DNA from: a virus
Virus record (IMG/VR): IMGVR_UViG_3300036766_001883
Span: 1 to 53,990 of that record
Reading direction: 5' to 3' (one strand)
DNA: 53,990 nt
The notes under the pieces were generated by a model. It had not been told where the DNA came from. It was given only the letters and a program-made list of their open reading frames with translations, and searched no databases. Shown here one piece after another: positions 1 to 53,990 of this stretch; positions within the stretch are counted from its first letter, which is position 1; every line of letters starts with the position of its first letter. Both the position numbers and the translations under genes were made by a program.

Positions 1-127
1 GCACTTCCTAGCCTTGGCCACTGGGGATGACCGCGGTCCAGAGTTCGTCGGTCAGATGAATATTGAGCCTGCAGACTGCTCGCCGGCGGGGGATAGCAGG
101 GGCCAATCGTGTGATATAATGGACTCG
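1..127. repeat. Terminal direct repeat of the contig (end of the 298-bp repeat)
   Basis: These 127 bases are identical to the last 127 bases of the window (53864-53990) and to an internal stretch (50173-50299). Such an exact overlap usually means a circular assembly closed by one k-mer length. Because the same block also occurs internally, circularity is not uniquely proven. The block carries the 3' end of the gene at 49808 (the residues RGPEFVGQMNIEPAD can be read) and a TATAAT-type promoter. Confidence 0.95.
112..120 (+). promoter_or_regulatory. Extended -10 promoter candidate (TGATATAAT)
   Basis: TGATATAAT matches an extended -10 element exactly; no good -35 is seen 17 bp upstream. The same element is in all copies of the repeat (50284-50292 and 53975-53983). 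In this copy it would transcribe the methyltransferase piece and the terminase genes. In the internal copy it lies just upstream of the ParB-like gene. AT-rich DNA is rare here, which makes the match stand out. Confidence 0.45.
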
Positions 128-135
128 CCTACGGC

Positions 136-915
136 GTGGGCAAGGAATACGAGCAGCGCGGGATCGAGGCGTGGTTCGACACTGTCCGGCCCGTGATAGA
201 GAACCTCGCCCGGTTCGCCGACGTGGCCTGCTGGCAGATCGGCGACCTCGCGGCGACAGGAAGCCAATTCATCGAGCCGACGATGGCCTACTCGGTGCAG
301 ATGTTCATCGCCGTCGGAATGCGGCCGATCTGGACGCGCATCTGGGAGAAGCAGGGCATGAACTTTGGCATCGGTCCCTATCACCTCGTCTCGAACAAGC
401 CGGTGCAACAGTATGAATACCTGGCGGCCTTCGCCGCTGCCCTCGGGGATGATACGGGCGGCGAACCGCCGGAACTGCGAGAGTATGGCTTCCTTTGTGC
501 CTTCGCGGCGGGACAATATCGTTTCGTGCGGCGGCTGACGCAGGCTGAGCGGCGCGCCTGGGGTTACGCCGGCATCTGGCACATCAACACGGTAGCCGAG
601 AACAAAGACCACCCCGCGATGTTCCCGTTGGAGATCCCGGAACGCTGCATCCGGATGCACAGCGACGCCTGCGATATCATCCTGGACCCCTTTTCGGGCG
701 CCGGAACGACGATAATTGCAGCGGAAAGGCAGGGAAGACGCTGCTGCGCGGTGGAACTGTCGCCGGGCTACTGCGACGTCGCAGTGGAGAGGTGGCAACG
801 CATGACGGGACTGCAGGCGGTGCTGGAGGGGAGCGGGGCCTTGTTCGGCGAACAAAGCAGGCACGCAGGTGAGCCCGCAACATCAGGCACATTTGGCAGG
901 GATGAGAGGGGATGA
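136..915 (+). CDS. DNA methyltransferase, C-terminal part of a broken ParB-methyltransferase
   Basis: The reading starts abruptly as AYGVGKEYEQ, which in intact phage ParB-methyltransferases follows the catalytic (D/S)PPY motif. That motif is missing here because the reading frame meets the terminal repeat. The AdoMet-binding motif DPFSGAGTT is near residue 183, followed by a typical GRRCCAVELSPGYCDVAVERW stretch as in N4-cytosine/N6-adenine enzymes of the beta class. GTG 136 is only the first possible start. The matching N-terminal ParB half is at 50310-51197, across the repeat. The product is probably inactive as it stands. The 3' end overlaps the terminase small subunit gene, the usual place for such a gene. 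Confidence 0.8.
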   Translation: MGKEYEQRGIEAWFDTVRPVIENLARFADVACWQIGDLAATGSQFIEPTMAYSVQMFIAVGMRPIWTRIWEKQGMNFGIGPYHLVSNKPVQQYEYLAAFAAALGDDTGGEPPELREYGFLCAFAAGQYRFVRRLTQAERRAWGYAGIWHINTVAENKDHPAMFPLEIPERCIRMHSDACDIILDPFSGAGTTIIAAERQGRRCCAVELSPGYCDVAVERWQRMTGLQAVLEGSGALFGEQSRHAGEPATSGTFGRDERG

Positions 916-1510
916 CCGATTGCCGCGGGGCGCGCAGGAACGCGAAGTCATCAAGCAGAGGCAGGAGCGGGCATGGCAGTTCCACACGATCCGCAAGTTG
1001 ACGGTGCCGGAAGTCGCGCGGGTGCTCAATGTCTCGGAGCGGACCGTGCTGCGCGACCTCGCCAGTTCACGCCGGCGCAACCTGGCCGCCTTCCGCAAGG
1101 AGGCGAGCAAAGCCGACTGGCTCATCGCCAATGCGATGGAGGCGCTGGAAGAGGCGAATGCCATCATGCGGCAAGCGTGGACGGACCTCGTGACTGCACC
1201 AGCGGGCTCGCCGGTGAGGGCAGGTTTTCTGAACGTGCTGCTGAAGGCGGTGGGACGGCGCATCGAGATCCTCCAGTCACTCGGGCTGCTGGACAAAGCG
1301 CCGGAAGGGATACTGATAGGTGACCTCGATCTCAACCGGCTCAGCGACGACGAACTTGCGGGGACGCTTGCCGACATCCGTCAAAGAATTGACCAGGCTC
1401 GAGCGCCAAGGGGAATTGATTCTGGCGCAGCGGCTGAACCCCGCGCCCTGGATGCGGGGGAATCTGGATATCAGGACGAAGGCCAGGACGGTGATCCCCC
1501 TGCAGGCTAA
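902..1510 (+). CDS. Terminase small subunit (probable)
   Basis: A 202-residue protein directly upstream of the large terminase. A helix-turn-helix (VPEVARVLNVSERTVLRDL) near the N-terminus would bind the packaging site; a helical, Arg/Ala-rich middle and a charged tail follow. An upstream GTG at 869 is in frame and would add 11 residues; ATG 902 is preferred because it overlaps the methyltransferase stop only slightly, but neither start has a strong ribosome binding site. The motif LSDDELAGTLADI is typical of small-subunit C-termini. The last 190 nt overlap the large-subunit gene in another frame. Function is inferred from position and the HTH. Confidence 0.75.
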   Translation: MRGDDRLPRGAQEREVIKQRQERAWQFHTIRKLTVPEVARVLNVSERTVLRDLASSRRRNLAAFRKEASKADWLIANAMEALEEANAIMRQAWTDLVTAPAGSPVRAGFLNVLLKAVGRRIEILQSLGLLDKAPEGILIGDLDLNRLSDDELAGTLADIRQRIDQARAPRGIDSGAAAEPRALDAGESGYQDEGQDGDPPAG

Positions 1511-2138
1511 CGCGGTGCAGACGCAATACCTCGAGGGGCGCAGCGCGCGCGACATCATCTGCAAGGCGCGCCAGGTCGGAATCACGACGATTGTGTGCGC
1601 GCTGTTCTTCCACGACACGATCACGAGGCCCAACACCGCATCGGTGATCGTCGCCCACGATCGAGAAAGCACGGAACTGGTCTTCCGCATCGTGCAGTTA
1701 TTCTGGCGGCGGCTGCCGCAGGCGATGAGGGAGAAGGCGGGGCCGCCGCATTTCTCGAGCAGGCGCGAGTTCTTCTGGCCGCTGATTAACAGCCAGTTCT
1801 ATATAGGGACCGCAGGTGCCGTAACATTCGGCCGCGGCCAGACGATCAACAACCTGCACTGCTGCGAGTTCGCCTTCTGGCCTCGAGCCGAAGAATCCAT
1901 GGCCACCCTCCTGGAGGCCGTGCCGGCGGATGGCCACGTGGTGATCGAGTCCACGGCGAACGGGATCGGCAACTACTTTCACACACTGTGGCGCGCGGCC
2001 GCGGACAAGCAGAGTGAGTTCAAGCCGCACTTCTTTCCCTGGTGGCTGGAGCCGAAGTATCGGCTCGAGCCCACCGATGAGGAGTTCGAAGCATGGCAGA
2101 GTCAATTGGGTCAACTGGGCGTCGCGGCACGACGCTGA
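1320..2138 (+). CDS. Terminase large subunit, N-terminal ATPase half (split gene)
   Basis: The motor ATPase part of the DNA-packaging enzyme. Walker A-like CKARQVGITT is at residues 81-90, a Walker B-like hydrophobic strand ending CCEFAF near 178-184, and the coupling motif ESTANG at 210-215. The homology continues to PWWLEPKYRLEPTDEEFE and then breaks at base 2091, where an HNH ORF begins; 16 unrelated residues are read before a stop. The nuclease half resumes in the same frame at 2586. GTG 1320 has a GGAAGGG-type site upstream, but the start lies deep inside the small-subunit gene, so a later start is possible. It would work in the cytoplasm with the portal and the C-terminal half. Confidence 0.88.
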   Translation: MTSISTGSATTNLRGRLPTSVKELTRLERQGELILAQRLNPAPWMRGNLDIRTKARTVIPLQANAVQTQYLEGRSARDIICKARQVGITTIVCALFFHDTITRPNTASVIVAHDRESTELVFRIVQLFWRRLPQAMREKAGPPHFSSRREFFWPLINSQFYIGTAGAVTFGRGQTINNLHCCEFAFWPRAEESMATLLEAVPADGHVVIESTANGIGNYFHTLWRAAADKQSEFKPHFFPWWLEPKYRLEPTDEEFEAWQSQLGQLGVAARR

Positions 2139-2596
2139 GGCCGCTGATCGCGGGGCTCTATGAAGACGGCAAATCGCTGAGCGAGGTCGGGGCGATTACT
2201 GGGTTGCATAGAGGCACTGTCAGGTATCACCTTCGGCAGATGGGTTTAGAGCGGAGACCTCAGCTAGAGGCGCTCAGAGCCGCCGGCGGGCGCATTTCGC
2301 AGCGCCTGAGAGGACGGCGCAGCCCAAACTACAAGGGAGGTCGAACTCACCAGAGTGACGGGTATATTCTGGTGCACATGCCTGGGCATCCGCGCACGGA
2401 TAAATCCGGGTACGTGTTTGAGCATCGGCTCGTCATGGAAAAGGCGGTGGGCCGGTTGCTATCTCAGCATGAGGTCGTGCACCACCGCAATGGGAGCAAG
2501 GGTGATAACCGTCTCGAGAACCTTGAGTTGCTGGCGAACCACGGCGAACATTTGGCGCGTCATGGGCACTTGAAGGGAAGTCATCATGGTAACTGA
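2093..2596 (+). CDS. HNH homing endonuclease inserted in the large terminase gene
   Basis: A 167-residue protein: an N-terminal helix-turn-helix (LSEVGAITGLHRGTVRYHL) followed by a phage-type HNH domain (FEHRLVMEKA, then HEVVHHRNGSKGDNRLENLELL in two parts). It lies in a different frame from the terminase and starts two bases after the break in terminase homology. Its TGA stop overlaps the first terminase codon on the right (GAA at 2595-2597). The insertion is therefore about 504 nt, essentially the ORF alone, with no room for a self-splicing intron. GGAG upstream serves as the ribosome binding site. It likely cuts terminase alleles lacking the insertion to spread itself. Confidence 0.88.
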   Translation: MAESIGSTGRRGTTLRPLIAGLYEDGKSLSEVGAITGLHRGTVRYHLRQMGLERRPQLEALRAAGGRISQRLRGRRSPNYKGGRTHQSDGYILVHMPGHPRTDKSGYVFEHRLVMEKAVGRLLSQHEVVHHRNGSKGDNRLENLELLANHGEHLARHGHLKGSHHGN

Positions 2597-3461
2597 AGTC
2601 ATTCCCCTGACCAGCGAAGAGGTGGCCCTGATCCACCACCATGGGTTATCGCTCTCGCAGATCAAGTGGGCGCGGCAGAGACAGCGGCAACTACGCGAGC
2701 AGTTTCTTCAGGAATATCCATGCGACGACGTCACTGCCTTCCTGACCACCGGCCGATCGTGCTTCGACGTGCAGGCTCTGCGGCAGACGCTGCAGGCGAT
2801 CGCGGGCGAATCCAAGCCGCGCAAGATCAGCGCACTGACCAAGGGAGAGGACGCGCTCTCCTTCGCGCCGGCTCAGCTGGTGGCCTGGCAGTTTCCCCAG
2901 CGCGACCGGCTCTACGTGATCGGGGCCGATGTCGGAGAGGGATTGCCAGGCGGCGATGCTTCCTGTGCCCAGGTACTGGACCGCGCCACCTGCCAGCAAG
3001 TGGCGGAACTGCACGGGCGGGTGCCGCCGGATCGGTTCGGACACATGCTCGACCGGCTGGGCCGCTGGTACAACATGGCGACCGTGGGCGTGGAGCGCAA
3101 CAACCACGGGCACTCGACCCTGAACACCTTGCGCAACGTATCCCGCTACCCGAGACTCTACTACTACATGCGCTACGACCGCACCGCGCACACGAACAAG
3201 CCGGTGCTGGGCTGGCCGACGGATGCGAGCACCAAGCCCATCCTGGTGGACGACCTGGCGGCGGCGATCAGCGGGGGCAACATCGTGATCCACTCGCCAG
3301 GGCTGGTGGACGAGTGCTTCACGTTCGTCTCTAAGTCGGGGGGCGTCCAGGAGGCGGAAGAGGGCAAGTACGACGACCGGGTCATGGCGATGGGGATCGC
3401 CTGGCAGGTGCGCAAGCGGGGCGTCGGGCGCGGGACGACGCAGAGGCCGGCGGGATGGTGA
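2586..3461 (+). CDS. Terminase large subunit, C-terminal nuclease half (split gene)
   Basis: The RNase H-fold nuclease of the large terminase, which cuts concatemers during packaging. The protein opens with the linker helices seen before this domain (LTSEEVALIHHHGLSLSQIKW, EYPCDDVTAFLTTGRSCFD). Candidate metal ligands are D115 in VIGADVGEG, D124, E170 in VGVERNNHG and D264 in KYDDRVMA. The frame equals that of the N-terminal half, so removing 504 nt would restore one protein of about 545 residues. ATG 2586 overlaps the HNH stop and has GGGA upstream, so translation is probably coupled to the HNH ORF. Whether the two halves assemble into an active enzyme is unknown. Confidence 0.88.
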   Translation: MVTEVIPLTSEEVALIHHHGLSLSQIKWARQRQRQLREQFLQEYPCDDVTAFLTTGRSCFDVQALRQTLQAIAGESKPRKISALTKGEDALSFAPAQLVAWQFPQRDRLYVIGADVGEGLPGGDASCAQVLDRATCQQVAELHGRVPPDRFGHMLDRLGRWYNMATVGVERNNHGHSTLNTLRNVSRYPRLYYYMRYDRTAHTNKPVLGWPTDASTKPILVDDLAAAISGGNIVIHSPGLVDECFTFVSKSGGVQEAEEGKYDDRVMAMGIAWQVRKRGVGRGTTQRPAGW

Positions 3462-3736
3462 ACCCGACGACGAGGCGCGTCCACTCTCTGCGATCGCTGG
3501 CAGAGGCAGTCGCGGCCCTCGCGTCGGAATTGCAGGTCGGCCTTCCCCCAGGGAGCGAATTGAGGATCGTCACCCCGTCCCAGGCGGCGCTGCTTGAGTT
3601 CTTTGCGGAGAACCCCTTCTGCACGATCGAACACCTCGAGATTCACGCCGGCGATCCACACCTCCTCGAGCTGCGGCTCAACGAGGTGGTGGCGGCGAAA
3701 ATCAAACTGCGGCCGCAGGAACAGAAGGTCGGTTGA
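3455..3736 (+). CDS. Small protein between terminase and portal, unknown function
   Basis: A 93-residue soluble protein whose ATG overlaps the terminase stop codon, so it is translationally coupled. The sequence has a short basic N-terminus, an alanine/leucine helix, a PPGSELRIVTPSQ segment and an acidic LEFFAENP helix, and ends in EQKVG. No known domain is recognised. The stop codon lies inside the -35 box of the next promoter. Its place suggests a packaging or head accessory role, but the sequence does not show this. Confidence 0.65.
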   Translation: MVNPTTRRVHSLRSLAEAVAALASELQVGLPPGSELRIVTPSQAALLEFFAENPFCTIEHLEIHAGDPHLLELRLNEVVAAKIKLRPQEQKVG

Positions 3737-3761
3737 CATGGGCCGACCGATGGCATAGAAT
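3733..3761 (+). promoter_or_regulatory. Sigma70-type promoter before the portal leader
   Basis: TTGACA, a 17-bp spacer and TAGAAT. The -35 box sits inside an inverted repeat, GGTCGG (3727-3732) and CCGACC (3743-3748), which could be an operator. Transcription would begin near 3768 and meet a terminator within about 85 nt, so the leader is a conditional or attenuated start for the head genes. Confidence 0.75.
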
Positions 3762-3767
3762 CGCCCG

Positions 3768-3852
3768 GACAACTGAATAACGATGCTCGGCGACCGGAAA
3801 ACCGGAGGCGAGCCGATTGTCTCCCAAGCCTGGGAAACGCGGCTCGCTTTTT
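3768..3852 (+). ncRNA. Structured leader RNA, cassette 1 (portal)
   Basis: The leader contains AACTGAATAA (3771-3780), then a small hairpin CCGG-AAAA-CCGG (3794-3805) within GGCGA...AGGC, and then a terminator. The same order occurs before the gene at 6910, where the stem is CCAG-AAAA-CTGG: both strands of the stem changed while pairing is kept, which supports a real RNA structure. It may be a short RNA, an attenuator, or a cis-acting antitermination element. Confidence 0.6.
3808..3852 (+). terminator. Intrinsic terminator in the portal leader
   Basis: GCGAGCC (3808-3814) pairs with GGCTCGC (3841-3847), followed by TTTTTCGTTT. An inner stem TCCCA/TGGGA sits in the loop. It stands upstream of the portal start codon, so it must be read through, or serve only to end the short leader transcript. 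Confidence 0.75.
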
Positions 3853-3882
3853 CGTTTCGGGCGCCGCGGAAGGAAGAAAGGC

Positions 3883-5319
3883 ATGGCACTCGATCTGAAG
3901 ACGTATCCGCCGGCCGGGCACACCGACAGGGTGAACGGATACGCGCGTAACGAGAAGCTCTTTCTCGGCGATCACAAGATCGTCTTCGGAGTCCAGCCCG
4001 GCCGGTTCCAGATGCTGCGCTACATCGTCGCCAACTTCCCCGCGGCACTGTCGCGGCTGTGCGCGGACTTCCTCTTCGGGGAGGAGCCGGACTTCACCGC
4101 CGGCCAGGAGAAGGAGACCGAACGCGAGGCAGGGCAGGCAGCGCTCGACGAGATGATCAAGCGCAACAAGCTGCATGTGACCAACTACGAATCGGCGCTC
4201 TCCAACTCGTTCCGCGGCGACGCGGTCTATAAGGTGCGCTGGGGGATTCGTGATCCGGCGGCGGGAGCGGATCAGAAGCCGGAGGCGATCATCCAGGAGG
4301 TGCCGGCGACGATTTTCTTCCCCGAACTCGCGGAGGACGACGTGCGCCAGATCCTGCGGGTAACGATCGGCTGGACGAAGCGGGATCCCAACGACGCGCT
4401 CAAACAGTACCTGCGCATCGAGGAGCACGAGCCGGGCGTCGTCAGGCACCGGCTGTATCTGCTCACCGGGCAGACACCCGGGCAGCAGGTCGCCCTCGAG
4501 ACGCTCGAGCAGTACAAGGGGTTGCCGGATGAGGAGCTGACGGGCCTCACCGTGATCCCCGTCGTACACATACCCAACTTCAGGTACGGCTCGCGATTTT
4601 GGGGAATTAGCGATTACCAGGGGCTGGACTCGCTCTTCGAGGCGCTCAACAGCCGGCTGTCGCAGATCGAAGTGGTGCTTGATAAGCATACGGCGCCGAA
4701 GATCATATTGCCGCCGGGCTATGTTGACAGCGACGGCAAGGTCCGGTTCGACCAGATGGAAGCGGTCGAATTGGCGGCCGGGGATCAACCGCCGAGTTAT
4801 CTCACGTGGGAGGGGCAACTCCAGGCGGCGGGGGCGCAGTATGACCGCTTGCTGGACCTGCTGATGATCACGGCGGAGATCGCGCCCTCGGTCTTCGGAC
4901 TGGAGAAGTTCGGGCTCGCGGAGAGTGGACGCGCACTCCGGCTGAGGTTGCTGCGCACCCTGGCGAAGATCAACCGGAAGCGCCTGTACTACGATGCGGG
5001 GCTGAAGCAGGCACTGACGATCGCACAGATGCTCGATGTCACCAGGGGCGGCGGCAAGTATGCACCTGCGGAACCATCGATCGCCTGGGCGGACGGGTTG
5101 CCGGAGGACGTGGTAGAGATGGCCGAGATCGAGGTGCAGCGCATGGCTGCGGGCAACACGTCGGTAGAGTCATCCATCAGAAGGCTCGATGGTCCGGACG
5201 CGGTCGAGGCCGAGATGGACCGGATGGATGAGGAGGCCGGGCAGATGGCGGTCACCACTGGGGCCTCGCAGCGGCCCGGCCAATCGGCACAACCTGGCCA
5301 GAGGCAAGGGCAGCAGTGA
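3883..5319 (+). CDS. Portal protein (SPP1 gp6-like family)
   Basis: A 478-residue protein forming the dodecameric ring at the head vertex through which DNA enters and leaves. Position after the large terminase, length, and sequence style (LKTYPPAGHTDRVNGYAR, FLFGEEPDFTAG, RYGSRFWGISDYQGLD, a helical C-terminal crown and a Gln-rich tail QRPGQSAQPGQRQGQQ) fit the SPP1-like portal family. ATG 3883 is chosen because it follows the leader terminator and an AGGAAGAAAGG site; an in-frame upstream start would overlap the leader RNA. The stop overlaps the next start (TGATG). Confidence 0.85.
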   Translation: MALDLKTYPPAGHTDRVNGYARNEKLFLGDHKIVFGVQPGRFQMLRYIVANFPAALSRLCADFLFGEEPDFTAGQEKETEREAGQAALDEMIKRNKLHVTNYESALSNSFRGDAVYKVRWGIRDPAAGADQKPEAIIQEVPATIFFPELAEDDVRQILRVTIGWTKRDPNDALKQYLRIEEHEPGVVRHRLYLLTGQTPGQQVALETLEQYKGLPDEELTGLTVIPVVHIPNFRYGSRFWGISDYQGLDSLFEALNSRLSQIEVVLDKHTAPKIILPPGYVDSDGKVRFDQMEAVELAAGDQPPSYLTWEGQLQAAGAQYDRLLDLLMITAEIAPSVFGLEKFGLAESGRALRLRLLRTLAKINRKRLYYDAGLKQALTIAQMLDVTRGGGKYAPAEPSIAWADGLPEDVVEMAEIEVQRMAAGNTSVESSIRRLDGPDAVEAEMDRMDEEAGQMAVTTGASQRPGQSAQPGQRQGQQ

Positions 5320-5600
5320 TGGGCGGCGTCTTTCACAGCGCAGTCTATGGCGCGATGAACAAACGGCAGCGGCGCCGCCTTGGCATGGCCGGATATCGGC
5401 GCGAGGAAGTCTGGGCGCGCATGGCGGCGGAGGAGGGGCGGATGCGGGCGGCCCGGGCTGCCCTGGCCTGGAAGGTGACGCCTTGGTGGCGCAAGGTGGT
5501 GATACGGATCAGGCTCTTCTGGCCCGTTCTCGTGCGGTTACTCGCGGCCTGCGGGCGGCGGCTGACTTTTTTTCGCAAGAAACCACGAGGAAAACCGTGA
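5319..5600 (+). CDS. Small basic protein with a hydrophobic segment
   Basis: A 93-residue, very basic protein (QRRRLGMAGYRREEVW at the start; RKKPRGKP at the end). One hydrophobic stretch (RLFWPVLVRLLAACG) near residue 65-80 could be a membrane or amphipathic helix. The ATG overlaps the portal stop, and the minor head gene starts 15 nt downstream. No family is recognised. Its place suggests a head accessory role. Confidence 0.6.
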   Translation: MGGVFHSAVYGAMNKRQRRRLGMAGYRREEVWARMAAEEGRMRAARAALAWKVTPWWRKVVIRIRLFWPVLVRLLAACGRRLTFFRKKPRGKP

Positions 5601-5615
5601 GGTTCGGCCTGCCCC

Positions 5616-6707
5616 ATGCCTGCCCTCATCTCCAAGAGACGCGTTGACGAGTTCCGCCGGGCGTTCGACCGCGAGATCAACTCCCTGGCGGCGCTCTACC
5701 GCAACGCCGCCGCTGATGCCCTCGACGTGTTGAGCCAGGCGGCTGCCACGGTCGCCTCGCGCCAGCGCGCTCTGGCCTTGCTGCGGCAGTATCAATATGT
5801 CCTCGCGGGACTGAACGATGAGGCGGCGCTCTGGATCCAACTCAACGTGCCCAAGGCATACCAGTTGGGGGTCGAGTTTGGAGAGCAGGGACTCCGGGGC
5901 GTACGAAGGGCAGCCGGGCGGGCGGGCATCAACCTGCGGCCAGAGGCCCGCCGTGCGGTGGCGCTCCGGGAGCGGGATGTCTTCTCGCGGGTACACCAGG
6001 AAGCGGTGCAAGCGATAACGGGTGCGATGCTCGATCAGGTGAACGCCGCGGTCCTGGAGATCGGGCGGCGGACGGATGATGTTTTCAGGCAGCAAGGCAT
6101 CCTGGCGGTGGCCAGGGGCGTCGCCGCCGGCAAGGCGCGCGTCGAGGTGAGCCGCGAGATCAAGGACCGGCTGATCGCGGCGGGCCAGCCGGTCTTCCGC
6201 GATCGCCTCAACCGCGTCTGGACGCTGGACCGCTACGCCGAGATGGTGGCGCGGACGACCACGCGGGAGGCGATGACGCAGGGGACGATCAACCGACTGC
6301 GGGAAGAGGGGATCGTGCTGGCGCAGGTGAGTCAGCACCCCTGCAAAGATTTTTGCGTCTATTATGAAAACGTCATCGTCTGCATCCAGGGGACCCATCC
6401 GGTCTATCCCGGCATCGAGGCGATCGGCGGCGGCCCACCATTCCACCCTCGGTGCATACATGTCCTGAGGCCCTTCGTCGAACGGCTGGCGAGCCGCGAA
6501 GAGAAGCAGGAGGGCAAGGTCGCGGCGGACCTGCTGCGGCCGGAAGGGAAGAGCAAGGAGCAGCACTTCGCCCTGCTCCAGCGGCGGTTCACGAAAGAAT
6601 TCCCGCAGTTGGCGCGCGAGGAGGGGAAGCGCCTCCGAGCCGAGGGCGCCCGGGCAGAGGCGCGGCGCGAGCGCGCGATCGCGCGGGCAGGCGCAAAATC
6701 TTCCTGA
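5616..6707 (+). CDS. Minor head protein (SPP1 gp7 / Mu F-like)
   Basis: A 363-residue protein directly after the portal, as in SPP1-like and Mu-like heads. The C-terminal region has the family hallmark: RYAEMVARTTTREAM, then a cysteine pair in HPCKDFCVYYENV and a conserved GGPPFHPRCIHVLRPFV block with His and Cys. It probably binds the portal and is packaged in the head to assist DNA exit. A long Lys/Arg/Glu-rich helix follows at the end (EEKQEGKVAADLLRPEGK and RAEGARAEARRERAIARAG). Start ATG 5616 lies in GCCCCATGCC without a strong ribosome binding site. Confidence 0.82.
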   Translation: MPALISKRRVDEFRRAFDREINSLAALYRNAAADALDVLSQAAATVASRQRALALLRQYQYVLAGLNDEAALWIQLNVPKAYQLGVEFGEQGLRGVRRAAGRAGINLRPEARRAVALRERDVFSRVHQEAVQAITGAMLDQVNAAVLEIGRRTDDVFRQQGILAVARGVAAGKARVEVSREIKDRLIAAGQPVFRDRLNRVWTLDRYAEMVARTTTREAMTQGTINRLREEGIVLAQVSQHPCKDFCVYYENVIVCIQGTHPVYPGIEAIGGGPPFHPRCIHVLRPFVERLASREEKQEGKVAADLLRPEGKSKEQHFALLQRRFTKEFPQLAREEGKRLRAEGARAEARRERAIARAGAKSS

Positions 6708-6714
6708 TGGGGGA

Positions 6715-6742
6715 TTGACAGGGGGAGAAGTTGCGGTAGAAT
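6715..6742 (+). promoter_or_regulatory. Sigma70-type promoter, leader cassette 2
   Basis: TTGACA, a 16-bp spacer and TAGAAT, the same hexamers as the promoter at 3733. It begins right after the minor head stop codon and is followed by a structured leader and terminator before the gene at 6910. Confidence 0.75.
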
Positions 6743-6748
6743 AGCAGG

Positions 6749-6892
6749 TGGCCTTGGGCTCGCCTGGACGGGATCTGGGGACGAGCCCGCGATGACAACC
6801 GAATAATACGGCCTGGCGACCAGAAAACTGGAGGCAGGCATCTCGCGATCCTCGAGGTGATGGAGGGTCATGGGATGTCTGCCTCTTTCTTT
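6749..6892 (+). ncRNA. Structured leader RNA, cassette 2
   Basis: After the promoter comes a GC-rich stem region (GGGCTCG at 6756-6762 with CGAGCCC at 6782-6788). Then follow AACCGAATAA (6797-6806), the hairpin CCAG-AAAA-CTGG (6820-6831) in the context GGCGA...AGGC, and a terminator. Order and conserved bases match cassette 1. The changed stem bases keep pairing. Confidence 0.6.
6831..6892 (+). terminator. Intrinsic terminator in leader cassette 2
   Basis: GAGGCAGGCAT (6831-6841) pairs with ATGTCTGCCTC (6875-6885, one G-U pair), followed by TTTCTTTTT. The left arm begins with the last bases of the small hairpin, so hairpin and terminator could exclude each other. Confidence 0.75.
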
Positions 6893-6909
6893 TTGGCCAG
6901 GAGGAAAGG

Positions 6910-7092
6910 ATGCCTGTTCACGAGGTCGCCGGCGGTTGGAAATGGGGCAGGCACGGCAAGGTCTATCCGACCAAGGAACAGGCGGAGGAACAAGGCCGGG
7001 CGGCATTTGCGAGCGGTTACAGGGGCCGCAGGGTTCCGCGAGTACGCAAGTCGAGCCGGCGGTTCAAAGTCGGCCGTCGGGCAAGTAGGTGA
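6910..7092 (+). CDS. Small conserved phage protein (MPVxxVxGGWKWGxxGKVYPTKEQAE type)
   Basis: A 60-residue basic protein of a short family often seen in phage genomes, with the pattern WKWGRHGKVYPTKEQAEEQG followed by a GR-rich tail. AGGAGGAAAGG before ATG 6910 is an excellent ribosome binding site. It comes directly after a leader terminator. The function of the family is not established. The basic tail would suit binding to nucleic acid or to an acidic capsid surface. Confidence 0.75.
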   Translation: MPVHEVAGGWKWGRHGKVYPTKEQAEEQGRAAFASGYRGRRVPRVRKSSRRFKVGRRASR

Positions 7093-7097
7093 TAAAA

Positions 7098-7460
7098 ATG
7101 GCGGACATCACGATTGACAACAGCACATTCGTCAGCGGGGCTTACGGTCCGGGAGAGAGAGCTGCTCTCGGGGAAAAGTTGGCCGAGGCAGGAGATGAGA
7201 AGGCTATTCGGGAGGCGTTCCTCTACGTGCCGGACCTCGAGAAGCGCAGTACCTGGGGCGGGCCGCACCACGAGTTGAGGGGCGACACACTCGTCGTCAA
7301 TCGCACCGCAGTTCACGCCAGGTTGGGTGAATTGCACGGCGGCCGCAACCCGGGCGGCCCCGACTGGCCGCGGAGCGCCATTGTCGCCGGGTTGGCCCAT
7401 CTCCGGAAGCATTACCAGGGGATGGATGAGGAAATGCCCGACAAGCCGTCGGGCGACTGA
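7098..7460 (+). CDS. Head-module protein with HHELxxxTLVVNR domain, paralog A
   Basis: A 120-residue protein. The middle (TWGGPHHELRGDTLVVNRTAVHA) and the end (AIVAGLAHLRKHYQGM) resemble a domain often found at the C-terminus of phage prohead maturation or capsid-associated proteins; this is recalled, not searched. The next gene has the same pattern, so the two are paralogs. GTG 7089 is an alternative start. No catalytic Ser/His pair of a prohead protease is evident. A small virion or assembly protein is likely. Confidence 0.6.
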   Translation: MADITIDNSTFVSGAYGPGERAALGEKLAEAGDEKAIREAFLYVPDLEKRSTWGGPHHELRGDTLVVNRTAVHARLGELHGGRNPGGPDWPRSAIVAGLAHLRKHYQGMDEEMPDKPSGD

Positions 7461-7470
7461 GGGCAGAGCC

Positions 7471-7812
7471 ATGCGAATCAACAACAAGCGCGTTTCAGAT
7501 CTGCCCTGGGATGATGAGGCGACCTTCGAGACCGAGCAGGCGATGGCCGATGCCAGCGCCAGCGTGCTCGGGGAAGCGTACTCCTATGTGGGCGGCGACA
7601 ATGTGCGTCTCGGTCTGCATCACGAGGTGGTGGACGACCAACTGCTCGTGAACCGCGAGGCGGTCTATAACGCGATGGGCGTTTTCGGACGCCGGCCAAT
7701 GGCCGTGGGCGAGGAGCTGCAGCCAAGCCCAATGATGGGGATCAGGCGCGCCGATCGCATCAAGGCGATGGAGCACCTGCACCGGCACATCCAGAGGCTG
7801 CAGCAGCACTGA
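7471..7812 (+). CDS. Head-module protein with LHHEVVDDQLLVNRE domain, paralog B
   Basis: A 113-residue acidic protein starting 10 nt after paralog A. It shares the LHHEVVDDQLLVNREAVYNA core and the terminal RRADRIKAMEHLHRHIQRL helix with its neighbour; the pair probably arose by duplication. It lies between the minor head protein and the scaffold. No enzyme motif is visible. Function is unknown; a head role is inferred from context. Confidence 0.6.
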   Translation: MRINNKRVSDLPWDDEATFETEQAMADASASVLGEAYSYVGGDNVRLGLHHEVVDDQLLVNREAVYNAMGVFGRRPMAVGEELQPSPMMGIRRADRIKAMEHLHRHIQRLQQH

Positions 7813-7824
7813 TAGGGATTCGTT

Positions 7825-7982
7825 CCGCCCCCGCAAGAGCGGGGTCGGACTTGCCAGACGCATCCGGCGGGCGGTGAATCGCCGGGAGACGCCGACGGGC
7901 GGTGGCTAAGTCTGCCGAAGGCAGACCGCCATCCCGGCCCCCAAGGGGGCTTAGGGATCAACCACGGGAGGAGACCAGGATC
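7825..7982 (+). promoter_or_regulatory. Intergenic hairpin-rich leader before the scaffold gene
   Basis: No gene is seen here. There is a strong hairpin CCCCGC-AAGA-GCGGGG (7829-7844) and a second with TCTGCC-GAA-GGCAGA inside GGCGG...CCGCC. A third has the arms GCCCCC and GGGGGC around a two-base loop and ends without a T run. GTGAAT followed by a GC hairpin recalls the leader cassettes weakly. Likely an mRNA stability or attenuation region. Confidence 0.45.
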
Positions 7983-8699
7983 ATGCCGAAGACACCAGAG
8001 GAACTCGAAGCCGAGCGCAAGGCGCAGGAAGCCGCAGACGAGGCCAAGCGAAAAGCCGACGAAGAGGAGGCGAAGCGCAAGGCGGATGCCGCGGCCGCAG
8101 CTGCCGCTGCGGAGAGGGGCGGCTTCAAGGTCACGCTGACCGATGCCCAACGCGCGGCCCTCCTCAGGGGCGAGCCGCTGGATCTCAGCGATGAGCAGTA
8201 CACGGGCGGCGTGCGCAAGGACCTCGAGGAACAGAGGCGGCTGCGGCGGGCGGCTGAGAAGCAGCTCGCCGAGATCGCCAAGCAGCGCGAAGAGGAAGAG
8301 AAGAAAGCCCTCGTAGATCAGGAGAAGTTCAAGGACCTCTACGAGAAGGAACAGGCAGCCCATGTGACGACCCAGGGGCGCCGGAAGACCGACGCCGTGC
8401 GGGCCGACTTCATGGTGGCTGCCGCGAGGGCCGGGGTCGTGGATATGGACCTCGCCTTCCTCGCTGCGAAGGCATCGCCTCTGTTCGAGAAGGTTGCGGT
8501 GGATGACGAGGGCGCGGTTACGGGCGTCAAGGAAGTCCTCGAGCAACTGGTCAAGGACAAACCATTCCTGGTTTCCGGACAGCAAAGGCAGACGTTTGGA
8601 GGGCCGAGCAACCCCAGCACGACGGAGACGCCGGCCCCGAAGACGCTCGCCGAGGCCGGAGATCAGCTCGAAACCAGACTGAAGACCGGCCAAATCTAA
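7983..8699 (+). CDS. Scaffolding protein
   Basis: A 238-residue, highly charged protein just before the major capsid gene. Residues 1-45 are Ala/Glu/Lys coiled coil (PEELEAERKAQEAADEAKRK), and a second coil follows (EEQRRLRRAAEKQLAEIAK). The C-terminal part (DFMVAAARAGVVDMDLAFLAA, QLVKDKPFLV) matches the layout of GP20/DUF4355-type scaffolds, whose C-terminus binds the capsid protein. GGAGGAGACC precedes ATG 7983; an in-frame upstream start falls in the hairpin leader and is rejected. It would be removed from the mature head. Confidence 0.82.
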   Translation: MPKTPEELEAERKAQEAADEAKRKADEEEAKRKADAAAAAAAAERGGFKVTLTDAQRAALLRGEPLDLSDEQYTGGVRKDLEEQRRLRRAAEKQLAEIAKQREEEEKKALVDQEKFKDLYEKEQAAHVTTQGRRKTDAVRADFMVAAARAGVVDMDLAFLAAKASPLFEKVAVDDEGAVTGVKEVLEQLVKDKPFLVSGQQRQTFGGPSNPSTTETPAPKTLAEAGDQLETRLKTGQI

Positions 8700-8768
8700 C
8701 GGTGGGCGGATGAGTCGGACTGCAGGGCTGCGCTGCCACCTGTGGACCGGCGGATCGAGGAGATTGAA

Positions 8769-9752
8769 ATGGCAGCGACTTTGAGCACGCTGGCGGAGCT
8801 GATCGTGAAGCTCTATGCCGGCCCCTGGGTGGACGCGCTCACGAAGGAGACGTTCCTATTCACCCGACTCGCGGAGCGAGGGAACGTGAAGACCGGGAAA
8901 GGCAACGGGATCCGCTGGCCCGCGCGGTATGCGGGCAACGCACAGGTGGGTTCCTATGGCGATGGGGATGCGGCCGGCGGGGCGGGAAACCAGGCCGCGA
9001 AGGAAGCCTTCCTGGCCTGGAAGTTCAACAAGGCCGAGATCTCCATCACCGGACCGTCTCTGGCCGTTGGCGCGGCTGGCGGGATGGTAGTGGACCCGTT
9101 GCGGTTCGAGCTGGACAACGGCCTGCTCGACATGCGCGATGCGATCAACACACAGATTATGACCGACGGCACCGGCAACTCGGCGAAGGATATCACCGGC
9201 CTGCTGGCGGCCCTGGCGGACTCGGGGACCTATGCGGCACTCGACCGCAGCAGCTACACGTGGTGGAAAGCCTACGTGTCGGCGAACGGCGGCACGCCGC
9301 GGGCGCTCACCGAGGCGCTGATGCGCACGGTGAAGAAGACCGTCGAGGCGCGCGGCGGCGTCGTTACGGCGATCTACGCCGGCGCCGACCAGTGGTATGC
9401 ATACGGGGATCTGCTGCGCGCCGAACGTCGGCAGCAGGACCCGCGCACCCTGACGGGCGGCTACCAGGCGCTGGACTTCGAGGGCACGCCTCTCATCAAG
9501 GTGCCTGCGTACCCGACGGGCCGCATGGACTTCGTGGACGAGCGGCTGATCGAGTACCACATGCTGCCGGTCACGAGCGAGAATACCGTGATCGCCAGTC
9601 TGCGCAACGTAGTCGCCGTGCCGGGCGTGCCGGGCTTCGGCATCCTGGTGCTGGGCGCAACGAAGGACGCAGCGGACTTCTGGATCATCCACTACAGCCA
9701 GTTGGTAGTGCGCAACCCCTACAGGATGGGCGTCCTGAAGGATCTGTCCTAG
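8769..9752 (+). CDS. Major capsid protein
   Basis: A 327-residue protein right after the scaffold, the expected place. It has the HK97-fold layout: an N-terminal arm (MAATLSTLAELIVKLYAGPW), an E-loop region with RWPARYAGNAQVGSYGDGDA, spine helices (RFELDNGLLDMRDAINTQI), and C-terminal strands AVPGVPGFGILVLG and RNPYRMGVLKDL. ATG 8769 has GGAGGAG-like GAGGAGATTG upstream. No N-terminal delta domain is present, which agrees with a separate scaffold. It forms the icosahedral shell. Confidence 0.85.
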   Translation: MAATLSTLAELIVKLYAGPWVDALTKETFLFTRLAERGNVKTGKGNGIRWPARYAGNAQVGSYGDGDAAGGAGNQAAKEAFLAWKFNKAEISITGPSLAVGAAGGMVVDPLRFELDNGLLDMRDAINTQIMTDGTGNSAKDITGLLAALADSGTYAALDRSSYTWWKAYVSANGGTPRALTEALMRTVKKTVEARGGVVTAIYAGADQWYAYGDLLRAERRQQDPRTLTGGYQALDFEGTPLIKVPAYPTGRMDFVDERLIEYHMLPVTSENTVIASLRNVVAVPGVPGFGILVLGATKDAADFWIIHYSQLVVRNPYRMGVLKDLS

Positions 9753-9757
9753 CAAGG

Positions 9758-9774
9758 CCCCGCTAAGCACGGGG
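9758..9774 (+). promoter_or_regulatory. Small hairpin after the capsid gene
   Basis: CCCCG-CTAAGCA-CGGGG with no T run. Similar short GC stems with an AAG-containing loop occur at 7829 and near 10477, so they may be mRNA processing or stability elements of the abundant head transcripts. Confidence 0.4.
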
Positions 9775-9787
9775 AAGGGAGACAGGC

Positions 9788-10477
9788 ATGCCTATCAGTG
9801 ATGCGAACGAGAAGAAGTTGAACGACATGTGTCCCACGGCCAAGTTGGTTGGCCTGGGCTCTGCGATACAGGACGTAGTCGGCGGGTTGCCGCCCGATGA
9901 TACCGTCACCGCAGCCAAACTGACCACCGATGCGGTGGAGACGGCGAAGATCAAAGATGACGCTGTCACCAAGGCCAAGGTCGCGGCCGACGTGGCGGGC
10001 AACGGCCTCGGGCAGAATGCCGATGGCAGTCTCGAGGTGAAGGTTGACGACGCCACGTTGGCGATCGCCACCGACACCCTCGCCGTCAAGGACGCCGGGA
10101 TCGTCGCCGCAAAGCTCGCGGCGGATGCGGTCGAGACGGCCAAGATCAAAGACGCTAACGTCACGGCCGCAAAGCTCGCCGTGGCCCTGCAGGCGATGGT
10201 CCTCGGCGCGGCCGCGGGGTACAAACTCGCGCGGGCGGAAACCAGCGTGACGGGCGCCACCGGCGGCGACGTGACTACGGGACTTACGACCGTCGTTGCG
10301 GTTGTCGGATCACTTGCGGAGGACGCGAGCGTCGACGGACTGTTTGTGACTGCGGCCCTGGGCGGAACCGCCGGCCACATCACTCTAAAGGTCTGGAAGC
10401 CAACGGCGACCGGCGACGTTACGCCGACCCTCGCGACCGTGGCCAAGAAGGTTGACTGGATCGCCATCGGCACATAG
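9788..10477 (+). CDS. Head fibre or decoration protein with repeated AAKLxxDAVETAKIKD units
   Basis: A 229-residue protein following the capsid gene. Two near-identical units (VTAAKLTTDAVETAKIKDDAV and AAKLAADAVETAKIKDANV) flank a GLGQNADGSLEVKVDDATLAI segment; such Ala/Val/Lys repeats form trimeric fibrous shafts. The C-terminal 80 residues, rich in Gly, Thr and Val and free of charge clusters, look like a beta-rich head domain. GGGAG precedes the start. Most likely it is displayed on the capsid surface. Confidence 0.65.
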   Translation: MPISDANEKKLNDMCPTAKLVGLGSAIQDVVGGLPPDDTVTAAKLTTDAVETAKIKDDAVTKAKVAADVAGNGLGQNADGSLEVKVDDATLAIATDTLAVKDAGIVAAKLAADAVETAKIKDANVTAAKLAVALQAMVLGAAAGYKLARAETSVTGATGGDVTTGLTTVVAVVGSLAEDASVDGLFVTAALGGTAGHITLKVWKPTATGDVTPTLATVAKKVDWIAIGT

Positions 10478-10540
10478 CCGCAAGCGATAGCGGGGACTGC
10501 GAGAGATCGGAGCCCTCGGAACATTTGAAAGGAGGCCATA

Positions 10541-10912
10541 GTGGCACCTGACGACATCAAGGCGGTCGTAGAGGCCGGGCAAGGCGTTGACAAGGCAGGC
10601 GAACCTGCGACGGCCGCAACGCGGACTGCGAAGGCCGGGTCACCGCCGGCGGAAGGGACTCCTGCCCCGCCCAGCGACACAACGCTGACCGGGATGATGG
10701 CACTGGCGGAGCCACAGCGCAGCAATGCTCTGGCGCAAGCGGTGGAGGCCGGCCTGGTGGTCAGCCTGCGCAGCCGATCGGAGGCCGAGGTCAGGCAGTC
10801 GTACGGCCAGCACGTGCTGGTCGTGACCCGCCAACCGAAGCCTTTCACGGCGGCGCATGCGATCCACCTGTTGTGGTATCGAGCAACGGAGATCGAGGAA
10901 GTCGCGGGGTAG
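10541..10912 (+). CDS. Small head-module protein, unknown
   Basis: A 123-residue protein with GTG start after a strong GGAGG site. The first 50 residues are a low-complexity Ala/Pro/Gly linker (PPAEGTPAPPSD), followed by a helical part (LAQAVEAGLVVSLRSRSEAEVRQSYG) and an aromatic end. It lies four bases upstream of the connector gene. No domain is recognised. A capsid vertex or connector accessory is possible. Confidence 0.55.
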   Translation: MAPDDIKAVVEAGQGVDKAGEPATAATRTAKAGSPPAEGTPAPPSDTTLTGMMALAEPQRSNALAQAVEAGLVVSLRSRSEAEVRQSYGQHVLVVTRQPKPFTAAHAIHLLWYRATEIEEVAG

Positions 10913-10915
10913 CAG

Positions 10916-11473
10916 TTGGCCACCATCATTGACGCGACCGTAGGGGGCGCGAACAGCAACTCCTACGTGACAACTGACGAGGCGACCGCCTACTTCGCGC
11001 AGCGACTGCGATCGAGCGCGTGGACGGCTGCCAGCACGGAGGACAAGGAGAAGGCGCTCGTCATGGCCTGCCAGCACATCGAGGCGGCGCGGCCGATGAT
11101 TGACCGTGGGAGTGTGGGCACCTATGGGCCCTACGTCTCGACACAGGCGCTCTCGTTCCCCCGCAGGGCAGATTGGGTGAGCGGGACAGGTTTCGTGATC
11201 CCGCCGCCGGTGAAGCGCGGACAGTTCGAGGAGGCCCTGGCGCTGCTGGCCAGGGGCGCAGAGTCGGACCGCAGGCGCGCGCTGCAGGCGGATGGAGTCA
11301 GTTCGTTCTCCGTGGACGGGCTGAGCGAGTCGTATGGCACTGGGGCCGGGGCCCGTCATCCGATCGAGAGCCCGGAGGCCAGGGCGCTGATCGCGCCCTA
11401 CCTACGCAAGGGCGGCGTGATCGCGACATCTGATATCGCCCAGGGCGAGTTCAGCCCGGGGAGCGACATGTGA
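10916..11473 (+). CDS. Head-tail connector (DnaT-like / adaptor family)
   Basis: A 185-residue protein with the family opening ANSNSYVTTDEATAYFAQRL and the helix DKEKALVMACQHIEA. Proteins of this kind were labelled 'DnaT-like' but sit in phage head-completion clusters as adaptors. PLVALSFPRR-like sequence (QALSFPRRADW) is also typical. The start appears to be TTG 10916 immediately after the previous stop. A host-like palindrome follows. It likely extends the portal ring to accept the stopper and tail. Confidence 0.65.
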   Translation: MATIIDATVGGANSNSYVTTDEATAYFAQRLRSSAWTAASTEDKEKALVMACQHIEAARPMIDRGSVGTYGPYVSTQALSFPRRADWVSGTGFVIPPPVKRGQFEEALALLARGAESDRRRALQADGVSSFSVDGLSESYGTGAGARHPIESPEARALIAPYLRKGGVIATSDIAQGEFSPGSDM

Positions 11474-11499
11474 TCCTACTTCGCCAAGGCTACGAAGGA
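11472..11499. repeat. Interspersed palindrome, copy a
   Basis: This short palindromic element, with core CTTCGCCAAGGCTACGAAG, lies in the gap between two head-completion genes. Two related copies (core TTCGCCGAGGCTACGGCGGA) lie at 12280 and 12311. The style is that of REP-like repeats of bacterial chromosomes rather than phage DNA. Confidence 0.6.
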
Positions 11500-11501
11500 T
11501 C

Positions 11502-11807
11502 ATGATTGCAGACTACCTGGCGCAGACGATCTGGCACAAGCCGAAGACGGGCGTGGATGGAAATGGCCAGCCGGTCTTCGGCGCGGCTGTCCAGATGACG
11601 GCGCGCTGGTTGGAGAAGCGCCGGCTGGTGCGCAACGCCCAAGGCGAGCAGGTGATCTCGGAGGTCACCGTCTCGCTGGCGGGCGATGCGCCCGTGGTTG
11701 CAGGCGACCGCCTGTCTGCCGACGGCAGCGCCTATCACGACGTGATCGCGTTCTCGGTCTCGCGCGGCTTGAGCGGTGAGGCCGAGTTGAAACGGGCTTT
11801 CATCTGA
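11502..11807 (+). CDS. Head closure / stopper-like protein
   Basis: A 101-residue beta-rich protein (IWHKPKTGVDGNGQPVFGAAVQM; VTVSLAGDAPVVAGDRLSADG). Size, gene order (after the adaptor and before the HK97 gp10-like protein) and the strand pattern with a GDRLSADG turn fit stopper proteins that seal the portal channel. The call rests on synteny more than on motifs. Confidence 0.55.
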   Translation: MIADYLAQTIWHKPKTGVDGNGQPVFGAAVQMTARWLEKRRLVRNAQGEQVISEVTVSLAGDAPVVAGDRLSADGSAYHDVIAFSVSRGLSGEAELKRAFI

Positions 11808-11823
11808 GGCAGAGGAGGAACGC

Positions 11824-12279
11824 GTGCCTCTTTTCGGACAGCGCGGCGTGGGGAAGTTCGGCCTGGTGATCACCGGCCTGAACGAACTGCGGCGCAAGAT
11901 CCGCCCGGGCGGAGAGGTGGAGCGGAAGGTGCAGGCAGCCCTGGTCCGGGCGATGATCGAGAACGTCGAGGACCTGCTGAGCCGTTCGATGCGCGATGCT
12001 CCTGTGAAGGAAGGGTTCCTGCGCGGGAGCGGCACGGCGGAGGTGCTGGTGAACGGCAAGCGGGTCAGCGGCGCCGGACCCGGCGCTGCGGAAGGCGGCG
12101 GTCGCGGGGTCGTCGGCATCGTCGCGTTCAACATGCCCTACGCCCTGGTGCAACACGAGCGGCTGGACTTCCACCACCCGAAGGGCGGGAAAGCGAAGTA
12201 CCTCGAGGACAACCTGAAGCAGCGGGCTACGGTCTATGCTGACAACATGGGCCAGCACGTGGCGGGAGCGCTGGCATGA
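11824..12279 (+). CDS. Tail completion protein (HK97 gp10-like)
   Basis: A 151-residue protein starting at GTG after AGAGGAGGAACGC. The motifs ITGLNELRRKI, a helix with LLSRSMRDAPVKEGFLRGS, and the C-terminal MPYALVQHERLDFHHPKGGKAKYL are hallmarks of the HK97 gp10 family, which joins head and tail. It is followed by two palindromic repeats. Confidence 0.75.
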   Translation: MPLFGQRGVGKFGLVITGLNELRRKIRPGGEVERKVQAALVRAMIENVEDLLSRSMRDAPVKEGFLRGSGTAEVLVNGKRVSGAGPGAAEGGGRGVVGIVAFNMPYALVQHERLDFHHPKGGKAKYLEDNLKQRATVYADNMGQHVAGALA

Positions 12280-12335
12280 TCCGCCTTCGCCGAGGCTACG
12301 GCGGACAAGTTCCGCTTCGCCGAGGCTACGGCGGA
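12280..12335. repeat. Interspersed palindromes, copies b and c in tandem
   Basis: TCCGCC...GGCGGA (12280-12305) and TCCGC...GCGGA (12311-12335) are two copies with the same core TTCGCCGAGGCTACG, separated by ACAAG. Together with copy a they make three copies in less than 1 kb. They can fold as hairpins between two tail-completion genes. Confidence 0.65.
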
Positions 12336-12369
12336 GAGGGCCTGCTCCGGCTCGGGGCTAGTGAGAGCG

Positions 12370-12771
12370 ATGGCGCTGCTCATTGACCAATTGGCGGCTT
12401 ACTTGCAGACCCAGGGCGAGGGGACGGTCGGCACGGACGTCTTCAAGACGCACCGGCCGGCATCACCCCTGGCCTGCCTGACTATCTATCCGACCGGCGG
12501 TTATCCGCCAGACCGGTACACGGTGCGGGAGAAGCCGACCGTGCAAGTGGTTGCGCGCGCGGCTTCGCCGGATGCGGCGCTGCGCAAGGCCTACAGTATC
12601 TACTCCAGGCTGCACGGCAAGCAGAACCTGGACCTGGGCGGCGGGATCGTGGCGCTGACGATCGAGGCGAGCGACAGCCCGGTTTACATCGGCGAGGAGA
12701 CCGCCGCAGATCACACGGCGCACCTCGCCTCCGTGAACTTTGCATTCGACCTGCGGAGGCCGTCTTCGTGA
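12370..12771 (+). CDS. Tail terminator / minor capsid-like protein
   Basis: A 133-residue protein (or 136 from GTG 12361). The opening LLIDQLAAYLQTQG and the pattern ACLTIYPTGGYPPDRYTVREKPTVQVVARA fit the phage tail-terminator or 'minor capsid' group, which caps the tail tube at the head end. It is the last gene before the tail tube. Its short distance to the paired palindromes leaves room for only a weak ribosome binding site. Confidence 0.65.
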   Translation: MALLIDQLAAYLQTQGEGTVGTDVFKTHRPASPLACLTIYPTGGYPPDRYTVREKPTVQVVARAASPDAALRKAYSIYSRLHGKQNLDLGGGIVALTIEASDSPVYIGEETAADHTAHLASVNFAFDLRRPSS

Positions 12772-12819
12772 GGGCGATGATGGGATAGGGAACGACGCCG
12801 GCGCGTGAAGGCCGGCGCG

Positions 12820-12862
12820 ACCCTTCGGCAAGCTCAGGGTCACCCCGAGCGAAGTCGAGGGG
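12820..12862. repeat. REP-like interspersed element (TTCGGCAAGCTCAGGG type)
   Basis: ACCCTTCGGCAAGCTCAGGG followed by a CCCCGAGCGAAGTCGAGGGG half. This pair of imperfect inverted arms is a widespread interspersed repeat type in bacterial chromosomes (recalled, not searched). A partial copy lies in the 3' end of the gene at 20034 (20438-20457). Its presence suggests DNA acquired from the host. Confidence 0.6.
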
Positions 12863-12901
12863 CGACAATCTGGCCCAAGCGAAAGCGGCCTGATCAGCCG
12901 T

Positions 12902-12958
12902 GGTCGCGAGACCAAGCCCTGACTCCGTTGCAACGGGCGGAGCCGGGGCTTTTCGTTT
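12902..12958 (+). terminator. Leader cassette 4: small hairpin plus terminator before tail tube
   Basis: GGTC-GCGA-GACC (12902-12913) is followed after two bases by a terminator stem GCCCTGACTCCG (12916-12927) with CGGAGCCGGGGC (12938-12949), then TTTTCGTTTGGGC. The stem has one A-C mismatch; cassette 3 has one at the matching place. No TTGACA promoter is seen here. The terminator ends 24 bases before the tail tube start. Confidence 0.65.
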
Positions 12959-12981
12959 GGGCAACGACGAGGAGGAGAGAG

Positions 12982-13803
12982 ATGTCAACAACTATCAGCA
13001 ACGTGTACCCGTCCTACGCGAAGGCGGGCGATGCGACCATCAAGGTCATCGGGACCGGGTTCGTGGACACGCCCTCCCTGACCAAGGTCTATCACCGGTT
13101 GAAGGGGGCGACCCCGTGGGAGGCGGTGGACCCGGGCCGGGTGACCTTCGTCTCGGCGACCGAGTTGACCGTGGCGATCGACGCGGGCAACACCGACGGC
13201 TGGGACATGGGCCTCAACGACGTGGCCGTCTCGGACTATGGGGAGACGACGCCGGACGGGTCCGTGATCGCGGCGCTGTTCTTCTACGGGGCGGGGACGT
13301 TCGATCCCGACGCGGTGATCAAGGGCGCGCTCGAAGAGCTGTACGTCCAGGGCCTGTTCATGGGCCACACGCACAGTTCGCTGGACCTCGACATGGGCAC
13401 CGAGACGTCGGACATCGAGGTGGAGCAGTCGCTGCTGCCGGTGCGCACGATCAAGGTCGGCGAGAGCTTCACCATGAAGGTGGCGCTGGCCGAAGTGACC
13501 CTGGAGCACATCAAGGAGCTGTGGGGCATCTCAGCCTCCATCCAGGAACTGGTGGCGGGCCGGCGGCGGCTGACCTTCGGCGGCGACACGGCCATCATCG
13601 AGAAGGCGGTGATGCTGATCGTGCCGGGGAGGTCGGGCAAGAAGTTCGCGCTGACCTTCTACCGCTGCGCCGTACGCGCATCGGGGACGCTCTCGTGGAG
13701 CAAGGAAGACCAGGTTGACCTGCCGCTGGAGTTGACGATCCTGGCGGATACGAGCCGGGCGGTCGGCGACCAGGTCGGGCGCTGGGAAGAGTACACGGTC
13801 TAG
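12982..13803 (+). CDS. Major tail tube protein with N-terminal IPT/TIG-like Ig domain
   Basis: A 273-residue protein after a GGAGGAG site. Residues 1-90 look like an IPT/TIG immunoglobulin fold (ISNVYPSYAKAGDATIKVIG, then TGF). The rest is beta-rich with a strong tail-tube style: SSLDLDMGTETSDIEVEQSL, GESFTMKVALAEVTLEHIKE. Position after the terminator and before the chaperones supports the tube role. The in-frame upstream extension would cross the leader terminator and is rejected. It polymerises into the non-contractile tube; the Ig domain may decorate the tail surface. Confidence 0.75.
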   Translation: MSTTISNVYPSYAKAGDATIKVIGTGFVDTPSLTKVYHRLKGATPWEAVDPGRVTFVSATELTVAIDAGNTDGWDMGLNDVAVSDYGETTPDGSVIAALFFYGAGTFDPDAVIKGALEELYVQGLFMGHTHSSLDLDMGTETSDIEVEQSLLPVRTIKVGESFTMKVALAEVTLEHIKELWGISASIQELVAGRRRLTFGGDTAIIEKAVMLIVPGRSGKKFALTFYRCAVRASGTLSWSKEDQVDLPLELTILADTSRAVGDQVGRWEEYTV

Positions 13804-13859
13804 GCGGCCCTTCAACGCATGATGATGCGGCGCCGATCTATCGGGGTCGCAAGAGTGGG

Positions 13860-13925
13860 GCGGGGACGGAGACGCGTCGCGTTGTTCCGCGGCAGCGCAC
13901 AACGGCGTGCGCGCTCCGTCTCCGC
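13860..13925 (+). promoter_or_regulatory. Long hairpin before the tail chaperone gene
   Basis: GCGGGGACGGAG (13860-13871) pairs with CTCCGTCTCCGC (13914-13925), 12 pairs with one G-U, loop 42 nt. No T run follows. It ends just before the ribosome binding site AGGAGG, so it may tune translation of the chaperone or protect the tube mRNA 3' end. Confidence 0.55.
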
Positions 13926-13944
13926 TGCACAGAGGAGGATTCCC

Positions 13945-14394
13945 GTGGGAGCAGACGAGGACATGGAGGAGCGGCAGGCCCCGGCTGAAGAGGCCGGGCG
14001 CCCGAGTGCGGACGAGGCGCTGATTCCGAGCGAGAAGCGGTTCACCGTCGGTGAAAAGGAGATCGTGCTGAAGCCCTTCACGATCGGGATGCTCAAGCGG
14101 GTGAGCGATGACATCGGGGCGGTCAGCCAGGAGATCATGCAGAAGCACCCGGAGATTGACCTGGCCCGGCCGGAGATGCACCTGGGCCTGATAGTCCCGA
14201 TCGTGGCCGAGTCAGTCAGCCGGATACTGGGGCGGGTCTTCGAGATCGAACCGGCCTACCTGGACGAGCACATGACCCTGCACCAGGCCGTGGAGATCAT
14301 CGCGGCGGCGATCGAGATCAACCGGCTGCCGAAGATGCGCGAGGATTTAGCGCGGGCCCGCCAGATGGTGAAGGGCGTTCCGAAGATCGCGTAG
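13945..14394 (+). CDS. Tail assembly chaperone (gpG-like)
   Basis: A 149-residue acidic and helical protein between tube and tape measure, the standard place for the chaperone that coats the tape measure during assembly. AGAGGAGG precedes GTG 13945. KRFTVGEKEIVLKPFTIGML is the beta N-terminal element common to this group; helical EPAYLDEHMTLHQAVEIIAAAIEINRL follows in two helices. Its stop overlaps the next GTG. No slippery heptamer in the right phase is seen for a frameshift product. Confidence 0.65.
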   Translation: MGADEDMEERQAPAEEAGRPSADEALIPSEKRFTVGEKEIVLKPFTIGMLKRVSDDIGAVSQEIMQKHPEIDLARPEMHLGLIVPIVAESVSRILGRVFEIEPAYLDEHMTLHQAVEIIAAAIEINRLPKMREDLARARQMVKGVPKIA

Positions 14395-14714
14395 TGTTCG
14401 GTCTGGCGGGCGCGTACGACCTACTGATGTCGGAGTTCGGGGCAGCCTGCCCCGACGACATCACGGAGCGGTGGACGCCGGCGCAGGCGGTGGTGGCGAT
14501 GGAGGCGATTCACCGGCGGCGGGCGGCGCGGCTGGCTGAGGAGACGCAGGCGATGTACGTGACGATGGCGGCGGCGCAGGGCGGCAAGAAAGCCTTCAAG
14601 GCTTACCGCGGGCTGGTGAAAGGGCTGCTGCGGCAGGCGGGCCAGGCGCCGGACACCACGACGGCGGAGGACGTGGCCGCGGCGATGGGGCTGAAACAGG
14701 CGGGCGCGGGATAG
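14394..14714 (+). CDS. Second tail assembly chaperone (T-like part)
   Basis: A 106-residue helical protein in the -1 frame relative to the preceding gene, which is the usual arrangement of G and T chaperone parts. The frame is open upstream of the GTG, so a fusion by frameshifting cannot be ruled out, but the GTG overlapping the stop (TAGTG) suggests separate coupled translation. Contains LLMSEFGAACPDDITERWTP and a long Ala/Arg helix. The tape measure starts four bases after its stop. Confidence 0.6.
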   Translation: MFGLAGAYDLLMSEFGAACPDDITERWTPAQAVVAMEAIHRRRAARLAEETQAMYVTMAAAQGGKKAFKAYRGLVKGLLRQAGQAPDTTTAEDVAAAMGLKQAGAG

Positions 14715-14718
14715 AGCA

Positions 14719-17700
14719 ATGACGGTCGGGGAAGTCAGAGCCTTGATGGTGGCGGATGTCTCGCGGTTCCGCGCGGGACTGACCCAGGCCGACGCCTTGC
14801 TGGCCGATATGGGGGCGAAGGCTGCTGCGGCGGGCGCATTCCTGGGGGGACTTGGCGCAGCCGTTGGGGCCGGCCTCGGTATCGCAGTGAGAGAAGCCGC
14901 TACGATGCAGACCGCCCTGGCGGACCTGAACCGCGTACTGAATCTGACGGATCAGGAGCTCGAGCAGGTCAGCAAGCGGCTGGATGAATTGCACATCGCC
15001 ACCGGGATCGCGGACGAGGCCTTATCCCGGACCCTCGCCAATATCGCCAGGGCTGGAATGACGGGGGCCGAGGGATGGAAGGTCCTCGAAGCCTCGATGA
15101 AAGCCGCGGTGGCGGGCCGCGCCGATGTGGAATTGCTGGGCAGCGCGATAATCTCGATCATCCGGGCCTATAACCTCAGCGCCTCCGAAGCGGGGAATGT
15201 CACCGACACGTTGTACCAAGCGAGCATCAAGGGACGCATGAGCCTGCAGGAGGTGTCCGAGGCTCTGAAGAGCATGGGGCCGATCGCATCGCAGTTGGGC
15301 CTGACTATACCGGAAGTGAGCGCGGCGTTGGCCACTACGACCACGGTGGGATACGACGCGGAGAACAGCATCATGGGGTTGCAGCGCGCCATGATCAACC
15401 TGACCAACCCTGGCAAGCAACTCCAGGCTGCGATGAAGGCGGCGGGATATGAGACAGGGCACGCACTGATCGAGGCGAGGGGATTCGCGGGGGCGATTCA
15501 GTTCTTGACCGAGGCGGCGGGCGACGACGAGCAGGCGATGATCCAGATGGCGGGCGGCGCCCGGGCCTTCAAAGCGATCGCGGCACTGGCTGCGGACGGC
15601 GGGGCATTGTTCGCGCAGAAGCTGCAGGAACTGACCGACTCGGCCGGCTCGGTGGATGCGGGGTTCGCCAAGATGCAGGCGACGCTGGAATTTCAATGGG
15701 GGACGTTCAAGGCGGCGATCAAGGAGGCGGCGGAGGCGGTTGGAAATGTCTTCCTGCCGCCGTTGACGGCCCTGGCGGCAGTGATGAGAACCGTGGTCGC
15801 GGCAACGCTGCTCATACCTGGCCCGCTTCGGGCCGTTCTCTCGTGGGCGGTTGCCCTGGGGGGCGGGCTACTGGCGCTGATAGGCGGATTCATTCTGCTG
15901 AGAACGCACCTTGGAGGTACCGTCGTGCTTTCGGTCCAGGTAGTCGCGGCGTTCGCGCGGATGGCACTGGGGGTGGTCGGAGGATCGGCGGCGGTCTCGG
16001 CGGCGCTGGGGGGATTGCAGGCGGCGTTGATAGGGACCCGCGTGGCGGTGGAGGCGTTCTTCATTTCACTGGGACCCATCGGATGGGCGGCGGCCTTGGT
16101 GGCCGCGATCGCGGGCGTGGTGGGCGGACTGATTCTGTGGAAGCGCCACCAGGCGGAGGTGAACAAGCAGACGGCGGACTCGATCCAGTTGACGAAGGAG
16201 CAGACCGAGAACCTCAAGACGATGCTGGCCGAGTTGCAGAAGTTACAGGCGGCGCGGGCAAAAGGGGAGGCAGCGGGCAAGCCGCCCGATGTGACCGGCC
16301 TGCAAAAGGAGCGCGACCTAAACAACGAGATTGCCAAGCAATATCCGCAGTTGCTGGATTACTACGACAGGGCGGGCAATGCCCATCTGCTGATGGAGAA
16401 GGCGGTCACGGCGCTGACGGCGGCTGAAAAGAAGCACCTGGCGGAAAGCAGACGGTCGGCAGCAGAGGCAATGGCGGCAGCGGCGCAGCGGCGGTCCGAT
16501 CTAGCAGACGAGTTGGAGATCCTGGGGAAACTGCGAGAGGCATTCGAGGCGCTGCCAGCGGGCCGGCAGGAGACCCTCGCACTGCACTTCGGCCCGGGCA
16601 AGACACCGGCCGAGTACCTGAAAGATTTGCAGGAGCGCGAGGCGGCCCTGGCGCTCAAGATACGGGAGGCGACCGCGGAGTACGAAAAGCGGAGGGCGGT
16701 GTTGGTCCTGCTGGGGTGGACAGCCGACAAGGTCGCGCGCGAGCAGGCAGCGGCGCAGGCAAAAGCGGCGGCAGAGTTTGCGCGCGGGACTCAAGAGCGT
16801 CTCGCGCAGATCGACCAGGAGGCGACGGCCTTGCGACGGCTCGGGGTGGTGGCGGCCGAGGTGGACCAGTGGGTGGCGATGCGGCGGCTGGTGGTGGCGC
16901 AGCAGAACGCGGACGAGGTTCTGGGCATCTACTCGAAAGTCTATGAAGCCGAGGGCAAGCAACACCAGGCCCGAGTGGCCGAGATCAAGATCGAGGCCGA
17001 TGAGTTACGGAAGCGGGCGACCGAGGCGAAGATGCCGGCGCCGGAGGTGGGGGCACTGGTGGCGCGGTTCGAGGCCGGAGAGTTGCGCAAATTGGGAAAG
17101 GAGAGAGCCGACGAGGCAAAGCAGCATGCCGATGCGGCCCTGGCGGCTGAGGGAGAGTTGGCGGAGGGATTGAAGGGCTACGCGGGGCGGATCGCCGGGG
17201 TGCGCGAATACTACCACAACGTGCGGCTGCGGCAGATCCGCGCAGAGGCGGAGGAGATCAAGCGCACCATGATCGAGGGGGGCAAGTGGACGGCGGAGGC
17301 AGAGATCAAACTGCGGGAATTGGTGGCGCAGAGGACCGCTGAGCTCGCAAGGGATGAAGCCCGGGAGAAGGCTGAGGTCTTCGCCAAGACCGCCGAGGAG
17401 TTGATGAGCAACTGGGAGGCTCTCAACTCGGCAATGCGGGAATCGGGGCGGATGCGGACGAGCGAGTACCTCATGCAGTTGGCGATGCAGTTGGACATGA
17501 TCCGGAAGATACACCAGGCGCAGGACCAGATGGGGCAGCCGCGCGGGATGCTGGAGAAGGAGCGGAGCCTGGCGCAGACGATCTACTCGGAGCGGCAGCG
17601 GATGATCGGCGAGTTGGGCAATGCGGAGAGGCGGCTGGCGGAGGAGCGGAAGCGCTGGGGACAGGAGGAGTTGGAGCAGCGGCGGCGGGTGCACGAGGCG

Positions 17701-18345
17701 GAACTCTCGATGGTCGGCCTGCAGTTCCAATACGAGCGCGATGTGCTGGAGGCGACCGGGAGGGGCGGTCCGGAGGCCTTGGCCGGGATCGCCAGGGACG
17801 AACTGGCGGCCTTGCAGCAATACAGGCAGACGCAGATGCTGACTGCCCAGGAGCGGCTGGAATCACTGCAGCGAGAGCGGGAGTTGGCCCTGGAGATCGG
17901 AAAGGCGCCGGGCGGCGCCGGCGTGGGCGCGAGGGGGATGCTGGAGGATATCTTCGTTGCGATGAAGCAAGCGCGCGAGGAGATGGCGCTGGAGGAGAAG
18001 CGGGCATTTGAACAGCGCCGGGGCGAGGCAATGGGGGAGATCACGGGCATCGAGAGAGAGCAGATGACTCTGCGCCAGCAGATCGCGCTGACGGGCGGGA
18101 GCATCGCGGATGCGGCGAGGCGGGTCTTCTCAGAGATCCGCAGCCAGTTGGAGGCGATAGGCAGGATCAGCATCGCCCCTTCGCTGCAGCCGGCATTTGC
18201 AGGGGCGGGCAAAGCCGCCGCGGGGCAGAAGGTCTTCAACTTCTACTACCAAGGCAAGCGGGTGGAGGCGCCTGCCGATGTCAACCGGCTGATGGACGAG
18301 ATCGCGGCCCGGCTGGAACGGGAGCAGCGGTTTGCGAGGGAGTGA
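14719..18345 (+). CDS. Tail tape measure protein
   Basis: The longest gene, 1208 residues. The N-terminal 330 residues match TP901-type tape measures (MVADVSRFRAGLTQADALLA; NIARAGMTGAEGWKVLE; TLYQASIKGRMSLQEVSEAL). Two hydrophobic regions (about 352-395 and 447-475, the latter ISLGPIGWAAALVAAIAG) may enter the host membrane at infection. The rest is long coiled coil rich in Glu, Arg and Ala. Length fixes the tail length; at about 1.5 angstrom per residue this gives roughly 180 nm. No lysozyme or peptidase domain is evident. Confidence 0.88.
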   Translation: MTVGEVRALMVADVSRFRAGLTQADALLADMGAKAAAAGAFLGGLGAAVGAGLGIAVREAATMQTALADLNRVLNLTDQELEQVSKRLDELHIATGIADEALSRTLANIARAGMTGAEGWKVLEASMKAAVAGRADVELLGSAIISIIRAYNLSASEAGNVTDTLYQASIKGRMSLQEVSEALKSMGPIASQLGLTIPEVSAALATTTTVGYDAENSIMGLQRAMINLTNPGKQLQAAMKAAGYETGHALIEARGFAGAIQFLTEAAGDDEQAMIQMAGGARAFKAIAALAADGGALFAQKLQELTDSAGSVDAGFAKMQATLEFQWGTFKAAIKEAAEAVGNVFLPPLTALAAVMRTVVAATLLIPGPLRAVLSWAVALGGGLLALIGGFILLRTHLGGTVVLSVQVVAAFARMALGVVGGSAAVSAALGGLQAALIGTRVAVEAFFISLGPIGWAAALVAAIAGVVGGLILWKRHQAEVNKQTADSIQLTKEQTENLKTMLAELQKLQAARAKGEAAGKPPDVTGLQKERDLNNEIAKQYPQLLDYYDRAGNAHLLMEKAVTALTAAEKKHLAESRRSAAEAMAAAAQRRSDLADELEILGKLREAFEALPAGRQETLALHFGPGKTPAEYLKDLQEREAALALKIREATAEYEKRRAVLVLLGWTADKVAREQAAAQAKAAAEFARGTQERLAQIDQEATALRRLGVVAAEVDQWVAMRRLVVAQQNADEVLGIYSKVYEAEGKQHQARVAEIKIEADELRKRATEAKMPAPEVGALVARFEAGELRKLGKERADEAKQHADAALAAEGELAEGLKGYAGRIAGVREYYHNVRLRQIRAEAEEIKRTMIEGGKWTAEAEIKLRELVAQRTAELARDEAREKAEVFAKTAEELMSNWEALNSAMRESGRMRTSEYLMQLAMQLDMIRKIHQAQDQMGQPRGMLEKERSLAQTIYSERQRMIGELGNAERRLAEERKRWGQEELEQRRRVHEAELSMVGLQFQYERDVLEATGRGGPEALAGIARDELAALQQYRQTQMLTAQERLESLQRERELALEIGKAPGGAGVGARGMLEDIFVAMKQAREEMALEEKRAFEQRRGEAMGEITGIEREQMTLRQQIALTGGSIADAARRVFSEIRSQLEAIGRISIAPSLQPAFAGAGKAAAGQKVFNFYYQGKRVEAPADVNRLMDEIAARLEREQRFARE

Positions 18346-18354
18346 GGAGCGATG

Positions 18355-19212
18355 TCAATAGCGGAGACGACTGAGGAGCGCATCGGTGAACTGCAGAAAG
18401 GCATCGCCCAGGACCAGGGCCTCGAAGTGGAGACCGATTATCTTGTCGCCGTATCGGCCCTCGCCGTCGGACACGGAGTCAGCCAAGGTCCCAAGCCAGA
18501 TGGCACCGCGGGCCTTCTGCCCTACTTCGAAGGCGCCCATTGCGCGCTCGATAAGGTCCCGGCTCGGCGGCGCCCAGTCGAATGGTTCGTGGCGCAGGAA
18601 TTCATTGATCGAGGATCGGGCCTCCAGTGCATCTGCGCCAAATTGCTCATCGGTGCCCGAGGCATAGACCCGCAAGCGCTGCAGCCTTTCCACGGCGACG
18701 TGGGCTTCCTGGATATAACGGGCACGGGCTTCCTTTGCAGCCTCGGTTCGCGGTTGGGGCCAACGGGCGAGGGGTCTGAAAGGGAAGCCGGCGCGCCGGA
18801 GACCGTCCTTCGCGGCAATCACGCCGCTTATGGCATCCTTGTCGTGCTGGGTGCCGCGTCCGCTGGCCGTCTCGACCAGGCGTGCGGTCCCACGTATCCC
18901 CCGGGTCGCCGCATCCGCTGCATCGCGCAGTACCCGATACCTGGATGCCCCGGTGTGGGCATAGAGTGTCGAGGCCTCCTTCTTTGTTGCCTCCGCGCCG
19001 TTGGCCAAGCAGTGGAGAAGGACGGTGTTGGTCCGGTCGATGCGGACGCAAATGTAGAAGGTATCCAGGAGGCCATGGAGTTCGGCCGCGATCAGCCGCG
19101 CCTCGGCACTCGGACTGGTGGAGGATGGGCGAACCTGACGAGCCTGGAGTTGGCTCCCAAGGGCCGCCACCGGAAGGACGGCAATGACAAGGAGTGCGCG
19201 GGTTCTGAACAA
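18355..19212 (-). CDS. Reverse-strand secreted protein in the tail module (moron), unknown
   Basis: A 285-residue protein on the strand opposite to the tail genes. It starts with a probable signal peptide (MFRTRALLVIAVLPVAALGS) with an alanine-rich end, followed by a helical, Arg/Ala-rich mature part. TTG start after AGGGAGGTAACATAGA, an excellent ribosome binding site on this strand. The opposite forward frame is also open (18352-19293) but has Cys/Pro/Gly-rich noise and no family feel. The gene converges with the tape measure, nine bases apart. Independent orientation and export suggest a lysogenic conversion gene. Function is not recognised. Confidence 0.6.
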   Translation of the reverse strand: MFRTRALLVIAVLPVAALGSQLQARQVRPSSTSPSAEARLIAAELHGLLDTFYICVRIDRTNTVLLHCLANGAEATKKEASTLYAHTGASRYRVLRDAADAATRGIRGTARLVETASGRGTQHDKDAISGVIAAKDGLRRAGFPFRPLARWPQPRTEAAKEARARYIQEAHVAVERLQRLRVYASGTDEQFGADALEARSSINEFLRHEPFDWAPPSRDLIERAMGAFEVGQKARGAIWLGTLADSVSDGEGRYGDKIIGLHFEALVLGDAFLQFTDALLSRLRY

Positions 19213-19306
19213 TCTATGTTACCTCCCTGGTTGAAGGCTGCCAGCAAGAAGCGTGCCAAGGCGGCCCTCCAGAGCATTTATGCCATGAATTGAGGCCGAA
19301 ACAGAG

Positions 19307-19684
19307 ATGGCGAGCAGTTGCTATTTGAGTCTGCCGGACGATTCGGAGAAGACGTATCTGGACGAGGATCCGGAGTCCTACGACGACGGGCCGCCGGACC
19401 GCCGGATGTCGTCAGCGGAGACGATCGGCGGCGGGCGGGTGTGGCAGGACTTCGGGGCCCAGGATGTTGACCGGACGATCCGGGTGCGGACGGGGTGGAT
19501 GACGCAGGCGACGCTGGACCTCTTCAAGGCCAAGTTCGCCGTCGTTCCCCAGGCGTGGAAGTGGGCCGACCACAAGGGGCGGGCTTACCTGGTGGTATTC
19601 CGGAGCATCAAGCCGGAGCGGATCCGGGGATACGAGGCCTACCGGGTGGAGATGGTACTCGAGGTGATGGAGGTGGTCTCGTGA
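19307..19684 (+). CDS. Tail protein downstream of the tape measure (distal tail-like)
   Basis: A 125-residue protein: MASSCYLSLPDDSEKTYLDE at the start, then GRVWQDFGAQDVDRTIRVRTG, WMTQATLDLFKAKF and a C-terminal IRGYEAYRVEMVLEVMEVVS strand pair. This layout, a small beta protein describing a tail ring, fits distal or baseplate-edge proteins that follow tape measures. Recognition is by context and pattern only. Confidence 0.6.
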   Translation: MASSCYLSLPDDSEKTYLDEDPESYDDGPPDRRMSSAETIGGGRVWQDFGAQDVDRTIRVRTGWMTQATLDLFKAKFAVVPQAWKWADHKGRAYLVVFRSIKPERIRGYEAYRVEMVLEVMEVVS

Positions 19685-20037
19685 TCCGGGTTCTCGATCG
19701 GCGGGATGAGGCGGCCGCCAGAAGGGCAACGGCGGCGCGCGGCTTGGCGGGCCTGGGGCGGGCGGCCTGCAGGCCGATGCACAGGGCGGCGGGCCTCCGA
19801 CCCGCGCAACCCAGGGCATCCTGGCGCAACATTTCTTGCCTGAAATGGGCGATTTCGGCCCACAGGGGCATTTGCAGGCTTTTGGGGCGCTTTTCGCCCA
19901 TGCGAACGGCGCAACCAGGCCGATTCTGGGGGCAGATTGCAGCGAGATCGGCCTGCGACGATGTGCGCGCGGCCGGTCCAGATACCCTCCAAGAAACTAC
20001 ACACTCTGCACACTGTACATTCGGGAGGGCAGGATGA
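19681..20037 (+). CDS. Doubtful ORF in a 350-bp gap
   Basis: GTG 19681 overlaps the previous stop (GTGA), and the frame is open for 118 codons. The first 20 residues (VIRVLDRRDEAAARRATAAR) look protein-like; the rest is rich in Cys, Arg and Ser without pattern. The DNA between 19840 and 20030 is less GC-rich and has short inverted stretches such as GGGGCGCTTTTCGCCC. It may be mostly non-coding, perhaps carrying the start signals for the gene at 20034. Low confidence. Confidence 0.25.
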   Translation: MIRVLDRRDEAAARRATAARGLAGLGRAACRPMHRAAGLRPAQPRASWRNISCLKWAISAHRGICRLLGRFSPMRTAQPGRFWGQIAARSACDDVRAAGPDTLQETTHSAHCTFGRAG

Positions 20038-20504
20038 GGACCGAACCGATCGCGGATGCCCGCAATGAGGCCAAGTGGCATGCACTCTACAGGCGCTGGT
20101 TCCACCGCGTGCTTGCCCGGGCGGGCTGGAAACTCTCGATCGTCGGCGATCCGCACCTGGACTCGATGGCCGAATACAGCGTGGTGGTGCCGCGGCGCGA
20201 ACTGGTTCTCAAGTTCCGCACGGACGTCGCGCCGGATCCTAAGATCGCGGCGCATGAGATTGGGCACGTGATGGTGGCCCATGTCCAGGTCTGGGCCGAT
20301 CACATCATCGAGCAACTGCCGGCCGCCGTCCAGGACCTCGCGCGCAGGGGTATCAAGGACGCGCTCGAGGAGGCCGCGGAAGATATCGGGATGGCGCTCG
20401 TCGAGGCTTACAAGGAGACGGACGCCGGAGGGCAGGCCCATTCGGCAGGCTCAGGGCAGGGAGGCAGAGGCAATGTCAAAGCAGGTCGCGCGATACGAAA
20501 GTGA
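20034..20504 (+). CDS. HExxH zinc metallopeptidase-like protein
   Basis: A 156-residue protein with AAHEIGHVMVAH: HEIGH at residues 74-78 gives two zinc ligands and the general base. A following helix, DALEEAAEDIGMALVEAY, offers Glu as third ligand, as in gluzincin-like small peptidases. GGGAGGGC precedes ATG. The last 25 residues (GGQAHSAGSGQGG) come from a REP-like repeat (20438-20457), so the C-terminus has been altered by an inserted element. It lies among tail genes; a virion-borne or host-directed protease is possible. The substrate is unknown. Confidence 0.65.
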   Translation: MRTEPIADARNEAKWHALYRRWFHRVLARAGWKLSIVGDPHLDSMAEYSVVVPRRELVLKFRTDVAPDPKIAAHEIGHVMVAHVQVWADHIIEQLPAAVQDLARRGIKDALEEAAEDIGMALVEAYKETDAGGQAHSAGSGQGGRGNVKAGRAIRK

Positions 20505-21183
20505 CGGAGTGACGCCGGCGCAGGCGTCCTACGACGAGGGATCGGTGCTGGACGGCGCGGCGACGACCCCGCGGCGCCTGTGGTGGAAGAACATCTCCAC
20601 CGCCTCGGAGATCCTGGATAACTGCCGTTTCCGGCGGCTGCAGTTCGGAACCAACGACGGCCTGGACTTCTTGCAGATCGCCGACGATGTGCCGATCGCG
20701 GCGCCCGGCGCTGCGACCCTCAACCTGGCTGCGGGCTCCGAGCTCGAGGTCGGGACCTATAAATACGCGGTGACCTTCTACACGGCCAACGGCGAGACCG
20801 AGGCGGGGGTCGAGGCCGAGATCGTGACCAGCAGCGGCAACGAGCGGGTGCAACTTTCGGCGATCCCGACGGGGCCATCGGGGACGGTCGGCAGGAAGAT
20901 CTACCGGACGGCGGTGGGCGGGGCGCAGAAGAAACTGGTCGCCGCGATCGCGGACAATACGACTACGACCTATCTGGACCAGGTGCCGGACGCCAGCCTC
21001 GGAGCGAACGCCCCATCGCTCAACACCTCCGGGTCGCCCGGCACCTGGGCGACTGCGAACATCACGGTGGGCGATATGGCGGTGGGCGAATATGCCGCCT
21101 GCTGGATGCGCTACAACGTGCCGGGCGGGACGACCCAGGTGGGCAACCCGCGCAAGGCATACGTGCAGTTGGAGGAGAGCTAG
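20473..21183 (+). CDS. Tail or baseplate protein with fibronectin-like domain
   Basis: A 236-residue protein. The middle has a typical phage beta-sandwich: LEVGTYKYAVTFYTANGETE, then VQLSAIPTGPSGTVGRKIYR and DNTTTTYLDQVPD. A closely similar module is in the large protein at 27976. The C-terminus (MAVGEYAACWMRYNVPGGT) resembles the ends of structural proteins. Starts inside the 3' end of the peptidase gene, with AGGCAGAGGCA upstream. Probably a tail-tip component. Confidence 0.6.
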   Translation: MSKQVARYESDGVTPAQASYDEGSVLDGAATTPRRLWWKNISTASEILDNCRFRRLQFGTNDGLDFLQIADDVPIAAPGAATLNLAAGSELEVGTYKYAVTFYTANGETEAGVEAEIVTSSGNERVQLSAIPTGPSGTVGRKIYRTAVGGAQKKLVAAIADNTTTTYLDQVPDASLGANAPSLNTSGSPGTWATANITVGDMAVGEYAACWMRYNVPGGTTQVGNPRKAYVQLEES

Positions 21184-21223
21184 AGGCATAGCGGAGCAGC
21201 GCGCGCCTGAAACGCGCGCTTCG

Positions 21224-21320
21224 AACTGAATAGATCGCCCAAGAGACCAGGGTGGCCACCCTGGGGCCGAAGGGCCGAGCCCGACAGACTCACGTGAGGG
21301 GTCTGCCGGGCTTTTCTTTT
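21224..21320 (+). terminator. Leader cassette 3: AACTGAATA, hairpin, terminator
   Basis: AACTGAATA (21224-21232), the perfect palindrome CCAGGGTGGCCACCCTGG (21247-21264), then a terminator GCCCGACAGAC (21279-21289) with GTCTGCCGGGC (21301-21311) and TTTTCTTTTGGGC. The order equals cassettes 1 and 2. The post-stem tail matches cassettes 1 and 4. An extra hairpin GCGCGCG/CGCGCGC lies upstream. It stands 28 bases before the tail gene start. No consensus promoter is seen. Confidence 0.65.
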
Positions 21321-21347
21321 GGGCGGCGATCCAAGGAGGAGGATGAG

Positions 21348-21881
21348 ATGGAGATCTGCGATCAACTGAAGTGGCGCTGCGTCACCACGCTGCGCAAGTA
21401 CCGCGCGGACATCGCCGAGTACATCGCGCGGCACGGGAAGGCGGAGGGCGAGCGGGTCTTCGAGGTCGAGAACGCGCCCCACGAAGAGCGCACGATCCAG
21501 GGGAACCTGCTGCTGCGCGAGGGCGTGAAGGCGATCTTCGATCTGCTCGTGGGCAACACCGAGACGGCCTTCAGTGAGGCGAACGCGCGAATTGGGGTCG
21601 GGGATTCGACCACCGCGGCAGCCGACACGCAGACGGGCCTGCTGGGCAGCAACACGGCCTTCAAGGGAATGGACACGAGTTACCCGATAGTCGGGGCGCT
21701 CGCCGACAAGAAGGTGACATTCCGGGCCTCATTCGGCGCCAGCGAAGGCAACTTCGCGTGGGAGGAGTGGACGGTTGACAACGGGTCGTCGGCCAACAAG
21801 AACCTGAACCGGAAGGTCGAGGCGCTGGGCCAAAAGAGCGGCGGGACGTGGCAGCTATCTTGTGACATCTCACTTGCTTAG
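21348..21881 (+). CDS. Tail-module protein, paralog of the gene at 23918
   Basis: A 177-residue protein with GGAGGAGGATGAG before the start. Shared with the protein at 23918: a GNLLLREG segment, (I/L)GVGDS with TQTGL, a FRASFG...NFAWEEWTVDNG core and NLNRKV near the end. Such proteins with a GVGDS motif are common near the phage tail tip and are thought to be structural. It ends four bases into a convergent HNH gene. Confidence 0.65.
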   Translation: MEICDQLKWRCVTTLRKYRADIAEYIARHGKAEGERVFEVENAPHEERTIQGNLLLREGVKAIFDLLVGNTETAFSEANARIGVGDSTTAAADTQTGLLGSNTAFKGMDTSYPIVGALADKKVTFRASFGASEGNFAWEEWTVDNGSSANKNLNRKVEALGQKSGGTWQLSCDISLA

Positions 21882-22435
21882 ACCCGACGTTGGTCTGCGT
21901 GAGGTCGGTATGGCCGGTCTGATTTTCGCCTACGAATGTAGGAGAGGATGTTTGCTTGCCGACGACATTTCTTGCACCAGGAGTCGTGCGCATCTGCCGA
22001 AGGAGCGCGAATGCCAGGCGAGAACTCGTCTCGCGGTTTGATGACAAGACACCGATGGCATTGCTTCTGCGTCGTGGAGCGGTAGGTGGCGTGGGTCTGG
22101 CTATGGGCGCGATGAGATTTGATGAGCACAAGATTGGAGGGGTCGTTGTTCATCCCATTTCCGTCTTTGTGATGAACCACCTCGCCCGGCTCAAGCGGGC
22201 GACCGAGGTGCTGCTCCATGACGTAGCGATGCTCATAGACCTTCCTTCCGTTGAGGCCGAATACATGATAGCCCCTACTCACGCAGCCGCCCTTCCACCG
22301 CGGATGTCTCGTCCCCCGCTGGGCCATTCCGAGACATTGGGGCGAGCAATAGATCTGAGGTCTGTGGCACGGTCTGTAACTTTGCCCGCAAATAGGACAG
22401 GTTCGGTTCGCCCGCCAGAGAGCTCGAGGTTTCAT
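21878..22435 (-). CDS. HNH homing endonuclease, reverse strand
   Basis: A 185-residue protein. Zinc ribbon at the N-terminus (CPICGQSY...CSPQCLG), then the phage HNH core (YEHRYVMEQHLGRPLEPGEV, VHHKDGNGMNNDPSNLVLI), and a C-terminal zinc knuckle (CHRCL, CKKC). It has its own promoter on this strand: TTGCCC, 17 bp, TATCAT with an upstream TG, just before the ATG. The stop overlaps the end of the tail gene by four bases. It is a selfish insertion between two tail genes. Confidence 0.85.
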   Translation of the reverse strand: MKPRALWRANRTCPICGQSYRPCHRPQIYCSPQCLGMAQRGTRHPRWKGGCVSRGYHVFGLNGRKVYEHRYVMEQHLGRPLEPGEVVHHKDGNGMNNDPSNLVLIKSHRAHSQTHATYRSTTQKQCHRCLVIKPRDEFSPGIRAPSADAHDSWCKKCRRQANILSYIRRRKSDRPYRPHADQRRV

Positions 22436-22481
22436 GCGCCTGATGATAGCACACTAAAGGGCAAGGGGCAATAGGTGCCTC

Positions 22482-23894
22482 ATGCAACTCGCCCTCGGAT
22501 CCTATACCGGCGATGGGACGGATAACCGGCAGATCACCGGGATCGGCTTTCAGCCGGACCTGGTGATCATGCGTGCGCGCGACTCCGGCCAGTATGCGGT
22601 CTGGCGCTCGAGCACGATGTCGGGGGATAAGACGGCCTACTTCGCGCAGGCGGCCGCCCTCTTTGCGAACGCGATCCAGTCACTGGACTCCGACGGGTTC
22701 ACGGTCGGTACGCACGCGACCGTCAACAGCAACGGGGTCACCTACGACTGGCAGGCCTTCAAAGACAACGGGGTCCCGGATTTCAAGGTCGGCACATTCA
22801 CCGGCGACGGGACTGACAACCGCGACATCACGGCCCTCGGGTTCGATCCGGACTTCGTGACCATCAAGAGGGATGGCCTCTGGTACGGCCGATGGCGCAC
22901 CTCGAGTAACTCGGGGGACCAGGCGGTTTCCTTCACTGATGACGGGGACCAGTCCAACGAGATCCAGGCGTTCGTGACCGACGGGTTTCAGGTCGGCACC
23001 GGCCAGAACGCCAACGGCGCCCCCTATCACTGGTTCGCCTTCAAGGCAGTCGCCGGCGCGAGCGGTTACGGCTCGTACGCCGGCAACAATGCCGACGATC
23101 GGAGCATCAACGGGGTTGGGTTCCAGCCGGACCTCGTCTGGGTCAAGGGCAATAGTTCCCTGGCGAGGGGGGCCAGTAGGCCGTCGAGCATTGCGGGCGA
23201 CACGACGGTCTTCTTCACCTCAGCGGCTGCGGCCGCAAACCACGTGCAAGCGCTCGAGTCGGATGGTTTCCAGGTCGGCACGAGCCAGAATGCGAGCGGC
23301 TATACCTACAGGTGGTTCGCCTGGAAGTCGGGCGAGACCGTCGCTGAGAAGTCATCGAGCGATTCGGCTGCGGGGACCGACTCGGCGGTGATGGCGATCG
23401 CCAAGTCCTCGAGCGACTCGGGCACCTCGACGGAGGCGGGCGCGCACGAGGATGCGCCCCACGGGACGGATGAGGGCTTTGGCGACGACAGGGTCGCGGA
23501 TCGGGAGTTCGGGGCGGCGCAGGCGGGCGTCGCGGGGGAGGCGGGTTCAGTGGCAGCCGCACAGACCGGCGGCGATGCTGCCACGGGCACGGACTCGACG
23601 GCCGTGGGGCAGGCCCGGGCGGATGCCGGTGCAGCAACCGATTCGGCCTCCGTTTTCCCGCAGACCGCAGCCGTCCTGCTCGAGGCAGAGGTGATCAACC
23701 GCCTCACTGACCAGGTCCGGTTCGACGTGGAGGTCTTCTACGAGCGGATCGCCTCGGCGGTGCTGCTCGGGGCGACGGTGATGCCGCTGCTGGTGACCCC
23801 GGTGCAGATCGCTGTCTCGGTGATCAACCAGGAGTTCAGGGACGCCGCGGCAGGCGATCTGATCGCGCCGGCGGCCCAGATTGATTTCATCTGA
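22482..23894 (+). CDS. Tail protein with three GSYTGDGTDNRxI repeats
   Basis: A 470-residue protein. Residues 1-285 hold three beta-rich repeats of about 95 residues, each starting GSYTGDGTDNRQITGIGFQP or a variant and ending FTVGTHATVNSNGVTYDWQA-like (third copy GTSQNASGYTYRWFAWKSG). A low-complexity Ala/Ser/Asp linker follows with DSAAGTDSA-type repeats, related to those in the next large gene. The final 80 residues are hydrophobic strands. Likely a side-fibre or adhesion protein of the tail tip. Repeats suggest a receptor- or sugar-binding surface. Confidence 0.65.
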   Translation: MQLALGSYTGDGTDNRQITGIGFQPDLVIMRARDSGQYAVWRSSTMSGDKTAYFAQAAALFANAIQSLDSDGFTVGTHATVNSNGVTYDWQAFKDNGVPDFKVGTFTGDGTDNRDITALGFDPDFVTIKRDGLWYGRWRTSSNSGDQAVSFTDDGDQSNEIQAFVTDGFQVGTGQNANGAPYHWFAFKAVAGASGYGSYAGNNADDRSINGVGFQPDLVWVKGNSSLARGASRPSSIAGDTTVFFTSAAAAANHVQALESDGFQVGTSQNASGYTYRWFAWKSGETVAEKSSSDSAAGTDSAVMAIAKSSSDSGTSTEAGAHEDAPHGTDEGFGDDRVADREFGAAQAGVAGEAGSVAAAQTGGDAATGTDSTAVGQARADAGAATDSASVFPQTAAVLLEAEVINRLTDQVRFDVEVFYERIASAVLLGATVMPLLVTPVQIAVSVINQEFRDAAAGDLIAPAAQIDFI

Positions 23895-23917
23895 AACCAG
23901 ACTGAGAGGAGACGGAG

Positions 23918-24427
23918 ATGCAAGCGATGACGATGGAGGCCCTCCTGGAGAAGATCCGGGAGACGGCCAAATGGCGGATCACGAAGTTCGCCAGCGACGA
24001 GGACCTGGCCGCGGGCCGGCCGTATGAGGAGGTCGAGTTCGACGGCAACCTGCTGCTCAACGAAGGTATCAATGAGGCGTGGACCCACCTCTGCTCGGCG
24101 GGCGGCACCAAATTCGACAACGCGAATGCCTACCTCGGGGTCGGGGACAGCGCGACGGGCGAGGTGGCGACGCAGACTGGCCTGCAGGCCGCGACGAACA
24201 AACTGTACAAGGCGATGATGACCTCCTTTCCGACGTACGGCGCCAGCCAGCAGGCAGTCTGGAAGTCATCCTTCGGGCCAACCGAGGCCAACTTTGCGTG
24301 GAACGAATTCACGGTCGCGAACGGCAACTCTGACGCCGCCAAGAACCTGAACCGAAAGGTCAGCGCCCAGGGGACCAAGACGAGCGGGCAGACCTGGGAG
24401 CTCACCCTGACGATCACCCTATCGTAG
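23918..24427 (+). CDS. Tail-module protein, paralog of the gene at 21348
   Basis: A 169-residue protein: GNLLLNEGINEAWTHLCSAG, YLGVGDSATGEVATQTGL, VWKSSFGPTEANFAWNEFTV, NLNRKVSAQGTKTSGQTWEL. All blocks align with the protein at 21348. GGAGACGGAG precedes ATG 23918. The pair flanks the HNH gene and the three-repeat protein, so the segment may have arisen by duplication and divergence of tail-tip genes. Confidence 0.65.
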   Translation: MQAMTMEALLEKIRETAKWRITKFASDEDLAAGRPYEEVEFDGNLLLNEGINEAWTHLCSAGGTKFDNANAYLGVGDSATGEVATQTGLQAATNKLYKAMMTSFPTYGASQQAVWKSSFGPTEANFAWNEFTVANGNSDAAKNLNRKVSAQGTKTSGQTWELTLTITLS

Positions 24428-24436
24428 AGGCGCGCC

Positions 24437-27400
24437 ATGGCGACGATTGCCTCGAAGGACCGGACGCAGACCTTCACCCTGCGGGTTGGCGAACTCGCCG
24501 AGGTCCTTGACCGGCGCACGCGGGCTGCGAAGACCTTCCGTCTTCCCGACGCGCCCGATGGGCGCCGGCGGTTCCGCATCGGCGCGGGTATCGGGCCCGT
24601 TCACTACCGGGCCGACCCGTTCGATGGCGGCCAGCCGCTCCAGGAAATTGACCTCGACGTCAACTTGACGCCGGGGCAGGACTGGGACGCCGCCTGCGAA
24701 ACCAACGGCTACCAGGCTCGATTCTGGCAGTCCCGCGTCATCGGCGGCCGCACGGTCCGCTACATCGCGGAGTTCCGACGCGCCGGGGAATGGATCGGAA
24801 TGGCGCCCGTCGCATTGGCCTGGGAAAACGATGCCGGCCAACGGCAACTGATCGCAACCCCCCAGGCGGTCGGCGCGCCGGCGATAGACAACGACGCCAA
24901 CACGGTCACCTGGGCGAATGCCTTCGGACCCGGCCTTTCGTGGCGCTACAACCTGCGGCCGGACGAATTCTTCAAGACCGTGATCATCCGGCACCGCAGC
25001 GACCTGCCCGCGCCGACGATTGGAACCCAAGGACTGAGACTGGGCATAGTGGTCGCGGTCGCCTGGGGCGACCTCGGGCCTAGCAACGGGTTCACGGCCG
25101 GCAACGCGGTCGCGGACTATGGCGCGGAGTTCTCGGACCTCGACGCGCCCGATGAGGCGGCGCAGGAGCCCGAACCGTTTTCGATGCGCGACCTGGCGGC
25201 CAGGGATATCTGCTGGCTTCGCCGGCCCCGGGCCTGGGACTCCTCGCGGAGGCAGCAAACCGCGGCAATGGGTTGGAAACTGCTGAGGAAGGCCGGAAGG
25301 GTCTATCTGGTTCTGAGCCTTCCGGCGGCCACACTCAACTCCGCCCAGGTCCAGTATCCGGTCTTCCTCGACACGGCGATCAGCGAGGAGCAAGTTGGGG
25401 CCAGCACCGATGATTGTAGGGTCTTGCCGCCTTGGAGTGAGATCGACCTGGCTGGCTACTATGCCTGGGCAGGGGACTACTCCTCCCTCTACTACGACTA
25501 TGAGTCCGGGTTTCGCTTTACGACGGTTCCGATACCGCAGGGGGTGACGATAGACAGCGCCGACCTGAGCGTTTGTGCAGGCTGGGGAACCGTTGGCATT
25601 CCCCTTACGAAGGTCCGCGGGGAGGCCGCCGACAACCCTGTCACTTTCTCAACCTATGCCGATTTCATCAGCAGGGCACGAACGACCGCAGGGCTTGACT
25701 GGGACTTCAGCGACTGGCCAGCGGATGTCTGGGAAACGAGCCCCGATTTGAAGTCCGTCGTGCAGGAAATCACCAACCGCAGCGGCTGGGCGAGCAATAA
25801 TGCTCTTGTTCTATTTTGGGGTGATGACCAGGGGTCGGGCTACCAGGGCAGCAACTACCAGGCCGTCAAGACGTACGACCTGGAGACCACCACAGCCGCG
25901 AAGTTCAACTGCTCCTACACGGAAAACCCGGCCAAGGCGGTATCCGACACCGGCGCGGGGGCGGACGCGACTCCGTCAATCAAGGCGGCAGTTGCGCGCA
26001 CCGATTCCGGCGCGGGGGCGGACGCGACTCCGTCAATCAAGGCGGCAGTTGCGCGCACCGATTCCGGCGCGGGGGCGGACGCGACTCCGTCAATCAAGGC
26101 GGCAGTTGCGCGCACCGATTCCGGCGCGGGGGCGGACGAGGTCTGGGCGGCGGGGCCGGCTGTAATTACCGAGGACGACATGGGCGCCGGCGCAGATGCG
26201 GTAACGACGACTGTGGTCATCGCCGTGGCGGACGAGGTGGTTGGCCCCGATCATCTGCTTGATATCCTCGCGGGATTGAGTGTCCTTGATAACGGCGTGG
26301 CAGACGACACCCTGGCGGTATCAGCGGGGGTTCCAGTCGAAGACGCCGGCCTCGGAGAGGACGCCACAGGTGTGACGGTCGCAGGCCAAGCGCCATTTGT
26401 CTCCGACATGGCCAGTGGAGCAGAGACGATCTCGATCACCCGAGCCGGGATCGTCGTGATGCCGGTCAGTTGTGAGATAGATTCGGACCTGGAAAACCTG
26501 GCGGACTCGGTACAGTTGGCGATCCTGGAGAAAGACTTGGCGGCGCCACTCGCGCCGGCGGCGCTGAAATGGCTGACGATCAGCGACGGCGATAGCATAC
26601 GCGTGAGGCTCGGCCTGCGCGGACTGGATCTGCTGGACTACGGGGAATTTCGCGTGGATGAGTCTTCGCTCGAGGCGATCGGGTCCCAACTGGCTACGGC
26701 AATCCGAGGGCGGGACAAGGCCGCCCGTCTGATCGAGGAGCGGGCGCGCATCCAGTATGGCCAGGGCGATTATCCAGAGGAGAACCCGGAGATCTTCACC
26801 AACCCGACCGCCCGGGCGGTCGCGCTGCGGATCTGCCAGCGCGTCGGCATGTCCTTGATCTGGGATGCCCCCAACTACCAGTTGGTCTCTTTCACGCTGA
26901 AGCCTGAGGACACGCTGAGCAAGGCACTGGGCGACCTCCTGGGGCCCCTGAGACAGGGGAAGCGCTACCGGGCGGATGCCTGGGCCGAAGGCGACCAGGT
27001 GATCGTGCGCCGGCGGGGGTATGGGCCGATCGAGGGCAGGATTGACTGCCGCCTGGCGCCCCATGTCTCCATTCGCAGGGAGAAGCGGCCGACCGTCGGT
27101 GAGATCAGCGTAAGCGGCGCCGGCTGGGGCAGTGTAGGGGCAATGGAGTGGCCAGCGCTCGAGGCGCAGGCCGGCGAGAGTTCGATTTACGGGGTCAATG
27201 GCCCGCTGCACCGCGAGGTCGTCACCACAACCTCGGAAGGCGTAATTGCGCGAGAAACCGAGGACATCGAGACGACGCAGTGGGGGAACGAGATCCTGAT
27301 ATCCAGGCGGGTCACGACCGAGGAACGAGATCTGCACACCAGCGACCCGAAGTCATCGCGGCGCGAGACGAGTTACGGCCACGACACCCGGGGCAAACTG

Positions 27401-27979
27401 ATCCTGCAAGATGAACTGGTCACCGAAAACGGCAAGCGGACCCGCCACACAATCACACGCTGGACGCCCGGGCTGCATACGGTCTGCCAGACCGTCATCG
27501 AGTGCGGCTACGACTACGACGGGCACGAGTACGTGCTGGAAGGGTATCCGAGGTCTACCGAGACGCCGGGCGAGATGCCGGAGGCGCCCCGGGTGACGGG
27601 CGACCCGGACCACCGGATCGTCGTGACGGAGGAGGGCGTGGAGGGCGGGGCGCTCAGTCCGCACTCGGCCGAGGGCCAGGCGGACGGCGGCGGCACGATG
27701 CCCGTCGTTGTGCACCTGGATGGAGTTCGGGATGCCGCCTTGTGCCAGCAGGTTGCGGATGACCTGGCGGCCGAGAGTGGGAAGTGGCTCTACACGGTAA
27801 CGATGGAGTGGCCGCGGCCATTCCTTTTCCGAAAAGGCGATAAGGTGGCGCTGGGGACCGTGCCGGGAGGGATCGGCGACATCGACGAGGCGACCATCAC
27901 CGGCCTGCATACGCAGTTCGATGAGAGGCAGGCATTGTGGACCCATACGGTCAGGGTCGAATGGTGGGCAGATTCATGA
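24437..27979 (+). CDS. Large tail hub / central tail protein
   Basis: A 1180-residue protein. Residues 1-400 are beta-rich with concanavalin- or Ig-like style (RFRIGAGIGPVHYRADPFDG). A three-fold tandem repeat (ATPSIKAAVARTDSGAGAD) falls near residues 505-566. The C-terminal half (SCEIDSDLENLADSVQLAIL; DSIRVRLGLRGLDLLDYGEF; RRGYGPIEGRIDCRL) resembles the baseplate-hub fold of siphoviruses, which measures position and opens the tail. Ends in LHTQFDERQALWTHTVRVEW, typical of hub C-termini. The stop overlaps the next start (ATGA). Confidence 0.65.
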   Translation: MATIASKDRTQTFTLRVGELAEVLDRRTRAAKTFRLPDAPDGRRRFRIGAGIGPVHYRADPFDGGQPLQEIDLDVNLTPGQDWDAACETNGYQARFWQSRVIGGRTVRYIAEFRRAGEWIGMAPVALAWENDAGQRQLIATPQAVGAPAIDNDANTVTWANAFGPGLSWRYNLRPDEFFKTVIIRHRSDLPAPTIGTQGLRLGIVVAVAWGDLGPSNGFTAGNAVADYGAEFSDLDAPDEAAQEPEPFSMRDLAARDICWLRRPRAWDSSRRQQTAAMGWKLLRKAGRVYLVLSLPAATLNSAQVQYPVFLDTAISEEQVGASTDDCRVLPPWSEIDLAGYYAWAGDYSSLYYDYESGFRFTTVPIPQGVTIDSADLSVCAGWGTVGIPLTKVRGEAADNPVTFSTYADFISRARTTAGLDWDFSDWPADVWETSPDLKSVVQEITNRSGWASNNALVLFWGDDQGSGYQGSNYQAVKTYDLETTTAAKFNCSYTENPAKAVSDTGAGADATPSIKAAVARTDSGAGADATPSIKAAVARTDSGAGADATPSIKAAVARTDSGAGADEVWAAGPAVITEDDMGAGADAVTTTVVIAVADEVVGPDHLLDILAGLSVLDNGVADDTLAVSAGVPVEDAGLGEDATGVTVAGQAPFVSDMASGAETISITRAGIVVMPVSCEIDSDLENLADSVQLAILEKDLAAPLAPAALKWLTISDGDSIRVRLGLRGLDLLDYGEFRVDESSLEAIGSQLATAIRGRDKAARLIEERARIQYGQGDYPEENPEIFTNPTARAVALRICQRVGMSLIWDAPNYQLVSFTLKPEDTLSKALGDLLGPLRQGKRYRADAWAEGDQVIVRRRGYGPIEGRIDCRLAPHVSIRREKRPTVGEISVSGAGWGSVGAMEWPALEAQAGESSIYGVNGPLHREVVTTTSEGVIARETEDIETTQWGNEILISRRVTTEERDLHTSDPKSSRRETSYGHDTRGKLILQDELVTENGKRTRHTITRWTPGLHTVCQTVIECGYDYDGHEYVLEGYPRSTETPGEMPEAPRVTGDPDHRIVVTEEGVEGGALSPHSAEGQADGGGTMPVVVHLDGVRDAALCQQVADDLAAESGKWLYTVTMEWPRPFLFRKGDKVALGTVPGGIGDIDEATITGLHTQFDERQALWTHTVRVEWWADS
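25950..26137 (+). repeat. Tandem 57-bp repeat, three units plus a partial
   Basis: The 17-mer CCGGCGCGGGGGCGGAC recurs exactly at 25950, 26007, 26064 and 26121, giving a 57-bp (19-codon) unit with identical DNA in the three full copies. The frame is kept. Perfect identity shows recent expansion and makes this a variable-number repeat that can lengthen or shorten a surface-exposed linker without a frameshift. Confidence 0.92.
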
Positions 27980-30135
27980 GCCGCCTTGGCAGGATCGTCA
28001 GCAGGATCGTGGCGGCCGGGCAGACCGTTGGGACCGGCCTGGTTTCGGCGCGGGTCACCGCGAGCGAACTGAGGCTTGGCGACCGGGGGGAGCGGGTGCT
28101 GCTGGCAGGCAATGAAGCCCCGCGCGTCGGTGAGGTCGTGCCCTGGATACGCCTCGATGCACAGACGGTCGTGACGCCGCGCAACCGGATCTTCCAGCCG
28201 CCAAGGGCGATGCCGGAGTACCAGTTGCCGTTCTGGGCCGGCGAGGTTCACGGCGGCGTGATCACGGGCGTCTTCTCGAATGGGCAGTTCGGGAACGCGT
28301 CGCCCGGGTGCGCGGCCGACAGCAAGGGAAACGCGTGGGCGATCGCCTGCGAGTGGATTGATGAGATCAACGAGGTCTTCCGCCTCCACTTCTACTGCTG
28401 CCCACGCGATACCCTGGCGACCGGCTGGTCGAGCGCAGGGCATCTGGACTTCGCCCCGCTGGCCGTGGAGAAACACGGCGGCCCAGGGTTCCGCATGCCC
28501 TGCATGACGATCGAGGATGACATCCTCTTCGCCTGGTGGCACGGCAACAACCTCTGGGAGGTGGCGCACACGACGGCGGGCGCCCTGCAGGGCGTCATGG
28601 GCCAGATCAGCGCGGACCAGTTCACTCTCAGCCTCGCCGCGCCGGTCGATCTCGATCTTCCGGTCGTGGGCGGATTCAGTCCAGGCCGCACCCCGCGTTA
28701 CGCGGCCCTCGAAGTCGGCGAGGACGGCATGCTCTGGCTCGCGGCGACGCTCGAGGAGAAACACGAGCCGCCGCTGCTCGAGTTGCTTTACGGGGACAAC
28801 CTGGCAGTGGGCAGATACGGGTATGCGATCTCTCCGGCCTCAATCGAATCGGAGATGGGCGCCGGCGCGTGGGGGCTGAACGCCAGCAACATGGTGGAGC
28901 ATGTGATCACGTATGCCCTGGAAGGCGGCGCGACCCAGTCCGGGATGTACGCAAGTCGCGGTGGCGCACTGGCGGAGGGAACGCACTTCTTCATGCTCAC
29001 GACCTACAAGCAGGATGGCACCGGCGGCGATGGCGAGACGGCGGGGGCTTATGTCGGCTCCTTCATCGCACCAGATGATGGATGGCAGGTGCATTTCCTG
29101 ATGGACGGCTGCCGGGCGAACGGCCTGCAGCGGATCTATCACTCCTACAAGGCGCCGGGCGGCGAGGCGGGGCCCTACAAGTTGGCGGTTGACGCGCTGC
29201 CCGCAAGCGGCGGATGGGCCATCTGCGCCGTCAACGGCTGGGGGCAGGTTTGCCCCGAGGTCACGACGCTGCCGGTGAGGCGCGTGCGCGTGAAAGCGAT
29301 CACACCAGGGCCGCCAGGTACGAGGAGCCGGAAGATTTACCGCACCTTGGTCTTCACCGGCGAGCCAGGGGCGACGGGCTACGTCGGGGAGGTTGACGGC
29401 AATGATGATGGCGCTCAGTGGGTTGACACGACGGGCCCGACTCCGGGCGGACCTCCCCCGGGCCAGCCGGGCCCGCCGTACTCCGCCCTGGTGGTAGGAC
29501 GATCGGCGGCGGCGCGATCGTGGGGCAGCGGCGTCACGTGGGAGGTGATCCTGCCGTGGACCCAGGGTTACGTCGGCGACAGGCCAGCGGTGCTCGGGCT
29601 CCGGGACGGGCGCGCGATCGTGGCTTACAGAGACGCGACGCTGAAGATCTCGCTCAGATACTGCGGCGAGGGCGGCTGGGGCGCGGAATATCCCGTGGCC
29701 ATTGAGGAGGACGAGGGGGAGCCGGCATCGCTGGCGCTCTTCGCGCACAATATCCACCTCGCCTATCGCACCTGGGATTCGGGGATGACGCAGGAGCGCT
29801 GGTTCTATGCGCCGGTGCAGCTCGAGGGCGGGGCGCTCTCACTGAAGGGGCCGTATGAGGCCCATGCGGGCTCGTATGATTCGCTGTCGCCGCGGCTGGT
29901 CTGCATGGAGCACTACCGGGGCCTAATCCTGCACGGCGCCGGAGATGCCGCGGCCCGGGTAGTCAACACCAGGGGCTCCGAGCGGGCCTACAAAGCCAGC
30001 GACCCAATCGAGGTGCCGCCGGTGCTCAACTGGGACTGCGCCGTCCCGCGCAGCACCGTGGGCCGGGAGATCTGGGCGGTGATGGAGGATGGGTTCCATC
30101 ACTCAATCGGGGTAGCGATCTGGAGGCGGCGGTGA
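27976..30135 (+). CDS. Large tail-tip protein, possible receptor-binding protein
   Basis: A 719-residue protein. After a basic N-terminus (MSRLGRIVSRIVAAG) comes a region with propeller- or sialidase-like strands (NAWAIACEWIDEINEVFRLHF; ILFAWWHGNNLWEV), then a fibronectin-like module similar to that at 20473 (GPPGTRSRKIYRTLVF...GYVGEVDGNDDGAQWVDT), a Gly/Pro hinge (GPTPGGPPPGQPGPP) and a second set of strands. Start ATG 27976 overlaps the hub stop. Position at the end of the tail cluster and a modular beta structure suggest contact with the host surface. No catalytic motif is claimed. Confidence 0.6.
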   Translation: MSRLGRIVSRIVAAGQTVGTGLVSARVTASELRLGDRGERVLLAGNEAPRVGEVVPWIRLDAQTVVTPRNRIFQPPRAMPEYQLPFWAGEVHGGVITGVFSNGQFGNASPGCAADSKGNAWAIACEWIDEINEVFRLHFYCCPRDTLATGWSSAGHLDFAPLAVEKHGGPGFRMPCMTIEDDILFAWWHGNNLWEVAHTTAGALQGVMGQISADQFTLSLAAPVDLDLPVVGGFSPGRTPRYAALEVGEDGMLWLAATLEEKHEPPLLELLYGDNLAVGRYGYAISPASIESEMGAGAWGLNASNMVEHVITYALEGGATQSGMYASRGGALAEGTHFFMLTTYKQDGTGGDGETAGAYVGSFIAPDDGWQVHFLMDGCRANGLQRIYHSYKAPGGEAGPYKLAVDALPASGGWAICAVNGWGQVCPEVTTLPVRRVRVKAITPGPPGTRSRKIYRTLVFTGEPGATGYVGEVDGNDDGAQWVDTTGPTPGGPPPGQPGPPYSALVVGRSAAARSWGSGVTWEVILPWTQGYVGDRPAVLGLRDGRAIVAYRDATLKISLRYCGEGGWGAEYPVAIEEDEGEPASLALFAHNIHLAYRTWDSGMTQERWFYAPVQLEGGALSLKGPYEAHAGSYDSLSPRLVCMEHYRGLILHGAGDAAARVVNTRGSERAYKASDPIEVPPVLNWDCAVPRSTVGREIWAVMEDGFHHSIGVAIWRRR

Positions 30136-30362
30136 GCAGGCTCTATCGGGCGATCAAGGCTCTGGCCGGCCGGGGCGATCGGGCGGCGATCGCGACCGTG
30201 ATCGGGTATGCAGGCGGCGAGTATACGGTGAGTTACGGCGGGACGATCTACACGGTGCCGGCGGTCGAGCCGGCGCAGGCGCGCGACGGCGCCGCCGTGG
30301 CGGTCCTGATTGACAGCCGCAGGAACGAGCCGATCGCAATGCTGGGGCCGATCGGCGGGTAG
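30132..30362 (+). CDS. Small tail-tip protein, unknown
   Basis: A 76-residue protein starting at GTG that overlaps the previous stop. It has a basic helix (MSRLYRAIKALAGRGDRAA) and then strands with a GGEYTVSYGGTIYTVPAVEP turn and AVAVLIDSRRNEPIAMLGPI at the end. The small OB-like strand pattern would fit a baseplate or fibre-socket protein. No family is recognised. Confidence 0.6.
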   Translation: MSRLYRAIKALAGRGDRAAIATVIGYAGGEYTVSYGGTIYTVPAVEPAQARDGAAVAVLIDSRRNEPIAMLGPIGG

Positions 30363-30385
30363 AGGGTTGCACAGAGTTCGATAGG

Positions 30386-30422
30386 GTTTTCAAGGTAACG
30401 CAAGGGTTTTGAAGGTAACAGC
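30386..30422. repeat. Imperfect tandem repeat before the gene at 30441
   Basis: AGGGTTTTCAAGGTAAC and AGGGTTTTGAAGGTAAC lie 20 bp apart. They differ at one base and are AT-richer than the surroundings. No gene covers them. They may be a binding site or leader element for the following structural gene. Confidence 0.5.
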
Positions 30423-30440
30423 AGAGAGGAGGATGGAGAG

Positions 30441-30791
30441 ATGCCTTGGCTGGAACAGAGAGTAATCAAGTTGGCTCTGGGCACGGATGTGACGCAGATA
30501 CTGCCGACGACGGACCTGAAGGACCTGCCCAATAGGGTACTGGTCGCATCGTGCGCCGGCGGCACGGGCAAGAAAGGGCTGGCCGACGCGGACCTTGAGT
30601 TCGGGCCGTCTGCCGATGGTCCCTGGTTCGGCGAGGACCTGGCGGCCTCCGGGATGCCCACGTTGGCGGCAGGCGGAACCGCAGTCTATCGCTGCACGCG
30701 CACGGACCGATATGCGCGGGTGACCGCGAAGGCGGCAACCGGCACAGACGTGTGCGACCTGACGATCTATTTCGCGGCGCAGGGATCCTGA
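30441..30791 (+). CDS. Small beta-rich structural protein
   Basis: A 116-residue protein: MPWLEQRVIKLALGTDVTQI, a segment with SCAGGTGKKGLADADLEFGP, and AVYRCTRTDRYARVTAKAAT near the end, a strand-rich pattern like small decoration or tail-tip proteins. GAGAGGAGGATGGAG precedes the start. Several hairpins (GCCGGGC/GCCCGGC) follow before the next gene. Function is not recognised. Confidence 0.5.
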   Translation: MPWLEQRVIKLALGTDVTQILPTTDLKDLPNRVLVASCAGGTGKKGLADADLEFGPSADGPWFGEDLAASGMPTLAAGGTAVYRCTRTDRYARVTAKAATGTDVCDLTIYFAAQGS

Positions 30792-30867
30792 GGGCGGTGC
30801 CGCGCAGCGGCAGTTGCCGGGCAGTCTCGCCCGGCCGGACAGTTGAGGTCGAGAGGAGAATAATGGC

Positions 30868-31194
30868 ATGACAGGCGAAGCAATCGTCGGCATCATCACG
30901 GCCAGCGGGGCCGTTCTTACCGGGGTGTTCGAGGCTTACCGCCGGATCGCGCAGGGCAACACGAAGCGCATCACGGATGCGATCGGGGCTCAGACCACTT
31001 CCATCGCGCAGCAGAACACGGCGATCAACCAGCAAAGCGCCTGCATCACGAAGTTCGCCGAGAAGAACGGCCGTGACCAGGTGGCAATACAGGACGCCGT
31101 GGGCAGACTCAACGAAGTCGCCCTTACGATGCTGCGGACGAGCGAGCGGTGCCAGACGGTGGAATCCATGCGCCGTGACCATCCAGGAGGCTGA
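30868..31194 (+). CDS. Putative holin or spanin-like membrane protein
   Basis: A 108-residue protein with one N-terminal hydrophobic helix (AIVGIITASGAVLTGVFEAY), then a long polar helix with Gln/Asn heptads (AQTTSIAQQNTAINQQSACI). A single-span membrane protein immediately upstream of an endolysin is a common lysis arrangement. GTG of the endolysin begins one base after its stop. The call is based on position and membrane helix. Confidence 0.5.
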   Translation: MTGEAIVGIITASGAVLTGVFEAYRRIAQGNTKRITDAIGAQTTSIAQQNTAINQQSACITKFAEKNGRDQVAIQDAVGRLNEVALTMLRTSERCQTVESMRRDHPGG

Positions 31195-31195
31195 C

Positions 31196-31681
31196 GTGAA
31201 AGAAATAAGAACGACGCAGCAGCGCCTGGCCGTGCTCGGCCGGCCCTACATCCTGAAGGCAGACGGGTCGCTGAAGGCCGACCCGGCCTGGGAGAGCGCC
31301 AACCTGGCGACGGTGCTGATGCCGACGGCCCTGCCTCTCTCCTGGGAGCCCAGCGTTCGCACGCAGAAGGTCCGGTGCCATCGCCTGGTGGCGGCACAAC
31401 TGCGCGGAGTCTTCAAGGACCTGAAGGATCGGGATCTCTGGGGCCAGTTCCAGACCTACGGCGGCTCCTACGTGGTGCGCCGAGTGAGGAGCGCGAACGG
31501 AATCAGCGGGCACGCCTTCGGGGCGGCATTCGACTACGACAGCGAGCGCATGCCGCTGCGGAGCAGGGCCCGGTGGCCGCGCCTGGTGGTCGCAGTCTGG
31601 AATGCCCACGGTGCGATATGTGGGCAGGACTTTTCGCGTCCCGACCCGATGCATTTCGAATTCGTGAAGTGCTACGGCTGA
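31196..31681 (+). CDS. Endolysin, M15 (VanY-like) peptidase
   Basis: A 161-residue protein with the M15 zinc signature: H106 and D113 in SGHAFGAAFDYD and H153 in PDPMHFEFV, with the preceding helix in a RWPRLVVAVWNAHGA stretch. These enzymes cut peptide cross-links of the cell wall. GTG 31196 follows AGGAGGCTGAC. A second, diverged copy of the gene's 3' end (GPDFICPGPVHFECVKLF) lies at 32228-32302, beyond an HNH gene, so the end of this gene was duplicated or replaced by that insertion. Confidence 0.82.
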   Translation: MKEIRTTQQRLAVLGRPYILKADGSLKADPAWESANLATVLMPTALPLSWEPSVRTQKVRCHRLVAAQLRGVFKDLKDRDLWGQFQTYGGSYVVRRVRSANGISGHAFGAAFDYDSERMPLRSRARWPRLVVAVWNAHGAICGQDFSRPDPMHFEFVKCYG

Positions 31682-32163
31682 GGTCCACGGTAACGCCACT
31701 CGGGATGATGCCGATGATTCCAGTCGCGCTTATAGCAGGGATAACATAGGCCCTTTGCCTGGATCTTGCCTACCTTGCCGCACTTGAGGCAAGGCCGGTC
31801 TGCTGCTCTGCGCCATGGCTGCTGCTTATGGTAAGGGCTGTTCTGATGCGCGCTTTCAGTAGAGAAAAGGAGCAGATTCTCCGGCCTGTTGTCGGTCTTT
31901 ATGCCATTGATGTGATGGACGGACTCTCCGGGCCGCAGCGGGCGACCCAGCACGTTCGACATCACGAATCGATGTTCTAGCAGAAACCCATTCCTGCCAG
32001 CATTCGGATGACCTGGTAGGCGCCGCATGATATGTCCAGTATTGAGTATCGTACCAGACCCGTTCGGACGGCGGCGTGGCTTTTGAGAACGGCAACTAAG
32101 GCAGGTGCGGTCGTCGCGGAAATCAAAATGTTGGCGACATCTACGACACTGGCGCTGCGACAT
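31672..32163 (-). CDS. HNH homing endonuclease at the endolysin 3' end
   Basis: A 163-residue protein on the reverse strand. It has an N-terminal zinc ribbon (CRRCRQHF, CLSC), the HNH core (LLEHRFVMSNVLGRPLRPGE, SVHHINGIKTDNRPENLLLF) and a C-terminal CLKCGKVGKIQAKGLCYPCY ribbon. GGGAG lies before ATG. Upstream on this strand is TATAAT within the palindrome CTATTATAATAG (32191-32202). The stop lies within the last codons of the endolysin gene. Confidence 0.85.
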   Translation of the reverse strand: MSQRQCRRCRQHFDFRDDRTCLSCRSQKPRRRPNGSGTILNTGHIMRRLPGHPNAGRNGFLLEHRFVMSNVLGRPLRPGESVHHINGIKTDNRPENLLLFSTESAHQNSPYHKQQPWRRAADRPCLKCGKVGKIQAKGLCYPCYKRDWNHRHHPEWRYRGPQP

Positions 32164-32190
32164 TGCACACTCCCTTCTATACGGATGAGC

Positions 32191-32202
32191 CTATTATAAT
32201 AG
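32191..32202. promoter_or_regulatory. Palindromic TATAAT box, possible divergent promoters
   Basis: CTATTATAATAG is a perfect palindrome containing TATAAT on both strands, in the most AT-rich spot of the late region. Toward the left it would serve the HNH gene 28 bases away; toward the right it could start a transcript across the endolysin remnant to the gene at 32371. No good -35 box is seen on either side. Confidence 0.4.
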
Positions 32203-32227
32203 ATCAACCTTCCAATGCCTACACTGT

Positions 32228-32302
32228 TTGGAAGCGCTCTCGCTGGGCCGGACTTTATATGCCCCGGTCCGGTGCATTTTGAGTGCGTGAAACTTTTCTG
32301 AA
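32228..32302 (+). pseudogene. Remnant of an M15 endolysin 3' end
   Basis: The frame reads FGSALAGPDFICPGPVHFEC and then VKLF before a stop. It matches the intact endolysin end (CGQDF..PDPMHFEFVK) in about half the positions, including the catalytic His and the HFE.VK motif. It has no start of its own. The piece is the displaced end of an older endolysin allele, separated from the intact gene by the HNH gene. Confidence 0.65.
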
Positions 32303-32370
32303 GGGAATCCCGATCCGCGTGGCGAATCACGAACACGCCATGTTGCGAGGCAGCGCGGAAGGAGCTGTCT

Positions 32371-32667
32371 GTGAACATTTTCAAGGTGCTGTTGAACTGG
32401 GGGAAGATAGCCGCAGGACTTGCCTCGGCTATCCCGGTCCTCGAGGAATTCGCCGAGAATGACCACGAGACCGCAGGTGCGATGATGCTCGCATGGGGCG
32501 ATGTCCAGGAGGCCATCCGGGAAGTCAAGGGCCAGGTTCCGGCCGATCTGAAAGAACAGGTGGACCCGCTGCTCGATAAACTCGCGTCCAAGGTGGCAAC
32601 CAAGGTCGCGGAGGGCCTGGACAGATTGATACCGGAGGAAGCGCTGCTCGGCCTTCTGCCGCACTAG
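32371..32667 (+). CDS. Small helical protein after the lysis genes
   Basis: A 98-residue, acidic, mainly helical protein: MNIFKVLLNWGKIAAGLASA (a possible amphipathic or membrane-touching N-terminus), then LKEQVDPLLDKLASKVATKV. GTG start after GGAGCTGTCT. It is the last gene before the late terminator. No family is recognised; a lysis accessory or holin-regulator role is possible from position. Confidence 0.5.
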   Translation: MNIFKVLLNWGKIAAGLASAIPVLEEFAENDHETAGAMMLAWGDVQEAIREVKGQVPADLKEQVDPLLDKLASKVATKVAEGLDRLIPEEALLGLLPH

Positions 32668-32764
32668 GCGGCAGCACAGGCAGCGCCGGGTCAGGCCACG
32701 ATGCCGGCACTCTAACGCAGGATACGCGCTGCAAGCGCAGCAGGGGGCCTCACCTCCCCCCGCA

Positions 32765-32805
32765 CCAGGCCCCGCCTGAGCCAGCAGAGGCGGGGCCTGG
32801 CTTTT
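32765..32805 (+). terminator. Strong intrinsic terminator ending the late region
   Basis: CCAGGCCCCGCCT (32765-32777) pairs perfectly over 13 bp with AGGCGGGGCCTGG (32788-32800), followed by CTTTT. It separates the late operon from the control module. Confidence 0.9.
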
Positions 32806-32917
32806 CCAGCCCAGCCGGGCAGGAAGCAGAAACGGCTTTCACCCCAGATGACTGTCCACAAGGGACCCTCGCGCCTGCCATAGCCCAAAATATTCTGCCG
32901 ACACAGCCCGAACCCTC

Positions 32918-32945
32918 TTGACAAGCGGCGAATCCGTGCTATGAT
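32918..32945 (+). promoter_or_regulatory. Consensus promoter of the control module
   Basis: TTGACA, 16 bp, TATGAT with TGC just upstream (extended -10). The -35 lies in the palindrome CTTGACAAG; the 11-mer CTTGACAAGCG is found again in the promoter at 33563. It serves the gene at 32976, and the shared 11-mer suggests shared control. Confidence 0.85.
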
Positions 32946-32975
32946 ATAGGCAGTTAGGAGCACGGAGGCGGCGAG

Positions 32976-33566
32976 GTGACTATCATCAGGGTCAGGATCG
33001 AAGGCGTGGCACCGCTCATGCAGCGGAGGTTCTCGGCGGGGCCCATCGGACCAGCAGAGACACGCCCAAACCAAGGGGCAGAGGACCCGCTGGCTCAGGC
33101 CGACGCATCCCTTTACCGCGGAGACGATGGGGTGATCTATCAACCGGCGGTCCATATCGAGAGGGCACTGGAGGAGGCCGGCGCACAAATGGGGCTGCCG
33201 ACACGGGGCGCGCTATTTGTGCAACCGGACCGGATCCGGCACGAGGGTCAAAAATATATCGTTGACGCGAGGCCTGTCACCGAGGGCGGCGCCAGGGTGA
33301 TGCGCTACCGGGCGCGGTTCGATGGCTGGGGACTCCACTTCGAGATTGTCCTGCTGAACGGCCGGCTGACGGAGGCTGCCGTGAGGGGGCTCCTGGACCA
33401 TGCAGGGCGCTATGTGGGGATCGGGGAGTACCGGCCTCGCCTCGGGCGGTTCGTGGTCACCGCCTGGGAGATTGCCGGAACAGGCCAACCGCCGGGCGCC
33501 AGCCAACCTGCCGGGTCGGGGCCGGCGGCCCTAGTCCCGGAAAAAATGTCCGCTTGGCCCCCTTGA
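32976..33566 (+). CDS. Conserved-type phage protein (GVAPLMQRRF ... GIGEYRPRLGRF), unknown
   Basis: A 196-residue protein at GTG, after CACGGAGGCGGC. Pattern: VRIEGVAPLMQRRFS at the start, DGVIYQPAVHIERALEEAGA, MRYRARFDGWGLHFEIVL, and a glycine-containing GRYVGIGEYRPRLGRFVVTA near the end. I recall similar uncharacterised phage proteins with PLLMHRF and RPRFDxW motifs; the layout vaguely recalls ferredoxin-like RAMP folds but that is only an impression. A disordered Pro/Gly/Ala tail follows. Flanked by two matching promoters, so it is probably expressed early or in the lysogen. Confidence 0.6.
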   Translation: MTIIRVRIEGVAPLMQRRFSAGPIGPAETRPNQGAEDPLAQADASLYRGDDGVIYQPAVHIERALEEAGAQMGLPTRGALFVQPDRIRHEGQKYIVDARPVTEGGARVMRYRARFDGWGLHFEIVLLNGRLTEAAVRGLLDHAGRYVGIGEYRPRLGRFVVTAWEIAGTGQPPGASQPAGSGPAALVPEKMSAWPP

Positions 33567-33591
33567 CAAGCGCAGACAATTCTTGTATAGA
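33563..33591 (+). promoter_or_regulatory. Consensus promoter before the HTH gene
   Basis: TTGACA, 17 bp, TATAGA. The stop codon of the preceding gene lies inside the -35 box. It shares CTTGACAAGCG with the promoter at 32918, including the palindrome CTTGACAAG. It drives the HTH gene at 33628 and perhaps integrase. Confidence 0.85.
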
Positions 33592-33627
33592 GGAAGGTCG
33601 AAGCAGCGCTGGGATGGAGATGCCGTG

Positions 33628-33912
33628 ATGAGGAAGCAGCGAGCGGCGAAGCGGGGAAACAAACCGAAGCCCGTCAGGCGCGCCTACATGCGCTCGCAGA
33701 GATGGCGGAAGATCGAGGCCGCCTACGGAAGTCCGCCGACCGACATTGTGCGCGGCCACCTGAGGGAGGGGCTGACTGTGACCGAGTCGGCGGGGAGGAT
33801 CCTGCGGGAGACGCGAATCAGCGTGAATCGCGCGACCCTGTATGCCTGGCTCGCCCAGGAGGCGGAACCGGGCCGGCCGTTGGTGGAGGCAGTCGCCGCA
33901 GCGGCAAAGTGA
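33628..33912 (+). CDS. Small helix-turn-helix DNA-binding protein
   Basis: A 94-residue basic protein. After a Lys/Arg-rich start (KQRAAKRGNKPKPVRRAYMR) come helices with DIVRGHLREGLTVTESAGRI and RETRISVNRATLYAWLAQEA, a resolvase-style HTH. It lies directly before attP and integrase and after a strong promoter. It could be an excisionase, a regulator of integration, or a repressor of the twin promoters. Which of these cannot be told from the sequence. Confidence 0.6.
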   Translation: MRKQRAAKRGNKPKPVRRAYMRSQRWRKIEAAYGSPPTDIVRGHLREGLTVTESAGRILRETRISVNRATLYAWLAQEAEPGRPLVEAVAAAAK

Positions 33913-34028
33913 CGGACGACAGATGGCGCAGGCGGTGACGATAGCGGGCGAGGGACTCGAGCGCAGGCTCGAGGCTGTTCTGTTCTGCCATGCACTCCTG
34001 CAGGCTCATGCGCCGGGCCGGTGGATGA

Positions 34029-34046
34029 CGAACCGCGCACCTTGGG
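34029..34046. repeat. 18-bp direct repeat, left copy at attP
   Basis: CGAACCGCGCACCTTGGG occurs exactly at 34029-34046 and at 34227-34244. The left copy runs into the attP core, sharing CTTGGG with it. An exact 18-bp repeat 198 bp apart is far beyond chance. Candidate integrase core or arm sites. Confidence 0.85.
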
Positions 34047-34085
34047 ACCACGAGGTCGCCGGTTCAAGTCCGGCCGCCCCGACCA
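34041..34085 (+). other. attP: attP core: 3' part of a tRNA-Pro(UGG) gene
   Basis: The sequence reads as the anticodon loop CTTGGGA, stem strand CCACG, variable loop AGGTC, T arm GCCGG-TTCAAGT-CCGGC, acceptor strand CGCCCCG, A73 and CCA. This is a complete tRNA 3' part with the proline anticodon UGG and the G72/A73 of bacterial tRNA-Pro. The 5' partner of the anticodon stem (CGTGG) is absent upstream, so it is not a working tRNA. Such fragments beside an integrase are classical attP cores: integration restores the host tRNA gene. Confidence 0.88.
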
Positions 34086-34226
34086 GCCTACTAGACTTCA
34101 GTGCCCCCTCCTTTTGCCGGGAGTCGCTCTCCTGTTACCCCACCGGCCCTCTAACGACCGATCATGCCCTGCCTTGCCCGGCGCATGGAATAGCACCCTT
34201 TGAGGATCGCGGCCAAAAAATCTCTG

Positions 34227-34244
34227 CGAACCGCGCACCTTGGG
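34227..34244. repeat. 18-bp direct repeat, right copy before integrase
   Basis: Exact second copy of CGAACCGCGCACCTTGGG, ending 11 bases before the integrase start and merging with its ribosome binding site (GGGGAGGTG). Integrase bound here could block its own translation start region or promoter. It may alternatively be a relic of an earlier attachment event. Confidence 0.85.
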
Positions 34245-34255
34245 GAGGTGCTCAG

Positions 34256-35446
34256 ATGGGGAGTCTGCATTACGTCGTCCACTTCCTGCGCATGGAGCGG
34301 GCAGAGGGTAAAGCTTCATCCACACTTCGCAATCGCCACCGCGCCCTGAAAGCCCTCGATGCCTGGCTGGGATCGCTGGGGCTCACCGATAGCCAAGTCA
34401 GTCGCCTCGACCTGGCGGATTACGTCTGCTGCTTGCGGGAGAGGCATCCGGCGGACCAGGTCAACATTGACATCTCGGCCGCGAGGGTTTACTTCCGCTG
34501 GCTCGCCGAGATGCAGGTCCGCGGGGACAACCCGGCTGCCGCCCTGCGGTTCCTACGCGTGGAGCCGAAGCCGGTTGAGAGCCTGACGACGGAGGAGGTG
34601 CGCAGGTTGCTTTCCTTTGCCCGACGCACGCGGGGCCTGCGCTTTGGCACCGATCGAACTGCGGTGCTTGTAGTCTGCCTGATCGACACCGGCATGCGGC
34701 TGGGCGAAGCGCTGCGCCTGCGGGTCAGCGACCTGGACCTCATCCAGGGGCGACTGCAGGTGACAGCGACGAAGACGGGGAGGACACGGTCGGTACCGCT
34801 GTCGCCCATATTGCGGCGGCTGCTGGTGGCCTATCTGAGGCGCCGGGCGGCGCACTTGCAGCAGCGGAATCTGGCCGACTGCGGAGTACTCTTCATCGGC
34901 GAGCACGGCGGTCCCTGGACGATCGCCAATGCGGAGCGGTCGTGCAAGACGGTAGCCCGGCTCGCCGGCCTGAGGCGGGAGGTGTATCCACACCTGTTCC
35001 GGCACACGTTCGCCACGCAGTTGTTGGCGGGCGGGGCTTCGCTGATCGTGGTCATACTGTGGGGCGGATGGCAGAAGGTAACGACCGTGCAGCGCTATAC
35101 CCACATGTCGCCACAGCAGCAGGCAGACGTACACGCGGCGACCAGCCCGCTCATGCAGGCAAGCCGCCTGCAGTTCCTGATGCCAGAAGACCGAGGAGGT
35201 GATGATAACGACGGCGACCAGAAGCGAGGAGCGGTCAGGGCGCGAGCAGTCGGCGCGGCCCGGCGCGAGGACCGGAGTGCGCTGGTGCTAAGATCGAGTA
35301 AGGAGGCGAAAGCCCGCCGGAGCTGGCAGCCAGGCGGGCCATCGCGCACCCAGATAGGGCGACGGGATTATAGGCCGGGTCCGCTCGGCAGTCAAGCGCA
35401 GATTCGAGATCTATCCGCCGGGAGGCGGAGTAGGAGGACGAGATGA
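34256..35446 (+). CDS. int: Tyrosine integrase
   Basis: A 396-residue site-specific recombinase. N-terminal SAM-like core-binding domain (RNRHRALKALDAWLGSLG), then the catalytic domain with R148 (TGMRLGEALRL), K173 (ATKTGR), H246-x-x-R249 (YPHLFRHTF), W272 in the usual His/Trp position and the nucleophile Y281 (VQRYTHMS). All key residues are present. Residues beyond about 310 form an unusual basic, low-complexity extension. ATG 34256 has GGGGAGGTG upstream; an open frame further upstream crosses attP and is rejected. It integrates the phage at the host tRNA-Pro. Confidence 0.92.
   Translation: MGSLHYVVHFLRMERAEGKASSTLRNRHRALKALDAWLGSLGLTDSQVSRLDLADYVCCLRERHPADQVNIDISAARVYFRWLAEMQVRGDNPAAALRFLRVEPKPVESLTTEEVRRLLSFARRTRGLRFGTDRTAVLVVCLIDTGMRLGEALRLRVSDLDLIQGRLQVTATKTGRTRSVPLSPILRRLLVAYLRRRAAHLQQRNLADCGVLFIGEHGGPWTIANAERSCKTVARLAGLRREVYPHLFRHTFATQLLAGGASLIVVILWGGWQKVTTVQRYTHMSPQQQADVHAATSPLMQASRLQFLMPEDRGGDDNDGDQKRGAVRARAVGAARREDRSALVLRSSKEAKARRSWQPGGPSRTQIGRRDYRPGPLGSQAQIRDLSAGRRSRRTR
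35312..35339 (+). promoter_or_regulatory. Hairpin inside the integrase 3' extension
   Basis: GCCCGCC (35312-35318) pairs with GGCGGGC (35333-35339), loop GGAGCTGGCAGCCA. It is preceded by AAGGAGGCGAAA and not followed by a T run. It is within the odd 3' extension of integrase, about 100 bases before the next gene. A regulatory RNA element for the recombination operon is possible. Confidence 0.5.
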
Positions 35447-36852
35447 GAGCCAAAGATCTAGGACGTGTCTGTATCTGGCAGGATGATCCACCCGATGGTC
35501 CCGCTTGCGGCAAGGAACGGGTTGGCAAATCACTCTACTGCGGAGAGCATGCTCCGCTCTTCAACGCCGCATACCAGGCGCGTCTGCGGGCGGAAGCAGA
35601 GGCCTCTGCGGAGGCACCGCCTGCGGTGCCAACGACGAAGCCGCAGGTCGGCAGCATGCTTGATTTCTCAAACCTCGAGCCGGGAATTTACCAGGTGGCC
35701 AGCCCGGACGAGGTCCAGGCCCTCGAGGCGGCCGTCACGCTGCGCGAGGGCGAACATTTCTGGCCCATCAAGGAGCGGAAACCCAAGCCGGGGACCGACC
35801 AGTGGGAGGATGTCATAGTCGGACTGCAGTGCAACACGGCCGGCCTGTCCCTCCAGGCCGAAATGCTCGGGGTGCGCATCGTGCCGCGGATCGCCGACCA
35901 GACCTCCCGCTATGTTCTCGCCGAAGCCACGGCCTTTCGGTTGGACAGCGCCGGAATCCTGACCGTCTATCGGCGCAGCAAAGAGTACGACATGGCGGCG
36001 GAACTGTTCCGAGCGGCCCTGAAGAAGATCCCGAGAGCGACGAGGGCGGCGCCAGGGCAGAAACCCACGGAGGAACAGACGACGGCCCTGGCGACGATCG
36101 TGAGTGAAGAGACCGCCCTGGCGCTGGTGAAGACTCTGCCGGGAGGGGTTCAGGCCGAAGTGCTGCTCGCCCGGATGGAGGTCCAGGATCACCGCTTGGG
36201 CCTCTGCCAGACGAAGGCGGAGAACCAAGTGAAGCGAGAGTTCATCCGCCGCTGCGGCGGGGTACTCAAGGCGGACCCCGGCTTCAAGGAGATGACCGTC
36301 AAACTGCAGCGCGTGGTCCTCCTGCGGAAGGTCACGGCCGAGCAGGCGGCGGCCGCCGCAGAGGCCCTGTTCGGAGGGGCCCGGCGGGTCAAGGCCGAGG
36401 TGATCGAGCCCGCGGCGGAGGAGCCGCGGAAGGCGGACAATGGCAGCCACTCTGCTGCCCAGGCAGTGGATGCGCAAGCCGTCCCGGCCGAGGAGGCGAC
36501 GGCCGAGCAGGAAGCCGAGGATGCGGCGATCGTCGGGGATCAAGTCGCCGGGGAGGAAGGAGTCCACGACGACGACCGGGACGAAGAGCCGCTCCCGGGC
36601 TCGTTGCCGCCGAATGACCAACCCGCACGGGATGCGGTTCGCGGGGCCGCAGGGCCGCCGGACCAGGGCGAACCGGCAAGCGCCGACTTGCCGATGGAGG
36701 GGCCGGTTACCTGCGCCGACTGCGGCGGGGACGTGCCGGACAATGTGGTGGCATTCTGCCAGAGCGCGCGAGGCAGGCAATTGTTCCAGGGCGCGATCGT
36801 GTGCTTCAAGTGCCAGGAGAAGCGGCGCGTCCATAAAGGCAGCCAGGCATGA
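35443..36852 (+). CDS. Probable recombination-associated protein with C-terminal zinc ribbon
   Basis: A 469-residue protein, first of a co-directional row. A short Cys/His start (CIWQDDPPDGPACGKERVGK and CGEHAPLF) may bind zinc. The core has a KAENQVKREFIRRCGGVLKA block and helices, recalling phage single-strand annealing proteins in which a T/KAE-x-x-xxR motif is common; this is a weak match. A long acidic, disordered part leads to a C-terminal CADCGG ... CFKCQEKRR zinc ribbon. ATG overlaps the integrase stop and its own stop overlaps SbcD, so it is coupled to both. Confidence 0.5.
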   Translation: MRAKDLGRVCIWQDDPPDGPACGKERVGKSLYCGEHAPLFNAAYQARLRAEAEASAEAPPAVPTTKPQVGSMLDFSNLEPGIYQVASPDEVQALEAAVTLREGEHFWPIKERKPKPGTDQWEDVIVGLQCNTAGLSLQAEMLGVRIVPRIADQTSRYVLAEATAFRLDSAGILTVYRRSKEYDMAAELFRAALKKIPRATRAAPGQKPTEEQTTALATIVSEETALALVKTLPGGVQAEVLLARMEVQDHRLGLCQTKAENQVKREFIRRCGGVLKADPGFKEMTVKLQRVVLLRKVTAEQAAAAAEALFGGARRVKAEVIEPAAEEPRKADNGSHSAAQAVDAQAVPAEEATAEQEAEDAAIVGDQVAGEEGVHDDDRDEEPLPGSLPPNDQPARDAVRGAAGPPDQGEPASADLPMEGPVTCADCGGDVPDNVVAFCQSARGRQLFQGAIVCFKCQEKRRVHKGSQA

Positions 36853-38090
36853 AGATCGCATTTGCGGGCGATTGGCACTTGGGGGCGCAGGGCAGCCGCC
36901 TGGATCCCGAGACTGGGCTGAATGCGCGGCTCGTGGACCGCGCACGCTGCGCGCAGTTTGTCGCTAAAGAAGCGGTCGGCCAGGGCGCGGAGATCCTACT
37001 GCACGGGGGCGATATCTTCGATGGCTGCCGGCCCAGCCCGAGCGAGGTCCGGCTGGCGCGGGACATCATCAGTATGGCGACCTACTCGCGCCTCCCGACC
37101 GTGCTCCTGTTGGGCAACCACGATGGCCCGCGGTCGCCCGCGGAGAAACACGCGCTCGATCTGCTCGGCGACATGGGTCGGCTCACCATCGTTGACTCGC
37201 CCCAGGTCCTTTATTTCCGCGAGGTCCAGACCGAGCAACGGAACTTGGCGCTCGAGTGCGAGGCGGACCAGGCGGACCTGCAGATTGCCTGCTTGCCGTG
37301 GCCTAACAAGCAACTACTTCTCGCCGGCGATCAGTATCGCCGACTGAGCCCCGGCGACCTCAACCAGGTCGTGCGCGAAAAGATGCTCGAGATTGCGCAG
37401 GGCCTGGCGGACTCGCGCCTGCCCGGGGTTCCGTCCATCCTGCTCGGACATTTCTCCCTCGATCTCGCGGAGGCGGGCGGAATGAGCCGGCTGATGGTGA
37501 TGGGAGGAGAATGGACCCTCCCGATCGCCGAGATCCAGGGGCTGAACTTCGATGCGGTCCTTCTGGCGCACATCCACAAACCGCAGGCCTGGATGGACGG
37601 CGGCGGCCGTCGCCTCGTTGTCTACTGCGGATCGACAGAGGCGATGGGCTTCGGGGAGGAGGGCGAGGAGAAATCCTTCTGCCTCCTGGAGATGGCGGGC
37701 GCGGGACCGGCGGCCAACGTCGCCTTCCAGCGGATTGCGACTCCCTTCAGCCGCTTTGTGACGATCGAGATCCAGGGGCCGACAGTCAACCTGTTCACGG
37801 AGGAGGTCGCGCGGGCATCCATCCGAGTTCGACTGCCCGAGGCGATGGCGCACGAGGCGGGGCCGATTGCAAAGACCCTCGAGGAGGCTGGAGCCAATGA
37901 AGTCCGGATCGAAGTGGTCCGCGCGGAAGCCACTCCGCATCGGGCCACCGAAGTATCTGAACAAATGGCTGTCGCGGAAGCGATCCAGGCGTGGCTCAAA
38001 CAACGGCCGGACCTCGAAGCGCTGACGGCCGACGTGATGGCAGAGGCGGAGCGGCTGGAGGCGGACACGGGACAGGGGCGTGCCATATGA
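36849..38090 (+). CDS. SbcD/Mre11-like nuclease
   Basis: A 413-residue metallophosphoesterase nuclease. Motifs in order: GDWHLG (7-12), HGGDIFDG (about 51-58), LLGNHD (about 88-93), GHFSLD (about 200) and HIHKP (about 241-245), giving the two-metal active site. The C-terminal part is helical and would bind the SbcC-like coiled coil. The start overlaps the previous gene (ATGA) and the stop overlaps the ATPase gene. With SbcC it processes DNA ends and hairpins during phage recombination or replication. Confidence 0.88.
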   Translation: MKIAFAGDWHLGAQGSRLDPETGLNARLVDRARCAQFVAKEAVGQGAEILLHGGDIFDGCRPSPSEVRLARDIISMATYSRLPTVLLLGNHDGPRSPAEKHALDLLGDMGRLTIVDSPQVLYFREVQTEQRNLALECEADQADLQIACLPWPNKQLLLAGDQYRRLSPGDLNQVVREKMLEIAQGLADSRLPGVPSILLGHFSLDLAEAGGMSRLMVMGGEWTLPIAEIQGLNFDAVLLAHIHKPQAWMDGGGRRLVVYCGSTEAMGFGEEGEEKSFCLLEMAGAGPAANVAFQRIATPFSRFVTIEIQGPTVNLFTEEVARASIRVRLPEAMAHEAGPIAKTLEEAGANEVRIEVVRAEATPHRATEVSEQMAVAEAIQAWLKQRPDLEALTADVMAEAERLEADTGQGRAI

Positions 38091-40387
38091 ACCCGCGCAG
38101 ACTGACACTAGAGAACTTCCGGTCTTATAAGGGCGAGCACGTCCTCGATCTGGCGGGCGTGAACCTGATGGTGCTGAGCGGACACAACGGCGCGGGCAAG
38201 AGCACGCTGATCGAGGCGATCAGGTTCGCCCTCTACGGCCATGCGGCCGGCGGCCTCGATGCCGTCATCAGGCACGGGGAGGAGCGCTGCCGCGTGGAGT
38301 TCGCCTTCGACTTAGGCGAGGACACCTACCTGGTGAGTCGCCAGCGCAGCAGCCGGGGATCCGGCACGACGCTGCTCTCATTCCAGATGAGCAATGCGGA
38401 CGGCGCCGCCATCCTGGACGGCAAGACGGCAACCGAGACCCAGACGAAGATCGAGGGGGTTCTGGGCATGGACGACGATCTCTTCGCCGTCACAGCCTGC
38501 GCCAGCCAAGGCAATGCGGCAGCCTTCAGCCAGGCGAAACCGGCCCAGCGGAAAGATGTGCTCGCCGAGATCCTCGACCTGGAGGCATGGGAGCGGCGGG
38601 CCAAGCGTGGTCGCCAGGTCCACGCCGACCTGTCGGCTCAGACTGAGGCCGGCCGGGCGCGGCTTTCAGAACTGCTCGAGCAAGCAAACCAGATCGAAAT
38701 CATTGCCGCCGAGATCGCGCGCCTGCTGGCAGAGCAGCGGCAGCGCGAGGAGGCTATCGCCGCGAAGGAATCAGAACTGAGTGAAGCACAGGAGGCGCGG
38801 GCGAACATTGTCCGCGACCAGGAAGCCGACCGCGCCCGGCGGGCCGAGCTGGCGGACGTGGAGAAGCGGCTTCGGACTCTCGACCAGGTCATCGGCGAGG
38901 CCGCAACCCGCGCCAGGGGCCTGCGGCAGGCCGCCGCCGGCAAGCCGAAGATTGTGGCCGACCTGACGGTCGCCGAGGGAGCGCAAACGGCGGCCCAGGA
39001 GATGGAGGCCACCCGCCAGGAAGACGTGAAACTGCAGCACCAGGCTGAACTGGCGCAGCAAGAGTATGTGGCGGCCCTCAATGAGCACAAACGTGAAATC
39101 GAGAACCTAACGCGGCGTGTGGGCGACGGCAAGCGGGCGCACGCGCGAGATATCGAGGCTCTCACGGAGCGGATTCGGGGACTGCGGCGACAGACCGAAG
39201 TGCTGGAGAAGGTGCCGTGCACCAGGTTGCCTGACATCGGCCCTGATTGTGATGCCGTCACCGATCATTTCATGACGAATCGCTGCCCGCTCCTCGCTCA
39301 GGCACACGAGGCCTCGGAAAAGCTAATTGGGCTGGACGATCAAGTCAACCATCTGGGGGAAGAGCACCCGTGGGCGGAAGACGAGGGGCGGCTGAAGCAT
39401 CTACTGAGTCTCGCGCCGGGCGCGGAGCAGAAAGCCGCCGTGGCCGATCTGGCCAAGTGGCGGGCCGCCCTGGGCTACGATGCCAAGGCGCACGGCGAAG
39501 TGAAGACCAAGGCGACGGCGGGTGCGAAACTCCGGGATGCGCTCAGCGCGGCTGAACGGGCGGAGGCGCAAGCACTAGAGGTCGAGAACGGCCTGGCCGG
39601 CCGGCAAGTCGACCGGGAGGATCTCGAGGCAACCCGGGGCAACCTCGCGCGAGACTTGGGGCCACTGGCCCGGTGGGACGATCTCCTGGCCGCCACCGGC
39701 AGGCAGATCGGCGCAGTCCAGACAGCCCTCGGGGGACTCCAGCAATCGCTGCGGCTGATCGAACAGCAACGGGGCGGGGGTGAGCTGCAACTGAGCCAGG
39801 CGAAGCGGGCGCGGGAGCAGGCGGCAGAACTCGCGGACGAGTTGTCGGCATCGGACCGGCGCCTGCGGGCGCTCAAGATCCTGGTGGAGGCGTGCAGCAA
39901 GGCCGGCATCCCGGCGCTGCTCATCGAGCGCGCAGTGCCCGATCTCGAGACGGCGGCGAACGAGGTGCTGAGCCTGCTGAGCGACGGCCGCATGGCGCTG
40001 CGACTGCGCAGCCAGCACGAGACGAAGACCGGCAGCCTGCAGGAGACGCTCGACATAATCGTTGCAGACGAGAGCGGCGAGTGGCCTTACGAGGGTTATT
40101 CGGGCGGGGAGAGGATGAACGTAGATCTCGCGATACGCGTGGCACTCTCGACCCTGCTGGCGCATCGGGCCGGGGCCCGGTGCGAGTTGCTCGTACTTGA
40201 TGAGACCGCTGCGCCGCTCGATGACAACGGCAGGCTTCTATTCGTCGAATCGCTCCAGCGGGTCGCGGATCGTTTCGGCTGCATCCTGGTCGCCACGCAC
40301 GTCGCGGAGCTCAAGGATTTGTTCCCGTTCCGCTGCGAGGTGACCAAGGACGCCGACGGCAGCCACGCGGAGGTGATAGCGGCGTGA
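38087..40387 (+). CDS. SbcC/Rad50-like ATPase
   Basis: A 766-residue SMC-family ATPase. Walker A GHNGAGKST is at 32-40, a long coiled coil runs from about 190 to 600 with cysteines CTRLPDIGPDC near 377 standing where Rad50 has its zinc hook (the spacing is not the usual CxxC), signature YSGGER near 670 and Walker B LLVLDETAAPLD near 700. It is the partner of the SbcD-like nuclease. It is shorter than bacterial SbcC, in the range of phage gp46-like proteins. ATGA overlap shows coupled translation. Confidence 0.88.
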   Translation: MNPRRLTLENFRSYKGEHVLDLAGVNLMVLSGHNGAGKSTLIEAIRFALYGHAAGGLDAVIRHGEERCRVEFAFDLGEDTYLVSRQRSSRGSGTTLLSFQMSNADGAAILDGKTATETQTKIEGVLGMDDDLFAVTACASQGNAAAFSQAKPAQRKDVLAEILDLEAWERRAKRGRQVHADLSAQTEAGRARLSELLEQANQIEIIAAEIARLLAEQRQREEAIAAKESELSEAQEARANIVRDQEADRARRAELADVEKRLRTLDQVIGEAATRARGLRQAAAGKPKIVADLTVAEGAQTAAQEMEATRQEDVKLQHQAELAQQEYVAALNEHKREIENLTRRVGDGKRAHARDIEALTERIRGLRRQTEVLEKVPCTRLPDIGPDCDAVTDHFMTNRCPLLAQAHEASEKLIGLDDQVNHLGEEHPWAEDEGRLKHLLSLAPGAEQKAAVADLAKWRAALGYDAKAHGEVKTKATAGAKLRDALSAAERAEAQALEVENGLAGRQVDREDLEATRGNLARDLGPLARWDDLLAATGRQIGAVQTALGGLQQSLRLIEQQRGGGELQLSQAKRAREQAAELADELSASDRRLRALKILVEACSKAGIPALLIERAVPDLETAANEVLSLLSDGRMALRLRSQHETKTGSLQETLDIIVADESGEWPYEGYSGGERMNVDLAIRVALSTLLAHRAGARCELLVLDETAAPLDDNGRLLFVESLQRVADRFGCILVATHVAELKDLFPFRCEVTKDADGSHAEVIAA

Positions 40388-40626
40388 GCAAGCTCGAACC
40401 GATCTGCGCGAAGTGCAAGCGCACGATGGTGTGCGCGAAGAATAACTTCCTGGTCGCTGATCCTGCAAGCGGGGATTTTCCGAGCACCTACTGGTACGGC
40501 GACAAGTGGGATTGCCCAGGGTGCGGCGCCGAGATCGTCGTTGGCTTCGGCGGGCCGCTGGCGCGTCCCACATTGGACCCGAACGAGCAGCCGCTGGTCT
40601 TTGACTACAAAGGCAGGGAAGCATGA
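40384..40626 (+). CDS. Small zinc-ribbon protein
   Basis: An 80-residue protein with two cysteine pairs: CAKCKRTMVC and CPGCGAEI, about 30 residues apart, which would form one zinc ribbon. GTG overlaps the SbcC stop, and its own stop overlaps the next ATG. Function is unknown; it may assist the recombination enzymes. Confidence 0.65.
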   Translation: MSKLEPICAKCKRTMVCAKNNFLVADPASGDFPSTYWYGDKWDCPGCGAEIVVGFGGPLARPTLDPNEQPLVFDYKGREA

Positions 40627-40934
40627 GCGACCAGGCAGAGGGACCCGTGACGGCGCTCTGCGTCCGCGCGGGCGAGGAGTCGCCGCCCGTGCCCTCTCAC
40701 AAGGAAGCCTGCGCCCGCTGCGGTCTCGATGTCTGGGTTGAGGATGCTCTCCAGCATGATCGCGCGATCTGCACATCATGTGCCTCCCTGGTCGTCCCGC
40801 TGGATGCGCCGGTGATACTCCATCCGACCCAGATCGCGGCATTGCGCAGGGTGGGGTTCAGCGATCGGCGGATTGCGCGCGCGTTCGCGGAGGCGCTCGC
40901 GCACATGCGGCGGGAGAGGCTGGGGATCAACTGA
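40623..40934 (+). CDS. Small zinc-finger protein
   Basis: A 103-residue protein with CARCGLDVWV and CTSCASLV, a four-Cys zinc site in the middle, and a helical C-terminus (ALRRVGFSDRRIARAFAEAL) that might bind DNA. Coupled to the previous gene by ATGA overlap. Unknown role. Confidence 0.6.
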   Translation: MSDQAEGPVTALCVRAGEESPPVPSHKEACARCGLDVWVEDALQHDRAICTSCASLVVPLDAPVILHPTQIAALRRVGFSDRRIARAFAEALAHMRRERLGIN

Positions 40935-40953
40935 TGCGCTACTGGAGGTTTGC

Positions 40954-41334
40954 ATGAGGGCCAACTCGCGAGTGAAAAGAGACCAGCGGGTTAGGCGCCG
41001 GCGCGGTTACGTCCGGGTCCAGTTCATTGGAGCTGGCCATAGGGCCGATGGATACGTGGCTTACCTGACCGACCACCAGGCGCGGGAGATGGCGCGGCAG
41101 TTGGAAGGCCGGCCGAAGCCGCTGTTGCCGACCTCGCGGGAGGTTTACAGGCTGATGCTCGAGGGTCTGCACGGTCACCCTGACCTCTGGCTCTCGTTGT
41201 TGCCGGAAGGCATTTACAGCCAGGGCCTTTCTCTTGCCGAGACCAAGCGGCGGGTGCGGCGCTGGCGGAAGGGCGCGCTGGATGAAGCGTTCCTGATTCA
41301 CACGCCGACCTGCAAGTTCGGCGGAGGTTGCTGA
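40954..41334 (+). CDS. Basic protein of unknown function
   Basis: A 126-residue basic protein after GGAGGTTTGC. It has an Arg-rich start (RVKRDQRVRRRRGYVRVQF), a middle with YLTDHQAREMARQLEGRPKP and an end CKFGGGC. No domain is recognised. The charge suggests nucleic-acid binding. The following small ORF overlaps its stop. Confidence 0.55.
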   Translation: MRANSRVKRDQRVRRRRGYVRVQFIGAGHRADGYVAYLTDHQAREMARQLEGRPKPLLPTSREVYRLMLEGLHGHPDLWLSLLPEGIYSQGLSLAETKRRVRRWRKGALDEAFLIHTPTCKFGGGC

Positions 41335-41474
41335 TGGCACCAGTTGGCGAGGGCGGGCATGTGCAAGTTGATGCCTCCTGCGAAGATGCTGAGACTGGCC
41401 GCCCCGTCCTCGCCTCGTCTTTTGGAATGGGGAGTGTAGAGAGATTGGCGGGCGGGAAAGGAAAGGAGCGATGA
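41334..41474 (+). CDS. Possible 46-residue microprotein
   Basis: ATG overlaps the stop of the preceding gene (TGATG), and its TGA overlaps the ATG of the next (ATGATGG), so it fills the 136-bp gap exactly in a chain of coupled genes. The peptide is soluble (MAPVGEGGHVQVDASCEDAE ...). No ribosome binding site of its own is needed if coupled. Evidence is only the chain. Confidence 0.35.
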   Translation: MAPVGEGGHVQVDASCEDAETGRPVLASSFGMGSVERLAGGKGKER

Positions 41475-41767
41475 TGGAGGTCATGTTCTCAGCGAAGGTG
41501 CACGACGTGAATGTCAAGGTCGTGGATGTGGGCAAGGACGCATTGCCCACCATCACCGTGAACCTGGTCAACCGAGGCACGGAGTGTATCGCCGACGCGC
41601 AGCAATTGCTCAACCTGCTGGGCAAGCGCGTGGTCGTCACCCTGGTCCAGGAGCAAGGCGACCTCCCGTTCGAGCATGATCAACAAGAGCCGGGCAGCAC
41701 AACCGCCACGCCGGGAGAGCCTGCCGGCGAATCCAGGACGGGCACCGAGGAAGGGAACCCGGACTGA
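41471..41767 (+). CDS. Small beta-rich protein
   Basis: A 98-residue protein with strands VMFSAKVHDVNVKVVDVGKD and LPTITVNLVNRG, a helix and a disordered Glu/Gly tail (GEPAGESRTGTEEGNPD). AAAGGAGCG precedes the start. The stop overlaps the following start. No family is recognised. Confidence 0.55.
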   Translation: MMEVMFSAKVHDVNVKVVDVGKDALPTITVNLVNRGTECIADAQQLLNLLGKRVVVTLVQEQGDLPFEHDQQEPGSTTATPGEPAGESRTGTEEGNPD

Positions 41768-41961
41768 TGAGCAGGCCGATCCCACCCTGCCGGTTCTGCG
41801 GGAAGGACCTGCGGCGTGCCGCTGCGCGGATCATCGTTGATGAAGGCCCGCGCGGGGCGCGGAAGCGCTGGGCCTGCTGCGCGGAGGCCAAGTGCTTGAT
41901 GAAGTTCGCGGCCGCGGGTTCGCAATCTCCGAGATCAGCGCACCTCCAGGCAGAGGCATGA
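41767..41961 (+). CDS. Small Cys-rich protein
   Basis: A 64-residue protein with CRFCGKDL and CCAEAKC, enough cysteines for one zinc site. It overlaps both neighbours by a few bases. Basic overall; probably binds zinc. Its role is unknown; it precedes the RNase H gene. Confidence 0.5.
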   Translation: MSRPIPPCRFCGKDLRRAAARIIVDEGPRGARKRWACCAEAKCLMKFAAAGSQSPRSAHLQAEA

Positions 41962-42455
41962 TCGAGATCGCACTCTATTTTGACGGGCTCTGCGAGCCGA
42001 TCAACCCGGGGGGCGTGGCTGCCTATGGTTGGTGCTACGAGCGGGATGGCGACCTGCTGGCCACCGGACGGGGCATCGCAGCGGCGGGGCCGCTCGCCAC
42101 CAACAACGTTGCCGAGTGGAGCGCTCTGATCGAGGGTTTGAAAGGCTTCGAGCGCGCGCTGTGGATCGGCGGGCTGACAATGTCGAGCCAGGATTGCGCC
42201 CTGGTCGTGCACGGCGACAGCCGACTGGTCTGCGAGCAGGTTGCCGGCAAGTCGAAGGTCAGGGCTGTCCATCTGCGGCCCCTCTGTGAGAAGGCGCAAT
42301 GCCTGCTGCCACCGCGCGCACGCGTCGAGTGGGTTCCGCGCGAGCGGAACGAACTCGCGGACAACTTGTCCCGCCTGGCATACCACGAATGGCGGGCGCA
42401 GAACCCGCGGCTTGCCGCCGATATGGATGCGGACACGGCGAGGAGGCGGGGATGA
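41958..42455 (+). CDS. RNase HI-like protein
   Basis: A 165-residue RNase H. Metal ligands fall at the expected places: D9 (LYFDGLCEP), E53 (NNVAEWSALIEGL), D87 (VVHGDSRLV) and D135 (NELADNLSRLA). It would remove RNA from RNA-DNA hybrids, for example primers. ATG 41958 overlaps the previous stop; an upstream in-frame start is rejected because it would break the coupling. Length is normal for the family. Confidence 0.88.
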   Translation: MIEIALYFDGLCEPINPGGVAAYGWCYERDGDLLATGRGIAAAGPLATNNVAEWSALIEGLKGFERALWIGGLTMSSQDCALVVHGDSRLVCEQVAGKSKVRAVHLRPLCEKAQCLLPPRARVEWVPRERNELADNLSRLAYHEWRAQNPRLAADMDADTARRRG

Positions 42456-42727
42456 GCGCCACGGTCCTCGAGCTCGAGATCGTCACGGAGGGCGGGGCCC
42501 GCTGGTTCGAGTTTACATGGACCGGCGATGCCGTGGAGTGGCGCGAGGCGCTCGATGCGATCAAGGCCTCGGTCCCGCCCGAGGCGCGGCAGTTCGATCC
42601 GGAGACGAAACGATGGAAAGTCCGCGAAGATTATGAAGCTCCTCTCTCGAGGATCTTCAACAACTTCGACACGTTTCTCGATTCCGTTCGCAGTCAGCTT
42701 TCGCTTTTTCCCGAGGAAGGAGCCTGA
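42452..42727 (+). CDS. Small acidic protein, unknown
   Basis: A 91-residue protein coupled to RNase H by ATGA overlap. Has a strand/helix pattern ARWFEFTWTGDAVEWREALD and AIKASVPPEARQFDPETKRW, often seen in small phage proteins that precede replication genes. It ends SLFPEEGA. No function is recognised. Confidence 0.6.
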   Translation: MSATVLELEIVTEGGARWFEFTWTGDAVEWREALDAIKASVPPEARQFDPETKRWKVREDYEAPLSRIFNNFDTFLDSVRSQLSLFPEEGA

Positions 42728-42728
42728 G

Positions 42729-43022
42729 ATGAGATGGCAAGCGCTGGTAGGTGCGCCATGCTGGGCGCTGGCCCTGGCGGGGGTTGCGGGTGGGCTCGGC
42801 CTCATCGCCTGGGGTGGCCTGCGGGCCATGCGGGCGGCCGAGCTCGAGCGTTGTCCTCCGTCGCCAATCGAGCTACGACGCCTGCTGATGGCATCAGAGG
42901 CCGGGCGGCTGCGGAGGAGCGCGCGGCGGATCTGCTGCGCGAGCGCGGCAGTGCTGGTGGTGGCGGCGCTGCTGGCGATGGCGAGCAGCAGGCTGTTCGC
43001 CACGGCGATCCGGCCTCCCTGA
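42729..43022 (+). CDS. Small membrane protein with two helices
   Basis: A 97-residue protein. The N-terminal helix CWALALAGVAGGLGLIAWGG and a C-terminal helix SAAVLVVAALLAMASSRLF are clearly hydrophobic, separated by an Arg/Glu-rich loop. It sits just before the origin-like region. A moron with membrane action, or a superinfection factor, is possible. Confidence 0.6.
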   Translation: MRWQALVGAPCWALALAGVAGGLGLIAWGGLRAMRAAELERCPPSPIELRRLLMASEAGRLRRSARRICCASAAVLVVAALLAMASSRLFATAIRPP

Positions 43023-43048
43023 GCGCGGTAAACATTACAGAATAGTGC

Positions 43049-43116
43049 CAAGACCGTGACAGAGCGGTGACAATCCGTGACAGAGCGGTGACGAACTGGT
43101 GACAGAAACGGTCTTG
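43049..43116. other. ori: Candidate replication origin: five phased GTGAC sites in an inverted repeat
   Basis: GTGAC occurs at 43056, 43067, 43077, 43088 and 43099, spaced 11, 10, 11 and 11 bp, i.e. one helical turn each. Two 18-bp units CCGTGACAGAGCGGTGAC repeat with a 21-bp period. The array is enclosed by a perfect 9-bp inverted repeat, CAAGACCGT (43049-43057) and ACGGTCTTG (43108-43116). It lies immediately upstream of the replication initiator gene, as iteron origins do. Confidence 0.7.
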
Positions 43117-43140
43117 CTCCTCGCGCGCGCGCGCGTTGAA

Positions 43141-43173
43141 GACTCAGACTCAGACTCAGACTCAGACTCAGAC
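43141..43173. repeat. Hexanucleotide microsatellite (GACTCA)5
   Basis: Five exact copies of GACTCA plus GAC follow a CGCGCGCGCGCGCG run (about 43121-43135). The tract is non-coding and lies between the iteron array and the initiator gene. Slippage would change their distance. An unusual pairing of an alternating CG tract and a low-melting repeat near a putative origin. Confidence 0.9.
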
Positions 43174-43175
43174 AA

Positions 43176-43206
43176 GGAGGGCCCCCGCCGGCAGGGCGGG
43201 CCCTCC
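43176..43206 (+). promoter_or_regulatory. Strong hairpin before the initiator gene
   Basis: GGAGGGCCC (43176-43184) pairs with GGGCCCTCC (43198-43206), with an inner GCC/GGC. It contains an AGGAGGG sequence hidden in the stem and ends 22 bases before the start codon. No T run follows. It could mark the origin or limit translation of the initiator. Confidence 0.55.
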
Positions 43207-43227
43207 AGGTGAGAGAGGGATGGAAGG

Positions 43228-44094
43228 ATGACAAGGCAGGAAGGATGGTTCCGGGTCTATTCTGCGATTCTGGGCGACGCGAAGATTGCGCGGCTGACTG
43301 ACCTTCAGTTTAGGCTCTGGCTCTACGCCCTGGCCTTCTGCAACCAATCCCCCGGCCGACTGCGGCGGGGCGGGTTTCTCTACCACTCGCAAGGGTTCCC
43401 GGTCACGCCTGAGGATTTTGCTCGCCTGGTGCACAGGTCCCCGTCCAAGGTTACTCACGAGTTGGAGGCACTGACCAAGATCGGCGGCGACTCTCCGCTG
43501 ATGGCATGCGAGAAAGGAGTCTATCGGATCCCCGCATGGCGCAAGCGGCAGCACCTGTCCGATGAGGGCGACCTGAACGAGGATCCGACGGAAGGCGAGG
43601 GCGGTGGGGACGCGGCCGACGGCACAGCGAGAGCAGGGGAGTCCCCGGCCAGCGTCGGGCCAGGTGCCGCGACCCTGTGTTCCTGGTGCAGCAACCCGAC
43701 GCCGATCGGGGATGAGGCCAAGCCGGCCCCGCAGCGGCTGATGCAGGTGTATCACGACGCCTACCGCGCGCAGTACCGGGAGTGCCCGGTGCCCGTGGCC
43801 GCGGATTGGGCGGGCCTGAAACGCCTGCTCAAGCAGGGCAAGCCGGTCGAGCGCATCGCAGGAGTCATCCGCGAAGGAGTGACTTGCGAGGAGCCCTTCC
43901 TCGCGCGAACAGGGCACAAGTTGAGCGTCATCTTGAGCAATTATCAGGGCATTGCCCAGGCGGTAGATCGAGGTGAGCCATATGGAGCCAATCGGGCCCG
44001 AGGTAAAGAAACAACACGCAGACATAGTCCGCAGGACGCAGGCGACCCGCGAGATTCTGGACGAATGGTCCTGCGACGCCGAATGGAAACCTGA
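43228..44094 (+). CDS. Phage replication initiator (DnaD/replisome organiser-like)
   Basis: A 288-residue protein. The start GWFRVYSAILGDAKIARLTD, then LWLYALAFCNQSPGRLRRGG, is the winged-helix pattern of phage replication proteins that bind the origin. HRSPSKVTHELEALTKIGG fits its recognition part. A disordered Gly/Glu linker leads to a C-terminal helical part (VYHDAYRAQYRE) as in organisers that recruit the helicase loader. The loader gene overlaps its end. The iteron array upstream is its likely binding site. Confidence 0.75.
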   Translation: MTRQEGWFRVYSAILGDAKIARLTDLQFRLWLYALAFCNQSPGRLRRGGFLYHSQGFPVTPEDFARLVHRSPSKVTHELEALTKIGGDSPLMACEKGVYRIPAWRKRQHLSDEGDLNEDPTEGEGGGDAADGTARAGESPASVGPGAATLCSWCSNPTPIGDEAKPAPQRLMQVYHDAYRAQYRECPVPVAADWAGLKRLLKQGKPVERIAGVIREGVTCEEPFLARTGHKLSVILSNYQGIAQAVDRGEPYGANRARGKETTRRHSPQDAGDPRDSGRMVLRRRMET

Positions 44095-44794
44095 TTGCGA
44101 GCGGTGCGCAGGACCGCGGGGCTTGATCTCGATGGAGCGCGCGGGCCAGCGGCTGCGCGTGGCTTGCCCGCTGCGGCGGGATGCGCTGCTGTGCCGGCTG
44201 GCGCGGCTGGACAGGGACCGCGCACTGCACGAGCGCCGGCGGTGGATGCGGGATGCGGCGATCCCACCGCGGTATCGCGGGGCAGATATCGAGCGCGTGG
44301 CACCGCAGGTGCGCGAGGATGTTCGGGCTTACCTCGACCGCCTTGCCGAGCACACTGGGAAGGGGCACGGCCTGGTGATCACGGGCGATACGGGGGTCGG
44401 AAAGTCCTCGGTCATGGGCCTGGTGGCGGACCGCGCGTGCGAGCTCTCGATGACGTCGGTCCACTGGGCCCACGCGACGGACATCTTCACGGCCGTCTGC
44501 GACCGCGACACGGAGGAGGGCAGGCAGTTATGGACTTGGCGGACCTGCCGCCTGCTGCTGGTGGATGAATTTGCGGGGGCATACATGCACGCCTTTCCGC
44601 TGGGCCGTTTCGAGGCATTCATGGAGGCACGCCACGGGCAGGCTCTCACCACGTGCCTGACGATGAACCTGCTGGTTGAGGATCTCGAGCGCGCCCGGGA
44701 GATCGCCCGGCTGGTGGACCGGTGGGGCCAAACGTGTTACGTGCTCGAGATCCGAGGCCCGTCACAGCGGCAGCCGCTGGAGGGCACACCGTGA
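43982..44794 (+). CDS. DnaC-like helicase loader ATPase
   Basis: A 270-residue AAA+ protein. A Cys-rich N-terminus (CERCAGPRG) may bind zinc; Walker A GDTGVGKSS at 134-142, Walker B LLLVDEF at about 190-196, then a sensor region (TTCLTMNLLVEDL). This is the DnaC/IstB layout that loads the host replicative helicase on the phage origin. GTG 43973 is a possible earlier start. It overlaps the initiator gene by 113 nt in another frame. No helicase or polymerase gene is present, so host enzymes must be recruited. Confidence 0.82.
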   Translation: MEPIGPEVKKQHADIVRRTQATREILDEWSCDAEWKPDCERCAGPRGLISMERAGQRLRVACPLRRDALLCRLARLDRDRALHERRRWMRDAAIPPRYRGADIERVAPQVREDVRAYLDRLAEHTGKGHGLVITGDTGVGKSSVMGLVADRACELSMTSVHWAHATDIFTAVCDRDTEEGRQLWTWRTCRLLLVDEFAGAYMHAFPLGRFEAFMEARHGQALTTCLTMNLLVEDLERAREIARLVDRWGQTCYVLEIRGPSQRQPLEGTP

Positions 44795-44866
44795 GAGATC
44801 GCATGGCAACGCAGGGCATGGCATGGCGAGGCTTGGAAGCAGATCCCAAAACGGAGGATGCCAACA

Positions 44867-45088
44867 ATGGCCGAGCCGATGCAGATCGCGATCACCGAGG
44901 CAGAGGCGATCGCAGTACTCGAGTGCACGCTCGCCGCGCTGCGAGGGCCGGAGGGCCGGGGGCCGTGCGCCTCACTCGCCAAGCGGTGGGCGGGAACCCT
45001 GGCGAAGATGCTATTGGACCGGGGGGTGATTCCGGCTGCCACTGCGGACGAGTGGCAGCGAGAACTTCTGGGCGGTGGATCCGCATGA
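44867..45088 (+). CDS. Small helical protein
   Basis: A 73-residue protein with start ATG 44867 set by CGGAGG nine bases upstream; an ATG at 44858 is in frame. One-domain helical pattern (ITEAEAIAVLECTLAALRGP; SLAKRWAGTLAKMLLDRGVI). No family is recognised. Confidence 0.5.
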   Translation: MAEPMQIAITEAEAIAVLECTLAALRGPEGRGPCASLAKRWAGTLAKMLLDRGVIPAATADEWQRELLGGGSA

Positions 45089-45113
45089 CAGGATTGAGCG
45101 CAGGAGCCTAGGC

Positions 45114-45356
45114 GTGACGAAGGCGAGCATGATGATCGAGTTGGGGCGGGCGAAGATCGGCCTGGGCGCGCGGAAGATGCTCGATGCGCTGCTGGATGTC
45201 TATCCCGCGGCATTGACCCGCGAGAAGTTGGCCGAGGCCACGGGATACTCGCGAGCGAGCAGCACTTTCCGCAACAACCTGTCGGCCCTGCGGAGTAATG
45301 AGATCGCCGATGTCCGCGGGCAGGAAGTCTGCGCTGCAGAGGCGCTGTTCCCATGA
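45114..45356 (+). CDS. Small winged-helix-like DNA-binding protein
   Basis: An 80-residue protein starting at GTG after CAGGAGCC. The pattern MLDALLDVYPAALTREKLAE, ATGYSRASSTFRNNLSALRS reads as a winged helix of the kind used by transcription regulators. It lies among recombination and accessory genes. A phage regulator is likely; the target is unknown. Confidence 0.55.
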   Translation: MTKASMMIELGRAKIGLGARKMLDALLDVYPAALTREKLAEATGYSRASSTFRNNLSALRSNEIADVRGQEVCAAEALFP

Positions 45357-45366
45357 CAGGACGGCG

Positions 45367-45633
45367 ATGAATCGATCGAAGGACATCCGGGTGCCAAGAT
45401 GCTGCCTCTGCGGACAGGCTGTTCTCATCGTGAGCGAGCCATTCGACTGCATCGTGGTCTCAGCCACGGTGGAGGGATCCGGGGTCCTGGCCCGGGCGGT
45501 CCACTGGAGATGCCTCGAGTCGGCGGCACCTGAGATCCACGTCCGATTGCATGGCGAGTACGAGAGGATCCTGACTGCGATGGCCCGGGCGCGGATCTCG
45601 CGCGGCCTGCCGGCCGATCCGAGGATGAACTGA
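45367..45633 (+). CDS. Small zinc-binding protein
   Basis: An 88-residue protein with CCLCGQAV and HWRC, a zinc-finger-like site resembling the simple treble-clef proteins often found in phage accessory regions. The next ORF starts on its stop codon (TGATG). The neighbour at 45745 has the same CPLCG...HQRC layout, so the two may be paralogs. Confidence 0.55.
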   Translation: MNRSKDIRVPRCCLCGQAVLIVSEPFDCIVVSATVEGSGVLARAVHWRCLESAAPEIHVRLHGEYERILTAMARARISRGLPADPRMN

Positions 45634-45683
45634 TGGGGCCGATTTACGAATTGATAAATTTCAGGATCGAGGAAGCGCGATGA
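45633..45683 (+). CDS. Possible 16-residue leader peptide
   Basis: ATG overlaps the stop of the gene at 45367, reads MGPIYELINFRIEEAR, and its TGA overlaps the next ATG. It is the first of two micro-ORFs linked by overlapping stop and start codons. It may only carry ribosomes across the gap, or be a chance chain. Confidence 0.3.
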   Translation: MGPIYELINFRIEEAR

Positions 45684-45748
45684 CGCGCTCCATCGGACGG
45701 TTCGAGCCCGAGAGCATCGATCGGTGCGGTGCGGGGGAGACCCGATGA
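45680..45748 (+). CDS. Possible 22-residue linking peptide
   Basis: Starts with an ATGA overlap after GAGGAAGCGCG and ends in an ATGA overlap with the gene at 45745. It reads MTRSIGRFEPESIDRCGAGE and two more residues. Exact chaining on both sides is the only evidence. Confidence 0.3.
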   Translation: MTRSIGRFEPESIDRCGAGETR

Positions 45749-45954
45749 GGTTTCCCACGATGAGCGAGCGGTGCCCGCTTTGCGGGGAGGGTTTCGTGAA
45801 GGGGGACCCCGTTGAGACGGCACTCATGACGGTGCCGGGCGGTTTTGCGGGCGTATCTTTCCATCAGCGCTGTGTCAAGGGAGACCCGAAAGCGGCGCAG
45901 GCAAAGCAGATCGCGCGCGACCTGACTCAACCTACGCCCCGGGTCATGCACTGA
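45745..45954 (+). CDS. Small zinc-binding protein (CPLCG type)
   Basis: A 69-residue protein with CPLCGEGFVKGDPV and a later FHQRC, giving a Cys2-His-Cys zinc site like that of the protein at 45367. GGGGGAGACC precedes ATG 45745. Probably a DNA- or protein-binding accessory. Its role is unknown. Confidence 0.55.
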   Translation: MRFPTMSERCPLCGEGFVKGDPVETALMTVPGGFAGVSFHQRCVKGDPKAAQAKQIARDLTQPTPRVMH

Positions 45955-45975
45955 GAGGAGAAGGCAACGGTAGCG

Positions 45976-46440
45976 ATGGGCATAGATTTGGGGAGACCGG
46001 GTGGCGTCGTGGTGCTGGACGACGGGCGCCCGGGCAAGCCGGTGTGCATCTGCGCGGCGGGAGTGCCCGCCAAGATCACGGAGCTGGAGTATCAGAAGTT
46101 GCTGCATGGGCTGATGAAACAGTTCCGGCCGGACATCATCGCCGACGAGCGGCCCGGGCACTGGGGCAGGATATTCATCGGGATGAGCCAGTCTCGCGAC
46201 GACGCGCTGGCGACGGCCGCCGCGCAGGCGCTGCAGATCCCGCTGCGGCGGTTCGAGCCCCGGCGCGTGAAGATGCTGGTGGCCGCGAACGGGCGCGCCT
46301 CGAAGCAGGACGTTGGCCAGGCCGTGTCTGCGCTGGTGCGGATGCCCGCGGGCGAGCACAGCGAACACGTGACGGATGCAGCGGCTATTGCACTCGTGGC
46401 GCTCAAGGGATCGTCGCGGGGGCAGAGGGGCAGAAGATGA
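45976..46440 (+). CDS. RuvC-like Holliday junction resolvase
   Basis: A 154-residue protein with the RuvC fold signature: D4 in MGIDLGRPGG, E58 in IIADERPGHW, K110 (ASKQDVGQAV) and the H131-x-x-D134 motif in EHVTDAAAIAL. These would bind two metals and cut recombination junctions or branched packaging substrates. Size is normal. The stop overlaps the ASCH gene. With SbcCD and the RNase H it completes a phage recombination set. Confidence 0.78.
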   Translation: MGIDLGRPGGVVVLDDGRPGKPVCICAAGVPAKITELEYQKLLHGLMKQFRPDIIADERPGHWGRIFIGMSQSRDDALATAAAQALQIPLRRFEPRRVKMLVAANGRASKQDVGQAVSALVRMPAGEHSEHVTDAAAIALVALKGSSRGQRGRR

Positions 46441-46904
46441 TCGCCTTGTCGGTGAGGCAGCCGTGGGCGGAGGCGATCGTGCTCGGCCTGAAGACGATCG
46501 AGGTGCGCACGTGGGTGCCGTTCTCGATCCGGCTGCCGAGGCGGATAGCGATTCACGCAGGCAAGGCGGTGCCGCGATCGTGGCCGCCCTCGGTGGACGC
46601 CGCGATGAAGAGAGTCGGCGACCGTTATGGATGCATCGTAGGCGTGGCGACGCTGATTGATGTGAGGCGCTTCGCGGATCGGACCGACTTCGAGAACGCG
46701 GCAAGCCAACATCTGAACCCGCTGGCCTGGTGGCAGCCGGGACTGTGCGCGTGGCAATTCGGGCAGGCGATGCGCTTCGAGGAGCCGATACCGTGCCGTG
46801 GCATGCAGGGCCTGTTCGAATTGGCCGATCAGGAAGCCCAGGTCGTGATCGCAGCGATCGCCGGCCTGAGAGCACCGCAAGAAAGGAGCAACAATGAGGA
46901 CTAA
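46437..46904 (+). CDS. ASCH-domain protein
   Basis: A 155-residue protein opening with ALSVRQPWAEAIVLGLKTIE and VRTW, the hallmark of ASCH/PUA-like proteins, followed by IAIHAGKAV and a GVATLIDVRRF strand. ASCH domains bind RNA or modified nucleosides. ATG overlaps the RuvC-like stop. In phages such proteins are accessory with unknown targets; a role in RNA metabolism or nucleoside modification is inferred only from the family. Confidence 0.75.
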   Translation: MIALSVRQPWAEAIVLGLKTIEVRTWVPFSIRLPRRIAIHAGKAVPRSWPPSVDAAMKRVGDRYGCIVGVATLIDVRRFADRTDFENAASQHLNPLAWWQPGLCAWQFGQAMRFEEPIPCRGMQGLFELADQEAQVVIAAIAGLRAPQERSNNED

Positions 46905-47448
46905 CTGGCAGCAACGAGCAGTAAGCATCAACAGGCGACTGAAGCATCGGAAGGCGCTTCGCGCGCTGAGGTTCTTCAAGCTCATGCTCGTCGCGGGTCT
47001 GTGCGGCTGGCTGTTATCGTGTCCGAGGGGGCAGACGAAGTACGTCATGGCCGCGCAGGCCAAGGCCCGAACAGGCGTTGACCCCACGGTAACCTGGACG
47101 CAGGACAAGGCCAGCCTGCATCCGGCCGAGACTTTGATCATCACGATCAAGGTGGCGGTTCCCACGACAGAGACCGCCGACGCGACGGGCGTGGTGCTCA
47201 CCGTCAACCTGTCCTCCTACCTGGAGATGCAGAGCATTGCCAGGGGGGCGTTCTCGATCGACAATTCGGCCTGCATCACCGCGACCCAGCAGCCGACCCC
47301 GTCATGCGCGAATGCCACAACCAATGTGCCGGAGTTTCCCCTGACGCTGACACCCGACTCGACGAACAAGATCACGGTCGCGATCGGGGTCTTGAAGCGG
47401 GGCGAGACAAATACCTATCTCGTCCGGGCCAAATTGCGCGGGACGTAG
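46894..47448 (+). CDS. Exported protein, possible lipoprotein with Ig-like domain
   Basis: A 184-residue protein. A basic start (NRRLKHRKALRALRFFK) leads to a hydrophobic helix LMLVAGLCGWLLSC; LLSC may be a weak lipobox. The mature part is beta-rich (SLHPAETLIITIKVAVPTTE; GVVLTVNLSSYLEM; ITVAIGVLKRGETNTYLV), like DUF11 or other Ig-type surface proteins. AAAGGAGCAACA is a strong ribosome binding site. An exported beta protein in a phage accessory region suggests lysogenic conversion or superinfection exclusion. Confidence 0.6.
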   Translation: MRTNWQQRAVSINRRLKHRKALRALRFFKLMLVAGLCGWLLSCPRGQTKYVMAAQAKARTGVDPTVTWTQDKASLHPAETLIITIKVAVPTTETADATGVVLTVNLSSYLEMQSIARGAFSIDNSACITATQQPTPSCANATTNVPEFPLTLTPDSTNKITVAIGVLKRGETNTYLVRAKLRGT

Positions 47449-47450
47449 CG

Positions 47451-47522
47451 GTGGGGAGCCGACTGCGCGGCCGCTGGCACGGCTTCGGCGCCTTGCCGCC
47501 CTCATCGGGAGGACCCGGATGA
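47451..47522 (+). CDS. Possible small ORF before an HNH gene
   Basis: GTG start, 23 residues (VGSRLRGRWHGFGALPPSSG ...), ends in an ATGA overlap with the HNH gene. It may be the 5' stub of a gene split by the HNH gene, with the 3' part at 48001. Only the overlaps support it. Confidence 0.25.
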   Translation: MGSRLRGRWHGFGALPPSSGGPG

Positions 47523-48028
47523 TAAGCCTATCGGAAGAAACACAGAATCGGTTCTGGCGCAAAGTCTGCAAGGGCGAGTCCTGCTGGCTGTGGACCGCGG
47601 CCAAAGCCAACACAGGATATGGGGCTTTCGGCTTCCGGCGGAATGGGCGGACGATGACAATGAAGGCGCACCGCGTCGCCTACGAACTCTGCGTCGGGCC
47701 GATTCCCGAAGGGATGATTCTGCTCCACAAGTGCGACGTAGCGGCCTGTGTGAACCCTGATCATCTGTCGCTTGGAACGAAAGCCGAGAATAACCGGGAC
47801 ATGCAGGCCAAGGGTCGGAAGGTCTCTGGCGGTAGTTACGAGCGGCCGCACCGTTACAAGCGCGGCACAGAACATCATGCTGCGAAATTGACTCCGGATC
47901 TTGTCCGGCAATTGCGAAGCGATCAGAGGTCTGGAATGTCGGAGTCGCAACTTGGTCGGAAATATGGCCTATCGGCTGGGGCGGCGGGGAGAGTGGCAAG
48001 ATGCGAGCGATGGAAGCACGTCTGCTGA
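47519..48028 (+). CDS. HNH endonuclease with C-terminal HTH
   Basis: A 169-residue protein of the HNH_3 style: CWLWTAAKANTGYGAFGF, MKAHRVAYELCVGPIPEGM, HKCDVAACVNPDHLSLGT, ENNRDMQAKGRK, then a helix-turn-helix (MSESQLGRKYGLSAGAAGRV). His-Asn-His residues and the zinc cysteines are in place. GGGAGGACCCGG precedes ATG. Fourth HNH gene in this genome. It is a mobile endonuclease in an accessory gap. Confidence 0.85.
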   Translation: MISLSEETQNRFWRKVCKGESCWLWTAAKANTGYGAFGFRRNGRTMTMKAHRVAYELCVGPIPEGMILLHKCDVAACVNPDHLSLGTKAENNRDMQAKGRKVSGGSYERPHRYKRGTEHHAAKLTPDLVRQLRSDQRSGMSESQLGRKYGLSAGAAGRVARCERWKHVC

Positions 48029-48129
48029 TAACCGAGGGTGCCTACCGACACCTGCCGGCGCTCGCATCCGTTGGGAAGCGCGAAACGAACCGGGAGTTCA
48101 TCATCACCGCCAGGAGGGCATGTGCGTGA
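48001..48129 (+). CDS. Small ORF overlapping the HNH 3' end
   Basis: A 42-residue protein (MRAMEARLLITEGAYRHLPA ...) starting in the HNH gene after GGGGAGAGTGGCAAG and ending with a GTGA overlap with the next gene. Good ribosome binding site and precise chaining make it plausible. It could be the rest of a gene cut by the HNH insertion. Confidence 0.4.
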   Translation: MRAMEARLLITEGAYRHLPALASVGKRETNREFIITARRACA

Positions 48130-48572
48130 GCGGCATCGGCAGGGCTGAATTTGAGATCGGGGCTTGGTATGTCGAACGCATTCGCCTCTGCATGGAAAAC
48201 CACCCCTTCGGCGTATCCCTGCGCGCCATCTGCCTCTACTGCGAACGCGGCGAGAAGGCCGAGGTTGATTGGCCGGCCCTCTATGAGGTCCTGTGCCTCC
48301 TGGAGGGACGGCAGATCGTCGAGTTGGACCGGGACGACGGCGGCAACATTAACTGGTTGCGGCGCGGCGAGAAATGGCCCGCCGCGAAGGGAGCAAGGAG
48401 GACGACGTCAATGAACCAGGTTGTATTGATGGTGGTGGTTCGAGCTGGAGAGACAGAACAGGCCTTGCAGGCCGATTGTATTCGACCTGGATGGCAAGGC
48501 CGAGTCGTTCCAACACGGCTGATCTCCAAGTCTGCTTGGCCTGCGGGCAATTTCTTCAGGCTGGGCGGATAG
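48126..48572 (+). CDS. Unknown protein, possibly two-part
   Basis: A 148-residue frame with GTG 48126 after AGGAGGG. The first 90 residues (AEFEIGAWYVERIRLCMENH; WPALYEVLCLLEGRQIVELD) form a plausible small winged domain. Beyond about residue 95 the frame reads MNQVVLMVVVRAGETEQALQ, preceded by AGGAGG and an ATG at 48411, so the last 53 residues may be a separate gene or out of frame. A competing frame (48491) with a zinc ribbon overlaps here. Confidence 0.45.
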   Translation: MSGIGRAEFEIGAWYVERIRLCMENHPFGVSLRAICLYCERGEKAEVDWPALYEVLCLLEGRQIVELDRDDGGNINWLRRGEKWPAAKGARRTTSMNQVVLMVVVRAGETEQALQADCIRPGWQGRVVPTRLISKSAWPAGNFFRLGG

Positions 48573-48658
48573 CGGAGATGGACGGCACGGGTGGCTTTGC
48601 GTGCACCGGGTGCGGGCAGATTTTCCCGGCAGGCCATCCCAGGAGGCCTGCGAGCTAG
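48491..48658 (+). CDS. Small zinc-ribbon protein
   Basis: A 55-residue frame with CLACGQFLQAG and CTGCGQIFPAG, two CxxCG knuckles forming a zinc ribbon. The frame is open further upstream (to ATG 48374), so the true start is uncertain. It overlaps the end of the preceding gene in another frame; the cysteine pattern favours this frame after about 48500. Confidence 0.45.
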   Translation: MARPSRSNTADLQVCLACGQFLQAGRIAEMDGTGGFACTGCGQIFPAGHPRRPAS

Positions 48659-48765
48659 CAATACATTGCCCGCCCGGGCCGGGGAGCACGAAACTACAAC
48701 AGCGCTGTCTTCACACAACAATGGCCGTCGCTCCCTGGCCCAGGGCGGGAACGAGGATGGATTGG

Positions 48766-48969
48766 ATGCGGGTATCTGAGAGAATCTGGTGGCTGCTGGC
48801 GTGGTTGAAGGCGGCATGCACGATCTTCGGCCCCTGGCCGGCCTTCACGTGGCTGGCGAGGGAATGTAGCGCGCCGTGGCCTGCCGCGGTGATGGTGGGC
48901 TTCCTGTTCTGGCTACTCTCGCTGCGGGTTGTGGACTGGATACTGAAGCCGGGCGGCACGCTGGAGTAA
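48766..48969 (+). CDS. Small membrane protein
   Basis: A 67-residue protein with two hydrophobic helices rich in Trp (WWLLAWLKAACTIFGPWPAF and AVMVGFLFWLLSLRVVDWIL). ACGAGG nine bases upstream supports ATG 48766; ATG 48757 is an alternative. Likely inserted in the host inner membrane; function unknown. Confidence 0.55.
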   Translation: MRVSERIWWLLAWLKAACTIFGPWPAFTWLARECSAPWPAAVMVGFLFWLLSLRVVDWILKPGGTLE

Positions 48970-49023
48970 AGGGAGGCAGCCGTGCACCCCATAACGAATA
49001 CGGAGCCGGAAGGAGACGAACAG

Positions 49024-49425
49024 ATGAGCAAGGCGACTGAGGGATGGATCCTGTATGCCCTGCCCACAGGGTTCGACGACGACTATAGTATAGATGCCTA
49101 CGTGTGGGCCGCGCCAAGCGAAGACCTCAATGGGATGGCAGTTGAGTTCCTGAAGGCCACGGGTGCGCCCTACGTGGCGGCCCCGCCGCCAGTGGGCGAG
49201 GACGAGGTGGCCGTCGCCCTGACCCGCATCTCGGAGGAGGCTCTGGCTCCTGCAACCGACTGGTATTCCGAGGAGAGGAACTGGAGGGACAAGATGGTCG
49301 AGGCGGGATACGCGAAGATGCCGGGCGATGCTGACTCCGCGATATTTGTGGCCTGGCTGTGCCAGACGTATCCCGACAGGTTCCGCTCGCAGGAAGTGCG
49401 AGAGTGGCGATTGGGTAGCGGGTGA
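49024..49425 (+). CDS. Acidic protein of unknown function
   Basis: A 133-residue acidic protein with GGAGACGAACAG before ATG 49024; GTG 48982 is in frame upstream. The pattern WILYALPTGFDDDYSIDAYV is followed by a helix. No known motif. The stop overlaps the next gene's GTG. Confidence 0.5.
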   Translation: MSKATEGWILYALPTGFDDDYSIDAYVWAAPSEDLNGMAVEFLKATGAPYVAAPPPVGEDEVAVALTRISEEALAPATDWYSEERNWRDKMVEAGYAKMPGDADSAIFVAWLCQTYPDRFRSQEVREWRLGSG

Positions 49426-49811
49426 GTGATGGACTAGAACGGGTCGTGGCGGCTGACCAAGGGGATATCGCGCCGATTGAAACCGAAGCCGCCGAGCGGC
49501 TGGTGCATGAGGCGATAGGAATCGCAAACCGGGAGGGAAGCGGAATGAAACTTCGAGACTGCCTCAAGGTATTTGCTCGAGTGATGGAGGCGCGCCTCCG
49601 GGACAACGAATGGCGCGGCGGTTGGGATGTCGAGTCCTTCGGGAAGATGCTCGCTGCCCTGGATGACCAGCGACGCCAACTGAAGTTGTCGGTCAAGCAC
49701 CTGAGCCAGGGGAAGGCGCAGCCTGGGGAACTCGTGCGCCGCGCGGCCGACGTGGCCAACTACGCGATGATCGTCGCCGAGCTGGCCAGGAAGCAGCAGC
49801 CGTCAAGATGA
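49422..49811 (+). CDS. Small helical protein of unknown function
   Basis: A 129-residue protein, mostly helical: IETEAAERLVHEAIGIANRE, LRDCLKVFARVMEARLRDNE, LVRRAADVANYAMIVAELAR. It has the look of the 'DUF' proteins that accompany phage packaging and accessory genes. GTG overlaps the previous stop and the stop overlaps the next ATG. Confidence 0.55.
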   Translation: MSDGLERVVAADQGDIAPIETEAAERLVHEAIGIANREGSGMKLRDCLKVFARVMEARLRDNEWRGGWDVESFGKMLAALDDQRRQLKLSVKHLSQGKAQPGELVRRAADVANYAMIVAELARKQQPSR

Positions 49812-50341
49812 AACCTTTCACGGTCGAGATCTGGGACGGGCCGCTGCGAGACACGGCGGTTGTCACTTTTCCAGGGGCGGGGGATGAGTGCCGCTTGCCA
49901 CTGCTACACCACATCGTCGCGGTCGACCCCGAGGATCGTGACTACAAGGCACCCATGAGTTCCATTCTAGTCGAGATGACGCGTCGGCAGTGGCGCATTC
50001 TGCGGCAGCGGCTGGCGGCCGTCGGCAAGCGTCGTCTCGTCCTGGAGATCAGGGAGGGCAGTGGCCGAGGATATCGCGGGACGGAGAACAAGGTCATGAA
50101 ACGATTCCTGTTCCGTGCGGATTGTTTCTTTCGAGCGGACAGTATCGATGAGGCTTTTGAATTGCTCGGGAGGCACTTCCTAGCCTTGGCCACTGGGGAT
50201 GACCGCGGTCCAGAGTTCGTCGGTCAGATGAATATTGAGCCTGCAGACTGCTCGCCGGCGGGGGATAGCAGGGGCCAATCGTGTGATATAATGGACTCGA
50301 GGGCCGGCGATGATGATCCCGCGCGAGCAGATCCGCCCTAA
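49808..50341 (+). CDS. Small phage protein carrying the 298-bp repeat, unknown function
   Basis: A 177-residue frame. Residues 1-65 are unique (KPFTVEIWDGPLRDTAVVTF; VEMTRRQWRILRQRLAAVGK); from residue 66 the DNA is the 298-bp repeat, also found at 53693. The natural protein probably ends near RGPEFVGQMNIEPAD, since the last part is promoter-like DNA. KRFLFRADCFFRADSIDEAF, ELLGRHFLALATG is a small ferredoxin-like pattern seen in phage accessory proteins. The frame runs 32 bases into the ParB gene. Confidence 0.55.
   Translation: MKPFTVEIWDGPLRDTAVVTFPGAGDECRLPLLHHIVAVDPEDRDYKAPMSSILVEMTRRQWRILRQRLAAVGKRRLVLEIREGSGRGYRGTENKVMKRFLFRADCFFRADSIDEAFELLGRHFLALATGDDRGPEFVGQMNIEPADCSPAGDSRGQSCDIMDSRAGDDDPARADPP
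50002..50299. repeat. 298-bp direct repeat, copy A
   Basis: Identical over 298 bp to 53693-53990, on the same strand. It contains the 3' part of the gene at 49808 and an extended -10 promoter. After copy A comes the ParB-like gene; after copy B (through the circle) comes the methyltransferase piece at 128. The two copies bracket an island of 3,393 bp. Recombination between them would release a 3,691-bp circle. Confidence 0.95.
50284..50292 (+). promoter_or_regulatory. Extended -10 promoter candidate in repeat copy A
   Basis: TGATATAAT as at 112-120. The start of transcription would be about 50299, only some 11 bases before the ParB start codon, so the message would be nearly leaderless. In copy B the same element faces the methyltransferase piece. 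Confidence 0.45.
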
Positions 50342-51197
50342 CGAGTGGAACGCGAACACGTTCGATCCCGAGAATTACCCCAAGCTGGTCGAGAGCATCC
50401 GGGACCGCGGCATCATGGAGCCTCTCAAGGTCATGCCGGACCCCTGCTGTGCGATCGCCAGGGGCGGCGATGGAAATACCGAGGATCTCCGCTACCTGCT
50501 GATTGACGGGTATCACCGCTGGCTCGCCGCCGAGGAGCTGGGGCTGATGGAACTGCCTTGCGAGGTCTGGGAGATCAGCCTCGAGGAAGCGAAGATCCGC
50601 GGCCTTCAGTTGAACTACCTTCGCGGCCAGCCGGTGCCGCAGCGGCTGGCCGCCCTGCTGCACGATCTCAATGCCACGTTCGCGGTCGAGGATCTGGCGA
50701 ACCTATTGCCCTGGTCGGCGGGCGAGATCGAGCAGGCGATAGACCTGTTGCCCTGGTCGGCGGGCGAGATCGAGCAGGCGATAGACCTGCTGGCCTGCGA
50801 TGATGACCGACTCCTCGTCGAATTGCTACGGGAACGCCAGGCGACGGGGACCCTGGCTTCGACGGGATGGGACGACGAGGCGCTGCGCGAGATGATGGGG
50901 CGGCTGGACATGCTCGACGAGGGCTTACCTGCCGATCCGGGACCGGGCGCCGTGCCGGCGCAGGCGGTGACGCACCCGGGCGACGTGTGGATGATGGGCC
51001 GCCACCGCGTCGCTGCCGCGACGGGCAAGAGGCGGGCCGAGCTAACCGAGGCTGTTCGCATCTTCTCATCCGAGCACAGTCTACCCGAGGAGCAGGTGCG
51101 GATACGCGCTGTGGTGCTCATTGATCAGCGGCAGCGCAAGCGCGATGGCTTTCTATGGGTGCCACCCAAGCCGACGCGCTACGCCTCCTTGCGTTGA
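50310..51197 (+). CDS. ParB-like N-terminal part of a ParB-methyltransferase, disrupted
   Basis: A 295-residue frame. Residues 1-120 match the ParB/Srx nuclease-like domain of phage ParB-methyltransferases (QIRPNEWNANTFDPENYPKL; IDGYHRWLAAEELG). GDVWMMGRHRVAAATG near 228-243 normally leads into the methyltransferase domain. Here the frame then changes to an unrelated, basic 50-residue tail (RIRAVVLIDQRQRKRDGFLW). The lost C-terminal half is found at 136-915. A 42-bp tandem duplication (50706-50789) doubles the peptide LLPWSAGEIEQAID. The gene is broken by the foreign segment that carries hsdM. Confidence 0.75.
   Translation: MMIPREQIRPNEWNANTFDPENYPKLVESIRDRGIMEPLKVMPDPCCAIARGGDGNTEDLRYLLIDGYHRWLAAEELGLMELPCEVWEISLEEAKIRGLQLNYLRGQPVPQRLAALLHDLNATFAVEDLANLLPWSAGEIEQAIDLLPWSAGEIEQAIDLLACDDDRLLVELLRERQATGTLASTGWDDEALREMMGRLDMLDEGLPADPGPGAVPAQAVTHPGDVWMMGRHRVAAATGKRRAELTEAVRIFSSEHSLPEEQVRIRAVVLIDQRQRKRDGFLWVPPKPTRYASLR
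50706..50789 (+). repeat. Perfect 42-bp tandem duplication in the ParB-like gene
   Basis: Two identical, in-frame 42-bp units (50706-50747 and 50748-50789), each coding LLPWSAGEIEQAID. The identity shows a recent slip. It adds 14 residues to the linker helix after the ParB domain. Confidence 0.92.
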
Positions 51198-51213
51198 GAG
51201 GAGAAGCCAGCTT

Positions 51214-53064
51214 ATGCGCAGGGGTAAAGGGTCTGCGGAGAAGAGTCGGGGCACGAAGGTTCTCGAGGCGATAGTCCTGCCACGCCTGGACGATCTGGGA
51301 TACCGCGGCTCCGATCGCCTGGACCTGGGTGTGCGCTTCCTGGACGATGAAGCTGTAACTGCGGTGGCCAAGGCCGAGGGGAAGCCACGGATCGTGGTCG
51401 ACATCATTGAGACACTCCCGAAGGACACCAGCTTCGAAACGGAGGCTCGGACCAGGGCACTCATCGCCTACCAAGTTGGGACAGCATACAACGACAACTA
51501 CCCGACTCATGCCTGGGTTACTGACGGTAGCGCTCACCTATTCTACGATTACGAGAAGGAAGCCCCAGTTCTTGTTCTCCCGGAGGCAAAGCGAGCGCGC
51601 CAAAAGATTGCTCGGGAACGACAGGAAGAAGCTCGCGCGCGGGCGGCGCTCACGCGCAGCCTTGAGCCCTTCTATCGTGCGATGGGACAGCTGCGAGAAC
51701 TGCTCCACGCGAGAGGGAGGTTTGGTGGGCGAAACGAGTCCCTCGACGAGCTCGTCAAGCTACTGATGGTGAAGATGCATGAAGAGCAGCATGGAACCAA
51801 CCGCCTTTGTGTAGAGAAGCTGGAGGAGCTTGGCGAGAGGGAGTGCGGAGGACGTGCTAACATCGCAAAGGCTCTGCACCGCCTGTTTAGCGAGGTGATC
51901 GGGGTGCCAACCTACAGAAACAGCGATGGCACGTCCATATTCGGGGAGACGCCTTCGTTGTGCATTCCAACCACGGAGAATGGCTTCGCCCGTGACGTCG
52001 TTCGCATCCTGGAGGCCGTTGAGTTGCTGCATCTGGACGAAGACAACGGGGGGCGGTCGCTCGAATTGCGTTACGACATACTGAACGAGGCCTTCGGCAA
52101 CTTCATCCGCGACAACTTTGTGAACGAGAAAGAACTGGCCCAGTACCTTACCCCAATTGAGTGCGTCAACTGCATGACGGATCTTGCCTTCGCTGACATC
52201 GAACGTGACCCCGATGACCGTCATCGAATTCTCAGTGTCACATGGGAGAATCCTTACGTCATTCTCGACCCGACGTGCGGGGTGGGCAGTTTTCTGATCG
52301 CTTCCCTTCGACGAGTGCGCCAGATGGTGCGTGCGGCCGACTTGCCCAGTAGCCGGCAGCAGGAGATCTTCGACATCTTCCGCGATCACTGCGTGTATGG
52401 CCAGGACAAGGTTGACCGGATGGTGAGTTACGCGAAGCTCAACATGATCCTCTTCGGAGATGGCCATGCAAACATCTACCAAGGCAATTCAATCGTGGAT
52501 GAACCTGGCCGAACGGACAAGCTGAAACAGCTGGAAGGCCAGGTATCACTTATCTTGACGAATCCCCCCTTCGGCGGTGAGTTCTCTGGGGAAGATATTG
52601 GACCGTACGAATTCGGGCACGTAGGAGAAGACTTCTCAAAGCCCCTTGTGAAGGGACCTGTCGACTCGGAGATCCTTCTGCTCGAGCGCTACATTCGCCT
52701 GTTGCGGCCAGGAGGGCGAATGGTGGTAGTCGTGCCCGATGGCCTGTTGACCAACCAGGGCCGTCAGGCGAGGATGCGGCAGTGGCTCCGCGACCGCGCA
52801 GTCCTCAAAGCTGTCATCAGTTTCCCGACCGTCACCTTCGAGCAAGCTGGAACCGCCACGAAGACGTCCGCGCTCTACATGCAGAAACAGAGTCAAGGAA
52901 ACACACTGTCTCAGGGCCCTGTCTTCATGGCCGTGTGTGAGGATACTGGGTTCGTGATCAAGACCGAGCGGGGCCAAAAGGTCAGGTATTCGATGGGCTC
53001 CAACCAGCTTCTTGAGCTTGTGGAACTCTACGGGACTAGGCAACCAGCGGAGGCGCTTTCTTGA
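51214..53064 (+). CDS. hsdM: Type I-like N6-adenine DNA methyltransferase (HsdM)
   Basis: A 616-residue protein. AdoMet motif DPTCGVGSFLIA near 351, catalytic NPPF near 449 (LTNPPFGGEF), a helical region before it (FVNEKELAQYLTPIECVNCM), and an N-terminal domain (IVVDIIETLPKDTSFETEAR; YPTHAWVTDGSAHLFYDYEK) that resembles the HsdR-N type found in some stand-alone methylases. GAGAGGAGAAG precedes the start. GC is visibly lower than in flanking genes, so it is foreign to this phage. No restriction subunit is present. It would modify adenine with HsdS, possibly protecting phage DNA. Confidence 0.85.
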   Translation: MRRGKGSAEKSRGTKVLEAIVLPRLDDLGYRGSDRLDLGVRFLDDEAVTAVAKAEGKPRIVVDIIETLPKDTSFETEARTRALIAYQVGTAYNDNYPTHAWVTDGSAHLFYDYEKEAPVLVLPEAKRARQKIARERQEEARARAALTRSLEPFYRAMGQLRELLHARGRFGGRNESLDELVKLLMVKMHEEQHGTNRLCVEKLEELGERECGGRANIAKALHRLFSEVIGVPTYRNSDGTSIFGETPSLCIPTTENGFARDVVRILEAVELLHLDEDNGGRSLELRYDILNEAFGNFIRDNFVNEKELAQYLTPIECVNCMTDLAFADIERDPDDRHRILSVTWENPYVILDPTCGVGSFLIASLRRVRQMVRAADLPSSRQQEIFDIFRDHCVYGQDKVDRMVSYAKLNMILFGDGHANIYQGNSIVDEPGRTDKLKQLEGQVSLILTNPPFGGEFSGEDIGPYEFGHVGEDFSKPLVKGPVDSEILLLERYIRLLRPGGRMVVVVPDGLLTNQGRQARMRQWLRDRAVLKAVISFPTVTFEQAGTATKTSALYMQKQSQGNTLSQGPVFMAVCEDTGFVIKTERGQKVRYSMGSNQLLELVELYGTRQPAEALS

Positions 53065-53990
53065 TCGAGATGCGACATGTAGATGAGTTCCTTTCAGACT
53101 CACCACCCGCAGCGCTGGTGGATAGTGCGCGCGTGCAAGATCGGTGGAACGCGGAATACTACAACCCGCGGTACCTTCGCTTGTCCGATCACCTTGACTC
53201 TGTCACCGATGAGTTGAACCTTGTGCCGCTGTCAGCTGTTGCAAGACTCTCGGAAGAGACTTGCGATCCTTCGCGGGGCCCGGGGGCGAGCTTCCGATAC
53301 GTTGAGATAAGCGACATCGGGATAGGAGTAGCGTCGACGCGTTTTACCGAAGTCCCACGCGCCGCAGCGCCTAGTCGCGCTCGCATGGTTCTGCGAGCAG
53401 GTGACATTCTCGTGGCGACAGTCCGGGTCAACCGTGGTGCAGTTGCCATGGTAACCCCCGACATCTGTCCCGCCGTGGGAAGCACAGGACTCGCCGTCGT
53501 GCGGGTGTCTGGAGCGGATGAGCATTTTGTCCTCACATGCCTGATGGCTAGCCATGCTAACGCGCAGCTCATGCAGCTAAGCGTCAACAGCATGTACCCA
53601 GCGGTTCGTTCTCCCGATGTCCTGACCGTGAGGATACCGCTTCTCAGCAAGTCGGCCCAGCGTGTCATCGGTGATAAAGTTCGGCGGGCGCAGCGGCAGC
53701 GGCTGGCGGCCGTCGGCAAGCGTCGTCTCGTCCTGGAGATCAGGGAGGGCAGTGGCCGAGGATATCGCGGGACGGAGAACAAGGTCATGAAACGATTCCT
53801 GTTCCGTGCGGATTGTTTCTTTCGAGCGGACAGTATCGATGAGGCTTTTGAATTGCTCGGGAGGCACTTCCTAGCCTTGGCCACTGGGGATGACCGCGGT
53901 CCAGAGTTCGTCGGTCAGATGAATATTGAGCCTGCAGACTGCTCGCCGGCGGGGGATAGCAGGGGCCAATCGTGTGATATAATGGACTCG
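53061..53990 (+). CDS. hsdS: Specificity subunit (HsdS), truncated and fused to the repeat
   Basis: A frame starting at TTG (TTGA overlap with hsdM). Residues 1-205 form one HsdS half: a target-recognition domain (WNAEYYNPRYLRLSDHLDSV; RYVEISDIGIGVASTRF; LRAGDILVATVRVNRGAVAM; MYPAVRSPDVLTVRIPLLS) ending in the first residues of the coiled spacer (IGDKVRRAQRQR). At base 53693 the frame enters copy B of the repeat without a break and continues as the tail of the 49808 protein. A normal HsdS of about 400 residues has two such halves; here the second is lost. In the circle the fusion would stop at base 196, about 332 residues. Confidence 0.75.
   Translation, partial: MIEMRHVDEFLSDSPPAALVDSARVQDRWNAEYYNPRYLRLSDHLDSVTDELNLVPLSAVARLSEETCDPSRGPGASFRYVEISDIGIGVASTRFTEVPRAAAPSRARMVLRAGDILVATVRVNRGAVAMVTPDICPAVGSTGLAVVRVSGADEHFVLTCLMASHANAQLMQLSVNSMYPAVRSPDVLTVRIPLLSKSAQRVIGDKVRRAQRQRLAAVGKRRLVLEIREGSGRGYRGTENKVMKRFLFRADCFFRADSIDEAFELLGRHFLALATGDDRGPEFVGQMNIEPADCSPAGDSRGQSCDIMDS
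53693..53990. repeat. 298-bp direct repeat, copy B
   Basis: Second copy of the block at 50002-50299, base for base. Its last 127 bases are also the first 127 of the window. It begins right inside hsdS, at a short GCGGCAGCGGCTGG sequence that suits both genes, which could be a microhomology junction or an assembly join. Confidence 0.95.

Follow-up and report, generated by a model that had tools for sequence, protein, structure and literature searches.

The large terminase gene (terL) of an uncultured bacterial virus, whose IMG/VR record IMGVR_UViG_3300036766_001883 was analyzed in full as a window of 53,990 bases, is divided into two ORFs, TerL-N and TerL-C, with an HNH endonuclease ORF between them. 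A split at the same point is present in five other IMG/VR contigs (L085, L086, L174, L183, and L173), two of which have no HNH gene in the slot; both halves retain the invariant residues of the enzyme, and the sequence surrounding the junction is locally mosaic. This is very probably a gene in pieces that is expressed without splicing, was made or spread by a free-standing HNH homing endonuclease, can persist without that endonuclease, and specifies two polypeptides that assemble with one another.

The split gene lies within a head-packaging module of the ordinary type (positions 869 to 6707), which contains a small-terminase-like ORF, the large terminase, an SPP1-type portal, and a minor capsid protein (Table 1). 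TerL-N matches the PHROG family of terminase large subunits (phrog_2, E = 1.5e-15) and TerL-C matches Pfam Terminase_6C (E = 1.8e-6), with 78% and 69% identity, respectively, to the unsplit terminase of L004. TerL-N (stop codon TGA, 2136 to 2138) and TerL-C share one reading frame, and the HNH ORF occupies another, with its own start and stop codons. The HNH ORF, with matches to Pfam HNH_3 (E = 3.1e-9) and the PHROG HNH family (E = 3.9e-24), is predicted to have a helix-turn-helix-like region at residues 15 to 49 followed by the HNH_3 domain at about residues 84 to 161, and is likely a free-standing homing endonuclease. A search of its model against the PDB returned no match below E = 0.1, only partial helix-turn-helix-like ones. 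The ORFs and profile matches, together with an empty Rfam search, uphold the first-pass annotation in reading this region as a large terminase in two genes separated by an HNH ORF with no intron. Its exclusion of an intein agrees with the reading frames and with the lack of space for intein blocks, and the separate ATG and GGGA site that it assigned to TerL-C are both present, the latter within AAGGGA.

Table 1. Features of the split terL locus, in positions of the window
Feature	Position	Strand	Remarks
TerL-N, ATPase core half of the large terminase	1320..2138	+	Start codon not certain; homology from ~1425
Probable co-conversion tract	2058..2690		Junction tract like the split class; rest of TerL like unsplit L004
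GAGGAG, SD-like, for the HNH ORF	2079..2084	+	Within TerL-N codons, 8 nt upstream of ATG 2093
HNH endonuclease ORF	2093..2596	+	ATG 2093, TGA 2594-2596, 167 aa
TerL-N/HNH overlap, 46 nt	2093..2138	+	Conservation follows the TerL frame only
Inferred inserted segment, 501 nt	~2109..2609		From gapless comparison with unsplit L165
TerL-N tail, nine codons (GQLGVAARR) and stop	2109..2138	+	Same length in all split relatives, missing from unsplit ones
AAGGGA, SD-like, for TerL-C	2573..2578	+	7 nt upstream of ATG 2586
TerL-C, segment leading to the hinge and RNase H-like nuclease half	2586..3461	+	ATG 11 nt inside the HNH end

Elsewhere in the window are two more HNH ORFs, both on the minus strand (21878 to 22435 and 31672 to 32163), which are distant kin of the terL HNH (41 to 44% identity over the HNH part); the L004 phage record has an HNH ORF at 51426 to 51683. 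An integrase family match (33842 to 35446, plus strand; phrog_1, E = 2e-47) suggests that the phage is probably temperate, and an SbcD/SbcC-like pair (phrog_100 and phrog_77) occupies 36849 to 40387 on the plus strand. The single close match in bacterial genomes is a 5'-truncated TerL-C with 63% identity in an Armatimonadetes MAG contig (L243, 4230 to 4923), a possible hint at the host that is too slight to name one.

Most close relatives among viral contigs have an unsplit terL; such relatives, for which the first-pass annotation had proposed a search, include L004, L165 to L170, and L175, among others. Among the contigs with the split, the order of TerL-N, HNH, and TerL-C is identical in L085, L086, and L174, whose TerL halves are 51 to 58% identical to those of the window and whose HNH ORFs, in the same slot, are 54% (L085 and L086) and about 43% (L174) identical to its own. 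The recurrence of this three-part order in three independent contigs excludes chance or an error of assembly. L183 has no insert: its TerL-N ends in GTGTGA, and the GTG start of TerL-C lies inside this sequence, such that stop and start overlap by 4 nt and the two halves are in different frames. In L173, the slot is filled by a 404-amino-acid pentapeptide-repeat ORF rather than an HNH gene. Because L183 and L173 are split without an HNH gene, the split is independent of it. No HNH kin were found in the records of L183, L173, or the unsplit L182, and HNH-centered scans found no further split terL. The linker of L182 is long (AAWAAQLVSADAGQLGARDGVAGLSQDE), and this terL may represent a re-fused gene.

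Several other terL genes are interrupted in different ways. In L172 (651 to 2270), the TerL ORF stops at 1703 and nuclease homology continues to 2270, reflecting a frameshift or a sequencing error that is distinct from the split in the window. In four distant relatives (L431, 3956 to 5460; L422, 1504 to 2945; L433, 3947 to 5408; and L438, 3965 to 5387), TerL consists of two overlapping or adjacent ORFs with no endonuclease between the halves, and the break, unlike that in the window, falls close to the hinge, immediately ahead of the nuclease domain. Judged from their ORFs, these four define a second natural break point in TerL. At this second point, L417 (3443 to 5414) has an unrelated ORF of about 141 amino acids in the slot, and L435 (2650 to 5142) has a methyltransferase-like ORF of 187 amino acids that has a weak Pfam match.

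The edges of the insert can be placed by comparison with the unsplit L165: the sequences flanking the insert in the window (PTDEEFEAWQSQL and TSEEVALIHHHGL) align without gaps to the continuous L165 sequence (ITGEEAAALQAAL followed by ATEEAALVRRYHL), the linker of which is similar to those of the unsplit L178, L184, L189, and L247. Terminase homology thus reaches 2108 and restarts at 2610, and the inferred insert is about 501 nt. These edges replace those of the first-pass annotation, in which homology stopped at GAA 2088-2090 and resumed at GAA 2595-2597 and the 504-nt insert (2091 to 2594) was the HNH ORF itself. With the left edge at about 2109, the start codon and first five codons of the HNH ORF are terminase DNA, the ATG being situated within the Ala-Trp codons GCA TGG of the terminase. 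This GCATGG is the same in L085, L086, and L174, and the corresponding codons read GTC TGG or GCG TGG in L183 and L173.

TerL-N ends beyond the insert edge, with the C-terminal peptide AWQSQLGQLGVAAR, after a conserved nine-codon tail. In the overlap with the HNH ORF, identities at TerL codon positions 1, 2, and 3 number 29, 36, and 22 of 48, which is a coding signature (position 2 > 1 > 3); the same codon-position comparison yields no such signature in the HNH frame, and HNH residues 1 to 11 are predicted to be disordered, indicating that TerL-N truly extends to 2138. The tail beyond the QL is nine codons long in each of the five distinct split forms (GQLGVAARR, RQLGLVARP, RALGLAAKS, RRVGMEVRV, and RSAGVPVRV). 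At the other side of the insert, TerL-C has about eight extra N-terminal residues (MVTEVIPL), and its starts are alike among the split forms (ending in VxPL and followed by an E-rich helix); tail and start are both unlike the unsplit forms. The shared tail and the similar TerL-C start argue for a single origin of the junction. Given the 46-nt and 11-nt overlaps and the SD-like sequences upstream of the HNH ORF (with counterparts in L085 and L174) and of TerL-C, translational coupling of the three ORFs is plausible. A frameshift fusion of TerL-N and HNH was considered and set aside, since inspection of the 46-nt overlap revealed no classical slippery heptamer.

Despite being divided, the terminase looks functional. 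The window contains the ATPase and RNase H-like nuclease residues of the T4 gp17-like TerL family, with the nuclease acids kept at 2928, 3093, and 3372/3375. Across 23 unsplit terminases, 49 alignment columns are unchanged, including motor residues and nuclease acids, and all 49 are kept in the window, L085, L086, L183, and L173, as are 48 in L174 (the exception being one F to Y). The two-polypeptide terminase proposed in the first-pass annotation gains its strongest support from the HNH-less L183, where the cut falls at the same place, and from the completeness of these 49 residues, and the same cut in relatives that lack the selfish gene suggests that the motor runs as two separate proteins. 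The HNH gene itself appears to be under purifying selection, with a dN/dS of about 0.1 to 0.2 between the window and L085 at a dS near saturation.

The ancestry of the junction appears to differ from that of the surrounding terminase. In trees of the TerL body, the window pairs with the unsplit L004 (support of 100 for the N part and 99 for the C part), and L085 and L086 pair with the unsplit L175 and L176 (support of 85 and 100). The methyltransferase, TerS, and portal of the window are 82, 68, and 72% identical to those of L004 and 38, 34, and 54% identical to those of L085. Around the insert, however, identity between the window and L004 falls to 10 to 33%, and that with the split relatives stays at about 50%; the same drop around the junction occurs between L085 and the unsplit L175. 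A tree of the junction alone is too short and is poorly resolved, so body trees and counts of informative ungapped sites were used. Though informative sites at the junction are few, the counts there differ from those in the body and lean toward the split class, both for the window (Fisher exact test, P = 0.008 to 7e-6) and for L085 against the unsplit L175 and L170 (P = 6e-4 to 7e-8). Between L085 and L086, there are 14 differences in 1301 to 1600 and 4 in 1601 to 5363 (about 3,760 bases), with the breakpoint at the start of the HNH ORF.

This pattern is what would be left by homing with co-conversion or by an exchange boundary at the nuclease gene, as described previously (PMC10448857), with exchange in either direction. 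It points to local transfer with flanking DNA in two lineages, as a signal of exchange and not proof of cutting, and the likeness of the junctions could in part reflect convergent constraint on the split ends.

The order of events admits a second reading, possible but doubtful, in which the split preceded the HNH gene and the junction of the two-gene terL serves as a cargo slot for an HNH gene, a pentapeptide-repeat gene, or nothing. This differs from the preferred reading in the order of events only. It accommodates the HNH-less splits of L183 and L173, and the same ambiguity attends the T4-like gene 43 (PMC2988022), but the insert is an HNH gene in four of the six contigs, and all four are homologous to one another. 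The presence of GTC TGG or GCG TGG in place of GCA TGG in L183 and L173 fits both orders alike. HNH proteins near the terminase can aid terminase cutting (discussed in PMC10448857), which raises the prospect that this one is a packaging accessory resembling HK97 gp74 rather than a homing endonuclease. That role is unlikely: the HNH gene is missing from terL in the split L183 and L173 and in the unsplit relatives, no kin of it were found elsewhere in the L183, L173, and L182 records, and it is not conserved with the packaging module across split and unsplit relatives, as an HNH of the gp74 type would be.

Readings that restore a single polypeptide, or dispense with a working one, fare worse. 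The HNH gene could be removed from the RNA as part of a hidden self-splicing intron, of group I or another type; terL introns bearing endonucleases exist in ICP1 (PMC10448857) and the Bastillevirinae (PMC11878797), and the length of the insert, a multiple of three, keeps the halves in frame. This is nonetheless highly improbable, because the insert is nearly all coding and phage group I introns have about 350 noncoding bases (PMC11878797), and because a structured catalytic core was not found: Rfam has no intron match in the window at E ≤ 5 and no match at the gathering score in L085, L174, L183, or L173, and the window RNA folds no better than shuffled sequences (z = -0.38). Moreover, L183, whose halves are in different frames, lacks any insert that splicing could remove. 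Programmed bypass of the T4 gene 60 or mobA kind, which relies on matched take-off and landing codons together with a stem-loop, would need a hop of about 500 nt here, ten times as long as that in T4. Religation of the halves by a split intein is scarcely credible, even though gene 17 of Aeromonas phage PX29 (GU396103; L523, 1680 to 4669) is annotated as two ORFs with an N-intein, a C-intein, and a GIY-YIG endonuclease, a layout shared by AsFcp_2 (L525). By inspection, the nine and approximately eight extra residues in the window leave no space for intein blocks, and the HNH gene has an ORF and a frame of its own. Finally, the terminase might be dead, as in a decaying provirus or a phage using another packaging enzyme, an idea that has no direct support, although the integrase gene makes a proviral past conceivable. 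With no invariant residue lost from either half, the split maintained over lineages only about 50% identical, the overlaps and SD-like sites conserved, and a neat stop/start overlap in the HNH-less L183, this is very unlikely.

The preferred reading, an unspliced gene in pieces, has its closest counterpart in Aeromonas phage Aeh1, in which mobE splits nrdA and the two-piece enzyme has been shown to work (PMC2988022). As in the window, a free-standing endonuclease ORF of the HNH family divides an essential gene into two ORFs with no intron. In contrast to Aeh1, the window involves a packaging motor, for which two-piece function would be deduced from sequence, and HNH-less relatives retain the split. 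The first-pass annotation had drawn this parallel, and the position of the endonuclease ORF in another frame, the unsplit relatives, and the mosaicism of the junction strengthen it. Gene 43 of T4-like phages is likewise split (43A/43B) whether or not an endonuclease occupies the slot (seg43 in phage 25; IC-UTS in phage 44RR), and its two-piece polymerase is active (PMC2988022); it shares with terL the ambiguous order of events but encodes a DNA polymerase and involves a Seg-type endonuclease. Among terminases, PX29 17A/17B resembles the window in having two ORFs with an endonuclease, but there the annotation includes a split intein, which would rejoin the two protein halves, and the endonuclease domain is GIY-YIG. 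In Parabacteroides phage phiPDS1, the two TerL domains lie on two CDS, an arrangement that, in the authors' view, could stem from an alternative genetic code or from faulty assembly; unlike the case of the window, the passage on this two-CDS terminase mentions no endonuclease (PMC10773633). In ICP1 (PMC10448857) and the Bastillevirinae (PMC11878797), mobile DNA also interrupts terL, but it is removed by RNA splicing. None of the Aeh1, gene 43, PX29, and phiPDS1 parallels is identical to the split terL of the window, and the recurrence of the arrangement, its lateral movement, and its partial TerL precedents (PX29 17A/17B and phiPDS1) go beyond the first-pass annotation.

The location of the break bears on how such a motor might operate. 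The closest relative of the window terminase with a solved structure is T4 gp17, to which the terminase profile aligns through residue 318 and then from residue 386 onward, with the break slightly after the first of these points. In an AlphaFold model of the unsplit L182 (mean pLDDT of 84.9), the break maps to a low-confidence loop (residues 273 to 286) between helices at 258 to 272 and 287 to 296, some 100 residues ahead of the predicted start of the nuclease. Both the alignment and the model put it ahead of the hinge that joins ATPase and nuclease, where the ATPase core gives way to the helical segment leading up to that hinge, and not in the linker between the two domains, as first annotated. 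Since the hinge lies just before the nuclease, it probably stays on TerL-C. When T4 gp17 is cut at the hinge, ATPase and nuclease activities are retained and translocation is abolished (PMC3012670; PMC9958956), so the viability of a split motor cannot be taken for granted; the cut in the window sits elsewhere.

We propose that an HNH homing endonuclease gene came to occupy terL within the loop that links the ATPase core to the segment leading to the nuclease. The mRNA would remain unspliced in vivo, with ribosomes reading TerL-N, HNH, and TerL-C in turn from the overlapping ORFs, and TerL-N and TerL-C would assemble into a working packaging motor. In mixed infections, present or past activity of the endonuclease would cut unsplit copies, thereby spreading the split along with flanking terminase DNA, and the split terL would be stable enough to outlast the loss of the endonuclease or its replacement by other cargo. 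Whether the junction is, more broadly, a laterally mobile split-gene cassette, through which phages exchange a break point upstream of the hinge and keep a two-polypeptide motor after endonuclease loss, with the slot free for other cargo, we regard as evenly balanced.

Terminase motors are thought to require that ATPase and nuclease be joined by a covalent hinge. A natural break ahead of the hinge suggests where the motor tolerates cutting, and the split TerL offers a handle on the way in which the ATPase moves DNA. If the proposed history is true, a selfish endonuclease has left a lasting mark, namely an essential gene that stays divided after the endonuclease is gone.
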